In this document: piece by piece, positions 1 through 64,000 of the stretch | Layout: the number at the start of each line of letters is the position of its first letter | Position numbering within the stretch: position 1 is the stretch's first letter | NCBI GenBank assembly: GCA_017410325.1 | Contig: JAFQRA010000031.1 | Coordinates: 50,544 to 114,543, forward strand | From: Clostridia bacterium | GTDB taxonomy: Bacteria; Bacillota; Clostridia; Oscillospirales; Acutalibacteraceae | Direction: 5' to 3' | Length of the DNA: 64,000 nt | The notes under the pieces: generated by a model | Databases searched by the model: none | Told to the model about the DNA's origin: nothing | The model's input: the letters and a program-made list of their open reading frames with translations, nothing else | Made by a program: the position numbers and the translations under genes

Positions 1-758
1 TTTCAATCATCGCCGATTATACCGTTCTTGCTACGGGCGGTATAGGCGGACTGTTCAAGCATTCAACCAATTACAGGCACCTTACAGGCGATGCAATTGC
101 GTTGGCGCTTAAACACAATATAAATTTGCAGCACATTGACTATATACAGATTCACCCCACAACACTTTATACCAAAAAGCACGGCCGTGAATTCCTGATT
201 TCGGAATCAGTCAGAGGCGAGGGTGCAATACTTCTGAATTCCAAGGGTGAAAGGTTTGTTAATGAGCTTCTTCCGCGTGACGTGGTTGCAAACGCCATAT
301 TTGATGAAATGAAAAAAGAAAACAGCGAACACGTCTGGCTTTCATTGGCACCGATACCCGAGGAAGAAATCAAAGCCCATTTTCCTAACATTTATAAGCA
401 TTGTTTGGATGAGGGATACGACATCACCAAAGAGCCCATACCGGTTGTTCCTTCACAGCATTATTTTATGGGCGGAATAGATGTTGACCGATACAGCAAA
501 ACCTCTATGGAGCGTTTGTATGCGGTTGGTGAAACTGCCTGCAACGGTGTTCACGGCAGAAACAGATTGGCGAGCAATTCGCTGCTTGAAAGTCTTGTGT
601 TTGCAAAAAGAGCGGCTGAACACATCAAAAACAACTATACACAGGCAGAACAAACAAACGAGGCTATAATTGATCCCGTTATATATGAGGGATATGCAGA
701 AAAGTATAAGGAAGCAGTTTTAGCCGCTATCGAAAAGGAGAAGAAAAGACATGAATAA
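1..758 (+). CDS. nadB: L-aspartate oxidase, C-terminal part (5' end outside window)
   Basis: Flavoenzyme of de novo NAD synthesis that oxidises L-aspartate to iminoaspartate, the substrate of quinolinate synthase NadA. The frame is open from base 3, so the gene starts upstream of the window; about 251 codons are visible. Near the start is the FAD-binding motif ATGGIGGL. Later come the conserved IHPTTL stretch, FVNELLPRD, HYFMGGI and GRNRLASNSLLE, all typical of the aspartate oxidase/fumarate reductase flavoprotein family. The protein stops soon after the last motif, so it is the shorter clostridial form with a reduced C-terminal helical domain. Its stop overlaps the nadC start by 8 bp, which means tight co-transcription with nadC. 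nadA is probably upstream but is not visible. Confidence 0.93.
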   Translation, partial: SIIADYTVLATGGIGGLFKHSTNYRHLTGDAIALALKHNINLQHIDYIQIHPTTLYTKKHGREFLISESVRGEGAILLNSKGERFVNELLPRDVVANAIFDEMKKENSEHVWLSLAPIPEEEIKAHFPNIYKHCLDEGYDITKEPIPVVPSQHYFMGGIDVDRYSKTSMERLYAVGETACNGVHGRNRLASNSLLESLVFAKRAAEHIKNNYTQAEQTNEAIIDPVIYEGYAEKYKEAVLAAIEKEKKRHE

Positions 759-1602
759 TATTACAATGAAATTGAACGCAGATGACATTATTTTAAATGC
801 CCTTAAAGAAGATATAACGAGTGAGGATATTTCCACTAACTCCGTTATGCGGCACTATCAGCTCGGCGAGGTTGACCTGATTTGTAAAGAAGACGGTGTT
901 ATTGCGGGCCTTGATGTTTTCAAGAGAGTGTTTGAGCTGCTTGACAATAAAACAGAGCTTACCTTTTTTGTTCAGGACGGTGACGCAGTAAAGAACGGAC
1001 AAAAAATAGGTGTTGTACGCGGTGATATCCGTGTGCTTCTTTCCGGCGAAAGAACAGCTTTGAATTACTTGCAACGTATGAGTGGTATCGCAACGTATAC
1101 CCGTAAAATTGCCGATTTGCTTGAAGGCACAAACACGAAACTTCTGGACACAAGGAAAACAACGCCCGGTATGCGTGTGTTTGAAAAATATGCAGTTAAG
1201 GTTGGCGGCGGTTATAATCACCGCTTTAATCTCAGCGACGGAATTCTGCTTAAAGATAACCACATCGGTGCCGCAGGCGGTGTAAAGCAGGCTGTTGCGA
1301 TGGCAAAGGAATATGCACCTTTTGTACGCAAAATCGAAATTGAAGTTGAGAATCTTGAAATGCTCAAGGAAGCACTTGAAGCAGGTGCGGATATCATAAT
1401 GCTGGATAATATGAGCATCGAAGATATGAAAAAAGCCGTTGAACTCTGCAAAGGCAAGGCTGAAACAGAGTGCAGCGGAAACGTAACAAAAGAAAATGTT
1501 GCAAAGCTCACCGATATTGGTGTAAACTATATATCAAGCGGAGCTCTTACACATTCTTCTCCTATTTTAGATCTCTCGCTTAAAAATTTGCACGCTGTAT
1601 AA
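751..1602 (+). CDS. nadC: Nicotinate-nucleotide pyrophosphorylase (quinolinate phosphoribosyltransferase)
   Basis: Converts quinolinate and PRPP to nicotinate mononucleotide, the third step of de novo NAD synthesis. At 283 residues it has the normal family length. Seen in order: RTALNYLQRMSG, LLDTRKTTPGMR, HRFNLSDGILLKDNHI, the EIEVENLE strand, IIMLDNM and SSGALTHSS, which together form the PRPP and quinolinate pocket of the type II phosphoribosyltransferase barrel. The ATG at 751 has an AAGGAG ribosome site about 10 bases upstream, inside the end of nadB. The gene sits between nadB and niaR, so the operon is nadB-nadC-niaR. Confidence 0.96.
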   Translation: MNNITMKLNADDIILNALKEDITSEDISTNSVMRHYQLGEVDLICKEDGVIAGLDVFKRVFELLDNKTELTFFVQDGDAVKNGQKIGVVRGDIRVLLSGERTALNYLQRMSGIATYTRKIADLLEGTNTKLLDTRKTTPGMRVFEKYAVKVGGGYNHRFNLSDGILLKDNHIGAAGGVKQAVAMAKEYAPFVRKIEIEVENLEMLKEALEAGADIIMLDNMSIEDMKKAVELCKGKAETECSGNVTKENVAKLTDIGVNYISSGALTHSSPILDLSLKNLHAV

Positions 1603-1614
1603 AGGGGTGAATCA

Positions 1615-2127
1615 ATGAAAGCCGCTGACAGAAGAAAGGCAATCGTTAATTTGCTGTTGTCATCAACCGAGGCCATATCCGGCGGAAAGCTTTCCGAAGA
1701 ATTTGGTGTGTCGAGACAAATTATTGTTCAGGATATAACAGTTCTGAAGGGCTTGGGCTACGAAATTCTCTCAACGCATAACGGATATATTATTCAAAAA
1801 TCCCCTTTAAAAGAGCGGGTTTTTAAAGTGTACCATACAACCGAACAAACCGAAGACGAGTTGAATACCATCGTGAATCTCGGCGGTACCGTTGTTGATG
1901 TGTTTGTCTGGCACAAGGTATACGGTAAAATGACAGCACCGTTGAATATCTTTTCAAGCCTTCATATAAAACAGTTCATTGAAGGCGTGAGAAGCGGTAA
2001 ATCAAGCGAGCTTATGAATATAACAGGCGGTTATCATTACCATACCGTACGGGCAGATTCTGAAGATGTTTTAGACAGAATTCAAAGCGCACTTGAAAAG
2101 CGAGGATATATCGCTCAAGGAAATTGA
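1615..2127 (+). CDS. niaR: NiaR-type niacin-responsive transcriptional repressor
   Basis: Repressor of NAD synthesis and niacin uptake genes; in this family niacin is the co-repressor. The 170-residue protein has an N-terminal winged helix-turn-helix (residues about 5-55, with SGGKLSEEFGVSRQIIVQD) followed by a 3H domain. The three histidine stretches that name the domain are visible: KVYHTT, FVWHKVYG and GGYHYHTV, expected to bind metal and ligand. It starts 12 bp after nadC behind a GGGGTG ribosome site, so it is the last gene of the nad operon and probably autoregulates it. The operator would lie upstream of the window. Confidence 0.92.
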   Translation: MKAADRRKAIVNLLLSSTEAISGGKLSEEFGVSRQIIVQDITVLKGLGYEILSTHNGYIIQKSPLKERVFKVYHTTEQTEDELNTIVNLGGTVVDVFVWHKVYGKMTAPLNIFSSLHIKQFIEGVRSGKSSELMNITGGYHYHTVRADSEDVLDRIQSALEKRGYIAQGN

Positions 2128-2290
2128 GATATGACCCGCCGTACCGCTTTTGTTTTCCGGCAAATCCTTCTCAAAGAAAAAGCAAGGAAGGCATACATAA
2201 TTTCCTTATGAAAGAGCTGCACGACAACAAAAAGGTAACCGAGCTTTACAAGAAAATAAAACCGTTGCTTAAAGACAAAAGTTAAAAATC
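2128..2290 (+). other. Short gap with possible remnant reading frame
   Basis: No complete gene is seen between niaR and the terminator. One frame is open from about 2130 to a TAA at 2285 and would encode a basic, lysine-rich stretch ending in ELYKKIKPLLKDKS. An internal ATG at 2208 has no clear ribosome site. It could be the tail of a decayed gene. I do not recognise it. Confidence 0.25.
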
Positions 2291-2322
2291 GGGCTGTATC
2301 ACTCGTTTGAATGATACAGCCC
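2291..2322. terminator. Bidirectional intrinsic terminator
   Basis: Perfect 11-bp inverted repeat (GGGCTGTATCA / TGATACAGCCC) with a 10-base loop. A T-rich tract follows on the plus strand, and an A-rich stretch precedes it that reads as T-rich on the minus strand. It sits between the ends of the convergent niaR and phosphodiesterase genes and can serve both. Confidence 0.85.
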
Positions 2323-2329
2323 TTGTTCT

Positions 2330-3349
2330 TTATTTTACGCTTTGTATCGCTTGGGTCGCTCTTTGCGGGTAGTCGGTCATAATGCAGTCGGCGCCGTTAA
2401 GCGTGAGGTGCTTTATGTCATCTTCATTGTTGATTGTCCAGTACTGCACGGCGATGTTGTTCTTGTGTGCGTAGTTGAGCAGCTCTCTCGTGCCCAGATT
2501 TATGAGGTTGTCAAGTGCGTTTTCGCCGTAGGGAATCTGAAGCGCAACGTACGAGGGGCTTACGTCCTGCAAATCCCAGCCCATACGCTGGTAAAAATAG
2601 AACTGAATTGCTTCAATTGCGTCTGCCGTGCGGCTGATTTCAGGGTAATTTTTCACCATATATCCCGAAACGTCGGGCGCAAAGGTTGACCAGATTACTC
2701 TGTCCTGCAGGCCCCTTTCGGTGATGATTTCGTACAGCCTGTCAACGGCTCTTTTGCCGTTTGAAAGTATGCTCTTGATTTCAATGCAGTACATATATTT
2801 CTTTTCGCCGCTGTTGGCCTCTGCGTAGTCGATAACCTCGTCGCAGGTTGTTACACGCAGGTTGTCGGGAATTTCCTCGCCGCGAAGACCTCTGTAGGGG
2901 TAGCTGCCGTCACCCTTGAAGTTTTCGCCCATATTCAGTGCTTTTGCTTCTTCAAGCGTGATTGAGGAAACGTAGTTGTTCTTCTTGCCGAAAACCTCAA
3001 CGGCGTTTGTAATATTGTCGTATGTCAGGTCGTGCATAAGTACAAGCTCGCCGTCTTTTGTAATCTGAACGTCAAATTCAAGCATATCCACGCCGAGCGA
3101 ATCGGCATTTTCTATTATGTTTTCAAACGCCATCATCGTGTTCTGCGGCGCAAGACCTGCACCCGAGCGGTGTGCGGCAACAACGGGGTCAAGATATTCG
3201 GTTATGTAAGGGTTGGTGGCTTCGGCGTTGATTTCTACCTTTGTGTCGGGGCTGCCCTCGTTGCCCATTGTGGCAATTATCGGAATGAGCATAATTACGG
3301 CGGCAAAGCCGTGAAAAATGTTTTTAAACGTCAGAAATATTGCAGACAT
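2330..3349 (-). CDS. Glycerophosphodiester phosphodiesterase-family protein, membrane-anchored
   Basis: Member of the GDPD TIM-barrel family, which hydrolyses glycerophosphodiesters to sn-glycerol 3-phosphate and an alcohol. The start at 3349 is chosen because GGAG lies 7 bases upstream; the frame extends further but without a ribosome site. Residues about 8-26 form a hydrophobic signal-anchor, so the barrel is extracytoplasmic. Motifs in order are AAHRSG, PQNT, EFDVQITKDGELVLMHD, and later YCIEIKS and MTDYPQ. The usual PENT motif reads PQNT, replacing a Glu that is normally a metal ligand. The family call is firm, but activity is uncertain. The gene is a single leftward unit divergent from the beta-helix gene. 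Confidence 0.85.
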   Translation of the reverse strand: MSAIFLTFKNIFHGFAAVIMLIPIIATMGNEGSPDTKVEINAEATNPYITEYLDPVVAAHRSGAGLAPQNTMMAFENIIENADSLGVDMLEFDVQITKDGELVLMHDLTYDNITNAVEVFGKKNNYVSSITLEEAKALNMGENFKGDGSYPYRGLRGEEIPDNLRVTTCDEVIDYAEANSGEKKYMYCIEIKSILSNGKRAVDRLYEIITERGLQDRVIWSTFAPDVSGYMVKNYPEISRTADAIEAIQFYFYQRMGWDLQDVSPSYVALQIPYGENALDNLINLGTRELLNYAHKNNIAVQYWTINNEDDIKHLTLNGADCIMTDYPQRATQAIQSVK

Positions 3350-3478
3350 ATTATTACTCCGTTTCGCTTTCTTTTTTGATATTATATAACATTTTCTTTT
3401 AGTATTCAAGTGTGCTTATTGTAACGCGGTGTAATTTGTGATAAACTGTTTTTATATTGTAAACGGAGGGTTAAGGAT

Positions 3479-5008
3479 ATGTTTATTGTCAACGTAATGT
3501 CTTCACCGTACAATGCAAAGGGTGACTCGGTTACCAACGACCGTGCGGCTATTCAGCAGGCAATTGATGATGCCTTTGCCGCAGGCGGCGGAACGGTTGT
3601 GCTCGACGGGGGCAGAACGTTTCTGAGCGGTAACATAATACTCAGAAGCAACGTGGAGTTGCATTTCGGCGACGGCGCAACGCTTTTTCAAAGCTCCGAC
3701 CCCGACGGTTTTGTAAAGCCCGTCGACGGCGGCTATCGGCCGTACAGACCGCAATGCGGCCACAATATCTGCGCCGAAATCAAGTGGAGCCACCTCTGGT
3801 ACTATAACTATCCCTTCGTTTTTGCCGAGAAGGGTGCACACGATTTCAAAATTACGGGTAAGGGCACAATCCGCATGATGCCCGTTGATGACCCCGAAAA
3901 GCTTTTCAAGCTCTGCCCGATAGGCTTCTACCGTGTCAGCGATTTTGAAATATCCGATATTACGATTACGGATTACCACTCTTACGCTATGATGCCGTTT
4001 ACAAGCAGAAACGGACTCATTAAAAATGTAACCATAGAAAATTCAAGCCACGGCAACGGCGACGGAATCTGCCTTATGAACAGCCGTGATATCCGCATTA
4101 CGGGCTGCCGTATGTCAACGGGTGACGACTCGGTTTATATCTTTTCTTCCTACAAAGACCCGAGGAAAAGCGAGTGGTGGTCGTCCGATGAGCCTGAGCC
4201 GAGCGTGAATATCGAAATTGACCACAACGACCTCAAATCCGACCATTGTAAGGCCTTCGGTATGATACTGTGGGGAATAGACTGCCCCGACCAGTCAAAG
4301 GTCGAGGTCAGAAACGTTTACGTGCACGACAATCATTTCCAGACTATGGGCAATTGGAATTACAATCCCTACACAACCAGGCCCGGCTGTCCGCCCGTAA
4401 CCACAGTGCGCTTTGAAAACAACGTTGTTGACGGAATTGAGCCGAATTTCTTTGAAACTCAGGTCAGCGATATGAACTATTACCACTCAAGCCGTGAATT
4501 CCACAACGGCGATTTTGAATCGGGCGGTCTCGTTTTCTGGGCTTACCGTAAGAATGAGGACGAAAACAGCGTATCCTTAAGCTGTGACGGAGAGGGCAAT
4601 CACTTCGGCTGTATTTCCTCGCTTGAAAAGGGTGACGCTTCGCTTTATCAGGGGCTTTACATAAGTGCACACGCACCCTGCTGTTTTTGGGCGAAGGTGC
4701 AGACAAGCGGCGATGGCTGCCGTATGTTTGTGCGCGACCTTGAAACGCAGGCTCTTGTTGCTTCAAAGGATTTGAGCAATACCGAGTGGGAGGACGTGTG
4801 GTTTGAATTTTCCGTACCCGAATCGGGCAACTATCATGTCGGTATTGAAAGAGGCGAGGCGGAAAAAGGCTGGGCGAAGATTGACAACGCCGTTTTGCTC
4901 GGCAACAATGATGCCGCCTTCGGCTATGCCCGTGTTGCAACCGACCCCCAACGCAGCTGGAAGCCGCTTTATTTCTACGACCCCGATTTGTGGAAGGACG
5001 AAAAGTAA
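3479..5008 (+). CDS. Polygalacturonase-like (GH28-like) beta-helix protein with C-terminal CBM-like domain
   Basis: Right-handed parallel beta-helix protein of the pectin-lyase fold, 509 residues and without a signal peptide, so probably cytoplasmic. The start YNAKGDSVTNDRAAIQQAID matches the usual N-terminus of GH28-like proteins. The catalytic-acid regions appear as NGDG (193-196) and TGDDSV (214-219), which correspond to the NTD and DD motifs. The canonical SHG motif is not clear. Residues about 340-490 (starting NGDFESGG, with paired aromatic strands) look like a carbohydrate-binding jelly roll. An AGGAGG-like ribosome site precedes the ATG at 3479. A role in breakdown of imported pectic or other uronic oligosaccharides fits the nearby GPH symporter, but the substrate is not shown. 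Confidence 0.68.
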   Translation: MFIVNVMSSPYNAKGDSVTNDRAAIQQAIDDAFAAGGGTVVLDGGRTFLSGNIILRSNVELHFGDGATLFQSSDPDGFVKPVDGGYRPYRPQCGHNICAEIKWSHLWYYNYPFVFAEKGAHDFKITGKGTIRMMPVDDPEKLFKLCPIGFYRVSDFEISDITITDYHSYAMMPFTSRNGLIKNVTIENSSHGNGDGICLMNSRDIRITGCRMSTGDDSVYIFSSYKDPRKSEWWSSDEPEPSVNIEIDHNDLKSDHCKAFGMILWGIDCPDQSKVEVRNVYVHDNHFQTMGNWNYNPYTTRPGCPPVTTVRFENNVVDGIEPNFFETQVSDMNYYHSSREFHNGDFESGGLVFWAYRKNEDENSVSLSCDGEGNHFGCISSLEKGDASLYQGLYISAHAPCCFWAKVQTSGDGCRMFVRDLETQALVASKDLSNTEWEDVWFEFSVPESGNYHVGIERGEAEKGWAKIDNAVLLGNNDAAFGYARVATDPQRSWKPLYFYDPDLWKDEK

Positions 5009-5119
5009 TTTATATTTATAACTAGTATTAAGAAAATTTGACATAAAGAAAAATATGGTGTACTCTATAAGTTAACGATGAATTATAAACATTTTTCAGT
5101 ATTTAAGGAGGATATAAAA

Positions 5120-6553
5120 ATGGATTTAGGCGATCTTGCAACCAAAGCCCTAAGGGCAATTGCGATTAAAAAGGGCAAGTCCCTTGCTAAAAAGATGGAT
5201 GCACCCGTAATCGAAAAGGCACAGCCGATTGTTATGAAAAACAAAACGGACGGCCTTTTCAACGCAGGCTTTGCCTGCACCGAGGTTATGCCCAAGGACG
5301 TAACCGCAAAGAAGTATTACATAGCAGGCTATAAAATGGACCACCCCGTAACAGGCGTAAACGACCCGCTTACCGTGCGTGCAATGTGGCTTGACTGTAA
5401 GGACGGCGGCGGTATCGTGCTCGTCAGTGCAGACGTTATCGGTCTTACCGGATTTGAAGTAAACCGTGTGCGTGAGTCCCTCAGCGATTTCACAAAGAAG
5501 ACGGACTGCAAGCTCATCAACATTTCCTGCACCCACTCCCACGCAAGCATTGATACCGTAGGCTATTGGGGCAGGCTTATGCCTCCGCAGAGCGGTGTCG
5601 ACAAGGAATACCTTGAGCAGCTGCTTGCCGCAATCAAAAAGGTTTGTATCGAAGCCTACGAAAACCGCAAGGAGGGCAAGATGTACGTCGGCAGTGTCCG
5701 CGTGCCCGATGCGGTTGACACGGGCAGAGCCTCCGTTGACGACAGGCTGACCCGCTTCCGCTTTGTTCCCGAGGACGGCGACGCTGAAACCTGGTTCCTC
5801 AACTTCGGTGCTCACCCCAACACAATGGGCGGCGACTGCACCAAGGTCAGTGCCGACTACCCCTACTATATGCGTGAGGCCATCAACAGAGAAAAGGCAG
5901 TAAACGTTCTTTTCAGTGTCGGCCCGATTGCTTCAATCAACATCAACGGCGAACTTGCAGAGGACAGGGTTGAAAGAACAAGACTCGGCGGCGAGATGCT
6001 TGCAAAGGCGGCTCTCGGCATTGATAACGATGAGCTTATGCCTGCCGAAATTACGGTTGTTCACCAGCCGTACTATGCCCCCATTGAAAACTACGTTCTC
6101 GGCTTTATGTTTATTCTCGGTCTTTGCTCCGCAAGAGCATATCCCAACAAGGACAGCTCACTCGGTCTGGCTCTCCTTACCGAAATGAACTACATAAAAA
6201 TCGGCACGCAGAAAATTCTCACCCTCGGCGGCGAAACCTTTGCCGAAAACGTTGACGGTAAGTATTTTGATGCCGCAAATTCGGGCACGGGCATAGGCCC
6301 CGAGGTCAATGCAAAGCCCCTGCGTGAAATTGCAAACGACGATAAGCTCATTATCTTCGGCGTTACAAACGATATGACAGGCTATATGGTGCCCGCAAAC
6401 AACGCCGTGCTTCACCCGACACAGGCTTATCTTTCCAGCTACAGAGACAATCTCGACCGCAACCACTACCACGAAACAAACGGCCTGAGCGTTGAGATTA
6501 CGCACCTTGTAGCAAAGGAATTTGAAGATATAATCAAGAGAACAGAAGGCTGA
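5120..6553 (+). CDS. Neutral/alkaline ceramidase-like hydrolase family protein
   Basis: The start at 5120 is chosen because AAGGAGG lies 9 bases upstream. The 477-residue protein has no signal peptide. An N-terminal amphipathic basic stretch (about 1-45) is followed by a domain resembling neutral/alkaline ceramidase N-terminal regions: AGFACTEVMP, GVNDPLTVRAMWLD, VLVSADVIGL and a metal-binding-type CTHSHASID. The middle has NFGAHPN, another His-containing loop of this fold. Bacterial relatives outside true ceramidases are mostly uncharacterised, so lipid specificity should not be assumed. It lies 111 bp after the beta-helix gene and just ahead of the phosphoesterase gene, in the same direction, probably as one transcription unit. 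Confidence 0.6.
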   Translation: MDLGDLATKALRAIAIKKGKSLAKKMDAPVIEKAQPIVMKNKTDGLFNAGFACTEVMPKDVTAKKYYIAGYKMDHPVTGVNDPLTVRAMWLDCKDGGGIVLVSADVIGLTGFEVNRVRESLSDFTKKTDCKLINISCTHSHASIDTVGYWGRLMPPQSGVDKEYLEQLLAAIKKVCIEAYENRKEGKMYVGSVRVPDAVDTGRASVDDRLTRFRFVPEDGDAETWFLNFGAHPNTMGGDCTKVSADYPYYMREAINREKAVNVLFSVGPIASININGELAEDRVERTRLGGEMLAKAALGIDNDELMPAEITVVHQPYYAPIENYVLGFMFILGLCSARAYPNKDSSLGLALLTEMNYIKIGTQKILTLGGETFAENVDGKYFDAANSGTGIGPEVNAKPLREIANDDKLIIFGVTNDMTGYMVPANNAVLHPTQAYLSSYRDNLDRNHYHETNGLSVEITHLVAKEFEDIIKRTEG

Positions 6554-6578
6554 AAATAAAGAGAAAAGGGGAAAACCA

Positions 6579-9500
6579 ATGAAGAAAAGGTTAATTAAAA
6601 TTATTTCCGTTGTGCTTACCGTTGCGCTTCTTGCGGCGGCTGTACCCTCAACGGTATTTGCACAGAACACGGACAGCGGTGTGCTGGACATCGGCGTTAT
6701 GACCGACCTGCATTATTATTCGCCCAAAAACGTTGACGATATGACCGTTTTCGGCGAGGTCAGCGAAAAGACGATATCCGCAAGCCACCTTTCACACAAC
6801 ATTCTGCTCACCGCGCTTGACTTTTATAAGGTCAAGGCAGAAAACGGCGAGCTTGACTACCTGTTTATTCCCGGTGACCTGACAAAGGACGGCGACCTTG
6901 TAAGCCATACGGAGCTTGCAGGCATCCTTGAAAACTGGGAAGAGGAAACGGGCATTCCCGTTCTCGTCACCAACGGCAACCACGATATCAACAACTCCAA
7001 TGCCAAGGTGTTCAAAAACGGTGCTATGACCAAGGACGGTGCTCAGATTACGACACCCGAGCAGTTCCGTGAGCTTTACAAAAACCTCGGCTTCGACCTT
7101 GCTGTTGAAGAATTCACACCTCCCTCGGGCGAAAAGGCAGGTATGCTTTCCTACGTTGCACAGCTTGAAAACGGCTACCGTCTGGTGGTAATTGACGGCG
7201 GTATCTATTCGGCGGATGCAACACTAGACGGTGTTGACGAGCACGAAACGGCAGGCCGATTTTCCGATGCTACGCTCGAATGGGCACTTGAAATGGTTGA
7301 AGAATCCGTTGCAAGCGGCTACAGCGTAATCGGTATGACCCACTGGAATCTCGTTTCCCACCTCGGCTATAAGGAGCACTCAACCTTTACGGCCTTCCTT
7401 ATCGAGGACAGCCAGTACGTTGCAGAGCTTCTTGCCGATGCAGGTATGAAGTATGCCTTCACGGGCCATATGCATATCCACGATATTTCACAGCTCGTTT
7501 CCGACAGCGGAAATATTATCTACGATATTGCAACCTCTTCCCTCATCAACTTCCCCAACCTTATCAGAACCGTTGAATTTGACAACACGGCTGACGGCGT
7601 TGTCAAGGCGGATATAAAGAGCCACAATTTTGACGAGCTCAAGCCCCTTGAGTGGAACGGCAAGACCTTTGAGCAGCCGTTCTCGGATTATGCTTTCGGT
7701 ATCAACTTTGTCGGCGACAGCGCAAAGAATATGGTAATGGAGCTTGCAGGCTACTATGTGGACAGCTTTGTTCCGCAGATTGAGGCCGCGGGCGGTCTTT
7801 ACAACTTCCTCAACGATATGCTCGGCCTTGAAGCCCTGATTGACGGCCTGTTTGATGACCTTCTGGGCGGCGGTATCGGCTTTGCAGGCATCACAATTCT
7901 CGGCACAAAGAACGCAATGGGCCTTATCAAGGACCTGTGCGCACAGATTGACGAGGCTTACGTCAAACACCCCGAAGAGCTTATGGGCATGGTTTCCGAC
8001 CTGCTTGACGGTCTTATCAACATTCAGGTAAGCGATATTCCCTGCACGAAATTCCTTGATTCATACGGCTTCGGCGATGCCTCCAAGGGCGGCACCTTCG
8101 GCGATATGATTTCAAGCGTGCTTGTCTATATGTATCTTCCCGGTGCGGATATGTCCGATGATGCATTCGTTATGGACGTTATGGAAAAGCTCGACACAGG
8201 TGAGATTTCCAAAAAGGTATTTGATGCACTTCTTGAGCACCTTGTCAACGGCTTCCTGCTTGACGGGCTTCTCAGCACGCTTGACCTCAACCTTGCTTCC
8301 GCCTTCCCCTTCGGTACGTTGGGTCACGTTCTTGTCACCGCAATTGACACTGTTCTCACAGTCGTTCTCTGGGGCGACAAGTCCTTCACGAATATTGCAA
8401 ATACCGTTATCGGTCTTCTCGGCACATTCGGTGTGCTTGAGGGCCACGATGTAAACAGCCTTCTTGACCACTACATAGAAGAGTATCTCACCGACAGTCA
8501 GTTTGAAACCATTGACGGTGAGCTCAAGAATTTTGTAAACGACCTTTGCATTGACGATAATTCCGAGGACAGTAATATTCTCCTCACTGCAAGTCTCAGC
8601 GGTAGCTACGACGTTGAGAAGACGGCGGACAATCTCCGTCTGCCCTCAAATGTTGCCGTTTCCTTCGGCGACGATACCGCTTCAACGCGCAACATCAGCT
8701 GGATTACAAAGAAGAGCGTAACGGGCTCGGACGTTCAGATTTCTCTTGATGCGGCTGCTCTTACCGATGAGCTTCCCGAGGGTGTTAAGGTTACAACAAC
8801 AAGCGAAACCGTACAGCGTATGAACTACGGTATCGATATCGGTATCGCAGGTATTCTCAAGTATTTCTTCGATGTCAACCGTCATACCGCAAAGATTGAA
8901 GGACTTGAGCCCGATACAACCTACTACTACCGCATAGGCGATGCCGCAAAGGGCTACTGGAGCCCCGTCGGCACAATCACCACCGCCGACAATTCCGATT
9001 CCTTCACCTTCTTCCATATGAGTGACTCACAGTCGGGTATGGAGCGCCAGTACAAGGTATGGGCAAATGTTGTCGATACCGCCTTCACAATGTATCCCGA
9101 GAGTGCGTTTATTCTTCATACGGGCGACCACGTTGACCACGGCGACAACTTCCACCACTGGAAGTGGCTGTTCAATACTGCCGCACCCAACCTTATGAAT
9201 ACTGCCTATATGCCTACGGCAGGTAACCACGAGGAGCACGGTACATTTGCAATTCAGACCAACTTCCTCCTTCCCTCACACCCCGAGCAGGATGAGGAAA
9301 CAGGCACATACTATTCCTTCGAGTACAACAATGCCCTCTTTATGGTGCTCAACGCAAACAGCCTCAACGAGGATGACGGCCTGAGCGATGACCAGATTGA
9401 GTGGCTGAAGGCTACCGCCTCAGCAAGCGATGCGGATTGGAAGTTCGTTGCGCTTCATAAGGCAACCTACTCCAACGGCTCGCACTACGATGACAGCGAT

Positions 9501-9977
9501 GTAATCGAAATCAGAGCACAGCTTTCAACACTTATGCCAGAGCTCGGTGTCGATATGGTATTCCAGGGCCACGACCACGTATATCTCAGAACGGATGCCA
9601 TGAACAACAACGAGGTTGTCGAGGTTTACGAAATGAGCGTTGACAATAACGGCAAGACCTACACCGCAAAGGTTAACCCCGACGGTACGGTTTACGTAAT
9701 TGATGCCTGCTCCGGTGTCAAGTACTACCAGACCAAGGATGCGGCAGATACAGACGAGCTCTTCCCCAGAGCTCAGGCTATTGTTGATGCAACCTATCCC
9801 GTATTTGCGGCTATCCGCATTGAGGGCAACTCACTCTACTTCGATTCCTACGGCGTAACGGACGAGGGCACTGAGTGCATCGATTCCTTCGCTATCGTAA
9901 AGGATGCTTCAATTCAAACACCCAAGTACGAGCAGGGCGGAAAGTGCCCGATAAATAAACTCTTTGCAGCGGCATAA
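6579..9977 (+). CDS. Secreted protein with two metallophosphoesterase domains
   Basis: Exported 1132-residue protein with a signal peptide (about 1-28, ending STVFAQ). Domain 1 (about 35-330) is a calcineurin-like phosphoesterase: DLH (43-45), GDLTKDG (99-105), GNHD (133-136), THW near 254 and GHMHIHD near 297. A long unassigned linker (about 380-680) follows. Next comes an Ig/Fn3-like domain resembling the N-terminal domain of purple acid phosphatases (about 685-800). Domain 2 (about 805-1060) repeats the set: MSDSQSG, GDHVDHGD, AGNHEEHG, LHKATYS and GHDHVYL. Both sites keep their metal ligands. The C-terminus lacks an LPXTG motif or membrane anchor. It probably releases phosphate from extracellular esters. 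RBS: AAAAGGGG before the ATG. Confidence 0.85.
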   Translation: MKKRLIKIISVVLTVALLAAAVPSTVFAQNTDSGVLDIGVMTDLHYYSPKNVDDMTVFGEVSEKTISASHLSHNILLTALDFYKVKAENGELDYLFIPGDLTKDGDLVSHTELAGILENWEEETGIPVLVTNGNHDINNSNAKVFKNGAMTKDGAQITTPEQFRELYKNLGFDLAVEEFTPPSGEKAGMLSYVAQLENGYRLVVIDGGIYSADATLDGVDEHETAGRFSDATLEWALEMVEESVASGYSVIGMTHWNLVSHLGYKEHSTFTAFLIEDSQYVAELLADAGMKYAFTGHMHIHDISQLVSDSGNIIYDIATSSLINFPNLIRTVEFDNTADGVVKADIKSHNFDELKPLEWNGKTFEQPFSDYAFGINFVGDSAKNMVMELAGYYVDSFVPQIEAAGGLYNFLNDMLGLEALIDGLFDDLLGGGIGFAGITILGTKNAMGLIKDLCAQIDEAYVKHPEELMGMVSDLLDGLINIQVSDIPCTKFLDSYGFGDASKGGTFGDMISSVLVYMYLPGADMSDDAFVMDVMEKLDTGEISKKVFDALLEHLVNGFLLDGLLSTLDLNLASAFPFGTLGHVLVTAIDTVLTVVLWGDKSFTNIANTVIGLLGTFGVLEGHDVNSLLDHYIEEYLTDSQFETIDGELKNFVNDLCIDDNSEDSNILLTASLSGSYDVEKTADNLRLPSNVAVSFGDDTASTRNISWITKKSVTGSDVQISLDAAALTDELPEGVKVTTTSETVQRMNYGIDIGIAGILKYFFDVNRHTAKIEGLEPDTTYYYRIGDAAKGYWSPVGTITTADNSDSFTFFHMSDSQSGMERQYKVWANVVDTAFTMYPESAFILHTGDHVDHGDNFHHWKWLFNTAAPNLMNTAYMPTAGNHEEHGTFAIQTNFLLPSHPEQDEETGTYYSFEYNNALFMVLNANSLNEDDGLSDDQIEWLKATASASDADWKFVALHKATYSNGSHYDDSDVIEIRAQLSTLMPELGVDMVFQGHDHVYLRTDAMNNNEVVEVYEMSVDNNGKTYTAKVNPDGTVYVIDACSGVKYYQTKDAADTDELFPRAQAIVDATYPVFAAIRIEGNSLYFDSYGVTDEGTECIDSFAIVKDASIQTPKYEQGGKCPINKLFAAA

Positions 9978-9990
9978 ATATCAGCAATGT

Positions 9991-10030
9991 GCAGCCGGCA
10001 TATGATTTTTCAAAATCATATGCCGGCTGC
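9991..10030. terminator. Long perfect hairpin after the phosphoesterase gene
   Basis: A 19-bp perfect inverted repeat (starting GCAGCCGGCATATG) separated by only 2 bases. It lies 13 bp after the phosphoesterase stop, where a terminator is expected. The following bases are AAAATTTTG and not a clean T tract, so it may act as a 3'-end stabiliser or be a small palindromic repeat. Confidence 0.6.
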
Positions 10031-10070
10031 AAAATTTTGTGATATAGTTTTTAATAAGGAGGTTTTAAAA

Positions 10071-10355
10071 ATGAAAGAAAATGAGTTTAGATGCTTTTTG
10101 GAAAATGTTGAGCAAATAACAAGCAAAGAAAAAGCAATTAAATCCCGGATAAGCAGAGCGTATTTAGTTGAAGAGATTTTATGTGAAGATTTGGATTGTA
10201 TAGTAAATGATGATAAGAAGATGTATGACGCTTTAATCGTTCTAAAAGAGCTGCCGGATGAACATAATGGAAATTTGCAGAACGCTTTGAGATGGTATTA
10301 TAAATTTGCAAACAATAAAGAATTTCCGAGGTTGCATTCTTATTCAAGAAAATAA
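10071..10355 (+). CDS. Small protein of unknown function (94 aa)
   Basis: The start at 10071 follows a strong AAGGAGG site 10 bases upstream. The product is soluble, rich in Lys, Glu and Leu, and mostly helical in appearance, with no signal peptide or membrane segment. It ends in a basic RLHSYSRK tail. I do not recognise a family. It stands alone between a strong hairpin and the promoter of the symporter gene. Base composition is more A+T-rich than its neighbours, which may indicate later arrival. Confidence 0.6.
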   Translation: MKENEFRCFLENVEQITSKEKAIKSRISRAYLVEEILCEDLDCIVNDDKKMYDALIVLKELPDEHNGNLQNALRWYYKFANNKEFPRLHSYSRK

Positions 10356-10401
10356 TGTATTTCTTCTGTTGTAACTACCTTTAAATCATCTATAAAACTA
10401 A

Positions 10402-10430
10402 TTGATTTTACAACCTGAATATGATATCAT
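10402..10430 (+). promoter_or_regulatory. SigA-type promoter of the symporter gene
   Basis: TTGATT, 17-bp spacer, TATCAT, ending 36 bp before the start codon at 10467. This is the best match in the 111-bp gap. Confidence 0.55.
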
Positions 10431-10466
10431 AAATTTATATTAGATGCTTTTCAGGAGGTCGTTTTT

Positions 10467-11939
10467 ATGGCAGAAGCTGCTGTTCAGGAACAGAAGGCAT
10501 TATCCGGCAACCGCCGCTACGTCGGCACAAGGGAAACCGTTGCCTACGTTGCCTACGACGTTGCACAAAGCTTCAACATCAATAAATATGCCGATATTTT
10601 CATAACTGATATTGTCCAGATAGCTCTCAGCTTCCAGACTCTTGTTACCTTTGTTATCGGTATATGGGACGTTATAAACGATATTTTCCTTGCTGCAATT
10701 GTTGACAAAACCCGAACACGCTTCGGCAAATTCAGGCCGTGGCTTCTCGTGTGCTCAGGTCCCGGCTTCCTGCTGACCCTTATATACTGGCTTTTGCCCA
10801 TACTCTTTGCAGGCACAAGCCCCGAACACGCAGGCAAGCTGGCGTTTTATATGATATTCCAGCTTGTAAATAACCTCAACGGTTCGCTTGCCAATATTTC
10901 AAGAACGGGTATGCTTTCCACAATCACCCCCAACGTTATTGAACGTACAAGGCTGATTACCCAGGCAAGCCTGTTTTCGGGCTTTGTCGAAAAGTGGCCC
11001 GAAATATTTATGGGTCTGCTTATCGACCTTATCAACCACGGCAAGCTGAAAATACCGATGCGCTCGCTTTACGTTACCGCAGGTGTTTTCACCGCAACGG
11101 TTTCCGCCGCACTGGGTCTGTTCTTCGTGTTTACGGCAAAGGAAAGAGTTGTTCAGAACACCGAAAAGCCCAGTATTTTCCAGGGAATAAAATCCGTTAT
11201 CAACAACAAGCCCCTGCTCATTCTGACAATCACGGAGTTTATGACCGCCTTTGGTATGAATTCCGGCACGAACTATTACTACATAAACGTTCTCGGCTTT
11301 GCTTCAATGACAACCGTTGTCGGTATCCCGGGTGCCTTCGTTTCGCCCACAAGCTATGCCTTCGTTACCAAGGCGCGTGAGCGGTTTTCCACCAGAACCC
11401 TGTGGATTTTCAGCTCCCATATCGGCGATTTCCTTATGATTTTTGTTTACATCATCGGCGCAATCAACAAGAACTACAAGAAGCTTGCCGTTATGATTCC
11501 CGCCTTTATGATAAGAGAAACGCTGTGGATGACCTGCTGGGGTCTGATGAACGTTATTCCTGAGGAAATGCGCAACGAAACCATCGACTACGGCGAATGG
11601 AAAAACGGCTACAGAACCGAGGGTATGACGGGCGTTGCCAAGGATTTGGCAAGAAAGCTTGTCGGTACGGTAGGCGCTTCGATAAAAGCCTTCCTGCTCA
11701 GCAAAATCGGCTACGTCGAGGGCGCAGGCTACGGCAACCAGTCCGCAAGAACGGAGTATATGCTCTTTGCAATGTGTACGCTTCTTCCCACGGTTACAAG
11801 CGTATTCGGCCTTATTCCCAAATTCTTCTACGACCTTTCGGGTGAAAAGAGGGAGCGTATGTACCGTGAGCTTATGGAACGCCGCCAGAGCATCATAGAC
11901 AAGGCAAACGAGCTCGGCGAAGACCTCAATAAAGAATAA
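10467..11939 (+). CDS. GPH-family (MFS-type) glycoside:cation symporter
   Basis: Integral membrane transporter of the glycoside-pentoside-hexuronide:cation symporter family, 490 residues with about twelve hydrophobic segments. Family marks include the N-terminal TRETVAYVAYD segment, the loop motif DKTRTRFGKFRPW between helices 2 and 3, and a central-loop IKSVINNKPLL. The C-terminal tail is charged and cytoplasmic. An AGGAGG site precedes the ATG. Members of this group take up glycosides or uronides with Na+ or H+. With the beta-helix enzyme upstream, an oligosaccharide or uronide substrate is plausible but not proven. Confidence 0.85.
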   Translation: MAEAAVQEQKALSGNRRYVGTRETVAYVAYDVAQSFNINKYADIFITDIVQIALSFQTLVTFVIGIWDVINDIFLAAIVDKTRTRFGKFRPWLLVCSGPGFLLTLIYWLLPILFAGTSPEHAGKLAFYMIFQLVNNLNGSLANISRTGMLSTITPNVIERTRLITQASLFSGFVEKWPEIFMGLLIDLINHGKLKIPMRSLYVTAGVFTATVSAALGLFFVFTAKERVVQNTEKPSIFQGIKSVINNKPLLILTITEFMTAFGMNSGTNYYYINVLGFASMTTVVGIPGAFVSPTSYAFVTKARERFSTRTLWIFSSHIGDFLMIFVYIIGAINKNYKKLAVMIPAFMIRETLWMTCWGLMNVIPEEMRNETIDYGEWKNGYRTEGMTGVAKDLARKLVGTVGASIKAFLLSKIGYVEGAGYGNQSARTEYMLFAMCTLLPTVTSVFGLIPKFFYDLSGEKRERMYRELMERRQSIIDKANELGEDLNKE

Positions 11940-11950
11940 CAGATTAAATT

Positions 11951-11991
11951 AAAACTGCCCGGTTTTCATCAAAAGAAAATCAGGCAGTTTT
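11951..11991. terminator. Intrinsic terminator between convergent genes
   Basis: Stem AAAACTGCC / GGCAGTTTT, with an inner TTTTC/GAAAA pairing across the loop. It follows the symporter stop by 11 bp and overlaps the end of the convergent antiporter gene. Flanking A- and T-rich tracts allow use in both directions. Confidence 0.8.
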
Positions 11992-13293
11992 GTTATGTGC
12001 TCTTTTGTTTTTTATCGTTTCAACCGCCAATTGCCACAGCGGCAATATGTACGGGAAGAAGGCGAAAGCAATACAAATCGGTGAGCAGCCTACCGAGGCT
12101 ATCGGCACAGCCGCCGCAGTTGACCACGGGATAAGTGCAGGTATAAGCACCGCTGTATCCTCAAGGTGAATTGCAGACTTTTCACCGCGCTTTTCAAGCT
12201 CTGCGCAAAGCTGATGGGTGAGTATTACGGTGAGTGTCTGATTGCAGGCGATTACACTGCCGAGCACCGATGTGCAAAGCGTTGCAATATACGGCGAGGT
12301 GCGCTGTGACAGCTTGGAGATACTTTCCTTTATCCCGTCAAGCAAGCCCGTTTTAAGGAATATTCCCGAATATGAAGAGGAAAGGCAGACTATGGCACCC
12401 GCCTTGAGCATTGATACGATTCCGCCGCCGTTGAGAATAGCTGCAACCTCGGCGTTTTCTCCGACAAAGCCGCTGAACATCAGCTGCGGCAGTTCGGCCG
12501 GCGAAGTGTGCTGAACGAACAGACAAATCGGAATTGAAACGAGAATGCTTGCCGACATTGTAATGCGCACGTTCACCTTGAAAAGCGAAAGTACAACGAT
12601 TACTGCGGCAGGCAGAAGCGTTACGGGGTGAAGCGCAAATTCTTTGCCGAAAAGCCCGTATAAATCGGGGGTTTCGCCGACACCTTCCGTGAAAAAGCCG
12701 AGCAGTATATACGCCGCACAGGTCAGCGCAAACGGAACGGCGGCCGTGCGGAGCATATTTTTAACGTTCAAAAAGATATTGGTGTGCGTCAGTTGCGAAA
12801 CGAGCATTGCGCTTGCGGAAACGGGTGAGCAGCGGTCGCCGAAATATGCGCCCGAAAGCACCGCACCGCCCATAAAAACGGGGTTTATTCCGATTGCGGC
12901 GGCTATTGTTGCGCATATCACGCCCATCGTTGCCGAGGTGCCGAAAGCCGTGCCCGTAAGGCACGAAACCAAAGCGTTGAGCAGAAAGGCCGCAAGCAGA
13001 AAAACGTGAGGATTTATCAGCCTTGAAGCGTAGCAGACGATTGTTGCAATTGTGCCTGCCTCACGCCACACTGCGGTCATAATTCCGATAAAAAGAAAGG
13101 AAACAAGCACGGTTTTGGCCTTGCCTGCGCCCGAAATCAGCATCCTTAAAAGCTCTGACAGACCGTAGCCTTTTTTTATTCCGTAGAGCATAAAAATTAC
13201 AAGACCTGCTATGAGGGCGGGGAGTACGGAAAAACCGAATATTATGCACACGAGCAGGGCTATACAGAATAATGAAAGCGTAATCAGCTCCAC
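11980..13293 (-). CDS. NhaC-family Na+/H+ antiporter-like membrane protein
   Basis: Membrane protein of 437 residues with about eleven hydrophobic segments. The GTG start at 13293 (VELITLSLF) is chosen because AGAGGTGG lies just upstream; a longer TTG start at 13320 has no ribosome site. Family marks include FIGIMTAVWREAGT, LTGTAFGTSATMGV, SGAYFGDRCSPVSASA and the late ACNQTLTVILTHQL and ALIPWSTAAA motifs seen in NhaC-type antiporters. Some relatives exchange organic acids such as malate/lactate, so ion specificity is not certain. The gene is leftward and monocistronic, with a terminator of the phosphatase gene just upstream. Confidence 0.85.
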   Translation of the reverse strand: MELITLSLFCIALLVCIIFGFSVLPALIAGLVIFMLYGIKKGYGLSELLRMLISGAGKAKTVLVSFLFIGIMTAVWREAGTIATIVCYASRLINPHVFLLAAFLLNALVSCLTGTAFGTSATMGVICATIAAAIGINPVFMGGAVLSGAYFGDRCSPVSASAMLVSQLTHTNIFLNVKNMLRTAAVPFALTCAAYILLGFFTEGVGETPDLYGLFGKEFALHPVTLLPAAVIVVLSLFKVNVRITMSASILVSIPICLFVQHTSPAELPQLMFSGFVGENAEVAAILNGGGIVSMLKAGAIVCLSSSYSGIFLKTGLLDGIKESISKLSQRTSPYIATLCTSVLGSVIACNQTLTVILTHQLCAELEKRGEKSAIHLEDTAVLIPALIPWSTAAAVPIASVGCSPICIAFAFFPYILPLWQLAVETIKNKRAHNKTA

Positions 13294-13349
13294 GCCGCCA
13301 CCTCTTTTCGACAAATTCAAAAATATTATAGCCTCTTTTTCAAAAAAAT

Positions 13350-13381
13350 CAACAGCCGATCCGTCATAAAATCGGCTGTTG
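13350..13381 (-). terminator. Intrinsic terminator of the phosphatase gene
   Basis: An 11-bp perfect stem (CAACAGCCGAT / ATCGGCTGTTG) with a 10-base loop, followed on the minus strand by a run of seven T after GA. It lies just after the phosphatase stop. Confidence 0.88.
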
Positions 13382-13386
13382 TTCGG

Positions 13387-13848
13387 TTATGTCAGTTCTT
13401 TCAGCAGGGCTTCACAACCCTCAACAATATCAGCGTAAGTTACCTCAAAATTTCCCGTGTACCACGGGTCGGCAACATCGCCGGGACGGCTTGTGTGATT
13501 CATCAGTTTGCTGATTTTGCACTTAGGGTCGCCGCCGAGCATTCTCAGCATATTTCGCAGATTGTTTTCGTCCATACAAATGAGATAATCGTAATTTTCA
13601 TAATCTCTCTTTGTCAGTTGTACGGCTCTCTTGCCCTCGCAGGAAATGCCGTGCTTTGCAAGCTCCTTTTTTGCAGGCGGATAAACGGGGTTGCCTATAC
13701 CGTTAAAGATTTCCTCATCGCTCGTGGCACACGAAGCTATAAGGAAATTTTGCGCAATTCCCCGTTCTCTGACCATATTTTTAAGTATAAATTCCGCCAT
13801 GGGACTGCGGCAGATATTGCCGTGGCAGACAAACATTACTTTTATCAT
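13387..13848 (-). CDS. Low-molecular-weight protein-tyrosine phosphatase, 5' end rebuilt by element insertion
   Basis: Cytoplasmic LMW phosphatase of 153 residues, the normal length. The P-loop CHGNICRS (residues 8-15) carries the catalytic Cys8 and Arg14, and the general-acid motif is ADPWYTG near residue 128. An AAAGAGG site lies before the ATG. The first 13 codons and the upstream region were brought in by the integrated element: codons 7-13 are identical to the orphan start left at the far end (36813-36833), while codons 4-5 differ (V M here, L L there). The enzyme is therefore predicted to be intact, but its transcription must now come from element DNA. Physiological substrates are unknown. 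Confidence 0.93.
   Translation of the reverse strand: MIKVMFVCHGNICRSPMAEFILKNMVRERGIAQNFLIASCATSDEEIFNGIGNPVYPPAKKELAKHGISCEGKRAVQLTKRDYENYDYLICMDENNLRNMLRMLGGDPKCKISKLMNHTSRPGDVADPWYTGNFEVTYADIVEGCEALLKELT
13810..13830. repeat. attL: left copy of the 21-bp insertion-site repeat
   Basis: Identical to 36813-36833 and in the same orientation. It spans exactly codons 7-13 of the phosphatase (V C H G N I C) and begins GCAGATATTGCC on the plus strand. The bases on either side differ from the other copy. It marks the junction between chromosome (left) and element (right). Confidence 0.88.
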
Positions 13849-13952
13849 TCTATATACCTCTTTATTTTCTGCTATATGTAGTGTTTTTGGGTGAAATTAA
13901 CACAATATATGCGATTTCTCTCTATACAGGCCTCTGTTCAAAGTGCGGAAAT

Positions 13953-13991
13953 TGGTGTAAAAATGGTGTAGTATGGTGTAAATTTGGTGTA
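13953..13991. repeat. Left arm-type sites: four phased TGGTGTA repeats
   Basis: TGGTGTA occurs at 13953, 13964, 13974 and 13985, spaced 11, 10 and 11 bp apart, so all lie on one face of the helix. They are between attL and the integrase gene, and the same heptamer recurs near attR. The integrase has an N-terminal arm-binding-type domain, so these are the probable arm sites. Confidence 0.72.
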
Positions 13992-14012
13992 ATGATTTAA
14001 GGTGCAAACAGG

Positions 14013-15191
14013 TTATTTATTTACAGCAAGCTTAACCACTTCACCCATATCTTTTACCGCATAATCAAGATCTACGTCAACGTAATAAGCGAGTGTAGTT
14101 GCGATATCGGCATGACCCATAACATACTGCAGACTTTTTATATTCATTTTTGCGTATGCCATATTGGTACAAAACGTGTGGCGAAAAACATGCGGTGTGA
14201 TTCTAGGCAGAACAACAGAATGGGTTTCTGCGAATTTTTCTCTGAGTCTTTTTATCGCGTGCTGATAATCAACAGCAGTATGTGGCTGACCGTAGTAATT
14301 AAGAAAAAGAAAGCCTGAGTATCCGTCTACAATCGTTTCGATTTTAGGGTTATTGCGATCGGCAATAACGCGTTTAAAAGCGTTATATGCTTCAACAGTC
14401 ATCGGAATCTGACGCACAGCGTTTTCGGTTTTAGGCTCATCTACCGCATAGACCCCGCCCTTCTTCTTGTAAAGCTTGTGATCAACATTAATGACGCCGT
14501 TTTCAAAATCAATGTCCTTAAAGGTCAAACCGCAAAATTCGCTGATACGAAGGCCGGTTTCAAGAAGTATAAGACAAGCATCATAATACTTGGAGCCTAT
14601 TTTATCCCCCTTCAAAAAATTCATAAACGTTTCCTGTTCATGAGCCTTTAGAGCAGGAATTTTTTCTGCATCATCTTTTATATTTATGGATTTGAGCTTA
14701 AAATCAAAGGGATTTGCGGAAATAATTCTGTCTTCAACTGCCATTTGAAAAGCAGGCTTGACGACACCACGTATAGTACATATGGTGTTGCGCTTATAGC
14801 CTCTGTCGTGAAGAGAAATAAGCCACGCTTTTGCTTCGGATATTTTCACTGTGCAGATTTTGCGGTTTGCAAAAGGTTCGGTTTTAAGCACATTAACAAC
14901 AAAATTGTAATTTACCTTTGTGGAATAAACGGCGTCTCCGGTTAAAGGCAGATACTTGAGAACGAGCTCCATGACGGTCATATTGCCTGCCGAATAGCTG
15001 ATACCCTGAAACATACACTGCTGAATCTTTTTTTCTTCCTCTCTGAGTTCATCAAGAGTTGCAGCGTATATAGTTTTGCGAGTTCCGTTTTCGCTATAAC
15101 GATAGTAATACAGACCGTTATCACTTCTCTGACCTTCGCCTTTTCTCAGTACGGTTCTGTTGGAATCGGTTCGTTTGTTTTTGTTTTTCAT
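14013..15191 (-). CDS. int: Tn916-type tyrosine recombinase (integrase)
   Basis: Site-specific recombinase of 392 residues that should integrate and excise the element. Residues about 10-70 form an arm-binding domain (RSDNGLYYYRYSENGTRKTIYA) as in Tn916 and lambda Int. Residues about 75-180 are the core-binding SAM-like domain. The catalytic domain shows Arg in TGLRISE, Lys in a KTENAVRQ segment, HVFRHT (His-x-x-Arg), GHADIATT (His) and the nucleophile Tyr in TLAYYVDVD. All catalytic residues are present. GGAGC lies about 9 bases before the ATG at 15191. The gene is next to attL and downstream of xis, in the usual order for this class. Confidence 0.95.
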   Translation of the reverse strand: MKNKNKRTDSNRTVLRKGEGQRSDNGLYYYRYSENGTRKTIYAATLDELREEEKKIQQCMFQGISYSAGNMTVMELVLKYLPLTGDAVYSTKVNYNFVVNVLKTEPFANRKICTVKISEAKAWLISLHDRGYKRNTICTIRGVVKPAFQMAVEDRIISANPFDFKLKSINIKDDAEKIPALKAHEQETFMNFLKGDKIGSKYYDACLILLETGLRISEFCGLTFKDIDFENGVINVDHKLYKKKGGVYAVDEPKTENAVRQIPMTVEAYNAFKRVIADRNNPKIETIVDGYSGFLFLNYYGQPHTAVDYQHAIKRLREKFAETHSVVLPRITPHVFRHTFCTNMAYAKMNIKSLQYVMGHADIATTLAYYVDVDLDYAVKDMGEVVKLAVNK

Positions 15192-15217
15192 CTTTAAAAA
15201 GCTCCTTTTTTGTAAAA

Positions 15218-15272
15218 GAGCCTTGATATGATTGTGTATTATACCATGACACTTCGTATTATATCAAGGCTC
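15218..15272. promoter_or_regulatory. Inverted repeat between xis and int
   Basis: A 12-bp perfect inverted repeat (GAGCCTTGATAT / ATATCAAGGCTC) with a 31-base loop. It fills the gap between the end of xis and the start of int. It could be a terminator that reduces int read-through, or a protein-binding site. A partial match, TATATCAAGG, occurs near the other end of the element at about 36714. Confidence 0.5.
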
Positions 15273-15293
15273 ATTTTTAATTTCTATCTGCTG

Positions 15294-15539
15294 TTAAATT
15301 GAATATGTTTTTGAAATAAATTCATCGAGCTCACGACGTTTTATAAGGCGCTTGCTCTTGTTCCAGAAAACGAAGCTGCAGTCTTCTTTATTCGAAAGGA
15401 TTCTGAGGGCACATATACCTATACCTGAATACTTAGCTGCTTCTTCAAGAGTAAGCAAGGCCTTGTGCCAGATCGGAACACAATCGTTTGATGAAACTGA
15501 GATTTCTTCTGCAACATCATATATATTGTTTTTTTCCAT
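15294..15539 (-). CDS. xis: Excisionase (Tn916 Xis-like)
   Basis: An 81-residue DNA-bending recombination directionality factor. The pattern VPIWHKALLTLEEAAKYSGI, then LRILSN and a basic KRLIKRRELDEFI, matches the winged-helix excisionases of Tn916-like elements. It lies directly upstream of int in the same direction, as in that family. The start at 15539 has a GGAG site. It is expected to favour excision over integration. Confidence 0.88.
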   Translation of the reverse strand: MEKNNIYDVAEEISVSSNDCVPIWHKALLTLEEAAKYSGIGICALRILSNKEDCSFVFWNKSKRLIKRRELDEFISKTYSI

Positions 15540-15686
15540 TTTTGGAGTTCTCCTTCATTTTATTTTGGCGAGGAGCTGCATTCCTGCCACCCTGTTTGGG
15601 AGGCTGTGTAATCATTCTCAGAGAAAATCTCATTTAAAAATACGGCTGACCTTTGGGTTCCGTTTCCTCAATCAGAAGCAAGGTTA

Positions 15687-15938
15687 TTATTTATACTTTT
15701 TCTTGCTTCTTTTTTCCTTTTTGTAGTGCGTAGGTCTTGCATTCAGGTCCGATGACGGATCCCAAAACCTATAGCACTCCGTTTTGTTTGGGTCGAATAT
15801 ATCGAAATATTCGCAATAACCCATTAAATGATTTTTGCGATAGTGTCTGCATTTTTTACAGTCACACTTAATCTTCGCAGGTTTTTTCATACGATGCGTC
15901 GTCATTGAAGCACCGTATTTTCCTTTAGACTTTGACAT
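15687..15938 (-). CDS. Small basic Cys-rich protein of unknown function
   Basis: The start at 15938 (MSKSKGKYG) is chosen because GGAG lies 10 bases upstream; an upstream extension has no ribosome site. The 83-residue product is strongly basic at both ends and has a cysteine cluster C-x-C-x2-C, then C and C within about 30 residues (CDCKKCRHY, GYCEYF, ECYRFW). This could form a small zinc-binding knuckle. It lies between the replication gene and xis, where integrative elements often carry small proteins of this kind. Function unknown; DNA or RNA binding is a guess. Confidence 0.65.
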   Translation of the reverse strand: MSKSKGKYGASMTTHRMKKPAKIKCDCKKCRHYRKNHLMGYCEYFDIFDPNKTECYRFWDPSSDLNARPTHYKKEKRSKKKYK

Positions 15939-16137
15939 AGGTGCGCTTCTCCTTTCTTGAAATTTTTTTATTATGTAAACTGATAAATTCATCAGGTACA
16001 TTCGTAGTTATATGAGTGTTCATCCTTTCCGGCAAAATGTTGAATGTTGTACGGGATTCTTTATTTGATTTGGGGCTTGTCTTTCTATATTATTAAGTAT
16101 TAGATTTTTAGTAACACTCGGATATTTTAGAAAAAAT

Positions 16138-17304
16138 CTATTCTCTCTTATAGTGTAAAGGCTTCAACCATATAAGGAAGATATATCTTTCAGTAGGGTG
16201 TTTTAATGAATTACAAACTAAAGATTTGTTTCTGAAACTCTTCTTCTTTATCTTTACATCCTTAAGAACAACATCCTCATAAAGAATATGTTTAAGGTCC
16301 TTAAGGAAACAGATATTTTCAAAAAAGCTTACAGGTCTGTTCAATTTTGTATATAGAATTGAAATACCAATATTGTTTGTTATTTCAAGACATCTGTTAT
16401 AGTTCTTTGAAGATGTTTTCTTAGCTTCAAAAGCTCCGACTTCATTGATATAAGCAAAGAAGTTCATTATGTTTTTATATACAGTGTCGGAGTATTCTTT
16501 CTTGTTTAAATATGATTTAATCAGTTTATAATACTGATCTTTGGGCATAAAACTCAGATGAAGATTGTGCCTTTTTAGCCTTTTGACAAATGGATTGTTT
16601 GTCAAATCCTCAAGAGTTCCGAAATTATCTCTGCCAATATCCTCTTCAAGAGATTTGCTCATATCTTTCCATCTTAATTCAAGTCTCCATATGTTAGGCT
16701 TTATTAAAATTTTGCTTTTTTCAAGCATTTCGGCTGTTTTGTCATATAAAACAATATCTTCTGACGCAGAATAATGACAAAAGCTCGTTTCGTATTTATA
16801 TGGGGTTTTCCTCATTTTTCCGGGTTCGTGATTCGAAAAATACATCCGAGTAAACAAGTTAAACAGTTCCTTGCCGACTTCTTTATCTTGAACTTCAAAA
16901 GATACGCTTCGCTCGATTTTTGTTATCGAAAAAATACTTAAGTCTATATTTTCTACCGGTTCACATAAGTTAATGTCTACATCAGCAAAATGATTAATAA
17001 TTTTGCAGAACAGTATATATTTATCCTCCTTGCTTATGCCTGTAATGTTATAATCGTAAAGCAGTTTTGGTGCTGAAAATTCTATAAATAGCCTTCCGAA
17101 ACAGTAACTTGACCCTCTTATATGCTGAATAGGTTTAAAATTCATTTTGAAAGAACATGCACCTATAGTATCTTTTTTGAAATACATATAGCGGTTGGTT
17201 TTGTCCCATCCCTTTTTAGTATTTACCTCGCATAAACAACAGCATTTGATAACATCACAAAAAATCTCATTATGATTATTTGCTATAGGTTTTAATTTGC
17301 TCAA
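16138..17304 (-). CDS. Probable rolling-circle replication initiator (phage/plasmid gene II/X-like)
   Basis: A 388-residue protein that is very A+T-rich at the DNA level. The core IVLYDKTAEMLEK followed by NIWRLELRWKDMSK resembles the phage/plasmid replication protein family that includes filamentous-phage gene II/X proteins. N-terminal residues include a Cys-rich stretch (KCCCLCEV). I cannot point to the catalytic tyrosine with certainty. Its place between xis and a divergent XRE regulator is typical of replication modules in small integrative elements. It would nick an origin to start rolling-circle replication after excision, and in the absence of a separate relaxase it might also start transfer. 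Confidence 0.6.
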   Translation of the reverse strand: MSKLKPIANNHNEIFCDVIKCCCLCEVNTKKGWDKTNRYMYFKKDTIGACSFKMNFKPIQHIRGSSYCFGRLFIEFSAPKLLYDYNITGISKEDKYILFCKIINHFADVDINLCEPVENIDLSIFSITKIERSVSFEVQDKEVGKELFNLFTRMYFSNHEPGKMRKTPYKYETSFCHYSASEDIVLYDKTAEMLEKSKILIKPNIWRLELRWKDMSKSLEEDIGRDNFGTLEDLTNNPFVKRLKRHNLHLSFMPKDQYYKLIKSYLNKKEYSDTVYKNIMNFFAYINEVGAFEAKKTSSKNYNRCLEITNNIGISILYTKLNRPVSFFENICFLKDLKHILYEDVVLKDVKIKKKSFRNKSLVCNSLKHPTERYIFLIWLKPLHYKRE

Positions 17305-17483
17305 TTTTCGCTCACTTTTCCTTCGTTTTTTCTAATCACCGAAAATATGTAATCGCAAAGGGTTGAAAATGAACGCAAAAAACGCAAGAATCCGCAAATT
17401 ATGTCTTGATATATTAACATTTTCAAACTATTTTATAAAAATGCATAAAATAGTTAACTTTTTGTAAAAAATCAGCAGTTTGC

Positions 17484-17512
17484 TTGACAGGAAAATCGGC
17501 AAAAATTAGAAT
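17484..17512 (+). promoter_or_regulatory. SigA-type promoter of the XRE regulator gene
   Basis: Perfect -35 TTGACA, a 17-bp spacer and -10 TAGAAT, ending 47 bp before the ATG at 17560. It lies in the A+T-rich divergent gap between the replication gene and the regulator. Confidence 0.8.
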
Positions 17513-17559
17513 AAAAGTGAGATTTTCAGTCGAATTAAACTGATAGGGAGAGTTGCCGT

Positions 17560-18267
17560 ATGGAAGCAAGCTTCATTACATCAAAACGGCTTTTGCAGCT
17601 TCGCAAGGAAAAGGGTTATACCCAAAAAGCTATGGGCGAATTGTTAGGCGTATCACGCCAGACAGTAAGCGATTATGAAAGAGGCAAGAAAACACCTGAT
17701 ATGATGAAAATAATAATTATCTGTAATCAATTCGGTGTTACAAGTGACTATATTCTCGGACTCTCGGAAGATAAAACTTCTGTTGGTAGTCACGAGGTAA
17801 GTGACTATATCGGTTTTACAAACGAGCTGGTTGAATTCCTTCACAAACAAAAGATAGATTCTTTGGATACTAAAATTGAAAAAAGTGCTCGTGACAAGAT
17901 ATTAACCACCTTTAATTTTTATAATGAGCACTTATCGACGGATGAGGTCAGGACTGTTGTAGTGGCAATTGAAGAATATCGCAGGGAATATCCAAGGCTG
18001 CTAAATAAATATGCGGAATTAATAGTGGAGAGCAAAGCTTTTATACAATCTGATAAACATAAAAGTGCAATTAGAAGTAGCCTGATAAAAAAGCTATCAG
18101 ATGCCGAAAAAGAATTTGATCAATTGATTTGTGATTGGAACGCGATTACGATAGCATTGAATGATCTTTGCAGTTCAAAAATCAAAAAAGCCCAATCTCC
18201 ATTCACAATCAGAACGCAAATTCAAGGATATATTGACGAGGTGCGAAAAATAAAACCTGATTATTAA
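17560..18267 (+). CDS. XRE-family transcriptional regulator of the element
   Basis: Cytoplasmic 235-residue DNA-binding protein. A lambda-repressor-like helix-turn-helix spans residues about 9-65 (LRKEKGYTQKAMGELLGVSR, QTVSDYERGKKTPD). The remaining part is helical, has many Lys and Glu, and probably mediates oligomerisation. An AGGGAG site precedes the ATG. It is divergent from the replication gene, so control of replication, int and xis is the natural role (inference). There is no visible peptidase domain, so control by RecA-type self-cleavage is unlikely. Confidence 0.85.
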   Translation: MEASFITSKRLLQLRKEKGYTQKAMGELLGVSRQTVSDYERGKKTPDMMKIIIICNQFGVTSDYILGLSEDKTSVGSHEVSDYIGFTNELVEFLHKQKIDSLDTKIEKSARDKILTTFNFYNEHLSTDEVRTVVVAIEEYRREYPRLLNKYAELIVESKAFIQSDKHKSAIRSSLIKKLSDAEKEFDQLICDWNAITIALNDLCSSKIKKAQSPFTIRTQIQGYIDEVRKIKPDY

Positions 18268-18315
18268 ACCTAAAACGTCATAAAACGCGAAATTTGGTAG
18301 CGCAGACCGATTTTC

Positions 18316-18351
18316 GGCACCTGAGGGGAGAAGGGATGCCCCGCAGGTGCC
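18316..18351 (+). terminator. Intrinsic terminator of the XRE regulator
   Basis: Stem GGCACCTG / CAGGTGCC, with an inner GGGG/CCCC pairing, followed by TTTGTTCTT. It lies 48 bp after the regulator stop. Confidence 0.8.
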
Positions 18352-18421
18352 TTTGTTCTTAATCGATGTTTAAAACGCGTATTTTGATAACCACCTCCAT
18401 TTGAGCAACAATATGTTGTGT

Positions 18422-18841
18422 TTATCTCGCAATGCTGATGACAAGTCCGTCGAGTGGGGCTCCGCATAAACAGATAGACCAAAGAGTATTGTCTTCTTCA
18501 TAAGCAACAACTACACCACTGTCTTTGTTTTCCTTTGAGAGGGTGCGAACGATCATCTTCTTGTTGTACGAAGTCTTGATTTCGATCTGGGATTTCTCGT
18601 GAAGGGGCGGTTCTGTACCGTCCTTAAGTAGAAGTTGAACGGTGGGCATAAACGGTCGTACAAGCATTCCGTCACGATTCTTTGATGTCAGCAAAAACTC
18701 ATTTCCGTTATCCACAATCATCGCGATACATTCCTCGCCGTTGTTGTCGTACTGCATGAATCTGATTCCCGAGTTATCCGGGATAGGCTCTGCGTAGAAG
18801 TTCTTGGTCTTTGATTTGAATTTCATTCTGTTTGGATTCAT
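18422..18841 (-). CDS. Hypothetical protein (139 aa) of the element
   Basis: Soluble, apparently beta-rich 139-residue protein (alternating strands such as GIRFMQYDNNGEECIAMIVD) with no signal peptide and no recognised motif. A GGGG-containing ribosome site precedes the ATG at 18841. It is convergent with the XRE regulator and separated from it by the terminator. Composition resembles the other cargo genes. Function unknown. Confidence 0.6.
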   Translation of the reverse strand: MNPNRMKFKSKTKNFYAEPIPDNSGIRFMQYDNNGEECIAMIVDNGNEFLLTSKNRDGMLVRPFMPTVQLLLKDGTEPPLHEKSQIEIKTSYNKKMIVRTLSKENKDSGVVVAYEEDNTLWSICLCGAPLDGLVISIAR

Positions 18842-19650
18842 AAATATGAAACCCCTTTCAAAATTTTTTGTTGCAATTTTTCATTGCAAGGAAAGTATGT
18901 AAGAATAGTTATTATTACTGTTTTCTGAACAATAGTTTTTTACACCCTTTTTCTGCGCAAGAGTTTATGAAAGAGTTGTTTTCTGCGCAGCGGTTTTTCG
19001 CTCGTCGGAATAGTCTTGTTCAGAAGCTCATATAAACCAAAAGCATCCGGAGCGTTGTTTCTCCGAATGCTTTTTTCATTCCCTCAACCATTCTTTTACG
19101 TGAGGTTTTTATTCAGTTTTGTTTATGCACACTTGCAGAATATTCTTCAACAGACCACTCAATCCTTGGGGTGGTTTTGTCCTGTGCAAACCGGTTCCCA
19201 AATCTGATTCTGAATGCAATTCTCACATTGGCTCAACAATGGAATTTGCCTCAATTCCGTATACGGAAAGTCGGATTCAGTAACAAGTTACAGAAAGTCA
19301 TTTTTAGCCCTAAAAAATCAAGTGGAAAATTCACAGTTTCCGTATACGAAAAAAGCTTTTAGTAATAAATTACGAAAAGGCTGTTTTGTGCTCTTTAATC
19401 AGCTCCTCGAAATTATATTAATCTTTCTTTTGTCGCTGGTGTATTACTGCGTCCGAAAAATTCAATAGCACCCGCAGGTAAAAACATTCCACCTGTAAAC
19501 ATACGAAAAGGCACAAGTAATGGTAACGTGAATCAAGCTTAATCATTCAGCTCTTGCTTTTGTAATGCTTGAACTAAGCATCAACAATGCAGTTGATGAG
19601 TCAGCTTTTAAAAATTAGCCCGAAAAAGCATTAAATACCTGACCGGGTAA
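18842..19650. other. 809-bp gene-free region with repeats; candidate origin or regulatory region
   Basis: No convincing gene: the short open frames on the plus strand lack ribosome sites and overlap one another. Visible structure: TTTTCTGCGCA appears twice near 18950-18990, a terminator-like hairpin lies at 19040-19073, and degenerate units start with TTCCGTATACG (19255 and 19338). Each unit also carries a short dyad, GTAAC-AA-GTTAC (19280-19291) and GTAAT-AA-ATTAC (19362-19373). A third partial unit (TACGAAAAGGC) lies near 19502. A replication or transfer origin is possible but unproven. Confidence 0.4.
19040..19073 (+). terminator. Hairpin with T tract
   Basis: Near-perfect stem AAAGCATCCGGAG / CTCCGAATGCTTT (one mismatch), followed by a T run. 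No gene is seen just upstream on the plus strand, so it may end a non-coding transcript or be left from a lost gene. Confidence 0.6.
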
Positions 19651-21717
19651 TTAAAAAGCAAACCAAGCTAAAATATTATTAAAGAAACTGATAATTGCGT
19701 TAAAAATATTTGTGAAAAATTCTTTGATTCGTTCAACAAACGTCAATTCATGTCCATTGCATATTTCTGCATAAGCAAGGCTGCCAGCAAATAAACCGTT
19801 AATTTTATTCAACAATTCTTCATATGCCTTGTTTGCAACAGGTTCAAATTCAACGGCTGAGTTTTCGTTAACCATTTCTGCCATTTTATTGTAATCGTCC
19901 ATTGAGGCTATTCCGTAAGGTTGAGAAACAAAATAATCCGGGCTTTCTGTACAGATTTTATTGACTGAATTTGCTACGTATATAAATAACGGTATACAGC
20001 CATCTCTGCCGGGATCCGCCGACATATTGAATGAACTGGGATGGAAGGTTTTGGTCTTTTCAAAAGACTCTTTTGGAAGATGGATAGTTAGATTATGATT
20101 CTTGATAATACCGCCTTCGCCTAACCAAGAAAAGGCATAGCCGTTGAGATAATCTATATCCGGCAATTCGTAAACCATTCTGTCAGAACCGACAGGATAA
20201 GCCAGCAGCATGCTTTTATCTTTACTGAAAAGAACGCCATCTTTAACGGAAAGGTATTTGTTTGTATCAGATACAGAGTATTCTTTGGCTATCATACCCG
20301 AAGTGAAAGGCAGCACAATATCACCGAATGCCAATCTGTCAATTTCTTCCTCTGTAAACTTTCTGTTGTAGTTTTCGTCGTGGATTTTGTATTTATATTT
20401 TGCAGTCTCATAAGCATTTTCAGCATAACCGTCTGAAACAGTAAGTGCGTTTATGTGAGAAAGCATAAAAGGATACGTTTCTGGTGTTATAATGTTTTCG
20501 CTAAGCGTGTATGTATCGACATATTTTTGAATCTGACGAAGAATTATGCTGAATTCATCATAATTTAACAGAAGCATACCATTGTCCGCAGAGAGATATT
20601 TGTTTTTATCGGAAACACAGACTTGTTCTATATCGGTAAGAAGAAACCAGAAATAGACCATGTTGCCCAAATCTAAAAACTGTGAACTAAGCAAATAACG
20701 CTTTTCTGCTTTTGAGGCAGCGGAATACTCTGCAATAAAATCGTCAGTAAGATATTCTTCAATCTGGGCGACCAGATAGTTTTCTCCGAATGTGATTTTT
20801 TTCAGATTTTTGGCAGCCGGAAGAGTGGCCATATTGTAGTTGGAATACGCTTTGGTAAGGTCATTTTCTACCGTATCAGGCATTACATATATAGCCTTGT
20901 CGGAGGCTGTGGGATAAACCAAAAGCGTCTTTACTTCACTGTCATAAAGAACGCCGTCAATAAGAGAGAAGCTCTTGTTATCGGAATGAAGTTCAATGCT
21001 TTCAACAAATCCAAAAGCATCAGCTACAGCCTCCATAAAACTCGTGTCATCAAAATCGGCGCCGATTTTCAGCTTGGTAGCAGTTGTGCTGCTGTCGTTC
21101 CAAACTATATTGATTCTTGAATTTTCAGCTATAATCTCAGTTGCTGCAGGCGTTTCAGAAGGATCGAACAAGCTTCTTGCATTCGCATTAGCGGGCATTG
21201 AAAATTCTTTCAGGTCAGTGCAACCGTAAAATGCACCGTAATCAATTTGGGTTACTCCATTACCCAATGATACTTTTTCAAGCGAAGTACAATCAGAGAA
21301 GGCATAACTGCCAATGGTCAGTACGCTGTCGGGTACAGTGATTTCTTCAAGACTTTCACATCCGTCAAAAGCATCATAACCTATTTCAGTTACGCTGCTA
21401 CCTATCAATGCTTCCGTAAGGTTAATGCAGTCGCTGAATGCATTATTTCCTATATTTGTTACACCGTCTTCAACCAATATGGTTTTTATTTTATCGTTGT
21501 ACTGCTCACGCCACGGGATATCTCTGTAATAAGAAAAGTCCGTCATAGCTCCGGTGCCGGATATAGTAAGTTTACCTGTGCTTTCATCAAAACTCCACGA
21601 AACATTTTCTCCGCAGGTACCGTTTGCTGTAACTGCAAAAGATGTAAAGGGCAGGGTGCTGAATAAAAGTACTATGCAAAGCATAGCTGATAAAACTTTT
21701 AACATCTGTTTTTTCAT
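19651..21717 (-). CDS. Secreted BspA-type leucine-rich-repeat protein (688 aa)
   Basis: Exported protein with a signal peptide (about 1-28, ending SFAVTA). The N-terminal cap (CGENVSWSFDESTGKLTISG, then GAM) is typical of BspA-like proteins. It is followed by about five 23-residue repeats with the core VTxIGxxAFxxCxxL (residues about 65-190). The long remainder has scattered repeat-like segments (VSDTNKYLSVKDGVLFS). The C-terminus is a Phe/Ile/Trp-rich amphipathic tail (FFTNIFNAIISFFNN and on), with no LPXTG. In this family such repeats mediate adhesion to host or bacterial surfaces. It is the third BspA gene downstream of the leftward sigma gene and has a GGAGG ribosome site. Ligand unknown. 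Confidence 0.85.
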   Translation of the reverse strand: MKKQMLKVLSAMLCIVLLFSTLPFTSFAVTANGTCGENVSWSFDESTGKLTISGTGAMTDFSYYRDIPWREQYNDKIKTILVEDGVTNIGNNAFSDCINLTEALIGSSVTEIGYDAFDGCESLEEITVPDSVLTIGSYAFSDCTSLEKVSLGNGVTQIDYGAFYGCTDLKEFSMPANANARSLFDPSETPAATEIIAENSRINIVWNDSSTTATKLKIGADFDDTSFMEAVADAFGFVESIELHSDNKSFSLIDGVLYDSEVKTLLVYPTASDKAIYVMPDTVENDLTKAYSNYNMATLPAAKNLKKITFGENYLVAQIEEYLTDDFIAEYSAASKAEKRYLLSSQFLDLGNMVYFWFLLTDIEQVCVSDKNKYLSADNGMLLLNYDEFSIILRQIQKYVDTYTLSENIITPETYPFMLSHINALTVSDGYAENAYETAKYKYKIHDENYNRKFTEEEIDRLAFGDIVLPFTSGMIAKEYSVSDTNKYLSVKDGVLFSKDKSMLLAYPVGSDRMVYELPDIDYLNGYAFSWLGEGGIIKNHNLTIHLPKESFEKTKTFHPSSFNMSADPGRDGCIPLFIYVANSVNKICTESPDYFVSQPYGIASMDDYNKMAEMVNENSAVEFEPVANKAYEELLNKINGLFAGSLAYAEICNGHELTFVERIKEFFTNIFNAIISFFNNILAWFAF

Positions 21718-21800
21718 AGCTTATTCCTCCGGGATAATTATATTGTTAAACTACTGTTTTTCTGTTGTAGAGCTACTGTTTTATTTAAATTATCTGTAGC

Positions 21801-21844
21801 GAAGCCGCCAAAGGTAACGTTCAATAGTCATCCTTGACGGCTTC
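21801..21844. terminator. Hairpin between two BspA genes
   Basis: Imperfect stem, GAAGCCGCC-AAAGG against CCTT-GACGGCTTC, in the 168-bp gap between the 277-aa and 688-aa genes. The downstream tract is not T-rich, so attenuation or processing is as likely as full termination. Confidence 0.45.
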
Positions 21845-21885
21845 ACCTTTATGCAGACAAAACAAAAGAAATGTCGGGGTTTAAA

Positions 21886-22719
21886 TCACTTGCTCGGAAA
21901 CAGGGACAGAAAAAGATTTTTTGTCGATTCAAAGGATTCTTTTATGTACTGCCAGATTATTTCCAGAAGTGAAAGTGCAGAGGTACGGGTTGTATCGGGA
22001 AGCTCGTCCGTGTTTACATCGAATTCTGCGCTTGCGTTTGAGGTGAGCTTTGTCCAGTCGCAGGATTTTTTGGTGTACAGACCCTTGTAGCTCCATACAG
22101 CAATTTCATCAGCCTTTGCTTCGGAATATGCAAAGCAGAATTTTACGTCATTCTTTACTCCCGTAACTGCATCGGCGCTGAATGTTGTAACACCGCATCC
22201 GACAACGATTCGCTCAAGCCTTGAGCAATATCCAAAGGCATAATGACCGACCTCTTTTACTGTATCAGGTATTCTGATTCCGCTGATGCGGCTGCACATA
22301 TAAAACGCATAAGCATCAATTTTGCTTACGGTGTAGCCGTCAAGCGTTTCAGGAATTACGATTTCATCATAGGCTTTTTCGCCGTAATAGTTATAGGCAA
22401 TTGTTACGGTGCCGTCCTCGTTGACCCTGTAAAGATAATTTGAATTGTCTTTTGCAACAATATAATTCTTCTTGTTCAGGTAAACCCAATTTACGCCGTT
22501 TTCGTCGGTGTAAGAGTTTCCGGGAGCATCCCATTTCTTCTCTTGTGCGGCAGTGTCTTTCTGATAAAGGTTGGTTGCCTGAATTCCACCGTCGGCAAGA
22601 ACGTTTTCTTTCTTAGGCTCGGGCTGCGTGCCAGCATCTTCAGCGAATGCGGTAATGCCTGCGGTGAACATAAGGACTGTTGCGAGGATAAGTGCTGTGA
22701 TTTTTTTACTGAGTTTCAT
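21886..22719 (-). CDS. Small secreted BspA-type leucine-rich-repeat protein (277 aa)
   Basis: Exported protein with a signal peptide (about 1-26, ending GITAFAED). Residues about 85-180 carry two to three BspA repeats (IVIPETLDGYTVSKIDAYAF, then IRIPDTVKEVGHYAFGYC). The Asp/Glu-rich N-terminal part and the middle have no recognised domain. The tail (IIWQYIKESFE, then KNLFLSLFPSK) is hydrophobic and amphipathic, like the tails of its neighbours. It starts 25 bp after the 639-aa gene, in the same direction, so the two are co-transcribed. Probable role: surface or secreted adhesin-like partner. Confidence 0.8.
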   Translation of the reverse strand: MKLSKKITALILATVLMFTAGITAFAEDAGTQPEPKKENVLADGGIQATNLYQKDTAAQEKKWDAPGNSYTDENGVNWVYLNKKNYIVAKDNSNYLYRVNEDGTVTIAYNYYGEKAYDEIVIPETLDGYTVSKIDAYAFYMCSRISGIRIPDTVKEVGHYAFGYCSRLERIVVGCGVTTFSADAVTGVKNDVKFCFAYSEAKADEIAVWSYKGLYTKKSCDWTKLTSNASAEFDVNTDELPDTTRTSALSLLEIIWQYIKESFESTKNLFLSLFPSK

Positions 22720-22744
22720 TTTTGTTACCTCCGTTTGTTGGTTT

Positions 22745-24664
22745 TTATTCTACAATAAGCTTAAATCCGAAAGCCTGTTCAATAATTCGATTTATTCCGA
22801 AAAGATTCTTGAAGAACGAAATAAGCTTTTGGAAGAAGCCTGCCTTGACTGTTACATTCTGGCTGTCGGAGATTTCTTCACCCTTTGCATTGACAAGTAC
22901 ATTATCTTCGCCGTCAACAAGCTTAACTGTAATTTCAGCATTGCCGCTTTCCTTGCGGAACTCATATGTTTCGCCTTCGCCCTTAAGTACACCGTCAACA
23001 TACCAGCAGATTTTTACATCTTCGGGAAGATTATCTGTTTTTTCTGCAAGTGCTGTCAACTTAAGAGTTTCGCCGTAGTTGATAGTTCTGTTTCTGCTGT
23101 TGTTTTTGATTTTTACTGTAGCATCAATTTTCTCAAATGTGCTTACCTCAAATTCGCTGAAGGAAGAAACTTCAAATTCAAGATAATTGCCTTTTACTGT
23201 GAGCTTGAGTTCGTTGCCCTTGGGTGATGTTGAAAAGTTTTCTCTGCCACCGTTTGCAAGACGGTGAACAATTCTGAAGTTCTTCTTGCCTACATATTCA
23301 GCAGGAATGGCCATCTTTACAGTTACCTTGTAACCGTCTTTGGGCTGAGCAGTTGTTCCGTCAGCGGATACCATTTTAATTTCAAAGCAGCCTACCTGAG
23401 TTTTGATTTCGCCATCTGAAAGATAAACTGCACCGGGTGTGCGCTCGCCGTCTGTTTCTTCAACCTTAAGATTGACTTCTTCATCAAAGCACTTGTTTGT
23501 ATATGTAACTTCAACGCCGAATTCAGCATTGTCTTTGCTTACCGGATAAACACCGTAGTGAACAGTAACATCATCGGAAGTGAGAATATCGTTACCCGTT
23601 GCTATTGTCACCTTGTCCCAGTCAGCCTGAGAACCGGCATTGTAATAAACATCGGAAAGTGAAGTGCAGTTTGTAAATGCGTTTTTGTTGATAGTGGTTA
23701 CCTTGCCTTCAAATGTAACAGTCTGGAGATGCGTTGCATTGTAACAGACATTTGCAGAAATTGCTGTTACATTCTCGCCGAAGACAATTTCTGTGAAGTT
23801 TACGTTGTTAGCAAAAGGTGCATATGAGGCATTGGTCATAGTACAAGAGTTGGAGTTGAAATAAACCTTTTTAAGGTTGTCACACTGTTGGAATGCATAC
23901 CATCCGATAGATTTCACCTTTGCAGGTATGGTGATCTCTGTAATCTTGCAGCCGATGAATGCATTATCACCGATTGTTTCAAGGTCTTCTGAAAAGTCAA
24001 ATGAAGGAACGGATGAGCAATTTTCAAAAGCTCTGTTACCGATTGATTTAACCTTTGAAAGATCAACCGACTTGAGTGATGAGCAGTTTGCAAATGCACC
24101 GTTACCGATTGAAGTTACCTCGCCTTCAAAAATAACTGTCTGAAGGTTTGTTGCATTGTAACAGACATTTGCAGAAATTGCTGTTACATTCTCGCCGAAG
24201 ACAATTTCAGTGAAGTTTACATTATTAGCAAAAGGTGCATATGAGGCATTGGTCATAGTACAAGAGTTGGAGTTGAAATAAACCTTTTTAAGGTTGTCGC
24301 ATTTCTGGAATGCATACCATCCGATTTCAGATATATTGTCATTAATCTTGACTGCTGTAAGAGTCAAGCAACCCTTAAATGCATTATCTTCAATTGCTGT
24401 TATCGCTGTGCCGTTGATATGTGTGGGGATTTCAATGTTACCGGAAAGTTTGTCTGTGTAGCCCTTGATTGTGTTGCCTTCAATAACAAGCATATCTTCC
24501 GTTGCTACGGTCCAGACAATTTCTTCGTCTGCTGCACTGGCGAAGAATGAGCCAAAAGACGGAAGAGAAAATCCGCTCAGTGCTGAAATAGGCGCTGAGC
24601 CAAGTGCGAGTGCCGCCACAAGAGCGATGGACATCATTCGTTTGAATTTGGTTTGCTTTGACAT
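22745..24664 (-). CDS. Secreted BspA-type leucine-rich-repeat protein (639 aa) with internal duplication
   Basis: Exported protein with a signal peptide (about 1-45). BspA-type repeats fill residues about 60-370. A block of about 64 residues beginning near IGWYAFQKCDNLKKVYF is repeated almost exactly 139 residues later. Residues about 380-520 form a beta-rich module that also has a counterpart in the 1111-aa BspA protein. Next is an Ig-like segment (about 520-600). The tail is Phe-rich and amphipathic (GFFQKLISFFKNLFG and on). A GGAG site precedes the ATG. It is the first BspA gene behind the leftward sigma gene and the small 37-aa gene. Confidence 0.86.
   Translation of the reverse strand: MSKQTKFKRMMSIALVAALALGSAPISALSGFSLPSFGSFFASAADEEIVWTVATEDMLVIEGNTIKGYTDKLSGNIEIPTHINGTAITAIEDNAFKGCLTLTAVKINDNISEIGWYAFQKCDNLKKVYFNSNSCTMTNASYAPFANNVNFTEIVFGENVTAISANVCYNATNLQTVIFEGEVTSIGNGAFANCSSLKSVDLSKVKSIGNRAFENCSSVPSFDFSEDLETIGDNAFIGCKITEITIPAKVKSIGWYAFQQCDNLKKVYFNSNSCTMTNASYAPFANNVNFTEIVFGENVTAISANVCYNATHLQTVTFEGKVTTINKNAFTNCTSLSDVYYNAGSQADWDKVTIATGNDILTSDDVTVHYGVYPVSKDNAEFGVEVTYTNKCFDEEVNLKVEETDGERTPGAVYLSDGEIKTQVGCFEIKMVSADGTTAQPKDGYKVTVKMAIPAEYVGKKNFRIVHRLANGGRENFSTSPKGNELKLTVKGNYLEFEVSSFSEFEVSTFEKIDATVKIKNNSRNRTINYGETLKLTALAEKTDNLPEDVKICWYVDGVLKGEGETYEFRKESGNAEITVKLVDGEDNVLVNAKGEEISDSQNVTVKAGFFQKLISFFKNLFGINRIIEQAFGFKLIVE
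23718..23910. repeat. Internal duplication, copy 1
   Basis: About 190 bp nearly identical to 24135-24327, offset by 417 bp (139 codons, in frame). The low divergence, including at silent sites, points to a recent duplication within the leucine-rich-repeat gene. Confidence 0.85.
24135..24327. repeat. Internal duplication, copy 2
   Basis: Partner of 23718-23910. Differences between the copies are few and concentrated at the edges. Confidence 0.85.
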
Positions 24665-24737
24665 AGAAGTTTTCTCCTTTGTTTTTATTGTTTTCGGATT
24701 TAGGTCTCCGTTTTACAACTTGTAAATATTTTCAGTA

Positions 24738-24851
24738 TCAGCGATCGTATGCAAATTTGCGTGCCGCATCCTGACACGTGAAGTACCTTTTGTGTGTACC
24801 ATAATCTGCGCACCAGCGCTGAATTTTTGCGTCGAAATAAATGCTTACCAT
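24738..24851 (-). CDS. Small ORF (37 aa) between sigma factor and BspA gene
   Basis: A 37-codon frame starting MVSIYFDAKIQRW and ending RKFAYDR. It has a good GGAGA ribosome site 9 bases before the ATG at 24851, and an ECF-type promoter candidate 52 bp upstream. The product is basic and aromatic with two cysteines and no membrane segment. It lies between the leftward sigma gene and the first BspA gene in the same direction. No family is recognised. It could be a regulator of the sigma factor, or a leader peptide. Confidence 0.5.
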   Translation of the reverse strand: MVSIYFDAKIQRWCADYGTHKRYFTCQDAARKFAYDR

Positions 24852-24902
24852 AATGAAACTCTCCTTTGTTTTTTGTCGTCTTTTTTGTCGTTCTGTCTGT
24901 AA

Positions 24903-24928
24903 GACGACGGAGTGTTTCAATCGGTTCA
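24903..24928 (-). promoter_or_regulatory. Candidate ECF-sigma promoter before the small ORF/BspA genes
   Basis: On the minus strand TGAACC, exactly 16 bp, then CGTC followed by TTA. The element upstream of the sigma gene (26584-26609) has the same spacing and the same CGTCTTA. It lies after the sigma stop and before the small ORF, so it would give the BspA genes their own ECF-dependent transcription. Confidence 0.55.
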
Positions 24929-24955
24929 AAGTTTTTTAAAAATTTTTTGATTTTT

Positions 24956-26548
24956 TTAAATCTCAGCTTCAAAGGTGTAACTGCTTCCCGATACAGCTGT
25001 TTTTTCAAGGTCATTTCCAAACACACCGTATACCGAATAGCCCTTTGATTCTGTTAAAGTCCATATATAGCTTTCGGTCATTGCTGTACCGGCTTCTACA
25101 GAAAACGTGAGAGTTTCAGCGACGGAATTATCTGTATTAATAATTTTTATATTTATCGTCGCTGTACCGACTGTAGTTGCTTGTGTCGTAGTCGGGGCTT
25201 GAGTAGTGGTTGGTTTTTCTGTTGTAGTAGGTTTAGCGGTTGTCGGCTTTGTGGTGGTAGCTATTATGGTTGTTGTGCCTGAGCCGCTCAGACTGCTGTT
25301 TGCTGTCTGTTTCTTGGTTGTGCTTGGTGCAGCGGTTGTTTTCTTTTCTGTAGTTGTGGTTTGAGATGTTGTTTGTTTATCCGTTGTTGTCTGTGCGGTG
25401 TTTTTATTCTGGGTAGTTGTTTTAACTGTGTCAGGTGGTCCGGTAGGTTGCAACGCATCGGGTTTTGTTGCGTTGTCCTTTTTGTTCAGGGTTACGGTTA
25501 TATGCGTTGTACCGTTTTCATTTGAAACAGCTATGATTGAGTTTTCGTATTCAATTGTTGCTTCAGAGCTTTCTTCGGTTGCGATTACCGCTATGTTTTC
25601 ACTTGAAAATTCGGTTGATTGCTCGGTTACAGCAGTAGTTGTTTCTTCTGCACGCTTGTCGTGTACAACCTTTGCCGCTGTTGCACCTCCGCCGATTACA
25701 ACGGCGCCTGCGGCAACAATTGCCACTACCTTTGCCGTAAAGCCTGTTGCGACTGTACCGCCTGTTGCTACTGCAGTAGAAACAGTTGTTGCGGAAACTG
25801 CCGTACCGATGGTGGTTGTGCCTGCAGCTGTCGCCGCTGCCGCAGAGCTTACTGCAGCAGCTTTGACACCTGCAAGTACGCTCGTATAAGCAGGGCTCGC
25901 AGCAAACGATGCCTGAGCAGTTTGGGCAGAGCTTCTGAGTGCCCAAATTATAATGCCAATCGGCGCTGCACTGTATAGCGAGGTCACGCCCGCACGTTCA
26001 AAGCACCGCTTGAGCTCGTTACGCCCGTGGTACAGCCTTGTTTTGACCGTTCCTTCGGGAATTTCGAGACATTTGGCAATTTCGCCAATGCTGTTTTCCT
26101 CGTAATACATCATAATGATGCATGACTTTTTATCTTCGCTAAGCTCATCGAGCGCCTGCATAACGGTTATTCTGAGGTCTTCCTTGTCAACGTTTTCTTC
26201 GGGTGAGAAATTTGTATTCTCGTCCGCTATAACCTCATACGCTTCGTCCTCGTCACATTCAAAAAGCGAGGGCTTTTTCTTCTTTATATAATCCTTGCTT
26301 TTGTTGGCAACTATTCTGTTGAACCAACTCACAAAGGTTTCGGGATTTTCCAGTTCATTGATTTTTGAAAGTGCCTTTATGTAGCTGTCCTGTAGTATAT
26401 CCTCCGCATCGTCATCGTTCTTGACAAATTCCTTTGCAAGAAAGAAGGCTCTCTTGCTTGTAAGGTGATAAAGCTCCTCGAAAGCGGAGTCGTCACCAGT
26501 TTGTATTTGAACAACTAACTTGGTTATTCTTTTGAAATCAATTTCCAT
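24956..26548 (-). CDS. ECF sigma factor fused to membrane segment, Thr-rich stalk and C-terminal beta domain (A)
   Basis: The start at 26548 (MEIDFKRITK) follows a GGTGGTGA site; the frame extends upstream without one. Of 530 residues, 22-90 form sigma region 2 (EELYHLTSKRAFFLAKEF, DAEDILQDSYIKA) and about 125-183 region 4 (LSEDKKSCIIMMYYEE, PEGTVKTRLYHGRNELK). A hydrophobic stretch lies at 191-204, then an Ala/Thr-rich linker. A membrane segment (about 272-292, VVAIVAAGAVVIGGG) is followed by a Thr/Pro-rich stalk (about 370-460, TTTxKPTT units) and a beta-rich domain (461-530). No separate anti-sigma gene is seen. Stalk and domain are probably outside the cell, but the basic KVVHDKR after the membrane segment leaves topology open. 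A paralogue is encoded divergently. Confidence 0.85.
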   Translation of the reverse strand: MEIDFKRITKLVVQIQTGDDSAFEELYHLTSKRAFFLAKEFVKNDDDAEDILQDSYIKALSKINELENPETFVSWFNRIVANKSKDYIKKKKPSLFECDEDEAYEVIADENTNFSPEENVDKEDLRITVMQALDELSEDKKSCIIMMYYEENSIGEIAKCLEIPEGTVKTRLYHGRNELKRCFERAGVTSLYSAAPIGIIIWALRSSAQTAQASFAASPAYTSVLAGVKAAAVSSAAAATAAGTTTIGTAVSATTVSTAVATGGTVATGFTAKVVAIVAAGAVVIGGGATAAKVVHDKRAEETTTAVTEQSTEFSSENIAVIATEESSEATIEYENSIIAVSNENGTTHITVTLNKKDNATKPDALQPTGPPDTVKTTTQNKNTAQTTTDKQTTSQTTTTEKKTTAAPSTTKKQTANSSLSGSGTTTIIATTTKPTTAKPTTTEKPTTTQAPTTTQATTVGTATINIKIINTDNSVAETLTFSVEAGTAMTESYIWTLTESKGYSVYGVFGNDLEKTAVSGSSYTFEAEI

Positions 26549-26583
26549 ATTTTCACCACCGTTTTGTCCTCTCATAGGCTTAA

Positions 26584-26609
26584 GACGAGCGAAAAACGGA
26601 AAGGTTTCA
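26584..26609 (-). promoter_or_regulatory. ECF-sigma-type promoter of sigma gene A
   Basis: On the minus strand TGAAAC, exactly 16 bp, then CGTC, ending 36 bp before the start codon. This is the consensus form known for SigM/SigW/SigX-type ECF factors of Bacillota, and such promoters typically mark autoregulation. It implies that sigma A (or its paralogue) drives its own gene. Confidence 0.72.
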
Positions 26610-26749
26610 TAAATTTGCAAAAAAATTAAAAAAATTCTGAAAATCTTTTTTGCCCGTCTGCTGATCATAGACGAATGAAAAATCAAAAGGTTACACGAAA
26701 ACGAAATAATTTATAGAAAATTAATAAATCGCCAATTCGCTCTTTTATA

Positions 26750-26777
26750 TTGAAATAAGAATATATTTTGATATAAT
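26750..26777 (+). promoter_or_regulatory. SigA-type promoter of sigma gene B
   Basis: TTGAAA, 16-bp spacer, TATAAT, ending 39 bp before the ATG at 26817. The divergent sigma gene on the other strand carries an ECF-type promoter instead, so the two genes appear to be under different control. Confidence 0.7.
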
Positions 26778-26816
26778 TAATACATTAATTATTCTACAGA
26801 AGGGGACGGTCTGCGG

Positions 26817-28346
26817 ATGAATGAGGGCGTTATTGCCTCGCTTGCCGAAAAAGCAAAGCAAGGCGATATGCAGGCGTTTGAACAGCTTTATACCGAGTTT
26901 TCACCGCTCGTGTATTCAATACTGTTTGAAATTACGCACGACACATACGAAGCGGAAAACTTAACGCAGGACTGTTTTGTTTCTGCTTTGCAAAGCATAC
27001 ACACACTAAAAGAGCCTGAAAAAGCAAAAAAGTGGCTGACAGCAATTGCCGCCAACCACGGTAGAGATTATCTGAAAAAGAAAAAACCAGCTTTGCTCGG
27101 CGCAGAGCACGAATACATATTTGAAATAAAGGAAGAGGACGATTCCTCACTTTTACCCGAAGCGAGCACAGAGCTTGACGAGCGAAGCGAGGAAATAAGA
27201 GAAATTGTCAACTCTGTATCGGAGGACAAGCGGCTTTGTCTCTTGCTTTTCTATCAGCACGAAATGAGCATAGCCGAAATTTCCGAAGAACTCGGTATTT
27301 CCGAAAGCGCTGTCAAAACGCGACTTTACAGAGCAAGAGAAGACATAAAAGAAGAGGTAGAAAAGCGCAACAAAAAGGGGATGCCGTTGTTCGGTGTTGC
27401 ACCCTTGCCGCTCATACTCTTTGCCCTGCGCAAATCATCCGAAGCTGCAACTGCTTCGTTTGCAGGAAGTGCTGCACAGACAACAGCTTTTGCGGCTGTT
27501 ACTGCAACGGCAAACACAGCGGCTGTTACTGCGGCGGCTTCAACCGCAACTGCTGCAACAGCCACGGGCACGGCAACCGCAACCGCTTCGGCTGCAACAG
27601 CAACAGCGGCAACGGCGGCGACAGGCACGGCAGCAACCGCAGCAGCAACGGGCATATCCGTAAAGGTTATCGCAATAGCGGCGGCAGGTGCAGTCGCAGT
27701 AGGCGGAGGTGCGGTAGGCGCAAAAGTGGTTCACGACAAGCGAGCCGCAGAAACAACCACTGCAATATTCGAAAAATCAACCGAACTTGCAAGCGAAAAC
27801 ATAGCCGTTGCCGCTACCGAGCCTGAAAGTGAAACTCAAATAACGTTAGAAAACGCAACTATAACGGTTTCGACATTAAACGGGACAACAACCGTAATCT
27901 TAACAACCGATACAAACACAAAGACAACAGTGGCAAACGGTACCACACAAGCGGTCACAACAAGCCGGGTATCAACAACATCCGCAGCTACAACAAAGCC
28001 TACGACAACAGCTAAACCAATAACCACCGACAAACCTACCACTACGGCAAAGCCGACTACGACCGCCGATACAACAGCAGCAACTACAACGATGCCCATA
28101 ACCACAACACAGCCGACAACTGCTACTCCGACTACCACAGCAGCCAAACCGGCAATGGTTACCGTAACCGTATGGGATTCAACGGGAAGCACAACCCACA
28201 CACTTTCTTTTGAGCCCGGTGAAACAATTACGGCTGACGTAATTGAAAACAGACTATCGGACGAATATGGAATCGAAGCCATAGTTGATGCTATAAATAT
28301 AACTGCTGAGTCAGGTGGAAGCTACACCGCCACAGCATACGAATAA
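26817..28346 (+). CDS. ECF sigma factor fused to membrane segment, Thr-rich stalk and C-terminal beta domain (B)
   Basis: Paralogue of the leftward sigma gene, 509 residues. Region 2 spans about 20-90 (FEQLYTEFSPLVYSILFE, AENLTQDCFVSAL) and region 4 about 130-180 (SEDKRLCLLLFYQHEMS, SESAVKTRLYRAREDIK). A hydrophobic stretch lies at 191-204 (LFGVAPLPLILFAL), then about 70 residues of almost pure Ala/Thr. The membrane segment (282-303) is followed by the shared block KVVHDKRAxETTTA, a Thr/Pro stalk (about 370-445) and a beta domain (446-509) ending SGGSYTATAYE. The stretch around the membrane is the most similar between the two. A GGGG site precedes the ATG. Only 15 bp separate it from the 1111-aa BspA gene, so they form one operon. 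Signal and regulon unknown. Confidence 0.85.
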   Translation: MNEGVIASLAEKAKQGDMQAFEQLYTEFSPLVYSILFEITHDTYEAENLTQDCFVSALQSIHTLKEPEKAKKWLTAIAANHGRDYLKKKKPALLGAEHEYIFEIKEEDDSSLLPEASTELDERSEEIREIVNSVSEDKRLCLLLFYQHEMSIAEISEELGISESAVKTRLYRAREDIKEEVEKRNKKGMPLFGVAPLPLILFALRKSSEAATASFAGSAAQTTAFAAVTATANTAAVTAAASTATAATATGTATATASAATATAATAATGTAATAAATGISVKVIAIAAAGAVAVGGGAVGAKVVHDKRAAETTTAIFEKSTELASENIAVAATEPESETQITLENATITVSTLNGTTTVILTTDTNTKTTVANGTTQAVTTSRVSTTSAATTKPTTTAKPITTDKPTTTAKPTTTADTTAATTTMPITTTQPTTATPTTTAAKPAMVTVTVWDSTGSTTHTLSFEPGETITADVIENRLSDEYGIEAIVDAINITAESGGSYTATAYE

Positions 28347-28361
28347 ACGGAGGAATTATAT

Positions 28362-31300
28362 ATGAGAATAAAAGGCATCAAAACGTTTTCTGTAATACTT
28401 GCAGTAATTATGCTTTTCGGTAACTTTACAGCCCTTGCGGCAGAAAATGAAATAACCGCCAGTGGAGCAACAGGAAATATAAATTGGACATTTTACAGTG
28501 ATGGCGAATTAGTCATTTCCGGTTCAGGCGCTATGCCGAACTATTCTACCGACGGATTCCCATGGTATACTTACCGCTCACAAATTATATCGGCAACAAT
28601 AACTGACGGTGTGACGAGTATTGGCGGCAATGCCTTTAGCGGATACAGCAATCTAAAACAAGTAACCTTACCGAATAGTGTAAAAACCATCTATGGTTCT
28701 GCTTTTTATAAATGTATTGCTCTTGAAGAAATCTCTGTTCCTGACAGTGTAAAAACTATTGGTGAAAGAGCATTTATGGGTTGCACTTCGCTCAAAAACA
28801 TAACAATAGGCAGTGGCATAACCGATATTGGCTGGTCTGCATTTGAAAATTGTACAAAGTTAACAAATGTTTATTATACCGGCGATCTTGCAGATTGGTG
28901 TGCCATTGATTTCAGCGAAAGCTATGGATCCAACACTTGCAATCCAATGTATTATGCTTCGTATTTATATATACAAGGTACTCGCCCTTCAGGTAACATC
29001 GTTATTCCCGAAACCGTAACAACCATTCCGTACGGCACATTTAAAAACTGCAAAGAATTTATCAATATAACTATCCCAAATTCTGTAACAACAATAAAAC
29101 CCTATGCGTTTTACAACTGCACAGGACTCAAAAGTGTAGTTGTTTCCGACAGTATAACCCGCTTGGACAGCTACATTTTTTGTGGTTGCACGGGACTCTC
29201 AAATGTAGTTATCGGCAATAGTGTCGGTAGTATTACAACTAATGCATTTTCCGGATGCAGCGGTATCACAGAACTAACAATGCCGGCATCTTCCTATTTT
29301 GACGGTTCGGCGTTTAAAGGATGCATCAATATTGATAAAGTAACACTAACCAAGGGTTCCGGCAAAATGTACGACTATTCAGATGCTTCTCATCGATCTG
29401 CACCGTGGTACATCGGTAAAAGCAGTACGGTAATAATAGATGACGGTGTTACGGATATAAGCGAATATGCGTTTTATAATTGTAACAATCTAAAAAACCT
29501 GACCGTTGGTAACAGTGTAAAAACGGTCGATAGATACGCCTTTTATAATTGTGACAGCCTCACAAATGTTTACTATACAGGAAACATTGCCGGATGGTGC
29601 GAGATCAGCTTTAGTACAAATCCATTAGATTTTGCAGAGAACTTATATATAGACGATAAGCTTGTCGAAGGCGTTCTTGTAATCCCTGAAGGTGTGACAA
29701 GCATTGGCAGTGGGGCATTTAAAAATCGCACACTTATCACAGGCGTTGAAATTCCTGACAGCATAACAAGTATCGGTGCCTCAGCTTTCTATGGTTGCAC
29801 CTCACTTGAAAGCATAACACCGCTAAAAAATACTGAATATATTGGCACAAACGCATTCTTCAACACAGAATATTACAACGATCCCGCAAATTGGGACAAC
29901 GGATTTTTGTACATCGGCACTAATCTCGTTGCAGTCAACAACGATAAGGTTGCGGACGAATGCAAACTGTATTCCAAAACAACACTTGTAGCATCAAGAG
30001 TTTTTGAAAAAAGCATCATTACAAGTCTTAATATGCCTGACAGTGTAAAATACATAAACACTTATGCTTTCTCTGACTGTGACCGTCTTGAGTCGGTTAA
30101 TTTATCGAGTAATCTTGTAGCCATCGGCGTAGGTGCATTCTATGACTGCGATAAATTAACAAGCATAGAAATTCCGGACGGTATTTCTGAACTGCCTAAT
30201 TCATTATTCAACGGTTCCGATATACTGAGTAATGTTGTCCTTAGTGACAGTCTTATGTCAATAGGAGAAAAGGTATTCTATAATGCACCTGAATTGACCC
30301 AACTCGAAATCCCCGCCACAGTTACCTCAATAGACCCGACTGCTTTCAGTGGCAGCGGCATCACCGATATTTATTACGGTGATAACAAGGCTCAATGGAA
30401 GCGTGCAACGGGCGGTGAGAGCTTCGACGGCATAACTGTTCACTACACGCTTAAGAGTGATGATGAAAGCGTTATCATTCAGCACACGGATAAAAACTTC
30501 ACTTGGGAAGCAGGCAATGTTCACCTCAAGGTTGAAGATTTAACAAATGTCACAACCTCTTACGAGCAAAACGGATTTTACAACCGTCTGCTTACTAACC
30601 CGATACAGGTGCTTGACATAAAGCTTGTTGACGGCGATGACAAACCTATACAGCCGCTTTCTGATGAAAAGATAACAGTAAAAATCAAGGCTTCCGATGA
30701 ATTTAAGGCTATGCTTAAAACAGCTTTGTCTTCAGTCAGCGAATATGATATTGCAGCAGATAAGATTGATTTTGTCAATGACAGCTTTGTATTTGAGGTC
30801 GACGGCGAAACTGTAACTGTCCCTGCGGCAGAAAAGTTCCTCAAATCCTTCAAGGTTATTCACTGGAAATCCGATGCAGTGTTACCGACTGACCACGAAA
30901 GCTTTACCCACGATATGCTCAGTGTAAAAAACGGCTACATTGTTTTGCAGACTAATCACTTCAGCGAATATGCCGTGTGTACGGATATGCTTGAAATTGA
31001 GCAGGCCGAGCTTGAAATTGAAAACGGCAAAACGGCTCAGCTTAACGTTACTGTAGGCGAGGGTGAGACTGTAACTTACACTTCGTCGGATGAAAATGTT
31101 GCAACGGTCAATACAAACGGTGTTGTTACCGCAGTCGGTCCGGGTACAGCAACAATTACAGCTACAGTTAACGGTACGGGTGTCAGCGCAAAGTGTACTG
31201 TAAACGTTCCGTTCAGAACATTTACTGTCAAGTGGGTTGTTGACGGTGTTGTAACAGAGCAGGAAATAACAGAGCAGTCACCCTTAACTGCACCTGCCGA

Positions 31301-31697
31301 AGCTCCGGAAAAGGCCGGATATATATTCAAAGGCTGGTCACCTGCAATTCCTGATAAGATGCCTGCGAAAAATCTTACCTTCACAGCAGTATTTGAAGCT
31401 GCACCGGTGGCGGAGATAGAGATTATCACCGCTCCGACAAAAACAGCTTATACATATAAGTCAGGAAATATTGATTTAAGCGGAATCGAGCTGAAGATTA
31501 CCTACGAGGACGGTTACAGCGAAACCGTAACCGATACTTCAAAAATGACTGTCAGCGGATTTGACAGCAAAAAGGTCGGCAACCAGACAGTTACAGTCGA
31601 GTATGAAGGTGCAACAGTCAAATTCCAGGTCGGTGTTTCATACGCTTGGTGGCAGTGGATAATCCGCATTATCCTTCTCGGTATTTTCTGGTATTAA
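28362..31697 (+). CDS. Large secreted BspA-type leucine-rich-repeat protein (1111 aa)
   Basis: Exported protein with a signal peptide (about 1-27, ending ALAAEN). The BspA N-terminal cap (GATGNINWTFYSDGELVISG) precedes about twenty leucine-rich repeats over residues 65-690, most with SVxxIGxxAFxxCxxL. Residues about 700-870 form a beta-rich module shared with the 639-aa protein. Then come a Big_2-like Ig domain (about 876-949, VTYTSSDENVATVNTNGVVT), an InlB/Flg_new-type repeat (950-1013, AGYIFKGWSPAIPDKMPAKN) and a Big_3-like domain (1016-1091). The protein ends in YAWWQWIIRIILLGIFWY, a hydrophobic tail without LPXTG. A GGAGG site precedes the ATG. It is co-transcribed with sigma B and is probably an adhesin displayed at the surface. 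Confidence 0.9.
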   Translation: MRIKGIKTFSVILAVIMLFGNFTALAAENEITASGATGNINWTFYSDGELVISGSGAMPNYSTDGFPWYTYRSQIISATITDGVTSIGGNAFSGYSNLKQVTLPNSVKTIYGSAFYKCIALEEISVPDSVKTIGERAFMGCTSLKNITIGSGITDIGWSAFENCTKLTNVYYTGDLADWCAIDFSESYGSNTCNPMYYASYLYIQGTRPSGNIVIPETVTTIPYGTFKNCKEFINITIPNSVTTIKPYAFYNCTGLKSVVVSDSITRLDSYIFCGCTGLSNVVIGNSVGSITTNAFSGCSGITELTMPASSYFDGSAFKGCINIDKVTLTKGSGKMYDYSDASHRSAPWYIGKSSTVIIDDGVTDISEYAFYNCNNLKNLTVGNSVKTVDRYAFYNCDSLTNVYYTGNIAGWCEISFSTNPLDFAENLYIDDKLVEGVLVIPEGVTSIGSGAFKNRTLITGVEIPDSITSIGASAFYGCTSLESITPLKNTEYIGTNAFFNTEYYNDPANWDNGFLYIGTNLVAVNNDKVADECKLYSKTTLVASRVFEKSIITSLNMPDSVKYINTYAFSDCDRLESVNLSSNLVAIGVGAFYDCDKLTSIEIPDGISELPNSLFNGSDILSNVVLSDSLMSIGEKVFYNAPELTQLEIPATVTSIDPTAFSGSGITDIYYGDNKAQWKRATGGESFDGITVHYTLKSDDESVIIQHTDKNFTWEAGNVHLKVEDLTNVTTSYEQNGFYNRLLTNPIQVLDIKLVDGDDKPIQPLSDEKITVKIKASDEFKAMLKTALSSVSEYDIAADKIDFVNDSFVFEVDGETVTVPAAEKFLKSFKVIHWKSDAVLPTDHESFTHDMLSVKNGYIVLQTNHFSEYAVCTDMLEIEQAELEIENGKTAQLNVTVGEGETVTYTSSDENVATVNTNGVVTAVGPGTATITATVNGTGVSAKCTVNVPFRTFTVKWVVDGVVTEQEITEQSPLTAPAEAPEKAGYIFKGWSPAIPDKMPAKNLTFTAVFEAAPVAEIEIITAPTKTAYTYKSGNIDLSGIELKITYEDGYSETVTDTSKMTVSGFDSKKVGNQTVTVEYEGATVKFQVGVSYAWWQWIIRIILLGIFWY

Positions 31698-31708
31698 TTT
31701 AAATTAAC

Positions 31709-31750
31709 AAAACCTCTCGGATGTGATTTGAATCCATCTGAGAGGTTTTT
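31709..31750 (+). terminator. Intrinsic terminator of the sigma B/BspA operon
   Basis: A 15-bp stem (AAAACCTCTCGGATG against CATCTGAGAGGTTTT, one wobble) with an 11-base loop and a T run. It lies 11 bp after the BspA stop. Confidence 0.9.
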
Positions 31751-31831
31751 CTTGTGATAAAAATATATCTATATAACGAATATGATTTGTTGGAATAGTT
31801 TTCAAGAATAAATTAAAATAGTTTGCTTTTA

Positions 31832-32854
31832 TTAACCGAATAAGGGTCTGAACAAATTTCTCAATAGAATATAGATTGCCATAAATGGAGCTTTTATTAT
31901 ATTGAAAATGTTAATTGATGCTTTTATTTCGCTGTTATCGGTATCCGGATTATAATCCGATGTGTGACGCATAAGCCACGATATCATTCCGTCAGGAAAG
32001 GACAGTGTAACATCTTCACCATTTCCGTCAATAGTTGACATATAAGGGTACTGTCCGTTTTCTGTTGTAAACATATCGTAGGTAACAGCCTCCCACGAAT
32101 AGTGCTCTGTCGGTGCCGATTTACCGTCGGGCATACAAACCTTATGCAAAGTGGTAAATCTGCACTCTGAAGAAACATTGGTCGTTGAAATTACCGCATT
32201 CCAGTCTTTCAGAACTCTGTTCTTGTAGCTTACAAGCGGATCGTTTTCGCCTGCAACAAGCCATACCGGAACATCTGAAAGCATTTTCGCTTCCTCATTG
32301 GTTATTGTTATATAAGGGCAAATCGGGAATATTGCCGCAAACATATCAGGAAAAGTAATTGCCATTTTAAAGCTCATCATTCCGCCAAGTGAGAAGCCGC
32401 CAATATAAATTTTGGTTGTATCAACAAAATCTTTGTTTTTGATGATAAAATCGTCGATCGAAGCCTTCAACGGAGCCAACATATCATCGCCCCAAGAAAT
32501 TCCGAAGTTTTCGGGTGCTCTTACAGCCATTATGTAAAAGCCCTTTTCTGTGCGTGACTGAAACTCTTCACTTGACCAGTTGACAATATCGTTTGATTTA
32601 ATCTGATAGCCTTCATACTGGCCGTGCGAGTGCCCGTGCACCCATATCACCAACGGATATTTACCGGAATCGTTGTTGCTTTCAGGCGAATAGTATCTGT
32701 AATCCACAGAATACAGTCCGGTTCGTGGACCGCATCCGTATTCAAACTGTTCTCTGAGTATAGCTTTTGTATCGGTAGCAGAAGCGGCCAAAGATGTCGG
32801 CGGAAAACTCAATAACAAACAAAATGAAAGAAATACAGAAATAATTCTTCGCAT
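31832..32854 (-). CDS. Secreted alpha/beta-hydrolase (PHB-depolymerase/feruloyl-esterase-like)
   Basis: Exported 340-residue esterase-like protein with a signal peptide (about 1-23, ending TSLAAS). The fold is an alpha/beta hydrolase: oxyanion region WVHGHSHG, nucleophile elbow GGFSLGGMM (Ser near residue 175), acid loop GENDPLVS and a late HYSWEAV that supplies the His. Relatives include LpqC/poly-hydroxybutyrate-depolymerase-type and feruloyl esterases. Which ester it cleaves cannot be told. The C-terminus (NIFNIIKAPFMAIYILLRNL, then FRPLFG) is the same kind of hydrophobic tail as on the BspA proteins. The gene is leftward, behind a GGGAGG site, and convergent with the BspA operon. Confidence 0.82.
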   Translation of the reverse strand: MRRIISVFLSFCLLLSFPPTSLAASATDTKAILREQFEYGCGPRTGLYSVDYRYYSPESNNDSGKYPLVIWVHGHSHGQYEGYQIKSNDIVNWSSEEFQSRTEKGFYIMAVRAPENFGISWGDDMLAPLKASIDDFIIKNKDFVDTTKIYIGGFSLGGMMSFKMAITFPDMFAAIFPICPYITITNEEAKMLSDVPVWLVAGENDPLVSYKNRVLKDWNAVISTTNVSSECRFTTLHKVCMPDGKSAPTEHYSWEAVTYDMFTTENGQYPYMSTIDGNGEDVTLSFPDGMISWLMRHTSDYNPDTDNSEIKASINIFNIIKAPFMAIYILLRNLFRPLFG

Positions 32855-33087
32855 TTTTTCCTCCCTATTCTTGCTTTAACAAGCAGTCTTGTGCTTTATA
32901 CACCCTTTTTAAAAGGGAACTCACACATATGACTAATATTGAATTGAATTGCATTGCAATATCAGTATACTATTTGTAAATATTTTGTCAATATTTAAGA
33001 AAAACACAAGTTCGGTTTGAAAATAAATAGTGTTGATTTATTCAGAAAAGTATTCCCGTCATATTTTCTGGATTATTAGGAACAAGA

Positions 33088-33276
33088 GGAATTGTTATCA
33101 TAAATAAACCCGACGAAATCACAATTTTAAATCTGGGCGGTTTCAGAATAGAGCTTGAAGCTGCCAAATCCGGCGGAATATCCGACCCGAGAAATACTGT
33201 ACTTATGAAAATGTTTACCCTTATAGATATCGGTGAACGTGCCGGAAGTGGTATTCCGAATATCTATAGTAAAATG
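33088..33276 (+). pseudogene. Fragment of an AlbA/HATPase_c_4-type putative transcriptional regulator
   Basis: One frame reads IVIINKPDEITILNLGGF, then GGISDPRNTVLMKMF, then IGERAGSGIPNIYSKM. This is the C-terminal ATPase-like part of the RecG/AlbA_2-type regulator family, in which the SDPRN and ER-GSGI motifs are conserved. The N-terminal several hundred codons and any start are missing and the frame runs on without family similarity, so it is a relic. The surrounding 32855-33403 otherwise holds only the promoter region of the leftward esterase and the upstream region of the next gene. Confidence 0.7.
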
Positions 33277-33403
33277 ATTGTGATACACTTTGAAAAAGAT
33301 TTATTATGTTACAAAAAATGCGCAGTTTATACGTAGTCTGTACGTATTTATTCAGTATTCTGTTCTTTGTCGGAAGACAAAACAACACGAAAGGACAGAT
33401 AAG

Positions 33404-33928
33404 ATGGTAAATGAAACTATCAACAAGTTAAACGAAGAATACGAGATTGACAAAGAAAACATTCAAAGGGCTATGTTCAAATTTATCGCCCCTGCTCCGG
33501 TGCCGTATGCTGTGTTGGAAATGACACGCAGACAAACGAAATTTTCTTCAATCGGAGAGTTTCTGCCTATGCAGATGATCGATAAATATTTGTATGAAGA
33601 TGAGGCAGATGAAATTGAAATCGGAGAAAACGAATTTGTTATCCGTGACTACAGCTTAAAGGATTACGGAATAAAACCCGGAGATGTTTGCCTCTACAAT
33701 CCTGAAAGGACAGACGAAACCGTATACTTCTCTGCTGTCGAAATTGACGGCTGTATATTCCCGGCGGATCTGAATGAAGACGAAGAGGATCCCGAAAAAT
33801 ACTGTGTATATACAAACGGTGCCTACTGGGATTTCACAGTTTACAAGGACAAGGTTAAGGTGCTCGGTGAGATTTGTGCTTGGAGAAAAGCTGATGAAAC
33901 CGAATACAGACCATTTATAGAAGAGTAA
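33404..33928 (+). CDS. Hypothetical protein (174 aa)
   Basis: The start at 33404 (MVNETINKLN) is chosen because AAAGGA lies 8 bases upstream; the frame extends upstream without a ribosome site. The product is soluble, strongly acidic in its middle (YEDEADEIEIGE) and looks beta-rich in the C-terminal half, where YGIKPGDVCLYNP recalls small beta-barrel domains. No family is recognised with confidence. It begins a run of four small rightward genes (33404-34688) with gaps of 24 bp or less. Confidence 0.55.
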   Translation: MVNETINKLNEEYEIDKENIQRAMFKFIAPAPVPYAVLEMTRRQTKFSSIGEFLPMQMIDKYLYEDEADEIEIGENEFVIRDYSLKDYGIKPGDVCLYNPERTDETVYFSAVEIDGCIFPADLNEDEEDPEKYCVYTNGAYWDFTVYKDKVKVLGEICAWRKADETEYRPFIEE

Positions 33929-33932
33929 GCAT

Positions 33933-34205
33933 ATGAGTTTTATTGAAGAGTTTTATTTTGGCAATCATGAGCCTCAAAAAAGCAACCTGAAACAAAATGC
34001 GGATTTTCAACGGGACTTCAACAGAATGTGTGAGATTGAAGCGATGCTCAGAAACAGCCTTGCCGGTAAGCAGAAGGAGCTGTTCAAGGAATATGTTGAT
34101 TTGTGGGGTTTAATACTCGGCGATATGACTTTTGATAGTTTTAAGACCGGCTTCAGACACGGTGCAGCATTTGCCGCCGATACATTTAACACAGAGGATA
34201 ATTAA
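33933..34205 (+). CDS. Small helical protein (DUF6809-like)
   Basis: A 90-residue, apparently all-helical protein. It starts MSFIEEFYFGNHEPQ, matching the opening pattern (LYxGNIxPxE) of a small Clostridia family usually listed as DUF6809. GFRHGAAFA near the end is also typical. A short GAAGAGT sequence precedes the ATG, 4 bp after the previous stop, so translation is probably coupled. These proteins are common on mobile elements and have no known function. Confidence 0.6.
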   Translation: MSFIEEFYFGNHEPQKSNLKQNADFQRDFNRMCEIEAMLRNSLAGKQKELFKEYVDLWGLILGDMTFDSFKTGFRHGAAFAADTFNTEDN

Positions 34206-34228
34206 TCATATCAAGAGGATGAGAGCTT

Positions 34229-34534
34229 ATGTCCAACCAAGATATACCGGATATCGTTAAACTGATTCATGATTTCAACTGCACAGACCCCGACGAAATG
34301 TATTTTTCTGTACTCGCTGACAGGGTCAGATATTTCAAAGAGACACCGGAAGGACAAGCGGAGATTTTTAAAATGTTTGATGATGCACGAAAAGAGGCTG
34401 CCGACGCAAGAGCGATAAAGATTGCAAGGAGTTTACTGAATACTACCTTTTCTGTTGAACAAATAGCAGAAATTTGCGCTCTTTCGGTTGAAGAAGTTCA
34501 GAAAATCAAGGGTGGGGAACAATCAAATGAGTAA
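34229..34534 (+). CDS. Small protein resembling the C-terminus of Rpn/transposase-like nucleases
   Basis: A 101-residue protein. The second half (ARAIKIARSLLNTTFSVEQI, then AEICALSVEEVQKIK) matches the helical tail found at the end of Rpn-family PD-(D/E)XK recombination-promoting nucleases, but no nuclease domain is present. It could be a stand-alone tail produced by gene decay, or a small regulator that has kept its ribosome site (GAGGATGAGAG). It overlaps the next gene by 8 bp. Confidence 0.5.
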   Translation: MSNQDIPDIVKLIHDFNCTDPDEMYFSVLADRVRYFKETPEGQAEIFKMFDDARKEAADARAIKIARSLLNTTFSVEQIAEICALSVEEVQKIKGGEQSNE

Positions 34535-34688
34535 AATAATGGACGAAATTCGTGAAGAGGCATCTGATTTAAAAGCCAAAGAAATCGCTGCGAGATTGCT
34601 TGAGACAAATCTATCTGTTGAAGAAGTATCAGGGCACACAGGTGTTTCTGTAGAAGAAATCATAAAAATCAAAGAAGGAAATCAATAA
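34527..34688 (+). CDS. Small protein (53 aa), paralogous tail of the preceding gene
   Basis: The start at 34527 (MSKIMDEIREE) is preceded by GGGTGGGG. The 53-residue product repeats the pattern of the preceding gene's second half: KEIAARLLETNLSVEEVSGH, then TGVSVEEIIKIKEG. The two thus look like a tandem duplication of one helical, helix-turn-helix-like module. Function unknown. Confidence 0.5.
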   Translation: MSKIMDEIREEASDLKAKEIAARLLETNLSVEEVSGHTGVSVEEIIKIKEGNQ

Positions 34689-34954
34689 AGCAAAAACGGC
34701 TCGCTTCGGCGAGCTGTAGCTTTAGAGTTTTGATATAGATGCTGTTTGCAAAAGACACGCTGTATCAAGGTTTAGTAAAGATTCCGAATATAATTATCAA
34801 ATAACCGAAATAGCAGGTTTTAAAAAGCAACCTAATTATTATACACCGCTTTGCTGTGATAACACGACGGCTTAGCGGTGTGTTTCTTTGATTGGTTTGA
34901 AATTTTCTGAATAAAAGATATTGAATCGGCATAGATTAATAATGTTTGTAAATA
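34689..34954. other. Gene-free region upstream of hipBA
   Basis: The end of the small-gene operon is followed by a short hairpin near 34697-34720 (GGCTCGC-TTC-GGCGAGC), a probable weak terminator. The rest is A+T-rich and shows no gene up to the hipB promoter. Confidence 0.5.
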
Positions 34955-34990
34955 TTGACAAATCATTAAGTTCTGTTTATAATTATAAAC
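34955..34990 (+). promoter_or_regulatory. hipBA promoter with overlapping palindromic operator
   Basis: Consensus -35 TTGACA (34955-34960), a 17-bp spacer and consensus -10 TATAAT (34978-34983). A perfect 16-bp palindrome, GTTTATAATTATAAAC (34975-34990), covers the -10 box. This is where an autorepressing antitoxin would bind to block RNA polymerase. Confidence 0.78.
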
Positions 34991-35009
34991 ATTATAAGAG
35001 GTGATGGAT

Positions 35010-35330
35010 ATGGGAAAGAAAGCTGTAACAGTATTACCGAGTACAGAAAAAATATTAGCAACTATGGGTGAGCAGATACGTTTAGCCCGACTTCGCAGGC
35101 AGCTTTCCGCAGAGCTTGTTGCCGAGAGAGCAGGAATCAGCCGTGCGACGCTTTGGAATGTTGAAAAAGGTAGCCCTTCGGTTGCTATAGGAATCTATGC
35201 TGCTGTTTTGCACGCACTTAATAATATGGATAAAGATTTACTGCTCGTTGCCAAGGATGACGAATTCGGCAAAAAGATGCAGGACTTAAATATGCAGGTT
35301 AAAAAGAGAGCACCGAAGGGAGATAAATAA
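35010..35330 (+). CDS. hipB: HipB-like XRE antitoxin
   Basis: DNA-binding antitoxin of 106 residues. The start at 35010 (MGKKAVTVL) is chosen for its spacing from AAGAGG; in-frame starts at 35001 (GTG) and 35004 (ATG) are too close. A lambda-repressor-like helix-turn-helix occupies residues about 20-75 (RLARLRRQLSAELVAERAGI, RATLWNVEKG). The C-terminal tail is basic (KKRAPKG). The stop overlaps the toxin start by one base, the coupling expected of a hipBA operon. It should bind HipA and repress the operon through the palindrome at 34975-34990. Confidence 0.85.
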   Translation: MGKKAVTVLPSTEKILATMGEQIRLARLRRQLSAELVAERAGISRATLWNVEKGSPSVAIGIYAAVLHALNNMDKDLLLVAKDDEFGKKMQDLNMQVKKRAPKGDK

Positions 35331-36580
35331 TGGAAAAGAAGATCTTTGTATATGAACATTTCAGCTCCGAAGCACCTCAGAAATTAGGTGTTCTGTATAT
35401 TGATTCTCTTCGTGGCACTGAGCATTATTCGTTTGAATATGATAATGAATGGTTAAAGAAAACTAACTTCCGTTATCATCTGGACCCTGATCTTTCAATG
35501 TATGGCGGTCGCCAATATACAACAAAGCAGATTTTCGGACTTTTCGCCGATGCTTCACCCGACAGATGGGGCAGGGTGCTTATGAAGCGCCGTGAAGCAA
35601 TTCAGGCAAGAAAAGAAGACAGAAAGCCGAATAAGCTCTATGACAGTGATTTTTTGCTTGGTGTATACGATGAGACCCGTGTCGGTGCTATCAGATTTAA
35701 AGATACAGAGGACGGACCGTTCTTATCCGATGACAAAGAAACCGCAGCGCCTCCTTGGGCAACTCTGCGTTCTTTAGAAGAAGCATCCCGTCAGTTTGAA
35801 AAGGATGAAAACATCCTTAACGAAAAGTGGCTCAAGCAATTATTGAAGCCCGGCTCATCGCTTGGTGGTGCAAGACCGAAAGCAACTGTTGAAGATGAAA
35901 GCGGCAATTTGTGGATTGCAAAGTTTCCTTCCAAAAATGACGATTACAATGTCGGTGCATGGGAAAAGGTAGTACACGATTTAGCAAAGCTGTGCGGGCT
36001 GAATGTTCCCGAATCCAAATTAGAGAAATTTTCAAAGGACGGAAGTACCTTTCTTGTTAAACGGTTTGACAGGTATGGAAAACGAAGGATACACTTTGCG
36101 TCGGCAATGACTATGCTTGGCAAGAGTGACGGAGCATCAGGCGATGATGGTTCAAGCTATTTAGATATTGTCGAGTTCATAAAATCACACGGCGCATATC
36201 CCAAAGAAGATTTGCTTGAGCTTTTCAAACGCATAGTATTTAATATGGCGGTATCAAATACGGATGACCATCTGAGAAATCACGGATTCATTTTAGCCGA
36301 AAAAGGCTGGAAACTCTCCCCTCTTTACGATGTAAATCCTGTACCTTACGGCGATGCACTGTCCTTAAACGTAGATAGCTTTGACAACAGCATTTCAATA
36401 GAGTTGGCTGTTGAAGCGGCAGAGTATTTTGATATAAAAAGTAATAATGCCAAAAGTATCGCAGAGGAAATTCTGAGCGTAGTAAGAAATAACTGGGAGC
36501 AACTCGCTACAAAATACGGAATTAACCGTGAACAGGTCGAAGAAATGCGCCCGGCATTTGATGTGTGTTACAGAAATTAA
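35330..36580 (+). CDS. hipA: HipA-like serine/threonine kinase toxin
   Basis: Kinase toxin of 416 residues. E. coli HipA phosphorylates glutamyl-tRNA synthetase and causes growth arrest; targets of homologues vary. An N-terminal couple-HipA-type domain (about 1-115, ending in FADASPDRWGR) precedes the kinase core. Visible are the Gly-rich loop GSSLGGARPK (174-183), the ATP-binding Lys in LWIAKF, the catalytic loop NTDDHLRNHG (about 309-318) and the metal-binding SPLYDVNP. All key residues are present, so an active kinase is predicted. It is the last gene before the element's right end and may help maintain the element. Confidence 0.9.
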   Translation: MEKKIFVYEHFSSEAPQKLGVLYIDSLRGTEHYSFEYDNEWLKKTNFRYHLDPDLSMYGGRQYTTKQIFGLFADASPDRWGRVLMKRREAIQARKEDRKPNKLYDSDFLLGVYDETRVGAIRFKDTEDGPFLSDDKETAAPPWATLRSLEEASRQFEKDENILNEKWLKQLLKPGSSLGGARPKATVEDESGNLWIAKFPSKNDDYNVGAWEKVVHDLAKLCGLNVPESKLEKFSKDGSTFLVKRFDRYGKRRIHFASAMTMLGKSDGASGDDGSSYLDIVEFIKSHGAYPKEDLLELFKRIVFNMAVSNTDDHLRNHGFILAEKGWKLSPLYDVNPVPYGDALSLNVDSFDNSISIELAVEAAEYFDIKSNNAKSIAEEILSVVRNNWEQLATKYGINREQVEEMRPAFDVCYRN

Positions 36581-36679
36581 TAAAACAGATTACCAAACCA
36601 TCGTTGACATTTGAAAAAAGCAGTTTACAATATAATTAACCATATTTATCTGCCCAACTGTAACAAAGCGAACAATAAA

Positions 36680-36708
36680 GGAGGTGCTGAGAAAAACTCA
36701 ACACCTCC
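36680..36708 (+). terminator. Intrinsic terminator of hipBA
   Basis: Stem GGAGGTG-TGAG / CTCA-CACCTCC with a 5-base loop and one unpaired base on each side, 100 bp after the hipA stop. The following tract (GTGTTATATC) is only weakly T-rich. Confidence 0.6.
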
Positions 36709-36738
36709 GTGTTATATCAAGGTTGTTTTTGCATCAAT

Positions 36739-36766
36739 TGGTGTAAATTTGGTGTAAATCGGTGAT
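36739..36766. repeat. Right arm-type sites: phased TGGTGTA repeats
   Basis: TGGTGTA at 36739 and 36750 (11-bp spacing), followed by a degenerate third copy, CGGTGATA, at about 36760. The sequence and orientation are the same as in the four repeats at the left end. Confidence 0.68.
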
Positions 36767-36800
36767 AAGTCCAGTCCAAACCCTAAGTATATCAACGATT

Positions 36801-36851
36801 TCAGAGATTAGTGCAGATATTGCCGTGGCAGACGAAAAGAAGCTTAATCAT
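36801..36851 (-). pseudogene. Orphaned 5' end of the host phosphatase gene
   Basis: GGAG ribosome site, ATG at 36851, then MIKLLFVCHGNIC followed by TNL and a stop. The first 13 codons are a normal LMW-phosphatase start with catalytic Cys8; the next residue should be Arg but the frame enters element DNA. This is the original host start of the gene whose remainder lies at 13387-13830. It can still be translated into a 16-residue peptide. Confidence 0.85.
36813..36833. repeat. attR: right copy of the 21-bp insertion-site repeat
   Basis: Identical to 13810-13830. It covers codons 7-13 of the orphaned phosphatase start and marks the junction of the element (left) with the chromosome (right). Confidence 0.88.
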
Positions 36852-36881
36852 AAATTTTTCTCCGTTTCAAATTGCAGTTTG

Positions 36882-37394
36882 TCACGCTGTTACTTTTTCT
36901 GATTTTTTCAACACCGAGGCAAGCGGCATAATCAGCACGCCGCACAGCAGGTTGCTGACACCGTGTGTTACATCAAACGGCAGACCTGCGGCAATCCACG
37001 TGAGCATACCCTTGAAATCCAGCCCGAAAAGTATTGCCTGTGCAGGCGCATAAAGCACGCCGTAAAGCAGTCCGTGCAGACCGCAGACAATCATATAAAC
37101 CACGGGCTTTATTTTCGTCGGCATATTTTGGGGCAGCAGCATTACTGCACCCCACAGCACCGCCCAGATATAAAGATACGGTATCCACCAGGTTGCAAAG
37201 CCGTTTAAAAGCCCCGTTACAAAGACGAAAACATACAGTGGATAAAGGGCTTTTTTGCGGTAAACCACGGTCATTGCCACGATGAAAACGCCTATCAGAT
37301 GCATGTTTGGAAGAAGCTCCATCAAAACCCTGGAGGCGTACATCATTGCGCCGAGCATTGAAAATACGGCGATTTCTTTAACGTTCAGCTTCAT
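36882..37394 (-). CDS. ECF transporter S component, predicted for cobalamin or a B12 precursor
   Basis: Substrate-capture subunit of an energy-coupling-factor importer, 170 residues with about six hydrophobic helices. It starts MKLNVKEIAVFSMLGAMMYA, the usual S-component opening in which the first helix binds the shared EcfT subunit. Its start overlaps the stop of the lipoprotein gene by 4 bp, and both lie behind a cobalamin riboswitch, so cobalamin, cobinamide or a related precursor is the likely substrate (CblT/CbrT-like). The EcfA/A'/T energising module is not in the window. Confidence 0.8.
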   Translation of the reverse strand: MKLNVKEIAVFSMLGAMMYASRVLMELLPNMHLIGVFIVAMTVVYRKKALYPLYVFVFVTGLLNGFATWWIPYLYIWAVLWGAVMLLPQNMPTKIKPVVYMIVCGLHGLLYGVLYAPAQAILFGLDFKGMLTWIAAGLPFDVTHGVSNLLCGVLIMPLASVLKKSEKVTA

Positions 37395-37843
37395 TTGCTT
37401 ACCACAAAGGAATATTCCGTGTCGGGTGTGATTTGAGTTGTGTCAACGCCCGTCGGTGCCATTTCGCCGTTTATGTAAAATGCCCAGTAGGTGCCCGTCG
37501 TGTCGTAATCGGCGGTGATGCCGTTGACCTTTTTGACGTACAAGCCGTACTGGCTTTCTTCGCCCTCAATAAGCCCTAATTCCTGCAGGGCTTCGCCGAC
37601 AACGGTTTTGTCGGTTTGGATGATAAAAGAGCTTACGTTGCCTTCACCGTCTGTTACGGTAAAGAGGAAGGAGGTTTCGCCCTCACCAAGCACGGTTGCC
37701 TGAATTTCGGGCGCTTCGACGGTTGATTTTTCTTCCGCGGGGGGTGTAGCGGTGTTGCATCCGCTTGCAAAAAGTGCTATCGCCGCAATAAGCACCGTGC
37801 AAACCAACAACGACACCTGTTTTGTAAAACGTGTCTTTTGCAT
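37391..37843 (-). CDS. DUF4430 (transcobalamin-C-like) lipoprotein
   Basis: Extracytoplasmic lipoprotein of 150 residues. The start at 37843 is chosen because GGAG lies 9 bases upstream. The lipobox LFASGC gives a lipidated Cys at about residue 28. The domain (about 60-150) has VGEALQELGLIEGEESQYGL, then YVKKVNGITADYDTTGTYWA and TPDTEYSFVV. This is the beta-grasp-like DUF4430 fold related to the C-terminal domain of transcobalamin. With the riboswitch and the S component, it is predicted to bind a corrinoid outside the cell and pass it on. Confidence 0.8.
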   Translation of the reverse strand: MQKTRFTKQVSLLVCTVLIAAIALFASGCNTATPPAEEKSTVEAPEIQATVLGEGETSFLFTVTDGEGNVSSFIIQTDKTVVGEALQELGLIEGEESQYGLYVKKVNGITADYDTTGTYWAFYINGEMAPTGVDTTQITPDTEYSFVVSK

Positions 37844-37894
37844 AGTATGCATCTCCTTGAATTTTTTTGTTTTTTCCCTTTCAAAAGGCACTCG

Positions 37895-38074
37895 CAATTG
37901 TTATAAAGGGCAATTGGTGCTACGGGTATTTCGACTCGGCGCATTTTTCTCACCTTCTCGGAAAAAATCCAATGGTTTGTCCCTGAATTGCGGCTTCAGG
38001 TAAGAGAAAAACTTTTATGTGCGCCTCACGGCGACGGGCTCGTACAGGAATTTCACCTGTTTCCCCGACAGCAT
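37895..38074 (-). promoter_or_regulatory. Cobalamin riboswitch
   Basis: On the minus strand the leader has the conserved order of a B12 riboswitch: GGGGAA, then CAGGTGAAATTCCTGT, the CGAGCCCGTCGCCGTGA core, and a B12-box-like GAGTCGAAATACCCGT. A variable stem lies between. It is followed by a CAATTG-based hairpin before the lipoprotein ribosome site. Cobalamin binding should switch off the downstream uptake genes. Boundaries are approximate. Confidence 0.8.
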
Positions 38075-38081
38075 TGTCCAG

Positions 38082-38110
38082 ATTATAGCACAGATGTAAT
38101 TGAGTATCAA
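38082..38110 (-). promoter_or_regulatory. SigA-type promoter of the B12 riboswitch operon
   Basis: On the minus strand TTGATA, exactly 17 bp, then a perfect TATAAT. It starts the leader a few bases before the riboswitch. Confidence 0.8.
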
Positions 38111-38160
38111 TAAAAAGAGAAAAAAGTGGAGATAATTTGCAAAAAATTTCTTTTAAGATA

Positions 38161-38189
38161 GTGACAAATCGTTTAAATAGTATTATTAT
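38161..38189 (+). promoter_or_regulatory. SigA-type promoter of the subtilase gene
   Basis: GTGACA, 17-bp spacer, TATTAT, in an A+T-rich stretch ending 32 bp before the ATG. Confidence 0.5.
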
Positions 38190-38221
38190 ATATATTAATT
38201 ATATAAAAAGGGGAGTATGAA

Positions 38222-39910
38222 ATGTTCACGAAAATTATTTCGTTTGTTATGGCGGTCATAACCTCGCTTGTCGGTATGGGAAGCTCCGCTTTTGCTGCGG
38301 GTGCGGACGGCGTATTTTCTTCGGCGCTGTCGCTGGTTACGGAGCGTTCGGCTTTCCTTGAAGATATAACGGATAAGGACGTTTCTCAGTTCGATGAAAA
38401 CAGCGGCTTTATTAAAGATATGCTGCTCGTGTTCTTTGAGGAGGATGCTTCCTTTTTTGACAAGCTTTCGGCGCTTCGCAAAACGGGCGGAGCGGTTGTC
38501 GGCAGTATGCCTGAGGCAGAGCTTTGCGTCGTAAGAACAAACGGCCTCAATTACGAAAAGCTCACCGCACTCTGCGAAGAGCTGATGCTTGATGGGGCGG
38601 TTGCGCTTGCAAGCGTATGCCCCGCTTCAAGAATATCCGAGCAGTATACACCCAACGACCCGTTCACCGATTACGACTGGTACACCGAATACTGGAACGA
38701 GGCTGAGCCCGCGGGCAACAACTGGTGGCTTGAGGCTACGGAAACAAGAGCCGCGTGGGGCTATAACAGCTATTTCGAAGATATAGATATCGGTGTTGTT
38801 GACGGCGGCTTCAACGAGCTTCACGAGGAGCTGGAAGGTAAGATTTCCTTCCCCTCTGCAAGCGAGGCAAAGCGCAACAACCGCAGCTACCACGGTACGC
38901 ACGTTGCGGGCATCATTGCCGCAAAGGCGGATAACGGTGTAGGCATCAGCGGTATCTGCCAGAATTCCGAGCTGATATGTGTTGACTGGAGCCCTTCGGG
39001 GTCACAGATGTGGATTGGCGACGTTGCAATTTTCTTCGGCTTCGGCAAGGTTGTCAAGGCGGGCGCCAAGGTGCTCAATTTCTCACTCGGCGCTTCGGGC
39101 TCACTCGGTGCAAACCAGAGGTCTTGGGGTAGCTTCGTGCAGAATCTTGATGCAATGCTCTATTCCTGCTATATGTCCGCTTTACTCAACAGCGGCTACG
39201 ATTTTGTCGTTGTGCAGTCCTCGGGTAACGGTAACTCCGGGGGCAACGCGGTTGATGCAAGCGCAAACGGCTGCTTCTGTGCAATAACAGAGAATAATAC
39301 TTTTATTCCTTATTCGGGAATCAAGCCGAGAGACCTGCTTGACAGAATTATCATCGTCGGCAGCGCTAGGGTTGAAAACGGCGCATACATTCAGGCAGAC
39401 TCCTCCAACGTAGGCGATATCGTCGATATATGTGCACCGGGTGTGGATATCTACAGCTGCTCAACGGAAGGCTATATGAGCCTTTCGGGCACGTCAATGG
39501 CGGCACCCGTTGTGACGGGTATTGCTTCTCTCGTCTGGTCGGTTGACGGCGATTTGAGCGGTGCTGACGTCAAGAAAATCGTCTGCTCCAACACCTGCGA
39601 CACGGTTGCTCCTGCGCCCGAATATTATTTTGATTCGCTCAACACAAAAGCTTACCCCATGGTTAACGCAAAGCTTGCCGTTGAAGCGGCTCTGAAGAAT
39701 AAGTACGAAATGAATACCGTAAGCATAAACCTCGGCGGTACGGCGCAGATTAAATTTATCAATGAGGATTTACGGGAATTTGTTTTTGAAACCGATGCTT
39801 CGGGCGTTACGTCCTGCCTGCTTGAAAGCGGTACTTACACCGTTGAGGTAAACGGTGAAGCTGTACGCACGGACTTTGCAGTTGAAGCTGACACGGAGTT
39901 TGTTTTATAA
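38222..39910 (+). CDS. Secreted subtilisin-like (S8) serine protease
   Basis: Exported protease of 562 residues with a signal peptide (about 1-23, ending SSAFAA). An N-terminal propeptide-like region (about 25-150) precedes the catalytic domain. The triad is visible as Asp in GVVDGG (about residue 193), His in YHGTHVAG (about 224) and Ser in SGTSMAAP (about 423). The Asp motif reads DGG rather than the usual DSG or DTG. The Asn of the oxyanion hole is likely in QSSGNGNSG. A small C-terminal beta domain (about 500-562) has no sorting signal. An AGGGGAG-type site precedes the ATG. It is followed by the nucleotidyltransferase gene. Confidence 0.9.
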   Translation: MFTKIISFVMAVITSLVGMGSSAFAAGADGVFSSALSLVTERSAFLEDITDKDVSQFDENSGFIKDMLLVFFEEDASFFDKLSALRKTGGAVVGSMPEAELCVVRTNGLNYEKLTALCEELMLDGAVALASVCPASRISEQYTPNDPFTDYDWYTEYWNEAEPAGNNWWLEATETRAAWGYNSYFEDIDIGVVDGGFNELHEELEGKISFPSASEAKRNNRSYHGTHVAGIIAAKADNGVGISGICQNSELICVDWSPSGSQMWIGDVAIFFGFGKVVKAGAKVLNFSLGASGSLGANQRSWGSFVQNLDAMLYSCYMSALLNSGYDFVVVQSSGNGNSGGNAVDASANGCFCAITENNTFIPYSGIKPRDLLDRIIIVGSARVENGAYIQADSSNVGDIVDICAPGVDIYSCSTEGYMSLSGTSMAAPVVTGIASLVWSVDGDLSGADVKKIVCSNTCDTVAPAPEYYFDSLNTKAYPMVNAKLAVEAALKNKYEMNTVSINLGGTAQIKFINEDLREFVFETDASGVTSCLLESGTYTVEVNGEAVRTDFAVEADTEFVL

Positions 39911-39933
39911 ATCAACATTAACGGAGAAACATA

Positions 39934-41085
39934 ATGGATACGGGGCTTATCGCTTCAAGGCTTTTTGCCTTTGCGGCTGACGGAGTGCCTTGTGAGGCGC
40001 TGAAAAACGAGCAGATTGATTATCCGGCACTGTATAAGTTTTCAAAGGCTCACAGTATTGTAAACACCGTTTGCTACGCACTTGAAAAACTGAATATGCT
40101 TCCTGAAGAATATGCCGGCCCCTTCCGCCGTGAGCTTAAGATAGGCAGGGCGAGAGAGGCGGTGCAGGAGCTTGAGCTTGAGGAAATTTCGGCTCAGCTT
40201 GAAAGCAGGGGAATAAAATATATGCCGCTCAAGGGCAGTGTGATGAAGCACCTTTATCCCCGGCCCGACCTGCGCTCAATGTGTGACCTTGACATACAGT
40301 ACGACAAGTCACGCAAAAAAGAGCTTGATGAAATTATGCTCCCCATGGGCTACTCGGTGGCGGAGGTTTCGTGTACCGATGGCGTAAACATCGCATATAC
40401 CAAAAATCCGTTTATGTACATTGAGTTTCACGGCGTGCTGATGGACACCGATATTCCGCTGTACAACCGCTACTTCGGTACGGATTTTGAGCGTACCGTG
40501 CCCGACTCGGGCTGCAGGGTAAAATACACCGATGAAGACTTTTTCGTCTTTATGGCGGCACACCTTGCAAAGCACTATTTCCTCGGCGGCACAGGCTTGA
40601 GGTCGCTGGCGGATATATGGCTGTTTTTAAGAAAAAAGCCCGGGCTCGATATGGATTATATTTTCGCAGAGCTGAAAAAAATAAGGCTCGATGAATTTAT
40701 AAAAGTTATTATCGGTGTGAACGGGGTTTTGTTTGACGGGAAAGCTCCCGATGAAACGCAGAAATCGGTTATCAGCTATATTCTCGGCAGCGGCACCTAC
40801 GGCACAGCGGAAAACCACTGCGCAGAGCAGGTGAAAAACCGCAGCAAGCTCAGGTTTTTGCTGGGGCGCCTGTTCCCCGACAGAAGGTTTATGGCAATCA
40901 ATTATCCCGCGGTGGATAAATGCGTGCTCCTGCTTCCGCTTTTCTGGGCGGTAAGGCTTGTGAGCATTTTTATAAAAAAAGGATACAAGGGCAGTGACGT
41001 TGAAACTATAATGAACGTCAGCACCGCACAGATAGATGCAAGGAAAATTCCGGGTAACCCGTCTGAGGAGGGAAAAGATTTATGA
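39934..41085 (+). CDS. Nucleotidyltransferase-family protein (NTP_transf_5-like)
   Basis: A 383-residue cytoplasmic protein of the uncharacterised nucleotidyltransferase family. Residues about 85-130 hold the active-site pattern YMPLKGSVMKHLYPRPDLRS followed by CDLDIQYD, where the GS and paired Asp would bind metal and nucleotide. Later FMAAHLAKHYFLGG and GLRSLADIWLFL match the helical half. Relatives often occur with surface-polysaccharide or prenyl/peptide-modification genes, but nothing nearby identifies the target. Its end overlaps the cupin gene by 4 bp. Confidence 0.78.
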   Translation: MDTGLIASRLFAFAADGVPCEALKNEQIDYPALYKFSKAHSIVNTVCYALEKLNMLPEEYAGPFRRELKIGRAREAVQELELEEISAQLESRGIKYMPLKGSVMKHLYPRPDLRSMCDLDIQYDKSRKKELDEIMLPMGYSVAEVSCTDGVNIAYTKNPFMYIEFHGVLMDTDIPLYNRYFGTDFERTVPDSGCRVKYTDEDFFVFMAAHLAKHYFLGGTGLRSLADIWLFLRKKPGLDMDYIFAELKKIRLDEFIKVIIGVNGVLFDGKAPDETQKSVISYILGSGTYGTAENHCAEQVKNRSKLRFLLGRLFPDRRFMAINYPAVDKCVLLLPLFWAVRLVSIFIKKGYKGSDVETIMNVSTAQIDARKIPGNPSEEGKDL

Positions 41086-41429
41086 TTAAGAGAGCAGAAG
41101 AAATGAAAAGCGCGGTCAAGGTTAATATGCGTGACGGCGACGGTCAGGTCGTAGTTACCAACATTCTTGAAAGCGGCGAATATAAAGGCAAGTCAAGGCT
41201 GGTTGCAACGCTTACTCTCGAACCGGGCTGTTCAATCGGCGAACACATGCATGAAAACGAGGAAGAAATTTTCTACGTTATTGAGGGTGAGGCACAGTAC
41301 CTCGACAACGGCGAATGGGTAACTCTCCGTAAGGGTGACAGCTGCCTTTGCCTTGGCGGCCAGACACACTCTATAGCAAACAGAGGCGACAAAACGCTCG
41401 TTGTAGTTGCCGTAATACTCACATATTAA
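41082..41429 (+). CDS. Cupin-domain protein
   Basis: A single-domain cupin of 115 residues. Motif 1 is EPGCSIGEHMHENEEEIFYV (two His and a Glu as metal ligands) and motif 2 is GGQTHSIANRG. The metal site is complete. Substrate unknown; such small cupins include isomerases and sugar- or ligand-binding proteins. It starts inside the end of the nucleotidyltransferase gene. Confidence 0.88.
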   Translation: MIKRAEEMKSAVKVNMRDGDGQVVVTNILESGEYKGKSRLVATLTLEPGCSIGEHMHENEEEIFYVIEGEAQYLDNGEWVTLRKGDSCLCLGGQTHSIANRGDKTLVVVAVILTY

Positions 41430-41459
41430 GAAACTGAATCGAAAGGATTTTTGAATACA

Positions 41460-44096
41460 ATGGAATGGACAGGTCTTAACCAGTTAAGAGAAAAATATCT
41501 CGCTTTTTTTGAGTCGAAGGGTCACCTGAGAATGCCGAGCTTCTCACTCGTGCCTCAGGGCGACAAGAGCATACTGCTCATCAACGCAGGTATGACTCCT
41601 ATGAAAAAATACTTCACGGGCGAAGTAACCCCTCCCAGCAAGAGAGTTACAACCTGCCAGAAGTGTATCCGTACACCCGATATCGAAAACGTCGGCAAGA
41701 CGGCACGCCACGGCACTTATTTTGAAATGCTCGGCAACTTCTCCTTCGGCGATTACTTCAAGCGCGAGGCTACGGCATGGGCTTGGGAGTTCTTCACAAA
41801 GGTGCTTGAAATTCCCGCAGAGCTTCTCTACGTCAGCGTTTATCTTGAGGACGATGAAGCCTACGATATCTGGACAAAAGAGGTCGGCGTTGACCCGTCA
41901 CACATGGTGCGCTTCGGCAAAGAGGACAACTTCTGGGAGCACGGTGCAGGCCCCTGCGGCCCCTGTTCCGAAATCTATTTTGACAGAGGCCCTTCAAAGG
42001 GCTGCGGCAGCCCCGACTGTAAGGTGGGCTGTGAGTGTGACAGATTTATCGAGGTCTGGAACCTTGTTTTCACCCAGTTTGAAAACGACGGCAAGAACAA
42101 TTACACACGCCTTGCAAACCCCAATATCGACACGGGTATGGGCCTTGAAAGACTTGCCTGCATTATGCAGGACGTTGAAAACCTTTTTGAGGTTGACACT
42201 GTCCGCAACATTATGAAGCATATTATCGATATTTCCGGTGTTGAATACCACACGGACGAAAAGAAGGATGTTTCCCTTCGCGTTATCACCGACCACATCA
42301 GAAGCACCACCTTTATGGTAGGCGACGGTGTAATCCCCTCCAACAGCGGCAGAGGCTATGTTTTAAGAAGACTTCTCCGCCGTGCGGCAAGACACGGCAG
42401 ACTCATCGGTATAGACAGACCCTTCCTTGCAGAGGTCTGCGACACCGTAGTTGCCGAAAATGCAAACGCCTACCCCAACCTTGTTGAAAAGCAGGACTAC
42501 ATTAAAAAGGTTATTGCAATGGAGGAGGAAAGCTTCTACAAGACCATTGATTCGGGCCTCGTTCTGCTTAACGAGATGATGGAAAAGGCTGAAAACGGTG
42601 TTCTTTCGGGCGAGGATGCTTTCAAGCTTCAGGATACCTACGGCTTCCCGATTGACCTTACGAAGGAAATCGTAAGCGAAAAGAATATGACGGTTGACGA
42701 GGAAAAGTTCCGTCAGCTTGTCGAGGAGGCAAGACTCAAGGCAAAGAGCGTAAAGAGAAACGCTGCCGATTCCGATTGGAGAAGCAACGGCGTTTCATTC
42801 AAGGATATCGAAAAAACTCAGTTTACGGGCTACACCGAAAACAATACTCAGGCCACGGTACTTGCCCTTGTTGCCGACGGTGAAAGAAAGGATTTCATCA
42901 ACGACGGCGACAACGCAGTTATCGTTCTTGATAAAACCTCCTTCTACGCCGAAAGCGGCGGCCAGGTCGGCGACAGCGGCGTAATCAGAATAGGCGACAG
43001 CGTTTTTGAGGTTGCCAAAACAACAAAAGATCCCGACGGCGCATATCTCCACCAGGGCACGCTTGTCGGTGACGGTATAAAGGTCGGCGACAAGGCTGTT
43101 ACCGTTTACAACGAGGATGCAAGAAAGGCCACAATGAGAAATCATACGGCTGCCCACCTTCTCCAGGCGGCACTGCGTGAAACTCTCGGTTCACACGTTG
43201 AGCAGGCAGGTCAGCTTGTAAGCGATACTGCTATGAGATTTGACTTTACTCACTTCTCCGCACTTACTTCCGAGGAAATTGCAACGGTTGAAAGCAAGGT
43301 TAACGAAATCGTTCTTTCGGCACTCGACGTTACTTCAACGGAAATGCCCATTGAAGAAGCAAAGAAAATGGGCGCAATGGCACTTTTCGGCGAGAAGTAC
43401 GGCGACGTTGTACGCGTTGTAAAGGCAGGCGAATTTTCAACTGAGCTTTGCGGCGGCACACACGTTGACAATACGGGCAAGCTCGGTCTGTTCAAGATTG
43501 TTTCCGAGTCCTCCGTTGCGGCAGGCGTAAGAAGAATCGAAGCCGTTACGGGCAAGGGCGTGCTTGAATATATCGCATCGCTCAACAGCCTTGTTGTAAA
43601 TACGGCAAAGGCAATGAAGCTCACAAACATAAACGAGCTTGAGCGCAAGGCAGCAGCCGTTGTTGCGGAAATCAAGGACAAGGAAAGAGAAATTGCCGCA
43701 CTTTCCGCACAGCTTACAGACCTTAAGTCTGCCGATATCTTCTCTGCACCCGAGGCAGTCGGCGCAGTTAAGCTCATCACTGCAAGGGTTGAGGATATGT
43801 CTGCGGACGATATCCGTTCACTCGGTGACAAGGCAAAGGAACAGGGTGACAATATTGTTGCCGTCATTGCCTGTGTCAACAATGAAAAGGGCAGTGCAAA
43901 TATTGCGGTTGCCTGCGGTAAATCGGCAGTTGCGGCAGGTGCAAATGCAGGTGCCATTGTCCGTGCGGTTGCACAGCTTGCAGGCGGTAACGGCGGCGGC
44001 AAGCCCGATTTTGCAATGGCAGGCGCAAAAGACCTTTCAAAGCTTGACGAAGCTGTGAAGGCGGCAAACGGTATTGTTGCAGGAATGCTCAAATAA
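41460..44096 (+). CDS. alaS: Alanyl-tRNA synthetase
   Basis: Charges tRNA-Ala; 878 residues, full length. The ATG at 41460 (MEWTGLNQLREKYLAFFESK) has a GAAAGGA site; a TTG three codons upstream is not needed. The class II catalytic core is at 1-240 (GMTPMKKYF, PCGPCSEIYFD, and the Cys-rich GCGSPDCKVGCECDRF). A tRNA-recognition helical region follows. The editing domain at about 560-720 has HTAAHLLQAALRE and CGGTHVDNTG, which carry the zinc ligands. The C-Ala domain is at about 740-878. No T-box leader is seen. It is followed closely by the HIT gene. Confidence 0.98.
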   Translation: MEWTGLNQLREKYLAFFESKGHLRMPSFSLVPQGDKSILLINAGMTPMKKYFTGEVTPPSKRVTTCQKCIRTPDIENVGKTARHGTYFEMLGNFSFGDYFKREATAWAWEFFTKVLEIPAELLYVSVYLEDDEAYDIWTKEVGVDPSHMVRFGKEDNFWEHGAGPCGPCSEIYFDRGPSKGCGSPDCKVGCECDRFIEVWNLVFTQFENDGKNNYTRLANPNIDTGMGLERLACIMQDVENLFEVDTVRNIMKHIIDISGVEYHTDEKKDVSLRVITDHIRSTTFMVGDGVIPSNSGRGYVLRRLLRRAARHGRLIGIDRPFLAEVCDTVVAENANAYPNLVEKQDYIKKVIAMEEESFYKTIDSGLVLLNEMMEKAENGVLSGEDAFKLQDTYGFPIDLTKEIVSEKNMTVDEEKFRQLVEEARLKAKSVKRNAADSDWRSNGVSFKDIEKTQFTGYTENNTQATVLALVADGERKDFINDGDNAVIVLDKTSFYAESGGQVGDSGVIRIGDSVFEVAKTTKDPDGAYLHQGTLVGDGIKVGDKAVTVYNEDARKATMRNHTAAHLLQAALRETLGSHVEQAGQLVSDTAMRFDFTHFSALTSEEIATVESKVNEIVLSALDVTSTEMPIEEAKKMGAMALFGEKYGDVVRVVKAGEFSTELCGGTHVDNTGKLGLFKIVSESSVAAGVRRIEAVTGKGVLEYIASLNSLVVNTAKAMKLTNINELERKAAAVVAEIKDKEREIAALSAQLTDLKSADIFSAPEAVGAVKLITARVEDMSADDIRSLGDKAKEQGDNIVAVIACVNNEKGSANIAVACGKSAVAAGANAGAIVRAVAQLAGGNGGGKPDFAMAGAKDLSKLDEAVKAANGIVAGMLK

Positions 44097-44125
44097 AGAA
44101 TATAAAAACGAAAGGAGATTATAAA

Positions 44126-44467
44126 ATGTCCGATTGTATTTTCTGTAAAATAGCTGCAGGAGAAATTCCGAGCAAAAAGGCTTACGAGGACGATAAGGTT
44201 CTGGCTTTTTACGACCTTGACCCTCAGGCACCCACTCATATACTTGTTATTCCCAAGGAGCACATAAAATCGGCCGCAGAAATTGACGAGAGCAACTCCG
44301 CACTTGTTGCTCACATTTTCGAGGTTGCCGCAAAGCTGGCAAAAGAGCTTTCGCTTGACAACGGCTTCCGCGTAGTTACCAATTGCGGCGAAAGTGCCGG
44401 CCAGAGCGTGCACCACATCCACTTCCACCTTCTCGGCGGGAGAGACTTCACCTGGCCTCCGGGTTGA
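44126..44467 (+). CDS. HIT-family nucleotide hydrolase (Hint-like)
   Basis: A 113-residue histidine-triad protein that hydrolyses AMP- or GMP-linked substrates such as aminoacyl adenylates. The triad is VHHIHFHLLGG near the C-terminus, with the N-terminal CIFCKI and the central VIPKEHI of the Hint branch. An AAAGGAG site precedes the ATG. It lies directly after alaS, which suits clean-up of aminoacyl-adenylate by-products (inference). Confidence 0.95.
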   Translation: MSDCIFCKIAAGEIPSKKAYEDDKVLAFYDLDPQAPTHILVIPKEHIKSAAEIDESNSALVAHIFEVAAKLAKELSLDNGFRVVTNCGESAGQSVHHIHFHLLGGRDFTWPPG

Positions 44468-44494
44468 TTAGATTAATTGAAAGGAACGATTACA

Positions 44495-45034
44495 ATGTCC
44501 GGATTTTACACAATGAATATTGCAGGACTTGAAAGGCAGCTGCCCATTTGTCCGCTCAACGAAAATATAGATATTGCAGGCTTCATCATTTTCGGCGATG
44601 TTGAACTGACGGTAAAGGCGAGCGAGGAGCTGCTTAAAAGGTGCCCCGAGTTTGATTACATAGTCACACCCGAGGCAAAGAGTATTCCGCTTGCATACGA
44701 AATGTCCCGTCAGAGCGGCAAGAAATATTTTGTTGCAAGAAAGCGCAAAAAGCTCTATATGCAAAATCCCGTTGAGGTCAACGTCCGCTCAATCACAACC
44801 GATGCCGTACAGACGCTTATTCTTGACGGTTCGGACGGAGAACAGATAAGAGGCAAGCGTGTTGTCGTGCTGGACGACGTTATCAGCACGGGTGAATCGC
44901 TTAAGGCTATGGATGCACTTATGGAAAAATTTGACGTTGAGGTTGTCGCAAAGGCCGCAGTGCTTGCGGAGGGCGATGCCGCGGACAGAACGGATATAAT
45001 TTTCCTCGAAAAGCTGCCTCTGCTTTTTAAATGA
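44495..45034 (+). CDS. Purine phosphoribosyltransferase-like protein
   Basis: Type I phosphoribosyltransferase of 179 residues. The start at 44495 is chosen for its AAAGGAACG site. The PRPP-binding motif VVVLDDVISTGES lies at about residues 127-139. The flexible-loop region (YMQNPVEVNVRS) and the early VTPEAKSIPLAYEMS resemble adenine/xanthine phosphoribosyltransferases. The base acted on cannot be told from motifs alone. The stop overlaps the next gene by 4 bp. Confidence 0.85.
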   Translation: MSGFYTMNIAGLERQLPICPLNENIDIAGFIIFGDVELTVKASEELLKRCPEFDYIVTPEAKSIPLAYEMSRQSGKKYFVARKRKKLYMQNPVEVNVRSITTDAVQTLILDGSDGEQIRGKRVVVLDDVISTGESLKAMDALMEKFDVEVVAKAAVLAEGDAADRTDIIFLEKLPLLFK

Positions 45035-46572
45035 TTTTACGTCCCCTTGCGCTGATAGGTTTCAGCTTTACGCTTACCTTTCTGGCGCTCAGCCTTTTCG
45101 AAGACTCGGCTCTTGTTATTTCTGTCAGTGCAGCCGCCTGCCTGATTATCTGCTTTTTTGCAAAACGGCTTAAGGGCAGATGGACAGCAGAGATTTTTCT
45201 TTTGTGCGTAATCTGTGCCTGCCTGTGGTTTTCTCTTCACGACAGCTTTGTTTATAAGACTGCCGTAAGCTATGCAGGCAGTAACACTCAGGTGACTGCA
45301 AGAATAATAAGCTTGCCCGAAAGAAGCGAAAAGGGCTGGTTCTATACGCTTAAGTCAAGTGAAATCGGCGGTGAAAAGGCTGAATATAAAATAAGCTTTT
45401 TTTCAAAAGAGCTGCTCGATGCCGAGCCCTATGACGAAATCAGCTTCAGAGCAGAGCTATACAGCATTGATGCTTCGGAGACCCAATCCTACTACAAGCC
45501 CAAGGGCATATACTTACAGTCCTTCTGGCACAGTAAAAGCGTGATTACAAAAGCCGCGGACAGGCCGATAGGCTATTATCTGCTCAAAGCCAAGGAATAC
45601 GCAGTCAAACGCCTCGGCACAGTTATGGGCGGAAAAGAAGCAGACCTTGCCGCAGCTATGCTTACGGGTGACAAAAGCGGGCTTTCCGATGAAACCGTTG
45701 CGGCTTTTGCACGGGCAGGGCTTTCACACGCGATGGCGGTTTCGGGCCTTCATATGAGCATAATAGTAATGGGGCTTTATAAACTACTTATGCTTTTCTG
45801 CCGCCGTATCAGGTGGCTGCCGGGTATCGTGTGTACCCTGGTCAGCTTCGTCTATGCAGGTGTAGCGGGCTTTTCAATGTCGGCAGTGCGTTCGTGCCTT
45901 ATGATAACGGTTATGCTTTTGGGCTCAGCGTTTTTCAGGCGGTCGGATTCACTCAATTCACTGGGTCTGGCGGCGCTGATAATAACGCTTGTCAATCCCT
46001 TGGCGGTGCTCGACTGGTCGTTTATGCTCTCGTTTTCCGCAACGCTCGGAATTATACTGTGCTCGAAACATATCAATCTGATATCATGCAGGGTATCGGA
46101 AAGAATAAAATTGAGAGCGTTGAGATATCTTGTCCGTACAGTTGTTGCTACGGCTTTGATATCTCTGGCGGCAACGGTGTTCTGCCTGCCCGTAACGCTG
46201 TTTTTTATCGGCGGTGTTTCACTTGTGTTTCTTCCTGCAAACCTGCTTACCCTGTACGCCGTGCCCCTTGCACTCGTTTCGGCAATTTCTGCTCTTCCGT
46301 CCTGGGGAGTGCTTTCAGAGCTTGCGGCAGAGCTGTGCTCGGCAGTTTGCGGATTTATTTTAAAAATTACTCATTGGCTGGCCTGCTTTGAATTTGCGTA
46401 CATAAGCACGGATTATACGCTTGTAAAACTGAGCTTTACGGCCGTTGCGGCGGTAATTGCGCTTGAACGGTTTGTGTTAAAGGACAACAGCAAATTTTTA
46501 AGGTCAGCCGTTTTAACGGTATCATTTGCCGTGGTGGTTAATATTGTTTTAATGATTTTTTTGAACGGATGA
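45031..46572 (+). CDS. ComEC/Rec2-family membrane protein without the hydrolase domain
   Basis: Polytopic membrane protein of 513 residues. After an N-terminal soluble DUF4131-like part (about 50-160) comes the competence domain: AAMLTGDKSGLSDETVAAFA, then RAGLSHAMAVSGLHMSIIV and AGFSMSAVRSCLMITVML. ComEC forms the inner-membrane channel for transforming DNA. Full-length ComEC proteins (about 750 residues) end in a metallo-beta-lactamase-like domain, absent here. Either a natural short form or a non-uptake role is possible. It precedes holA, a common neighbour of comEC in Bacillota. Confidence 0.82.
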   Translation: MILRPLALIGFSFTLTFLALSLFEDSALVISVSAAACLIICFFAKRLKGRWTAEIFLLCVICACLWFSLHDSFVYKTAVSYAGSNTQVTARIISLPERSEKGWFYTLKSSEIGGEKAEYKISFFSKELLDAEPYDEISFRAELYSIDASETQSYYKPKGIYLQSFWHSKSVITKAADRPIGYYLLKAKEYAVKRLGTVMGGKEADLAAAMLTGDKSGLSDETVAAFARAGLSHAMAVSGLHMSIIVMGLYKLLMLFCRRIRWLPGIVCTLVSFVYAGVAGFSMSAVRSCLMITVMLLGSAFFRRSDSLNSLGLAALIITLVNPLAVLDWSFMLSFSATLGIILCSKHINLISCRVSERIKLRALRYLVRTVVATALISLAATVFCLPVTLFFIGGVSLVFLPANLLTLYAVPLALVSAISALPSWGVLSELAAELCSAVCGFILKITHWLACFEFAYISTDYTLVKLSFTAVAAVIALERFVLKDNSKFLRSAVLTVSFAVVVNIVLMIFLNG

Positions 46573-46588
46573 AAAGGAGGTGTAAGCT

Positions 46589-47620
46589 GTGGCATTTTTA
46601 AACGAGCAGGATTTTAAAAAGCAGATATCCTCGGGCGAATTGCCGCCGCTTTGCCTTGTTTTCGGCAATGAGGATTATCTGAAAAAGCACTACGTCTCCC
46701 TGCTTGAAAAGAAGAGTGTGGATGAGGCTATGGCGCAGTTCAATCTTCACCGCATCAACGGCGAAAATTTTGTTTTTGACGAGCTTTATCAGGTTTCGCA
46801 GTCAATGCCGTTTATGAGCGATTACAGCTGCGTTGTCGTCAAGGACCTTGCCGTTGACAAAATGAAGAATGACGATTTTGACGTGCTTCTGGATTTGCTT
46901 GGCGACCCTCCCGAAACCTGCGTTATGGTTTTCTGGATGGACGGCGTTCAGCTTGACGAAAAGAAGGATAAAACCAAGCAGTTTATTGAAGCCGTCAATC
47001 AGGCCGGTGTTGTGCTCAGGCTTGATAAAATGAGCGGTACGGCACTTTTCAAGCTCCTTGAAAACGGCGCAAAAAAACGGGGCTGTGAAATGAGCAGGGA
47101 TTCGTCGTCCTACCTTGTAAAAAGGGTCGGCGATGAGCTGAATTTACTGCTCAACGAGCTCGACAAGCTCTGCTTTTATAAAGGCGGGGGCGAAATCACA
47201 AGGCGTGATATTGACGAAATCTGCGTGCGAAGTCTTGATGCAAGCGTGTTTGATTTGTCAAAGGCACTCGTCAGCGGCACGGCACAGCAGGCGTTCGATA
47301 TACTGGGCGATTTGTTGGCGCAAAAGGAAAAGCCCGTCGTAATTCTCGGCACTCTGGTTTCGGCTTACGTTGATATGTACCGTGCTCAGGTTGCCCTTGC
47401 CTCGGGTGAGAATGCGGATGCCGCCGCTTCGGTTTTCAACTATAAAAGAAAAGAATTCAGGCTGAAAAATGCTGCCCGTAACAGTGCAAATATGAGCCTT
47501 GAGCAGATAAGAAGCTGCCTGGATATTCTTGCAGATGCCGATATGCGCCTTAAAAGCACGGCGCTTGATGAACGAAGAATACTTGAAGAGGTTATGCTCA
47601 AACTGATTTTAATGAGCTGA
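46589..47620 (+). CDS. holA: DNA polymerase III subunit delta
   Basis: Clamp-loader delta subunit of 343 residues, which opens the sliding clamp. The GTG start at 46589 has a perfect AAGGAGG site. Domain I begins LCLVFGNEDYL; the middle has LVKRVGDELNLLLNELDKLC, and the C-terminal collar domain RKEFRLKNAARN and STALDERRILEEVMLKLI. Position and length fit the family. Confidence 0.93.
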   Translation: MAFLNEQDFKKQISSGELPPLCLVFGNEDYLKKHYVSLLEKKSVDEAMAQFNLHRINGENFVFDELYQVSQSMPFMSDYSCVVVKDLAVDKMKNDDFDVLLDLLGDPPETCVMVFWMDGVQLDEKKDKTKQFIEAVNQAGVVLRLDKMSGTALFKLLENGAKKRGCEMSRDSSSYLVKRVGDELNLLLNELDKLCFYKGGGEITRRDIDEICVRSLDASVFDLSKALVSGTAQQAFDILGDLLAQKEKPVVILGTLVSAYVDMYRAQVALASGENADAAASVFNYKRKEFRLKNAARNSANMSLEQIRSCLDILADADMRLKSTALDERRILEEVMLKLILMS

Positions 47621-47625
47621 ATAAA

Positions 47626-48219
47626 ATGATTAGATTAAAGCAGGCTGTAATTGTTGAAGGTAAATACGACAAAATCCGTCTGGAATCGTTGCTCGATGCA
47701 ACAATAATTCCGACGGACGGCTTTGCAATTTTCAAAGACAAAGAGAAACAAAAGCTCATCCGCCGCCTTGCCGAAAAAAACGGTATACTCATTCTCACCG
47801 ACAGCGATTCGGCAGGCTTCAAAATCCGCTCTTTTTTAGGCGGAAGCATACCGAAGGAAAAAGTTACCCACGCTTACATCCCTGATGTTTTGGGCAAGGA
47901 AAAACGCAAGGCCGAGCCTTCAAAAGAGGGCAAGATAGGCGTTGAGGGTATGCGCACCGAGGCTTTGCTCAGCGCACTTGAAAAGGCGGGCGTGCTCTGC
48001 GAGGAAACAAAGGGAAAATCGAGAGCGGTTGCGGTTGCTGACCTTTTTGAGGACGGTATAAGCGGCGGCGAAAACAGCAGGGCAAGGCGTGAAAAGCTGC
48101 TTAAATTTCTCGGCTTGCCGCAGCGGCTTTCCACATCCGCTTTACTCGATATGATTAACACCTTTATGAGCTTTGAGGAATACAAAGCCGCAGTTAAAAG
48201 GATTGATGAAGATGAATGA
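47626..48219 (+). CDS. rnmV: Ribonuclease M5 (Toprim + DUF4093)
   Basis: Matures 5S rRNA by double-strand cleavage in Bacillota. It has 197 residues. The Toprim domain (about 1-110) shows the catalytic Glu in VIVEGKYD and the paired acids in LTDSDSAGF. The C-terminal DUF4093-type region (about 115-190) contains VADLFEDGISGG and FLGLPQRLSTSALLDMIN. It starts 5 bp after holA and overlaps ispD by 8 bp. Confidence 0.9.
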   Translation: MIRLKQAVIVEGKYDKIRLESLLDATIIPTDGFAIFKDKEKQKLIRRLAEKNGILILTDSDSAGFKIRSFLGGSIPKEKVTHAYIPDVLGKEKRKAEPSKEGKIGVEGMRTEALLSALEKAGVLCEETKGKSRAVAVADLFEDGISGGENSRARREKLLKFLGLPQRLSTSALLDMINTFMSFEEYKAAVKRIDEDE

Positions 48220-48898
48220 AGAACGCTTTGTCAGCGCCGTAATAGTTGCCGCAGGCAGCTCAAGGCGTATGGGCGGTATCAATAAATTACTGCTCACTCT
48301 TCTGGGCAAAACCGTGCTTGAAAGAACGGTTGAGGCCTTTGATAAAAATGAAAACGTGAACGAAATTGTTCTCGCCGCAAGGGCAGAGGATATTGAAGAA
48401 TATACAGGACTGCTTTCGCGGTACAAAAAGGTCAAATGTATTGTCGAGGGCGGCCAAACAAGGCAGAAAAGCGTTGCCGCCGCCGTTGAGGCGTGCGCTG
48501 CGGAATGTACTCTCCTTGCAATTCACGACGGTGCCAGACCGCTTGTTACACAAAAAATCATCAACGATACCCTTGCCGCCGCTGCCGAGTGCGGAGCCGC
48601 CGCCTGTGCGGTGGAGGTAAAGGACACGGTGAAAATAATTGACGGGAATTCTTTTATTACCGACACGCCCGAAAGGGCTTCGCTTCGTGCCGTGCATACT
48701 CCGCAGTGCTTTGACAAAAAGCTGTACCTTGAGTGTATTGACGAATTGGGCGAAGCGGCAAAGGATATGACGGACGACTGCCGTCTTGCAGAGCTTTGCG
48801 GCAAAAAGGTCAAGCTCGTTGCAAGCTCGTACACGAATATCAAAATCACCACGGCGGAGGATATACCCTTTGCTGAAAGTATACTGAAGGGGGAATGA
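48212..48898 (+). CDS. ispD: 2-C-methyl-D-erythritol 4-phosphate cytidylyltransferase
   Basis: Third enzyme of the non-mevalonate (MEP) isoprenoid pathway, 228 residues. The start at 48212 (MNEERFVSA) is set by AAAGGA 9 bases upstream. Motifs are VIVAAGSSRRMGGINKLLL (CTP binding), HDGARPLV, AVEVKDTVK, HTPQCF and the C-terminal NIKITTAEDI. It is followed 3 bp later by ispF, so both steps are co-expressed. Confidence 0.96.
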   Translation: MNEERFVSAVIVAAGSSRRMGGINKLLLTLLGKTVLERTVEAFDKNENVNEIVLAARAEDIEEYTGLLSRYKKVKCIVEGGQTRQKSVAAAVEACAAECTLLAIHDGARPLVTQKIINDTLAAAAECGAAACAVEVKDTVKIIDGNSFITDTPERASLRAVHTPQCFDKKLYLECIDELGEAAKDMTDDCRLAELCGKKVKLVASSYTNIKITTAEDIPFAESILKGE

Positions 48899-48901
48899 GC
48901 A

Positions 48902-49378
48902 ATGCTCAGAATAGGTCACGGCTACGATGTACACCGCCTTGTCGAAGGCAGAAAACTCATTCTCGGCGGAGTTGAAATTGAACACAGCCTCGGCCTTTTG
49001 GGACATTCGGATGCCGACGTGCTTCTGCATGCAATAAGCGATGCGCTTTTAGGTGCCGCGGCTATGGGCGATATCGGCGCAATGTTTCCCGATACCGACC
49101 CCGCCTTCAAGGATGCTGACAGCCTTGAGCTTCTGAAGCAGGTTGTTGCAAGGCTTGAAAAAAGCGGGTACTCGGTCGGCAATATCGATGCTACCGTAAT
49201 TGCACAAAAGCCGAAACTAAAGCCCTTTATTGAAAAAATGAGAGAGAATATTGCTCTCGCCTGCGCCTGCGATACCTCGCAGATAAACGTTAAAGCTACC
49301 ACGGAAGAAAGGCTGGGCTTTACGGGAAGCGAAGAGGGCATAGCCGCACACGCCGTGTGTATAATTGAGGTTAAGTAA
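48902..49378 (+). CDS. ispF: 2-C-methyl-D-erythritol 2,4-cyclodiphosphate synthase
   Basis: Forms the cyclic diphosphate in the MEP pathway; trimeric, 158 residues. The signature [20 protein letters not shown] gives the metal ligands Asp and His. [20 protein letters not shown] and the [20 protein letters not shown] end complete the family pattern. The last base of the stop is shared with the next ATG. Confidence 0.97.
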
Positions 49379-50241
49379 TGTTCGGTTACGTAAAAATCTG
49401 CAAGCCCGAGTTAAAGGTAAAGCATTACGAGGCTTATAAGGGCGTTTACTGCTCGCTTTGTAAAACGCTCAAAAAAGAATACGGCGTTTTGGCTTCGCTT
49501 ACGCTCAACTACGATTTTACTCTGCTTGCCCTTACGCGGTTAGCCTTTGCCGAAGAATGCTGCGGCTTTCGCGACAGCCGCTGTGCATACAATCCGCTTA
49601 AAAAGTGCAAGCAATGTGTAAACGGCAGCAACGAATTATCCTATTCTGCCGCCGCCGCAATGATAATGTGCTACTATAAAGCTGCCGACGATATTTCGGA
49701 CTCGTCTTTTTTAAAGGGACTTGTAAAGCGGATGTTAAAGCCGTATTTTGCACTCAAGCGCAAAAAGGCGATGAAAAAATATCCTGCGCTTGACGGGATA
49801 ATTTCCTGTGCAATGCAAAAGCAGAGCGAAACGGAAATGAGAAAAGAAACGAGCGTGGATTTGGCCGCAGACCCTTCCGCAAAAGCAATGGGTGAAATAC
49901 TTTGCTTTGGCTTTGAGGGCGAGACCAAGGAAAAATTAAGCCGCTTCGGCTACCTTGTCGGGCGCTGGGTTTACCTTATGGATGCGCTTGACGATGCTCA
50001 GGATGACAGAAAGAACAATTCATATAATGTTTTTAATAATATAAATAAAGACTCTGCAAAAAATGAAAAGGAAGCAAGGGATTATGCCGTTGGTGTAATC
50101 AACCTTACCGCAGGTCAGCTTGCAAGGCAGTTCGAGGAAATAAGGCCTGCAAGGTTTGCCGAAATACTGGAAAACATAGTTTACGACGGCCTGCACAATT
50201 CTATGAATGAAGTAATAGGAAAGAAGGAGGAGAAGAAATGA
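49378..50241 (+). CDS. DUF5685-like Cys-containing protein of unknown function
   Basis: A 287-residue protein beginning [20 protein letters not shown], then GVYCSLCKTLKKEYG, the pattern of the DUF5685 family of Clostridia. Cysteines lie in C-x2-C pairs (CSLC, CKQC) and near 60-80. Mid-region helices carry KAADDISD and LMDALDDAQDD, Asp-rich motifs reminiscent of polyprenyl-synthase folds (impression only). It partners the following J-like gene (4-bp overlap), suggesting a joint role. Confidence 0.72.
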   Translation: MFGYVKICKPELKVKHYEAYKGVYCSLCKTLKKEYGVLASLTLNYDFTLLALTRLAFAEECCGFRDSRCAYNPLKKCKQCVNGSNELSYSAAAAMIMCYYKAADDISDSSFLKGLVKRMLKPYFALKRKKAMKKYPALDGIISCAMQKQSETEMRKETSVDLAADPSAKAMGEILCFGFEGETKEKLSRFGYLVGRWVYLMDALDDAQDDRKNNSYNVFNNINKDSAKNEKEARDYAVGVINLTAGQLARQFEEIRPARFAEILENIVYDGLHNSMNEVIGKKEEKK

Positions 50242-50849
50242 AGGATCCCTTTTTTATACTTGGTCTGCATTCGGGCGCAAGTGACGAGCAGGTGCGCGAA
50301 GCGTACAGAAATCTTGCACGCCGCTACGGCGAAGGCGGCGAAAGCCCCAATGCCAAAAAAATGGCGGAGCTTGATGCCGCGTACGATGCAATTATTTTAA
50401 GCCGCACGGGTAACGGACACTCTGCTGCGGGCACCGACTACAGCGGCTACAACACCTACACGCGTTATGACGGCACCTCACCCGATTTCGGGGATATCAG
50501 AGCAAAAATCAACTCGGGCAGGACGGACGAAGCCGAAATTCTGCTTGACGGTATTTCTGCCGATCAGCGTACGGCTGAGTGGTATTACCTCAAGGGTACG
50601 GTTTCCCACCGCAAGGGCTGGCTTGAGGATGCGGCAAGGAATTTTGAGCGTGCCTCACAGCTTGACCCGACCAACCCCGAATACCGCCGTGCCTGCTACA
50701 ATATAAATTCCGACAGGGCAGGCGGCTACCGCACCGAAAGAAAAACGGAAAAGAGCACGGGCTGTGATGCCTGCGACCTTTGCTCGGGTCTGCTTTGTGC
50801 GGATTGCTGCTGTGAATGTATGGGCGGCGACTGTATTCCGTGCTGTTAA
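50238..50849 (+). CDS. J-domain-like protein lacking HPD, with Cys-rich tail
   Basis: A 203-residue protein. The N-terminus (DPFFILGLHSGASDEQVREA, then YRNLARRY) is a J-domain start, but the loop that should read HPD reads GEGGE, so stimulation of DnaK ATPase is unlikely. Residues about 90-150 look like TPR helices (AEWYYLKGTVSHRKGWLEDA). The tail has eleven cysteines in about 30 residues (CDACDLCSGLLCADCCCECM, then CIPCC), suited to metal or Fe-S binding. Its start overlaps the DUF5685-like gene by 4 bp. Confidence 0.8.
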   Translation: MKDPFFILGLHSGASDEQVREAYRNLARRYGEGGESPNAKKMAELDAAYDAIILSRTGNGHSAAGTDYSGYNTYTRYDGTSPDFGDIRAKINSGRTDEAEILLDGISADQRTAEWYYLKGTVSHRKGWLEDAARNFERASQLDPTNPEYRRACYNINSDRAGGYRTERKTEKSTGCDACDLCSGLLCADCCCECMGGDCIPCC

Positions 50850-50862
50850 GAGGTAGTATGAA

Positions 50863-51396
50863 ATGAAGCAATCCTCTAAAACCGCTCTGGGCGGTATAGT
50901 AAGTGCGCTGAGCATTGTGCTTATGCTTATGACAGCGGTTATTCCGTTTATGTCCTATGCTCTGCCGCTTATTGCAGGTGCTATGCTGATACTTATGGTA
51001 ATAGAAATCAGCAAAAGCTGGGCGTGGATAGTATATGCTGCTGTCAGCCTGCTTGCAATTTTCGTTGTGCCCGACAAGGAGGCAGCTACCTTTTACGTTG
51101 CCTTTTTCGGCTATTATCCCATTATCAAATCAACGCTTGAAAAACATCTGCCGAATGTGGCGGAGTGGCTGGTAAAGCTCGTTATTTTCAACGCATCCGC
51201 CGTGGCGGGCTATCTTTTCACAGTGTACGTGCTGGGCATACCGTTTGACGATATGGGTGAATGGGGTAAATACGGCGTAATTTTACTTTTGGTACTTGCA
51301 AACGTTGTGTTTATAATGTATGATATTTTACTCACGAAGTTAATTACACTTTATATGAGTAAGTTCAGAAAAAAATTCCGGAAAATATTCAAGTAA
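50863..51396 (+). CDS. Integral membrane protein of unknown function (177 aa)
   Basis: Five or so hydrophobic helices over 177 residues with a basic C-terminal tail (SKFRKKFRKIFK) that should be cytoplasmic. The pattern TALGGIVSALSIVLMLMTAV and FFGYYPIIKSTLEKHLP recurs in uncharacterised Clostridia membrane proteins. GAGGTAG lies before the ATG. It ends the housekeeping operon that begins at alaS or earlier. Confidence 0.65.
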   Translation: MKQSSKTALGGIVSALSIVLMLMTAVIPFMSYALPLIAGAMLILMVIEISKSWAWIVYAAVSLLAIFVVPDKEAATFYVAFFGYYPIIKSTLEKHLPNVAEWLVKLVIFNASAVAGYLFTVYVLGIPFDDMGEWGKYGVILLLVLANVVFIMYDILLTKLITLYMSKFRKKFRKIFK

Positions 51397-51428
51397 CAAT
51401 TTATTAAATGAAACGAGAGGATAGAAAA

Positions 51429-52667
51429 ATGAACAACAAAAAATTTGCTGTTATCGGTGTCAGCGGACGTGGCTCAGGTATGGCTCTTGAGCTTCAGAAC
51501 GTTGAAGGCGTAGAGGTTGCCGCAATCTGCGACCTGTATGCCGACAGAGTTGAAAGCACGCAGAAGAGGTTTCAGGAGGAGCACGGCTTTACTCCCGACG
51601 GCTACACGGATTATAAAGAGCTGTTAAAGCGTGACGATATCTGTGCCGTTATGGTTGCCACAACGTGGATTACCCACTCCAGAATAGCTGTTGACTGTAT
51701 GGAGGCAGGCAAGCACGTTGCTATGGAGGTAGGCGGTGCCGCAAGCGCAGAGGAGTGCTGGCAGCTTGTACGCACGAGCGAAAAAACCGGCAAGTTCTGT
51801 ATGCTTCTTGAAAACTGCTGTTATGACCGCTTTGAAATGGCTCTTTACAATATGTCCCGTCAGGGCCTTTTCGGCGAAATCGTACATACACAGGGTGCGT
51901 ATCAGCACGACCTTCGTGACGAAATTGCTCTCGGCAGAGAAAACCGCCACGGCAGACTTTTCAACTTTATGAACCGTGACGGTGAGGTTTACCCCACCCA
52001 TCAGTTAGGCCCGATTTGCAAGCTTCTCAACGTCAACAGAGGCAACAGAATAGTTTCCCTCGTTTCAATGTCTTCAAAGGCAAGAGGCCTCAATCAGTGG
52101 ATTAAGGACAACAAGGGTGAGGATTATGACCTTGCCGATTACCCCTTCACACAGGGCGACGTTGTAACCACTATGATGAAGTGTGCTCACGGCGAAACGA
52201 TACTTCTCACACACGAGTGTACCTTACCCAGACCCTATTCAAGAGGCTACCGTATCGACGGCACGAAGGGTATGTACACGGAGGACGACAACCAGATTTA
52301 TATCGAGGGACGTTCACCTCAGCACGAATTTGAAAAGGTTGAGCCGTATATCGAAGAATACGAGCATCCCCTGTGGAAGGAATACTACCAGAAGGGTGTT
52401 CACGAGGGCGGCCACGGCGGTATGGATTTCCTTGTTCTTTCCGCCTTCGGTGAGGCTGCACTCAACGACAAAAAGCCCCCGATTGATGTTTACGATGCCG
52501 CTACGTGGATGGCTGTTACATATCTTTCTGAGCAGTCAATCGCAACGGGCAGCACGAGCATTCCCTTCCCCGATTTCACGGACGGTCTTTGGATTGACCG
52601 CGAGCCCTACGAGCGCGGCAGATACTGCCTTGACGAGGTTTGCCCCGAGTTTTATGATATAAAATAA
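51429..52667 (+). CDS. Gfo/Idh/MocA-family oxidoreductase (GH109-like)
   Basis: NAD(P)-dependent sugar oxidoreductase family protein of 412 residues. The start at 51429 follows GAGAGGAT. A Rossmann fold opens FAVIGVSGRGSGMALEL and continues VAAICDLYADR. The conserved EVGGAASAEECWQL replaces the usual EKP motif. The second half has YPTHQLGPICKLL and HEGGHGGMDFL, features shared with GH109 alpha-N-acetylgalactosaminidases that use NAD as cofactor. It heads an operon with a sugar kinase and a GH4 enzyme, so a role in amino-sugar or glycoside breakdown is likely; the exact reaction is open. Confidence 0.82.
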   Translation: MNNKKFAVIGVSGRGSGMALELQNVEGVEVAAICDLYADRVESTQKRFQEEHGFTPDGYTDYKELLKRDDICAVMVATTWITHSRIAVDCMEAGKHVAMEVGGAASAEECWQLVRTSEKTGKFCMLLENCCYDRFEMALYNMSRQGLFGEIVHTQGAYQHDLRDEIALGRENRHGRLFNFMNRDGEVYPTHQLGPICKLLNVNRGNRIVSLVSMSSKARGLNQWIKDNKGEDYDLADYPFTQGDVVTTMMKCAHGETILLTHECTLPRPYSRGYRIDGTKGMYTEDDNQIYIEGRSPQHEFEKVEPYIEEYEHPLWKEYYQKGVHEGGHGGMDFLVLSAFGEAALNDKKPPIDVYDAATWMAVTYLSEQSIATGSTSIPFPDFTDGLWIDREPYERGRYCLDEVCPEFYDIK

Positions 52668-52685
52668 TGAAAGGAAAGATAGATT

Positions 52686-53621
52686 ATGTATTACATCGGC
52701 GTTGACGGCGGCGGAACAAAAACCGTCTATACTCTTTTTGACGAAAACAAGAATATTCTCGATGAGGTTAAGACCCCCGGCAGTAACCACGAGAATATGG
52801 AGGGCTCTTTTGATGAGGCTTCCGAAATAATCTGGGGCGGTCTTACAGCCCTTGCCGAAAAGCACGGCATCAGCCTTGACGAGGTCAGCTTCACACTTAT
52901 GGGTCTGGCAGGCATCGACCATCCCTACCAGCACGACATTATGTGCGAAAAGCTCAACGCAAAGGGCTTTAAAAACTACGCAATTTATAACGACGGCTTC
53001 CTCGGCGTAAAGGCAGGTAGCGAAACGGGTGCCGCCATCGGCTACAATATGGGCACGGGTATGTGCTGTAACGCTATCGACCGCAAGGGCGAAATGCGCC
53101 AGCTTGCAGGCCTCGGCGAATTCTCGGGCGATATCGGCGGCGGCCATCAGATTGCAATTACCGCTTACAGAATTATTTACGATGACGTAATGCTCAATAT
53201 TGCAAAGACCGCAATGACGGATATGTTCTTTGAGGAATTTGAAATCAAGACCAAGGAGGAGTTCCTTGGCACGGTTGCAATGTATGAGGACGAGACACAG
53301 TTTGACCGCTTTGTAATGCGTCTTATCGACTTCTTCTTTGCCGCCGCAAATATGGGTGACGAGCCCGTTATGAAGGCTGTTGAAGCTCTTGCAGACAGAG
53401 GCGCTTACCTCATTGCCGCCCACGCAAATCAGCTTGATTTTGACGATGAGGTTGAGGTTGTCCTCGCAGGCTCAATTCACACAAAGCTCCCCAGCGAAAA
53501 GTACGTTGACCTTATGATTGAAAAGGCAGGCAAGCTCACCGCAAAGAAGCTCAACTTCAAAAAGCTCACAGCCGCACCCGTATTCGGCTGTATCAACTGG
53601 ATTTTACAGCAGTATGCTTAA
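52686..53621 (+). CDS. BadF/BadG-type sugar kinase (N-acetylglucosamine kinase-like)
   Basis: ASKHA-fold kinase of 311 residues. The phosphate-1 motif is YIGVDGGGTKTVYTLF. Then come GLAGIDHPYQ, the phosphate-2 region GYNMGTGMCCNAID and FSGDIGGG, and the adenosine motif VEVVLAGSIHTK. This is the BadF/BadG/BcrA/BcrD family to which N-acetylglucosamine kinases belong. It lies between the oxidoreductase and the GH4 gene and would phosphorylate the released amino sugar (inference). RBS: GAAAGGAAAG. Confidence 0.85.
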   Translation: MYYIGVDGGGTKTVYTLFDENKNILDEVKTPGSNHENMEGSFDEASEIIWGGLTALAEKHGISLDEVSFTLMGLAGIDHPYQHDIMCEKLNAKGFKNYAIYNDGFLGVKAGSETGAAIGYNMGTGMCCNAIDRKGEMRQLAGLGEFSGDIGGGHQIAITAYRIIYDDVMLNIAKTAMTDMFFEEFEIKTKEEFLGTVAMYEDETQFDRFVMRLIDFFFAAANMGDEPVMKAVEALADRGAYLIAAHANQLDFDDEVEVVLAGSIHTKLPSEKYVDLMIEKAGKLTAKKLNFKKLTAAPVFGCINWILQQYA

Positions 53622-53639
53622 TTTAGGAGGTAAATAAAT

Positions 53640-54923
53640 ATGAAAGAGATTAATGTTTGCGTTATCGGCTCAGGCAGTACATATTGCCCCGAGCTTGTAG
53701 ACGGCTTCCTTCAGGCAAGAGATACTCTAAAGCTCAAGAAAATTTCCTTTATGGATATTGATGACCGCAAGAGGAATATCGTCGGCAACCTTTGTGTCCG
53801 TATGCTCAAGGCTGCCGGTCTTGACTGCGAAACAGTCCTCACGGACGACCTTGACGTTGCCCTTCAGGGTGCAGACTTCGTTGTCACACAGATTCGTGTC
53901 GGTAAGCTCCCCTGCAGACACTTGGACGAAACAATTCCGCTCAAGTACGGCCTTATCGGCCAGGAAACAACGGGTATCGGCGGCTTCTTCAAGGCTCTTC
54001 GCACAATTCCCGTTATGAAGAACATCTGTAACAAGATTGAAGAAATCTGCCCCGATGCATGGCTTATCAACTTCACAAATCCCTCGGGTATCGTTACGGA
54101 GTTCGTGCTCAATAACACAAACGTCAAGTGTATCGGCCTTTGCAACGTGCCGATTGACATGCTCGACGATACAAAGGAAATCGTCGGCGAGGACGCTGAA
54201 ATCAAGTACGTCGGCCTCAATCACCTGAGCTGGATGACCTCCGTTAAGGTTGACGGCAAGGAAATGATTGACGAGCTTATCGAAAAGGGCTTCTCCCCCA
54301 AGGTTATGGCAAACATCAAGGATGACGGCTTCTCACTTGAAACACTTGCCGCTATCCACGCTCTGCCCTCCTCTTACCTCCAGTACTATTACTGCCGCAA
54401 CGCAAAGCTTGAATACCTTATGAAGGGCGAAAAGAGCCGTGCACAGAAGTGTATGGAGATTGAAGAAGAGCTTCTTGAAATGTACTCCGATGAGGGCCTT
54501 TACGTAAAGCCTGCCCTGCTCGACCAGCGCGGCGGCCACAAGTATTCCCTCGTTGCAGTTTCCCTTATCAACTCAATTGCAAACGATGTCGGCGACGTTC
54601 AGGTCGTCAACATCAAGAACGGCAATACTCTTCCCTTCCTCAAGCCCGACGATGTTATCGAGGTGCCTGCAAGAATCGGCAAGAACGGCGCAGAGCCTGT
54701 TGACCTGGGCGAAATCAACAACCGCCATATTATCGGCCTTATGAGCGTTGTCAAGGAGTACGAGCGCTACACCGTTGAAGCCGCAAAGACAGGCTCCAAC
54801 GAAGCAGCACTCAACGCCCTGCTTATTCATCCGCTCGTAGGCGACTGGGAAAAGGCACTCAACTGCTTCAACGAAATGAAGGAAGCACATAAGGACTATC
54901 TTCCCCAGTTCTTTAATAACTAA
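53640..54923 (+). CDS. GH4-family NAD-dependent 6-phospho-glycosidase
   Basis: Cytoplasmic glycosidase of 427 residues that cleaves phosphorylated glycosides by an NAD+ and Mn2+-dependent redox mechanism. The Rossmann motif is VCVIGSGSTYCPELVDG. INFTNPSGIVTE, the metal-binding CNVP (about residue 171) and GLNHLSWM (about 199) are GH4 hallmarks; CNVP with NHLSW points to the 6-phospho-beta-glucosidase branch. An AGGAGG site precedes the ATG. As the last gene of the operon it would act on 6-phospho-glycosides, yet no PTS is nearby, so the upstream kinase may supply the phosphate. Confidence 0.88.
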   Translation: MKEINVCVIGSGSTYCPELVDGFLQARDTLKLKKISFMDIDDRKRNIVGNLCVRMLKAAGLDCETVLTDDLDVALQGADFVVTQIRVGKLPCRHLDETIPLKYGLIGQETTGIGGFFKALRTIPVMKNICNKIEEICPDAWLINFTNPSGIVTEFVLNNTNVKCIGLCNVPIDMLDDTKEIVGEDAEIKYVGLNHLSWMTSVKVDGKEMIDELIEKGFSPKVMANIKDDGFSLETLAAIHALPSSYLQYYYCRNAKLEYLMKGEKSRAQKCMEIEEELLEMYSDEGLYVKPALLDQRGGHKYSLVAVSLINSIANDVGDVQVVNIKNGNTLPFLKPDDVIEVPARIGKNGAEPVDLGEINNRHIIGLMSVVKEYERYTVEAAKTGSNEAALNALLIHPLVGDWEKALNCFNEMKEAHKDYLPQFFNN

Positions 54924-54965
54924 ATTAAACGGACGACCAAAGGTCGCCCCTACAGAATAAAACAT

Positions 54966-55006
54966 AAAAAACGCATCGCAGACCAAAAATCTGCGGTGCG
55001 TTTTTT
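54966..55006. terminator. Intrinsic terminator between GH4 and the convergent ATPase gene
   Basis: Stem AAAAAACGCATCGCAGA / TCTGCGGTGCGTTTTTT with one wobble and a 7-base loop. A- and T-runs on both sides make it usable in both directions. Just before it (54932-54953) is a small CGACC-N3-GGTCG dyad followed by CCCCTAC, similar in style to the repeats at the window's right end. Confidence 0.9.
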
Positions 55007-55034
55007 GTTTGTCTTTACTGTAATCGTTAATGCT

Positions 55035-56216
55035 TTACAAGCTTTCCATCATCAAAAAATCTTTCAGTTTAATATGCTTTATAACACTTGTTGAATAGTC
55101 GATATCATCGTTTGTGATAATGATTTTTTGAGAAAGATTGTCTATATTTCTAAATGCACCAAACTCTCTTTGGTATGCCTTATCTTCTGCTACACTATAG
55201 GCTACTTGCACATAGTATTGCTTTGTACCTTTTGTCGCCAAAAAGTCTATTTCTTTGCCGCCGTTATTATACACATATACCTCGTACCCCATATAAATCA
55301 ACTCGTTATACACGATGTTTTCAAGGTTGTGTGTAAGGTCGAAACGGTTGTTCATACAGCGGATAGAATTGAAGCAAACATCGGCGTTGTAGATTTTGGA
55401 ATAATATGAAAGCTCTTTTTTTGTTTTAGGTGAATATTGCTTGACGGATTCTATAATATAGGCTTCCTCCAGATAGCCAAGATATTTCATTATCGTGTTT
55501 ACCGAACAAGCGGTGTGCTCCTGCTTAATGTAATCCCGAATGGAATTTGCAGAGAAAATACGGCTGTTACTGCGCAAGACAAAATTCACCAAGCTCTTAA
55601 ACAAATTGTCTTTGCGTATCTTGTATCTTCGTATCAGGTCATTTATAACGATTGTGTCGTCTAAATCGTTCAGGTATCTGCTTTGGGCTTCGGGTGAATC
55701 AAACTCAAAGCGTTTAGGAAAGCCTCCCCAAACAAGGTAATCTGTAACCGAGGTTTCTTTTCCAAGCTCTTTGCAGTATTCTGCTATCTCCTTATAAATG
55801 AACGGTCTGATACGAAAGGCTACGTATCTGCCAGACAGTTCTTTTGTAAACTCACCCGACAGAAGCTTTGAATTTGAGCCGGTAATAAACAAAGAATAAT
55901 TATATAATCGTAACGTTTTACAAGCATCCTGCCAGCCGTCAAGCGTTTGAATTTCGTCAAAGAAAAGATAGCATTTTCCGTCTTTCTTGTTTTCTTCTAC
56001 ATAGGAAATCAGCTTGTCGGAACTGTTTATATTGGCGGATACTTTTTTATCCTCAAAATTAAGATAAATAATGTTATCCGTGTTTTCTGCTATTTCTTTA
56101 ATGATTTGCTCCATAATGACCGATTTGCCGCACCTGCGGATTCCTGTGATGATTTTTATTAAATCGGACTCATAAAAGGGGCGCACTTGCTCAATATAGT
56201 GTTCTCTTTGGATCAT
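55035..56216 (-). CDS. AAA_14/DUF4143 ATPase
   Basis: ATP-binding protein of 393 residues. The start at 56216 (MIQREHYIEQV) follows GAGGTG. Walker A is GIRRCGKSV, Walker B YLFFDEIQ, and sensor 1 FITGSNSKLL. The C-terminal DUF4143 part includes NLENIVYNELIYMGYEV and the nuclease-like KEIDFLATK. This family is very widespread in Bacteroidota and Clostridia, and its function is unclear. A single leftward gene with slightly lower GC than its neighbours, possibly acquired. Confidence 0.85.
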   Translation of the reverse strand: MIQREHYIEQVRPFYESDLIKIITGIRRCGKSVIMEQIIKEIAENTDNIIYLNFEDKKVSANINSSDKLISYVEENKKDGKCYLFFDEIQTLDGWQDACKTLRLYNYSLFITGSNSKLLSGEFTKELSGRYVAFRIRPFIYKEIAEYCKELGKETSVTDYLVWGGFPKRFEFDSPEAQSRYLNDLDDTIVINDLIRRYKIRKDNLFKSLVNFVLRSNSRIFSANSIRDYIKQEHTACSVNTIMKYLGYLEEAYIIESVKQYSPKTKKELSYYSKIYNADVCFNSIRCMNNRFDLTHNLENIVYNELIYMGYEVYVYNNGGKEIDFLATKGTKQYYVQVAYSVAEDKAYQREFGAFRNIDNLSQKIIITNDDIDYSTSVIKHIKLKDFLMMESL

Positions 56217-56426
56217 TTCAATCACCTCGACTATATTATACTGCAAAATTTTGCGATTATCAACATTTTTATTCAGTACTACTGAAAGATTTTTCGGATT
56301 TTTAAAAATTGTTCAGTAGGAATGGCTTTTAAATCGGCAAAATAATTGAAAAGAGGTATGAGCGTGCACACGTCATACCTCTCAGCTTTTATAAAGGTTC
56401 AATTGTAATTAATTGCGCATTACGAA

Positions 56427-58613
56427 TTACGAATTGATAATTTTTCCGTTTCTCACTTTAATTTCAAACGTTTTATGTATATCCGTGCAGGATGTACCGA
56501 CAAGCACCGAGTAATCGCCGTCGTGCATACCGAGCACCATTCTGCGGTCGTAGTAGAGGAAGGCTTCGTTGGGCACGGCAATATTAAGCTCTGCCTTTTC
56601 TTGCTTTTTCAGTTCAACACGCTTATAAGCCTTGAGCTCCTTTACGGGCATTACAACGTCGCAAAACTTACCGGAAAGATAAATCTGCACAACCTCTGCG
56701 CCGTCAAAGCCGCCCGTGTTTTCGGCGGTGAGTGTGATATTCAGGCTGTCACCGTTGTTTATGCACTCAAAATTATCAAGCGCAAAGCTCGTGTAGGAAA
56801 GACCGTAGCCGAAGGGATAACGGGGTGAGCCGTCGTTTTCAACGTAGCCGTAGCCTCTGCCCGAGGGCTTGTAGGAATAGAAAAGCGGCACCTGACCGAC
56901 GGTTTTCGGGAAGGTTATGGGCAGCTTTCCGCTGGGGCTGATTTTGCCGAAAAGTATTTCACAGATTGCCTGTGCGCCCTGCTCACCGGGGTACCACGCT
57001 TCAAGTATTGCTCCGCAGCCGTCAACCCAACTGCACATATCAACGGGCGAGCCGTTGAGCAGAATTACGGCGGATTTCGGATTTGCGGCACACATTCTGC
57101 GTATGCTGTCCTCCTGGTCGGTCTTTACAACCATTTCAATTTTGCCGACTATGGTTGCGCCTTCGTCCTTCTGTGCCTTGCGTGTGACACCGGGCAGACG
57201 GATGTCGGAGCGGTCAAGCCCCTCGCCCTCAACGAGCGCCGTCATATAAACCGCGGCATCGCACTCGGCGGCAACCTTTTCAATGTCTTCATCCTCTGCA
57301 AAAATAACCTCGGCACAGCCGTCAAGGTATTCGCGCAGATATTGGAGCGGCGTTTTTGCGTCCTCTGCCGTCCAGTCAACCTCAAACGGGCCGGAGTAGT
57401 TTTTGCCTACGGGGAAAACGTCGGCGCCCATACCGAATACGGCGAGCTTCTTTATTTTGTTTTTGTCAAGCGGAAGTACACCCTCATTTTTAAGCAGTAC
57501 CATAGCCCTGCGTGCGGTTTCGAGCGCAAGGCGTTTGTGCTCCTCACAGCGCACGAGTGCCTTTGCCTCGTCTCTGTCGGCAAAGGGCTTGTCCATAAGT
57601 CCGACGGCGTATTTTGCCGTAAGCACACGCAAAAGCGCACGGTCAATATCACTTTCGGTTATCCAGCCCTCGTTATACGCCTTCATAAGGTCGTCGTAGG
57701 AATTCTGCGGAAGGTCAACGTCAAGCCCTGCCTTGAGACTGTCGGCCTGTGCCTTCCATTCCGCGTCGAAAAGCTGATGCGCTTCCCACACACCCTCAAC
57801 GGAGTTGTAGTCCGAAACAACGAAGCCCTCAAAGCCCCACTCACCACGCAGAATGTCGGTGAGCAGCCTTTCGTTACAGGTGCAGGGCACACCGTCCCAG
57901 CTGTTGTAGGCGGACATAATCGACATTGCGCCGCCTTCTTTGATGCACTTTTCAAAGGGCTTTAAATAAACCTCACGCATTGTGCGTTCGCAGGTGTCTG
58001 AAACGTTGGAGTCTCTGCCGCCGTAGGAATAGTTGTCCGCATAGTGCTTCGGGGTGGCGATAACGCCGTTTTTCTGTAGGCCGCGGCAGATTGCGGCACC
58101 GAGGTCGCAGTTAATCAGCACGTCCTCGCCGAAGGACTCAATTGTTCTGCCCCAGCGGCAGTCACGCACAACGTTTACAACGGGGGTGAGTGCCTGCCTT
58201 ACGCCTACAACGGCACACTCCTTGCCGATAACGTCTGCAATCTGTTCAACAAGGTCAACGTCAAACATCGAAGCCATACCGATAGGCTGGGGAAAGCAGG
58301 TTGCCATACCCCATTGCGCACCGTGAAGTGCTTCGGCGTGCTCAATGGGTGGAATGGACTGGGAGTTTTGAGCCATACTCTTGCGGATATCCTCGTTTAT
58401 AGCGTCGACAACCTCTTCGGTCGGGACTGCACAGCCTCTCTGCTCGTGCAGAAAGTGACCGGGGTTGCGGAAATTACCGAATTTGTAAAGCCGCCTTTCC
58501 TCGTAATCCTCACGGATGGGATAAAGCATCTGACAGGAAAGCTGGCATATTTTTTCTTCAAGTGAGAGCTTTTCCATAAGCTCCTTTGCACGCTTTGCAG
58601 GAGTATCGGACAT
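56427..58613 (-). CDS. GH3-family beta-glycosidase
   Basis: Cytoplasmic 728-residue enzyme without a signal peptide. The N-terminal TIM barrel has LTPVVNVVRDCRWGRTIESF, then GVIATPKHYADN and the nucleophile Asp in VVSDYNS (about residue 267). The alpha/beta sandwich domain has KNEGVLPLDK and ILLNGSPVDMCSW. The C-terminal Fn3-like domain (about 600-728) begins YPFGYGLSYTSF. The layout is that of beta-glucosidases and xylosidases. An AAGGAGG site precedes the ATG. It is the last gene of a leftward cluster with two other proteins. Confidence 0.92.
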   Translation of the reverse strand: MSDTPAKRAKELMEKLSLEEKICQLSCQMLYPIREDYEERRLYKFGNFRNPGHFLHEQRGCAVPTEEVVDAINEDIRKSMAQNSQSIPPIEHAEALHGAQWGMATCFPQPIGMASMFDVDLVEQIADVIGKECAVVGVRQALTPVVNVVRDCRWGRTIESFGEDVLINCDLGAAICRGLQKNGVIATPKHYADNYSYGGRDSNVSDTCERTMREVYLKPFEKCIKEGGAMSIMSAYNSWDGVPCTCNERLLTDILRGEWGFEGFVVSDYNSVEGVWEAHQLFDAEWKAQADSLKAGLDVDLPQNSYDDLMKAYNEGWITESDIDRALLRVLTAKYAVGLMDKPFADRDEAKALVRCEEHKRLALETARRAMVLLKNEGVLPLDKNKIKKLAVFGMGADVFPVGKNYSGPFEVDWTAEDAKTPLQYLREYLDGCAEVIFAEDEDIEKVAAECDAAVYMTALVEGEGLDRSDIRLPGVTRKAQKDEGATIVGKIEMVVKTDQEDSIRRMCAANPKSAVILLNGSPVDMCSWVDGCGAILEAWYPGEQGAQAICEILFGKISPSGKLPITFPKTVGQVPLFYSYKPSGRGYGYVENDGSPRYPFGYGLSYTSFALDNFECINNGDSLNITLTAENTGGFDGAEVVQIYLSGKFCDVVMPVKELKAYKRVELKKQEKAELNIAVPNEAFLYYDRRMVLGMHDGDYSVLVGTSCTDIHKTFEIKVRNGKIINS

Positions 58614-58681
58614 AGGTTTTTTCCTCCTTGTAAGGTTTTAAAATATATTAACACAACTTTTAAAAAATCGCAATTATTATC

Positions 58682-59509
58682 TTATTGCTTTGCAAACCGA
58701 GTAAACTCCTTATTCAGCTTCCGATACGGCAGGTTTGCAATTTCTTTGAGCGTATATGTTTTCATAAGGTACTCAACGAATTTACAGCCGAGGTAATAGC
58801 CTGCGTCGGAATGCCCGTTATACGAGCACCAGTCGCCGAAAAAGTCCTGTACGCTTTGCCTTTTGTCAAGTCTGCGCAGATATTCTTTTTTGATTTCGCT
58901 TTCGTTTTCGCGGCACCAGTCAAGCCAGCCGCCGCTGTTCTGGTGATAAAAATTATCATCGCCGCAAAGGATATGCTCGCAGACCATCGCAACGCCCTCG
59001 CAGTAAAGCTGCTGTATGCCCTTTCTGCGCTTTGTAAAGTCGGGCAGGTATAATCTTCCGTTGAGCTCGTGCCACAGGTGTCCGACTTCGTGCAGCATGA
59101 GAGCACGCATATTCGTTTCGTTGCCCCAGTCAAGCTCAATTATTTTCTCAATTCCGAGAAGAACGGTGTTTTTGCCGTCAAGCGTTGTTGCCCAGCCTGC
59201 ACCGTTGCAAAGCCCGAGGTACAGAATGATGTTAATATCGGGCTCGGTGTCAAAAAGCTTTTTGAGGTTTGCATTAAGAGTGTTAACCACAATCTCAAAA
59301 TTTTGGCTCACAAAATCAATTTTTTCTGCGTTAAGTGCAGCTTCAAGCACGGGCAGAACCTGTTTTTCAAAGTCATATTCCTTTGCATCGTTTTCGCATT
59401 TACGGGGTAATTCTTCCGATATTTCTCCTGCATATTTTTTCCATACGGCAACATCAAAGCCGCCCCGAAAAAGCGTTTTGATTTTTTCACAGGTGTTTAT
59501 TATTTTCAT
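58682..59509 (-). CDS. Putative zinc metallopeptidase (HExxH protein)
   Basis: A 275-residue cytoplasmic protein. Residues about 138-147 read LHEVGHLWHE, a clear HExxH zinc motif. About 35 residues later CEGVAMVCEH could supply the third ligand (Glu), as in gluzincins. YYLGCKFVEYLM near the end is typical of DUF2268-like putative Zn proteases. It lies 12 bp upstream of the GH42-like gene's stop, in the same leftward operon. Substrate unknown. Confidence 0.72.
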   Translation of the reverse strand: MKIINTCEKIKTLFRGGFDVAVWKKYAGEISEELPRKCENDAKEYDFEKQVLPVLEAALNAEKIDFVSQNFEIVVNTLNANLKKLFDTEPDINIILYLGLCNGAGWATTLDGKNTVLLGIEKIIELDWGNETNMRALMLHEVGHLWHELNGRLYLPDFTKRRKGIQQLYCEGVAMVCEHILCGDDNFYHQNSGGWLDWCRENESEIKKEYLRRLDKRQSVQDFFGDWCSYNGHSDAGYYLGCKFVEYLMKTYTLKEIANLPYRKLNKEFTRFAKQ

Positions 59510-59520
59510 AAAAGTTATCC

Positions 59521-61284
59521 TTAACTCAATTCAAAAATAAAGGTTTGGTGTTTTTGCATATTTATTGTAAACTCATCCGTTTCAAGTTCGGGCACGTCCG
59601 CACCGAGAAGCGGTGTGATTTTATATTTTTGCGGCAGGGTGATTTTTACCTCGCCGTCATTTACAGAATGTATGCCCAAAAATCCCTCGCCGCAGTAAAT
59701 CACGTTACCGTCGGCGTTGCAGCAATGAACGCCCGACGAAACGAGGAAATTGCGAAGCTCGTCAACGCCGTAAAACGGCTTTTCTTTGCTCACCTGAAGA
59801 TAGGGCACATTCATTTTTCGGCAAAGCTCAACCGCCGCCTTACCGCTTTCGGACGGTATAGGTGCGGTGAATATTGCCGCACGGTAATTTTTCAGCACCC
59901 TTTCCGCATCCTCAACCAAACACAAATCAAAGGGAATGCCGGAATTGCCCATACGCACCCTCGTATGGTTTACGGCGTGGCAAAGCTCACTGCCTGCGGG
60001 GTTGTTAAGGTAGGCTTTTTCGTCAATGAACAAAACCGTCTGAGCTTTCGGCAAATGCTCTGTGCTTTTGTCCTTTGCATTTTCGGCAATTTCCCTCATT
60101 TCTGCCATTTCGGACATAACTAAATTGTCTTTATACCAGCCGCCCCACATATCAAACCACCATATACCCGAAGCGTTGGTAAGCTGATGCGCAAAGGCAT
60201 TGCGTATTGCAGAGAGTGAAAGCTCAGGGCTTTCGGGGCCGCACCAGACGGTTTTACCGCCGTTGCCGTCGTACAGCTCGTAAATACCGTCGCGGTATCT
60301 GCCGGGGCGGGAGTCGTGCAGCCTTTGCGTAAGGTGAGTCCTTATATCGCACTCAACAAAATACAGCTTTCCGTGCTCCTTTACGGACTTTGCGGTGAGC
60401 ATATCGCCCCAGTCAAAGCCGAGGCTGCGTTTTTCATCGTAACAGCAGGGGGAGGAGAAAAAGTCTATGTACGGCGAGCCGATAATAAGCCTCAGCCCGT
60501 GCAGGCCCCACAGCGGATTGCTTACAAAAGCGTTGTAGCCGTAGAAAACGCCTGCAACCTGCTCGCCGTTAATGTGGCTTTTGAGCACCCTTGCAAAATA
60601 CTCAACCGTTTTTGCTGCCTCTTCACAGCAGAATTCGCCGTAGCGGCTGACCCTGCTTAAATTCTCTTTGGTGAGGGTCGGTGCATCGGTTATGCCGTAT
60701 TTTTCCTTCATCCAAAGGCGGAATTTCCGCTGACCCTTTTCGGAAAACGAGCCCGAAAGGTCGTGGTGCATCCATTCCTGCGTGGTGCCGCCGCAAAGCT
60801 GGTAGCCTGCAATTCTGTCGGCATAGGAAGCCGAGCGTATGTGCGAAACGAGCTCTTTTAAAAGCAGAGCACCGTAACGCTTAAATAAATCCGAATAAAG
60901 CGATTCGCGTCTGCCAGTCGGCGTTTCAACGGTTTCATCGGGGTTGGCCTCAACCCATTTGCGTGGCATTGCTATGTTTATTCTCGGAAAAATAAACGCA
61001 TCGGGGCATTCATTAAGAATACGGTTAACCGTGCCGTCAAATTCATTATAATCGGGGCTGTCACCCTCGAAAACACCCGTTAAAAACGGCGTGAAGCCCG
61101 TAACATTGTTAATCGGCAAATCGGTAAAGGAAACATTGACGAAAAACATTCTGTATCCGCTTGCGATAAAATCGGAATATTCGGCACACTCCTCAAAATA
61201 AGCGGTGTACGCAAGCGGAGCGTGCAATTCCCCGTCAATTTTTATGTAAGGCCTTCCGTGTTGGAATTCGATTGAAGATGTCAT
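59521..61284 (-). CDS. GH42-like beta-galactosidase family protein
   Basis: A 587-residue protein without a signal peptide. The N-terminal two-thirds look like a TIM barrel (IKIDGELHAPLAYTAYFEEC, RINIAMPRKWVEANP, GYQLCGGTTQEWMHHD, LYFVECDIRTHL), then a trimerisation-like Rossmann domain (TVLFIDEKAYL to NVPYLQVSKE) and a small beta domain. This is the A-B-C order of GH42 enzymes, but family similarity is loose and the catalytic Glu pair (possibly in TTQEWMHH and FVECDI) is only suggested. It starts 4 bp after the methyltransferase stop. Confidence 0.6.
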   Translation of the reverse strand: MTSSIEFQHGRPYIKIDGELHAPLAYTAYFEECAEYSDFIASGYRMFFVNVSFTDLPINNVTGFTPFLTGVFEGDSPDYNEFDGTVNRILNECPDAFIFPRINIAMPRKWVEANPDETVETPTGRRESLYSDLFKRYGALLLKELVSHIRSASYADRIAGYQLCGGTTQEWMHHDLSGSFSEKGQRKFRLWMKEKYGITDAPTLTKENLSRVSRYGEFCCEEAAKTVEYFARVLKSHINGEQVAGVFYGYNAFVSNPLWGLHGLRLIIGSPYIDFFSSPCCYDEKRSLGFDWGDMLTAKSVKEHGKLYFVECDIRTHLTQRLHDSRPGRYRDGIYELYDGNGGKTVWCGPESPELSLSAIRNAFAHQLTNASGIWWFDMWGGWYKDNLVMSEMAEMREIAENAKDKSTEHLPKAQTVLFIDEKAYLNNPAGSELCHAVNHTRVRMGNSGIPFDLCLVEDAERVLKNYRAAIFTAPIPSESGKAAVELCRKMNVPYLQVSKEKPFYGVDELRNFLVSSGVHCCNADGNVIYCGEGFLGIHSVNDGEVKITLPQKYKITPLLGADVPELETDEFTINMQKHQTFIFELS

Positions 61285-61288
61285 TTTA

Positions 61289-62077
61289 TCACCTTGCTTT
61301 TCTCGCCAACTGCAAATCTATTGTATCGTAAATTTCTATTTTTCCGCCGTGGCGGTCAATTGCTTTTTCTATTTCGGAAAAGAATTCGCTTCGGATTTTT
61401 CCTTCAATTGCAATGTGGTCGGAATATGTGCCCAGAAGCATAACGTATTCCTTTGCAGAGAATGTCCGTGTGCGGTAAAACAGCCTGTACCGGATATCCG
61501 TAAAGCCGTACTTTTCTGCAATCAAGGCTCTGTTTCGTGCCTGCTCTTCGGTATATTCAAGCAACGGCTCACTCTTTTTGTTGTGGTACTTGTAATAGTA
61601 TTCTTCATAGATTCGGTCTATTTCTTCCGACAAAGCGGGGTTGTCCTTATCACGGTACGGGTGGTTTGCAAAGCGGGCGAAAACACCGCCGTCCTTGAGC
61701 GTATCGTAAACCTTTTTGTACCCGATTTCTTCGGGTATCCAATGAAAAGCGGAAGCAGAATAAATCAGGTCATATTTACCTCTTAAATCAATATCTTCAA
61801 ACCTTTCCGAAACCGCCGCAAAGCCGGGGTATGCTCTGAATTTGTCACGGCATATTTCGCAGAAGTTTTCACCGTAATCTATTGCAAGCAAAGCACAACC
61901 CGTTTTAAGAAACGGCAGCGTTGCCTGGCCGCCGCCTATACCAATTTCAATAACATGGCTGTTTTCATCTATTGGTGCGTATTCAAAAATTGCCCTGTAT
62001 AATTCGTCAACATAGCTCGGTCGCAGTTTTTCGTAACTGTCTGCAACAGTATCAAAAGTCCGGTTTAATTCATTCAT
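61289..62077 (-). CDS. Class I SAM-dependent methyltransferase
   Basis: A 262-residue methyltransferase. Motif I is VIEIGIGGGQATLPFL, the acidic ribose-binding position is in LLAIDYGENF, and motif IV is DLIYSASAFHWIPEE. The C-terminal half is the variable substrate-binding part and gives no clue to the substrate. It starts a leftward operon with the GH42-like, metallopeptidase and GH3 genes. Confidence 0.85.
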   Translation of the reverse strand: MNELNRTFDTVADSYEKLRPSYVDELYRAIFEYAPIDENSHVIEIGIGGGQATLPFLKTGCALLAIDYGENFCEICRDKFRAYPGFAAVSERFEDIDLRGKYDLIYSASAFHWIPEEIGYKKVYDTLKDGGVFARFANHPYRDKDNPALSEEIDRIYEEYYYKYHNKKSEPLLEYTEEQARNRALIAEKYGFTDIRYRLFYRTRTFSAKEYVMLLGTYSDHIAIEGKIRSEFFSEIEKAIDRHGGKIEIYDTIDLQLARKAR

Positions 62078-62123
62078 TAGCGTTATTCTCCCATAAGCTT
62101 AAGCATTGTCAAAGCGCTGCATT

Positions 62124-62246
62124 ACCTCCTTTTCAAAGGAGGTGGCACGGCGTAAGCCGTGACGGAGGATTGCAAAATTATATGATGATTAAATTTTAAC
62201 AAACAATCCTCAGTCACCTTCGGTGCCAGCTCCTTTAAAAAGGAGC
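62124..62246. repeat. MITE-like element with imperfect terminal inverted repeats
   Basis: Left arm 62124-62172 (CCTCCTTTTCAAAGGAGG, then TGGCACGGCG and ending GACGGAGGATTG) and right arm 62204-62246 (CAATCCTCAGTCACC to AAAAAGGAGC) are imperfect inverted copies around a 31-bp A+T-rich centre. It has no coding capacity. Elements of this look are dispersed in many Oscillospirales genomes. The right arm supplies the last codons and stop of the FlaR-like gene. Confidence 0.75.
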
Positions 62247-62738
62247 GTTTGCCAAAGACTTAAAATAGCTGTCCGCTTCTTCGTGTGAGTGTAATATTAT
62301 CACTTGTTTCTCTGTTTTGTATTTGTCAATTAGTTCGTATATTTTCGGCAACGATGTTTGAGAAAAATTCTTTATAAATACTTCAAATTCGGGGTCAAGC
62401 TCTTTTTCTATCCACGGCAGGTCATATCTTTTTTCGCTAAGCCTTTGCGTTGCACCCTGTAAGCAGATTTCAAAAGGCAAATCGAAAAGAAAAACCGTGT
62501 CGCATTGCTGTAATCTCATTTCAATCGTACGGTTATAATTACCGTCAATTATCCATTCATCGGTTGCGAAAATCTCTGCTATTCTTTCGTCAAAGTCTTC
62601 TCTTGGAATGTGCGTCTTGTCGGGCTTGTGCCATATCGCATCCAGATGATACAAAGGCAAACCTGTAATTTTGTTTAATTTTTCAGCAAAGGTTGTTTTG
62701 CCGCTACCGGGACAGCCGATTATGATTACTTTTTTCAT
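62235..62738 (-). CDS. FlaR-like P-loop kinase (adenylate-kinase-related)
   Basis: A 167-residue P-loop protein. Walker A is IIIGCPGSGKTTFAEKL. Then come LYHLDAIWHKPDKT, DEWIIDGNYNRTIEMRL and VFLFDLPFEICL, the pattern of proteins often annotated as topology modulation protein FlaR. It is probably a small-molecule or nucleotide kinase. The final codons (A P F stop) lie within the MITE-like repeat, so the original C-terminus may have been altered by its insertion. Confidence 0.82.
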   Translation of the reverse strand: MKKVIIIGCPGSGKTTFAEKLNKITGLPLYHLDAIWHKPDKTHIPREDFDERIAEIFATDEWIIDGNYNRTIEMRLQQCDTVFLFDLPFEICLQGATQRLSEKRYDLPWIEKELDPEFEVFIKNFSQTSLPKIYELIDKYKTEKQVIILHSHEEADSYFKSLANAPF

Positions 62739-62754
62739 CTTAATATTTCCTTGC

Positions 62755-63300
62755 TTACAAATACTTCTGCATATAAACCAAATTCTGATATGTACCGTCT
62801 TTTAGCTTGCACACCTTCGGCTTTACAGAAACAACCTCGAAGCCGAACTTTTCGTACAGCGCTTTTCCACGCTCGTTTCCTTCAACAAACTCAAGCTCCA
62901 TAAACTCAATGCTTCTCTTGCGTGCCTCGTTTATAAGCTCGCTGAACATTGCCGAGCCTATGCCGATGTTCCAGTAGTCTTTCAGTATTGCAATGCCGAC
63001 AAGTGCCCTGTGGGCGGTTTTGAGTTCGCTGTTAAACCTTATGTCACAGCTGCCGACAGCCATGCCGTTAATGTAGCAGGTTATAACGAGTGAGTCGGAA
63101 GAGTCACGCATTTGCTTTACCCATTCTTTTTCCCGGTCAATGCTCAAATCCCATTCTTCCGGATAGCGTGAAAAGAAATCCGTTTCGGCGCTTGTCTGAA
63201 TAGCATTGTTGAGCAGCATTTCAGCGTCTTCAATTTCGGGCGTTTTAAGCACCGCATTAACGTCGTTTTTAAATGTGATTTTCTTTTCTTCAAATATCAT
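62755..63300 (-). CDS. GNAT-family N-acetyltransferase
   Basis: A 181-residue acetyltransferase of the RimJ/RimL style. Motif A, AILKDYWNIGIGSAMFSELI, with the acetyl-CoA pyrophosphate-binding IGIGSA turn, is followed by FVEGNERGKALYEKFGFEVV. The substrate cannot be predicted. The start overlaps the GrpB-like gene's stop by 4 bp. Confidence 0.88.
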   Translation of the reverse strand: MIFEEKKITFKNDVNAVLKTPEIEDAEMLLNNAIQTSAETDFFSRYPEEWDLSIDREKEWVKQMRDSSDSLVITCYINGMAVGSCDIRFNSELKTAHRALVGIAILKDYWNIGIGSAMFSELINEARKRSIEFMELEFVEGNERGKALYEKFGFEVVSVKPKVCKLKDGTYQNLVYMQKYL

Positions 63301-63821
63301 TTCGTGTCTTCCTCCAACCGTATTTTTCTGTAAATTTCCTCAATGCAAGGGGCTTTATATTTGATATAATCATCAATGCTGTCGGGGAAAATTCTTGCCC
63401 CTTCTTCCTTTATCCTGCTGTATTCTGTTACGGCTTCGGGGTGGTTGCGTAAATAATCTCTGAACGCAATGTGTCGGCGAAGCTCTGCCGAAAATTCGGG
63501 GCAGACGTATAAATGGTGCACGGGCAATTCCGTTTTGCCCTTGTAATCAAAGGCTTCCCTGTCTTTTATTCCGAGGCCGCCTTCGTGTATATAGCCGAGT
63601 GCGGCAAGGCTTTCAACAACTTTGCTAAACACGGAATAATCCTTGATAACAATATCTATGTCAATAATCGGTTTGGCGGAAAGCCCCTCAACCGACGTGC
63701 TTCCGACGTGCTCAATGCCGACGGCGGTATCTTTTACAGCCGTTAAAAGATACTGTTTTATAATCTCAAAATCGTTTTTCCATTGTCCGTCATACGGAAC
63801 AACAATAACCTTTTTCGCCAT
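63297..63821 (-). CDS. GrpB-family (UPF0157) nucleotidyltransferase-like protein
   Basis: A 174-residue protein. The start at 63821 (MAKKVIVVPYDGQW) follows GGAC; an upstream frame runs into the palindromic repeats and is rejected. GIEHVGSTSVEGLSAKPIID, then IDIVIK is the GrpB signature, with a GS-x-DxD nucleotidyltransferase-type site. HHLYVCPEFSAELRRHIAFR, then DYLRNHPE completes the pattern. Function unknown for most members. Confidence 0.9.
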   Translation of the reverse strand: MAKKVIVVPYDGQWKNDFEIIKQYLLTAVKDTAVGIEHVGSTSVEGLSAKPIIDIDIVIKDYSVFSKVVESLAALGYIHEGGLGIKDREAFDYKGKTELPVHHLYVCPEFSAELRRHIAFRDYLRNHPEAVTEYSRIKEEGARIFPDSIDDYIKYKAPCIEEIYRKIRLEEDTK

Positions 63822-63884
63822 TGTACAAACGTCCTTTCTCAAATAACAGTTTGTCGAGCTCTTTATCAATGTAAAATTGGTTAT

Positions 63885-63980
63885 CAACCGTAGGGGACGG
63901 CGTCCTCGACGTCCCTTTGTAAAATGTAATATCAATTTTACGGTGAGCTGTAGGGGAGGGGCTCTGTCCCCTCCCGTTAC
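63885..63980. repeat. Two GC-rich palindromic repeat units
   Basis: Unit 1 (63890-63915) begins GTAGGGGACGGCGTCC and closes with CGTCCC. Unit 2 (63950-63975) has GGGAGGGG-CTCTGT-CCCCTCCC. Both start GTAGGGGA and lie about 60 bp apart, with related A+T-rich sequence before each. They look like the dispersed GTAGGGG repeats of intergenic Clostridia DNA. Confidence 0.6.
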
Positions 63981-64000
63981 GCGACCGATATATCAATGTC

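Follow-up and report, generated by a model that had tools for sequence, protein, structure and literature searches.

Fusions of the IutY type carry a FecR-type anti-sigma domain and have a TonB-dependent receptor as a partner. IutY itself (Pseudomonas putida, group ECF243) is a sigma/anti-sigma fusion that acts in cell-surface signaling and is released by Prc and RseP; in the cited passages it comprises an ECF sigma factor, a transmembrane segment (TM) and an extracytoplasmic part in one polypeptide, with no separate anti-sigma factor (PMC5411451, PMC8999054). It is also characterized by a siderophore response and a periplasmic anti-sigma domain. In the actinobacterial groups ECF52 (SCO4117), ECF48 and ECF53, as outlined in PMC5826349, the sigma factor is followed by a TM, a Pro-rich stretch and a terminal domain, and a zinc-finger anti-sigma domain precedes the TM; the same source states that SCO4117 regulates its own gene and describes ECF52 as exclusive to Actinobacteria. 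In the SigV-RsiV system of Bacillus subtilis, the anti-sigma factor RsiV is a separate protein with DUF3298 in its extracellular part (PMC4183432), and the signal peptidase and RasP steps reported there offer a mechanism for release (PMC7593790, PMC4183432). In SigI-RsgI of cellulolytic clostridia, an extracytoplasmic sensory module and a TM control the sigma factor (PMC6056542); the system consists of two genes, and SigI lacks sigma4.

The window (the whole stretch of 64,000 nucleotides analyzed here) contains two divergent genes, P0001 and P0002, that resemble these systems. This type of protein is not categorically new, because IutY and ECF52 are precedents. As in IutY, an ECF sigma factor, a TM and a predicted extracytoplasmic part are joined in one polypeptide, but unlike IutY, the family of P0001 and P0002 has Clostridia hosts, diverse ectodomains and surface-protein partners, and no anti-sigma family is found among those listed; in particular, of the 30 families matched by 51 members, the 25 that were listed include neither the FecR-type anti-sigma domain nor the RsgI family. 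As in ECF52, ECF48 and ECF53, a Pro-rich stretch and an extracellular-type module (here the Thr/Pro stalk and the end domain) follow the TM, whereas the zinc anti-sigma (ZAS) motif HxxxCxxC is found in 0 of 51 fused proteins, compared to 6 of 16 separate anti-sigma-like controls. DUF3298, known from RsiV, forms the ectodomain of two fused relatives (L053 and L034), but in the fused family the sigma factor itself is anchored. In contrast to SigI-RsgI, P0001 and P0002 are single-gene proteins with sigma4. The titles and abstracts of the literature searched contain no description of the clostridial family, for which a numbered group may exist in the 2021 ECF re-classification.

P0001 (530 aa; positions 24956..26548, minus strand) and P0002 (509 aa; 26817..28346, plus strand) have the same layout, established from Pfam matches and hydropathy, together with paralogue comparison for P0001 and AlphaFold2 for P0002: an ECF sigma factor, a post-sigma4 block, an Ala/Ser/Thr linker, one TM, a juxtamembrane block, a Thr/Pro-rich stalk and an end domain. 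Both reading frames are intact; the start of P0001 is most likely ATG at 26548, rather than TTG at 26686 from the open-reading-frame list. Sigma regions 2 and 4 occupy residues 1-183 of P0001 (26000..26548, minus strand) and 1-181 of P0002 (26817..27359, plus strand), with Sigma70_r2 and Sigma70_r4_2 above the Pfam cut-offs in each. TIGR02937 also exceeds its own cut-off, and sigma2 and sigma4 are the only sigma regions, as is characteristic of ECF (group IV) factors. The nearest solved protein to the P0001 sigma part by sequence is SigW (5wuq, E 1.9e-21); since the fold search used for the sigma domain spans mostly residues 1-189, it carries no inference on the fold of the end domain. The genome (2.67 Mb) has 21 matches to Sigma70_r2, and P0001 and P0002 are the only ones located in frames longer than 500 aa.

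The TM was located by hydropathy at residues 274-292 of P0001 (25673..25729, minus strand; Kyte-Doolittle 2.12) and 284-302 of P0002 (27666..27722, plus strand; 2.01). The stalk, whose limits were set by us from the sequence, covers residues ~347-452 of P0001 (25193..25510, minus strand) and ~363-441 of P0002 (27903..28139, plus strand). The end domain comprises residues 453-530 of P0001 (24959..25192, minus strand), which were compared with the orthologue in the region L039, and residues 442-509 of P0002 (28140..28343, plus strand); AlphaFold2 models residues 441-509 of the latter as strands-helix-strands with pLDDT 77-92. This domain has no credible match among Pfam and PDB sequences (WD40-type matches span just 16 residues), neither protein has a carbohydrate-binding match in Pfam, and the P0001 end domain has no copies in its own genome at E 0.01 except P0001. 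Identity of the two proteins is 74% in the TM and 65% in the juxtamembrane part, versus 33% in the sigma part. The original prediction had described the pair in much the same terms, as paralogues with complete sigma regions 2 and 4, a hydrophobic segment near 272-303, a conserved KVVHDKRA block at the membrane, a Thr/Pro-rich stalk and a small beta-rich end domain, and these features are recovered here, the strands of the end domain in the model of P0002.

Relatives of the pair form a distinct group. A profile of 18 relatives yields at least 42 strong matches in at least 30 of the 394 genomes of the order (E 7.1e-52 or better, counted by eye), some of which (from the own genome, G134, G148 and G121) were themselves in the 18-protein profile, and fewer matches outside the order than within it; as the genome searches scored the best 5-10 candidates per genome, these family frequencies are lower bounds. 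In the tree of sigma domains (102 rows, 94 distinct), fused proteins cluster together, with 3 changes between the fused and unfused states versus 34 in shuffles. Further comparisons used a set of 51 members, that is, the best matches of P0002 or of the model built from 18 fused proteins, omitting own-genome duplicates and repeats of one locus. Two long matches lacking a TM (L094 and L029) and one with a broken frame (L070) were dropped from this set, and thus the presence of a TM, at which hydropathy reaches 1.6 in 49 of 51 members, is partly by construction. Lys or Arg stands directly before the TM in 47 of 51 members, and the Lys preceding it is invariant across the 18 aligned relatives.

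The outward topology is predicted from hydropathy and from the type of the tail. The original prediction had left room for a second membrane segment in the post-sigma4 block (residues ~191-204), which would place the C-terminus inside and make the tail cytoplasmic. The block is hydrophobic in both paralogues, though less so than the TM (Kyte-Doolittle 1.58 in P0001 and 1.34 in P0002), and is conserved in many relatives, but it is short, often contains Pro and reaches hydropathy 1.6 in just 4 of 51 members, while in L025, L034 and L028 it is followed by a long hydrophilic linker, and the tails are secreted-type domains; we consider this topology very unlikely. Conservation of the Thr-rich tail, proposed as a check, holds in part: the exact tail occurs in near relatives only, while the other tails consist of extracellular-type domains (CAP, DUF3298, BspA LRR, Big_2), which favors an outward tail. 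Pfam domains in the tails of the 51 members are LRR_5 (9), Big_2 (2), WG (2), DUF3298 (2) and CAP (1). AlphaFold2 confidence in the post-sigma4 block and the linker is low (pLDDT mostly <40), and the model there is too poor to support inhibition of the sigma part in cis by this block.

The genes following the two sigma genes encode BspA-type proteins. P0002 is followed after 15 bp by a gene for a BspA-type LRR protein with Big_2 and Big_3 domains (28362..31697, plus strand), and P0001 after 291 bp by a gene for a BspA-type LRR protein with a signal-peptide-like start (22745..24664, minus strand); two more BspA-type LRR proteins are encoded at 21886..22719 and 19651..21717, both on the minus strand. 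The gap between the P0001 orthologue and the next gene in L039 is 20 bp. For comparison, 40 fetched regions, together with the window and L039, supplied 46 fused genes, and a further 20 regions supplied 19 unfused ECF genes (L181 gave no match at the threshold). An anti-sigma-like gene comes next in 2 of 46 fused versus 16 of 19 unfused cases (p = 2e-10), and under other rules in 2 or 5 of 46 versus 15 of 19; in turn, the next gene has a signal-peptide-like start in 18 of 28 fused versus 0 of 16 unfused cases. Ten downstream partners were scanned, and seven of them have family matches, including SLH (3), papain-like, OmpA-like, Glug/Big_3 and Listeria-Bacteroides repeat.

As had been predicted, no anti-sigma-like gene follows P0001 or P0002, and each is followed by BspA-type genes. 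The predicted linkage to BspA genes recurs elsewhere in the family: a gene of this type lies within 5 kb in 12 of 46 fused cases, including four from the window and L039, versus 1 of 19 controls, but the linkage is not significant alone (p = 0.09). Moreover, in 8 of 46 cases BspA repeats are found inside the fused protein itself. The proposal of a one-protein system thus retains the sigma-TM fusion with an outward-type tail and without an anti-sigma gene, as seen in the family and the control, while its placement on a mobile element is not supported: window positions 2278-58673 match collinearly in the related genome G914, where the locus is syntenic, including the integrase (14013-15191, 97.7% identical).

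Two tandem ECF-type promoters, found by pattern scan and conserved in L039, precede P0001: the proximal one at 26584..26609 (TGAAACC-N15-CGTC) and the distal one at 26670..26695 (TGTAACC-N15-CGTC), both on the minus strand and both with a T-tract, a known feature of ECF promoters (PMC6056542). P0001 therefore has the AAC/CGTC-type promoter with a T-tract that marks an autoregulated ECF system. No AAC/CGTC-type promoter was found before P0002, which is preceded by a sigmaA-like promoter at 26750..26777 on the plus strand (TTGAAA-16-TATAAT with TG, conserved in L039); the sigmaA-like scan over the region gives 4 matches, not above shuffles (5.2). The strict ECF pattern, derived from these same sites, has only two exact matches in the genome, the tandem ones before P0001, while a looser pattern is at the background level (9 vs 12). 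The adjoining ECF promoters count against a reading of P0001 and P0002 as proteins of the surface or wall whose sigma domain is a non-working relic, which we regard as extremely improbable. Nothing supports this reading directly; one relative (G266) is broken by a single TGA. Sigma regions 2 and 4 are retained in 50 and 51 of 51 members, respectively. Moreover, the sigma parts of P0001 and P0002 are 95% identical to those of their L039 orthologues, with same-codon fractions at unchanged residues of 0.71-0.95, so that the change is mostly silent, while the tip diverges.

In the family as a whole, the classical GWAAC...CGT pattern precedes 4 of 50 genes (P0001, its L039 orthologue and two others) versus 1.8 in shuffles. 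A related pattern, AACC/YGTC, was chosen after inspecting upstream alignments; it is absent before 41 of 50 family sigma genes, and six of its nine matches (P0001, its L039 orthologue, L010, L037, L047 and L057) had been seen by eye beforehand. Without these six, the enrichment is not significant (3/44 vs 16/544 other genes, p = 0.16). A related motif precedes 5 of 21 genes located just upstream of fused sigmas versus 18 of 733, the cases having been noticed before counting. Only the last two comparisons are near-independent promoter tests.

Taken from sequence features, namely the architecture, the family, the lack of a partner anti-sigma gene, the differing ectodomains on similar chassis, the promoters and the operon partners, the most plausible reading is that P0001 and P0002 are one-polypeptide transmembrane sigma switches that turn on a surface-protein operon when an outer signal releases the sigma part; we consider it probable. 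The sigma part would be held in the cytoplasm on the flexible Ala/Ser/Thr linker by the single Ala/Gly-rich membrane helix, while the stalk would span the wall and present a sensor tip outside. The topology, the inhibition of the uninduced sigma part, the proteolysis and the ligand are parts of the model that we infer. A signal at the tip would release the sigma part, most likely by a cut at the outer end of the TM followed by an intramembrane (RasP-like) protease, and the freed sigma factor would presumably transcribe the surface-protein operon and, in the case of P0001, also its own gene from the two tandem ECF promoters. M50 proteases are encoded in the own genome, and likewise in 14 of 14 control genomes.

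Membrane-tethered regulators of the ToxR/CadC type are a model for activation without cleavage. With the same topology, the tethered sigma factor could itself be active, the outer part altering clustering or exposure of the linker. The long flexible linker (median 58 aa, 61% AGST vs 21% in the sigma domain) could let the sigma factor reach RNA polymerase, and the zinc anti-sigma motif, which would need removal, is missing throughout, as described above. However, for the fused ECF types already described, proteolytic release is assumed or, in the cited passages, demonstrated (PMC8999054, PMC5411451), and the Ala/Gly-rich TM with GG in its outer half (33 of 51 fused proteins vs 0 of 16 separate anti-sigmas) suits proteolysis, which makes activation without cleavage rather unlikely.

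Outer parts vary across the family, consisting of BspA repeats, CAP, DUF3298, Big_2, WG or no known domain. Ectodomain similarity is absent in 4 of 16 compared pairs, while in the other 12 the outer parts are still related. The end domain of P0001 is only 32% identical to that of its L039 orthologue, versus 95% in the sigma part. At the P0002 locus, a tract from the end domain into the BspA gene (28166..30930) is replaced in G914; it takes in the P0002 tip and the greater part of the BspA gene behind it, its flanks are 87 and 95% identical, and inside there are just short matches of 65-72%. Same-codon fractions at unchanged residues, 0.71-0.95 in the sigma part, fall to 0.00-0.55 in BspA residues 1-880, and the two final windows of the sigma proteins give 0.27-0.65 (small counts in both cases). 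Together with the sharp edge at BspA residue 880, this points to recombination as the cause of the replacement, rather than selection at single sites, and to that extent argues against mere diversification of exposed parts; a functional link between the sensor and its surface protein is putative. Still, the chance of mere diversification without such a link is only a little below even: tip and partner are both exposed, the upstream edge of the tract is gradual and lies inside the repetitive stalk, and a single genome pair shows tip and partner replaced jointly, while the congeners G148, G913 and G916 diverge evenly.

The retention of the sigma-TM chassis suggests one-protein sensors controlling surface-protein genes, with tips swapped on a constant chassis; at the P0002 locus, the surface protein that partners the switch is swapped along with the tip. 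More tentatively, and with considerable doubt, these proteins may represent a modular clostridial class of single-protein sigma switches without a recognizable anti-sigma domain, whose interchangeable outer modules often are, or are exchanged with, a surface protein of the controlled type, so that a cell would sense its coat, or some ligand bound there, and tune expression of the coat operon accordingly. If the switch model is true, one protein couples outside sensing to transcription and provides a scaffold for studying such signaling, as well as a way to study how gut Clostridia regulate their BspA and SLH surface proteins; silencing of an ECF factor without a recognizable anti-sigma domain would also become directly testable. 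Natural differences between ectodomains would then imply that the chassis tolerates exchange: in particular, L010 and L036, encoded in one genome, are 73% identical in the inside part, while their outside parts, LRR and CAP, respectively, share no similarity.

P0001 (24956-26548, minus strand) and P0002 (26817-28346, plus strand), the divergent paralogous ECF sigma factors fused to a membrane segment (TM), a Thr/Pro stalk and an end domain, belong to a wider family. P0002 has matches at E 1e-15 in at least 26 of 150 genomes of the taxonomic family, many of them long-frame ECF proteins and others ordinary ones. The alignment of 18 long-frame ECF proteins from sigma through TM contains five invariant columns, including Lys directly N-terminal of the TM. 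The original prediction had proposed a search for other proteins joining sigma domains to a membrane segment, and the profile of this alignment revealed a family of them, with at least 42 matches (E ≤7.1e-52, tallied from the listed matches) in at least 30 of 394 genomes of the order, a few of the 30 having themselves supplied alignment rows. One of these matches is interrupted by a stop. The best match below this level (E 2.3e-49, positions 5-191) is an ordinary ECF factor in a 197-aa frame. At least 10 of 291 genomes of the class, the window's own included, have matches better than 1e-52, 9 of 11 genomes of the genus have them at 1e-40, and the phylum (398 genomes) adds two long-frame matches close to the E 7.1e-52 level, in genomes G763 and G755.

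In the sigma-domain tree, built by a quick method from 49 fused rows and 53 unfused ones (94 of them distinct) and with many weak branches, the fused/unfused state changes 3 times versus 34 in shuffles, none of 500 shuffles being that low, and thus the fused sigma domains appear to be close to a single clade. Eight unfused rows (five different), mostly long-branched, go with the fused half when the tree is split at its midpoint. Other architectures were also observed. ECF matches over the sigma part only lie in 877-879-aa frames (G286:C10:44723, G248:C2:202066, G307:C25:39790), possibly another long-ECF architecture; a 446-aa ECF protein (locus L029, 739-2079) has a long C-terminal part and no membrane segment; fused members at loci L014 and L038 have a Cys-rich stretch (residues 1-25) ahead of sigma2, and a Pfam scan gave a Zn_Ribbon_1 match in 2 of 51 fused members.

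The absence of a separate anti-sigma factor, originally noted for the pair, holds at the family scale: a gene for an anti-sigma-like protein, defined by one or two TMs of which the first lies at residues 25-250, comes directly after 2 of 46 fused genes (42 loci) versus 16 of 19 unfused ECF genes from the same and related genomes (Fisher p 2e-10). The 16 partners of the unfused genes adjoin them or overlap by up to 35 bases, and these controls look right by their sequences, as six contain HxxxCxxC, a motif found between sigma4 and the TM in none of the 51 fused proteins. The next gene has a signal-peptide-like start in 18 of 28 fused cases versus 0 of 16 unfused ones. Among ten such partners scanned, three have SLH domains, three have no domain match, and the remaining matches are papain-like, OmpA-like, Glug/Big_3 and Listeria-Bacteroides repeats.

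TM hydropathy is at least 1.6 in 49 of 51 fused proteins, while the hydrophobic stretch after sigma region 4 (about residues 191-204) reaches it in only 4, in a set whose selection favours TM proteins; K or R immediately precedes the TM in 47. With sigma inside and a single TM, the tail is predicted to lie outside. Most of the 51 tails have no Pfam match; those that do (LRR_5 in 9, Big_2, WG and DUF3298 in 2 each, CAP in 1) carry domains of an outward type, DUF3298 belonging to the extracellular region of RsiV (PMC4183432). Examples of each domain type were also displayed in individual proteins.

The sequences establish the fused architecture, the family, the missing separate anti-sigma gene, the differing outer parts on similar sigma-TM units, the promoters and the partner genes. 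We infer that the outer part may sense, that the whole protein would be silent, and that sigma would be set free by cleavage. Cleavage is favoured by the precedents of IutY (Prc, RseP; PMC5411451) and RsiV (signal peptidase, RasP; PMC7593790), by M50 proteases encoded in the window's genome (and likewise in 14 of 14 control genomes), and by the A/G/S-rich TM (share 0.47 versus 0.37 in separate anti-sigmas, p 0.002) with GG within its outer half (33 of 51 versus 0 of 16). No inhibitory domain was recognised in the fused proteins, which counts against certainty on this mechanism. Membrane-fused ECF factors are already known (ECF48/52/53, IutY, some ECF36; PMC8999054), and we rate the clostridial family as a variant of this kind, distinct in lineage, ectodomain variety, surface-protein partners and the lack of a zinc anti-sigma motif. 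A literature search, with the main ECF classification outside the comparison, did not find it described among the papers listed.

Two candidate ECF promoters precede P0001 on the minus strand, at 26695-26670 (TGTAACCTTTTGATTTTTCATTCGTC) and at 26609-26584 (TGAAACCTTTCCGTTTTTCGCTCGTC), the latter ending 35 nt ahead of ATG. The T-tract that follows AAC, reported as a feature of ECF promoters (PMC6056542), fits this type. The pattern TGWAACCTTT-N12-CGTCT, composed after these sites were seen, has two exact matches in the whole genome, both before P0001, and one with a mismatch (reversed control, 0); a looser pattern was at background. P0002 has a sigmaA-like promoter in place of the ECF type. AACC-N13..16-YGTC is found ahead of 9 of the 50 fused genes, compared with 0.66 in shuffles and never more than 3; six of these cases had been seen beforehand, and the remaining fused genes have it in 3 of 44 cases, versus 16 of 544 among other genes (p = 0.16). 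It precedes none of 19 unfused ECF genes. Of the same-strand genes lying immediately upstream of a fused sigma, 5 of 21 have it, versus 18 of 733 others (p 2.5e-4).

Outer parts are related in 12 of 16 compared pairs and unrelated in four with similar sigma-to-TM parts: L010/L036, from one genome (73%, LRR versus CAP), L045/L047 (65%, LRR versus WG), L053/L056 (61%, DUF3298 in L053, the one scanned singly) and L048/L050 (60%, by pair comparison). P0001 is mosaic in its similarities: its sigma domain matches L017, a locus in a relative, at 45% and P0002 at 33%, and its end domain does so at 41 and 32%, while its TM and juxtamembrane parts match P0002 at 74 and 65% versus 32 and 21% for L017. 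In L215-L219, five fused sigmas from four genomes of the genus, BspA repeats (called with a purpose-built repeat model) take the place of the small end domain after the Thr-rich stalk.

Orthologues of both proteins occur in synteny in a sheep rectum MAG ('Clostridia bacterium' RGIG6257; locus L039). Identity per 90 nt is 0.86-1.00 over sigma and TM, save one P0001 linker window (0.64), and falls along the stalk to 0.4-0.6 in the end domains. Downstream of P0002 the low-identity tract continues over residues 1-880 of the BspA (LRR surface-protein) gene and ends sharply, amino-acid identity being 90-94% from residue 881 on. The share of unchanged residues with the same codon (small counts) is 0.71-0.95 in sigma. 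The last two windows give 0.65 and 0.47 for P0002 and 0.50 and 0.27 for P0001; BspA 1-880 gives 0.00-0.55, and the part after it 0.77-0.83. As identity and codon sharing drop together from the P0002 end domain to BspA residue 880, a replacement that would have included both the tip of the sensor and the neighbouring gene's LRR part explains these data best. No comparable identity break was seen in the congeners G148, G913 and G916. In the P0001 direction, the sigma gene of the relative is followed directly by a different BspA gene.

The surroundings of the BspA genes are a patchwork of variable segments: 15700-21772, 22736-24738 and 33272-34834 lack any DNA match at E 1e-20 in the contig of the related genome G914, which is syntenic elsewhere. 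A small open frame of about 37 codons, with a good ribosome-binding site ahead, lies in the gap that separates P0001 from the following BspA gene (about 24738-24952, minus strand); this stretch is 83% identical in G914, there behind an extra BspA gene. A Tn916-type integrase (14013-15191, minus strand) is 97.7% identical at the same place in G914, and a HipA-like gene (35330-36580, plus strand) lies close to the variable locus.
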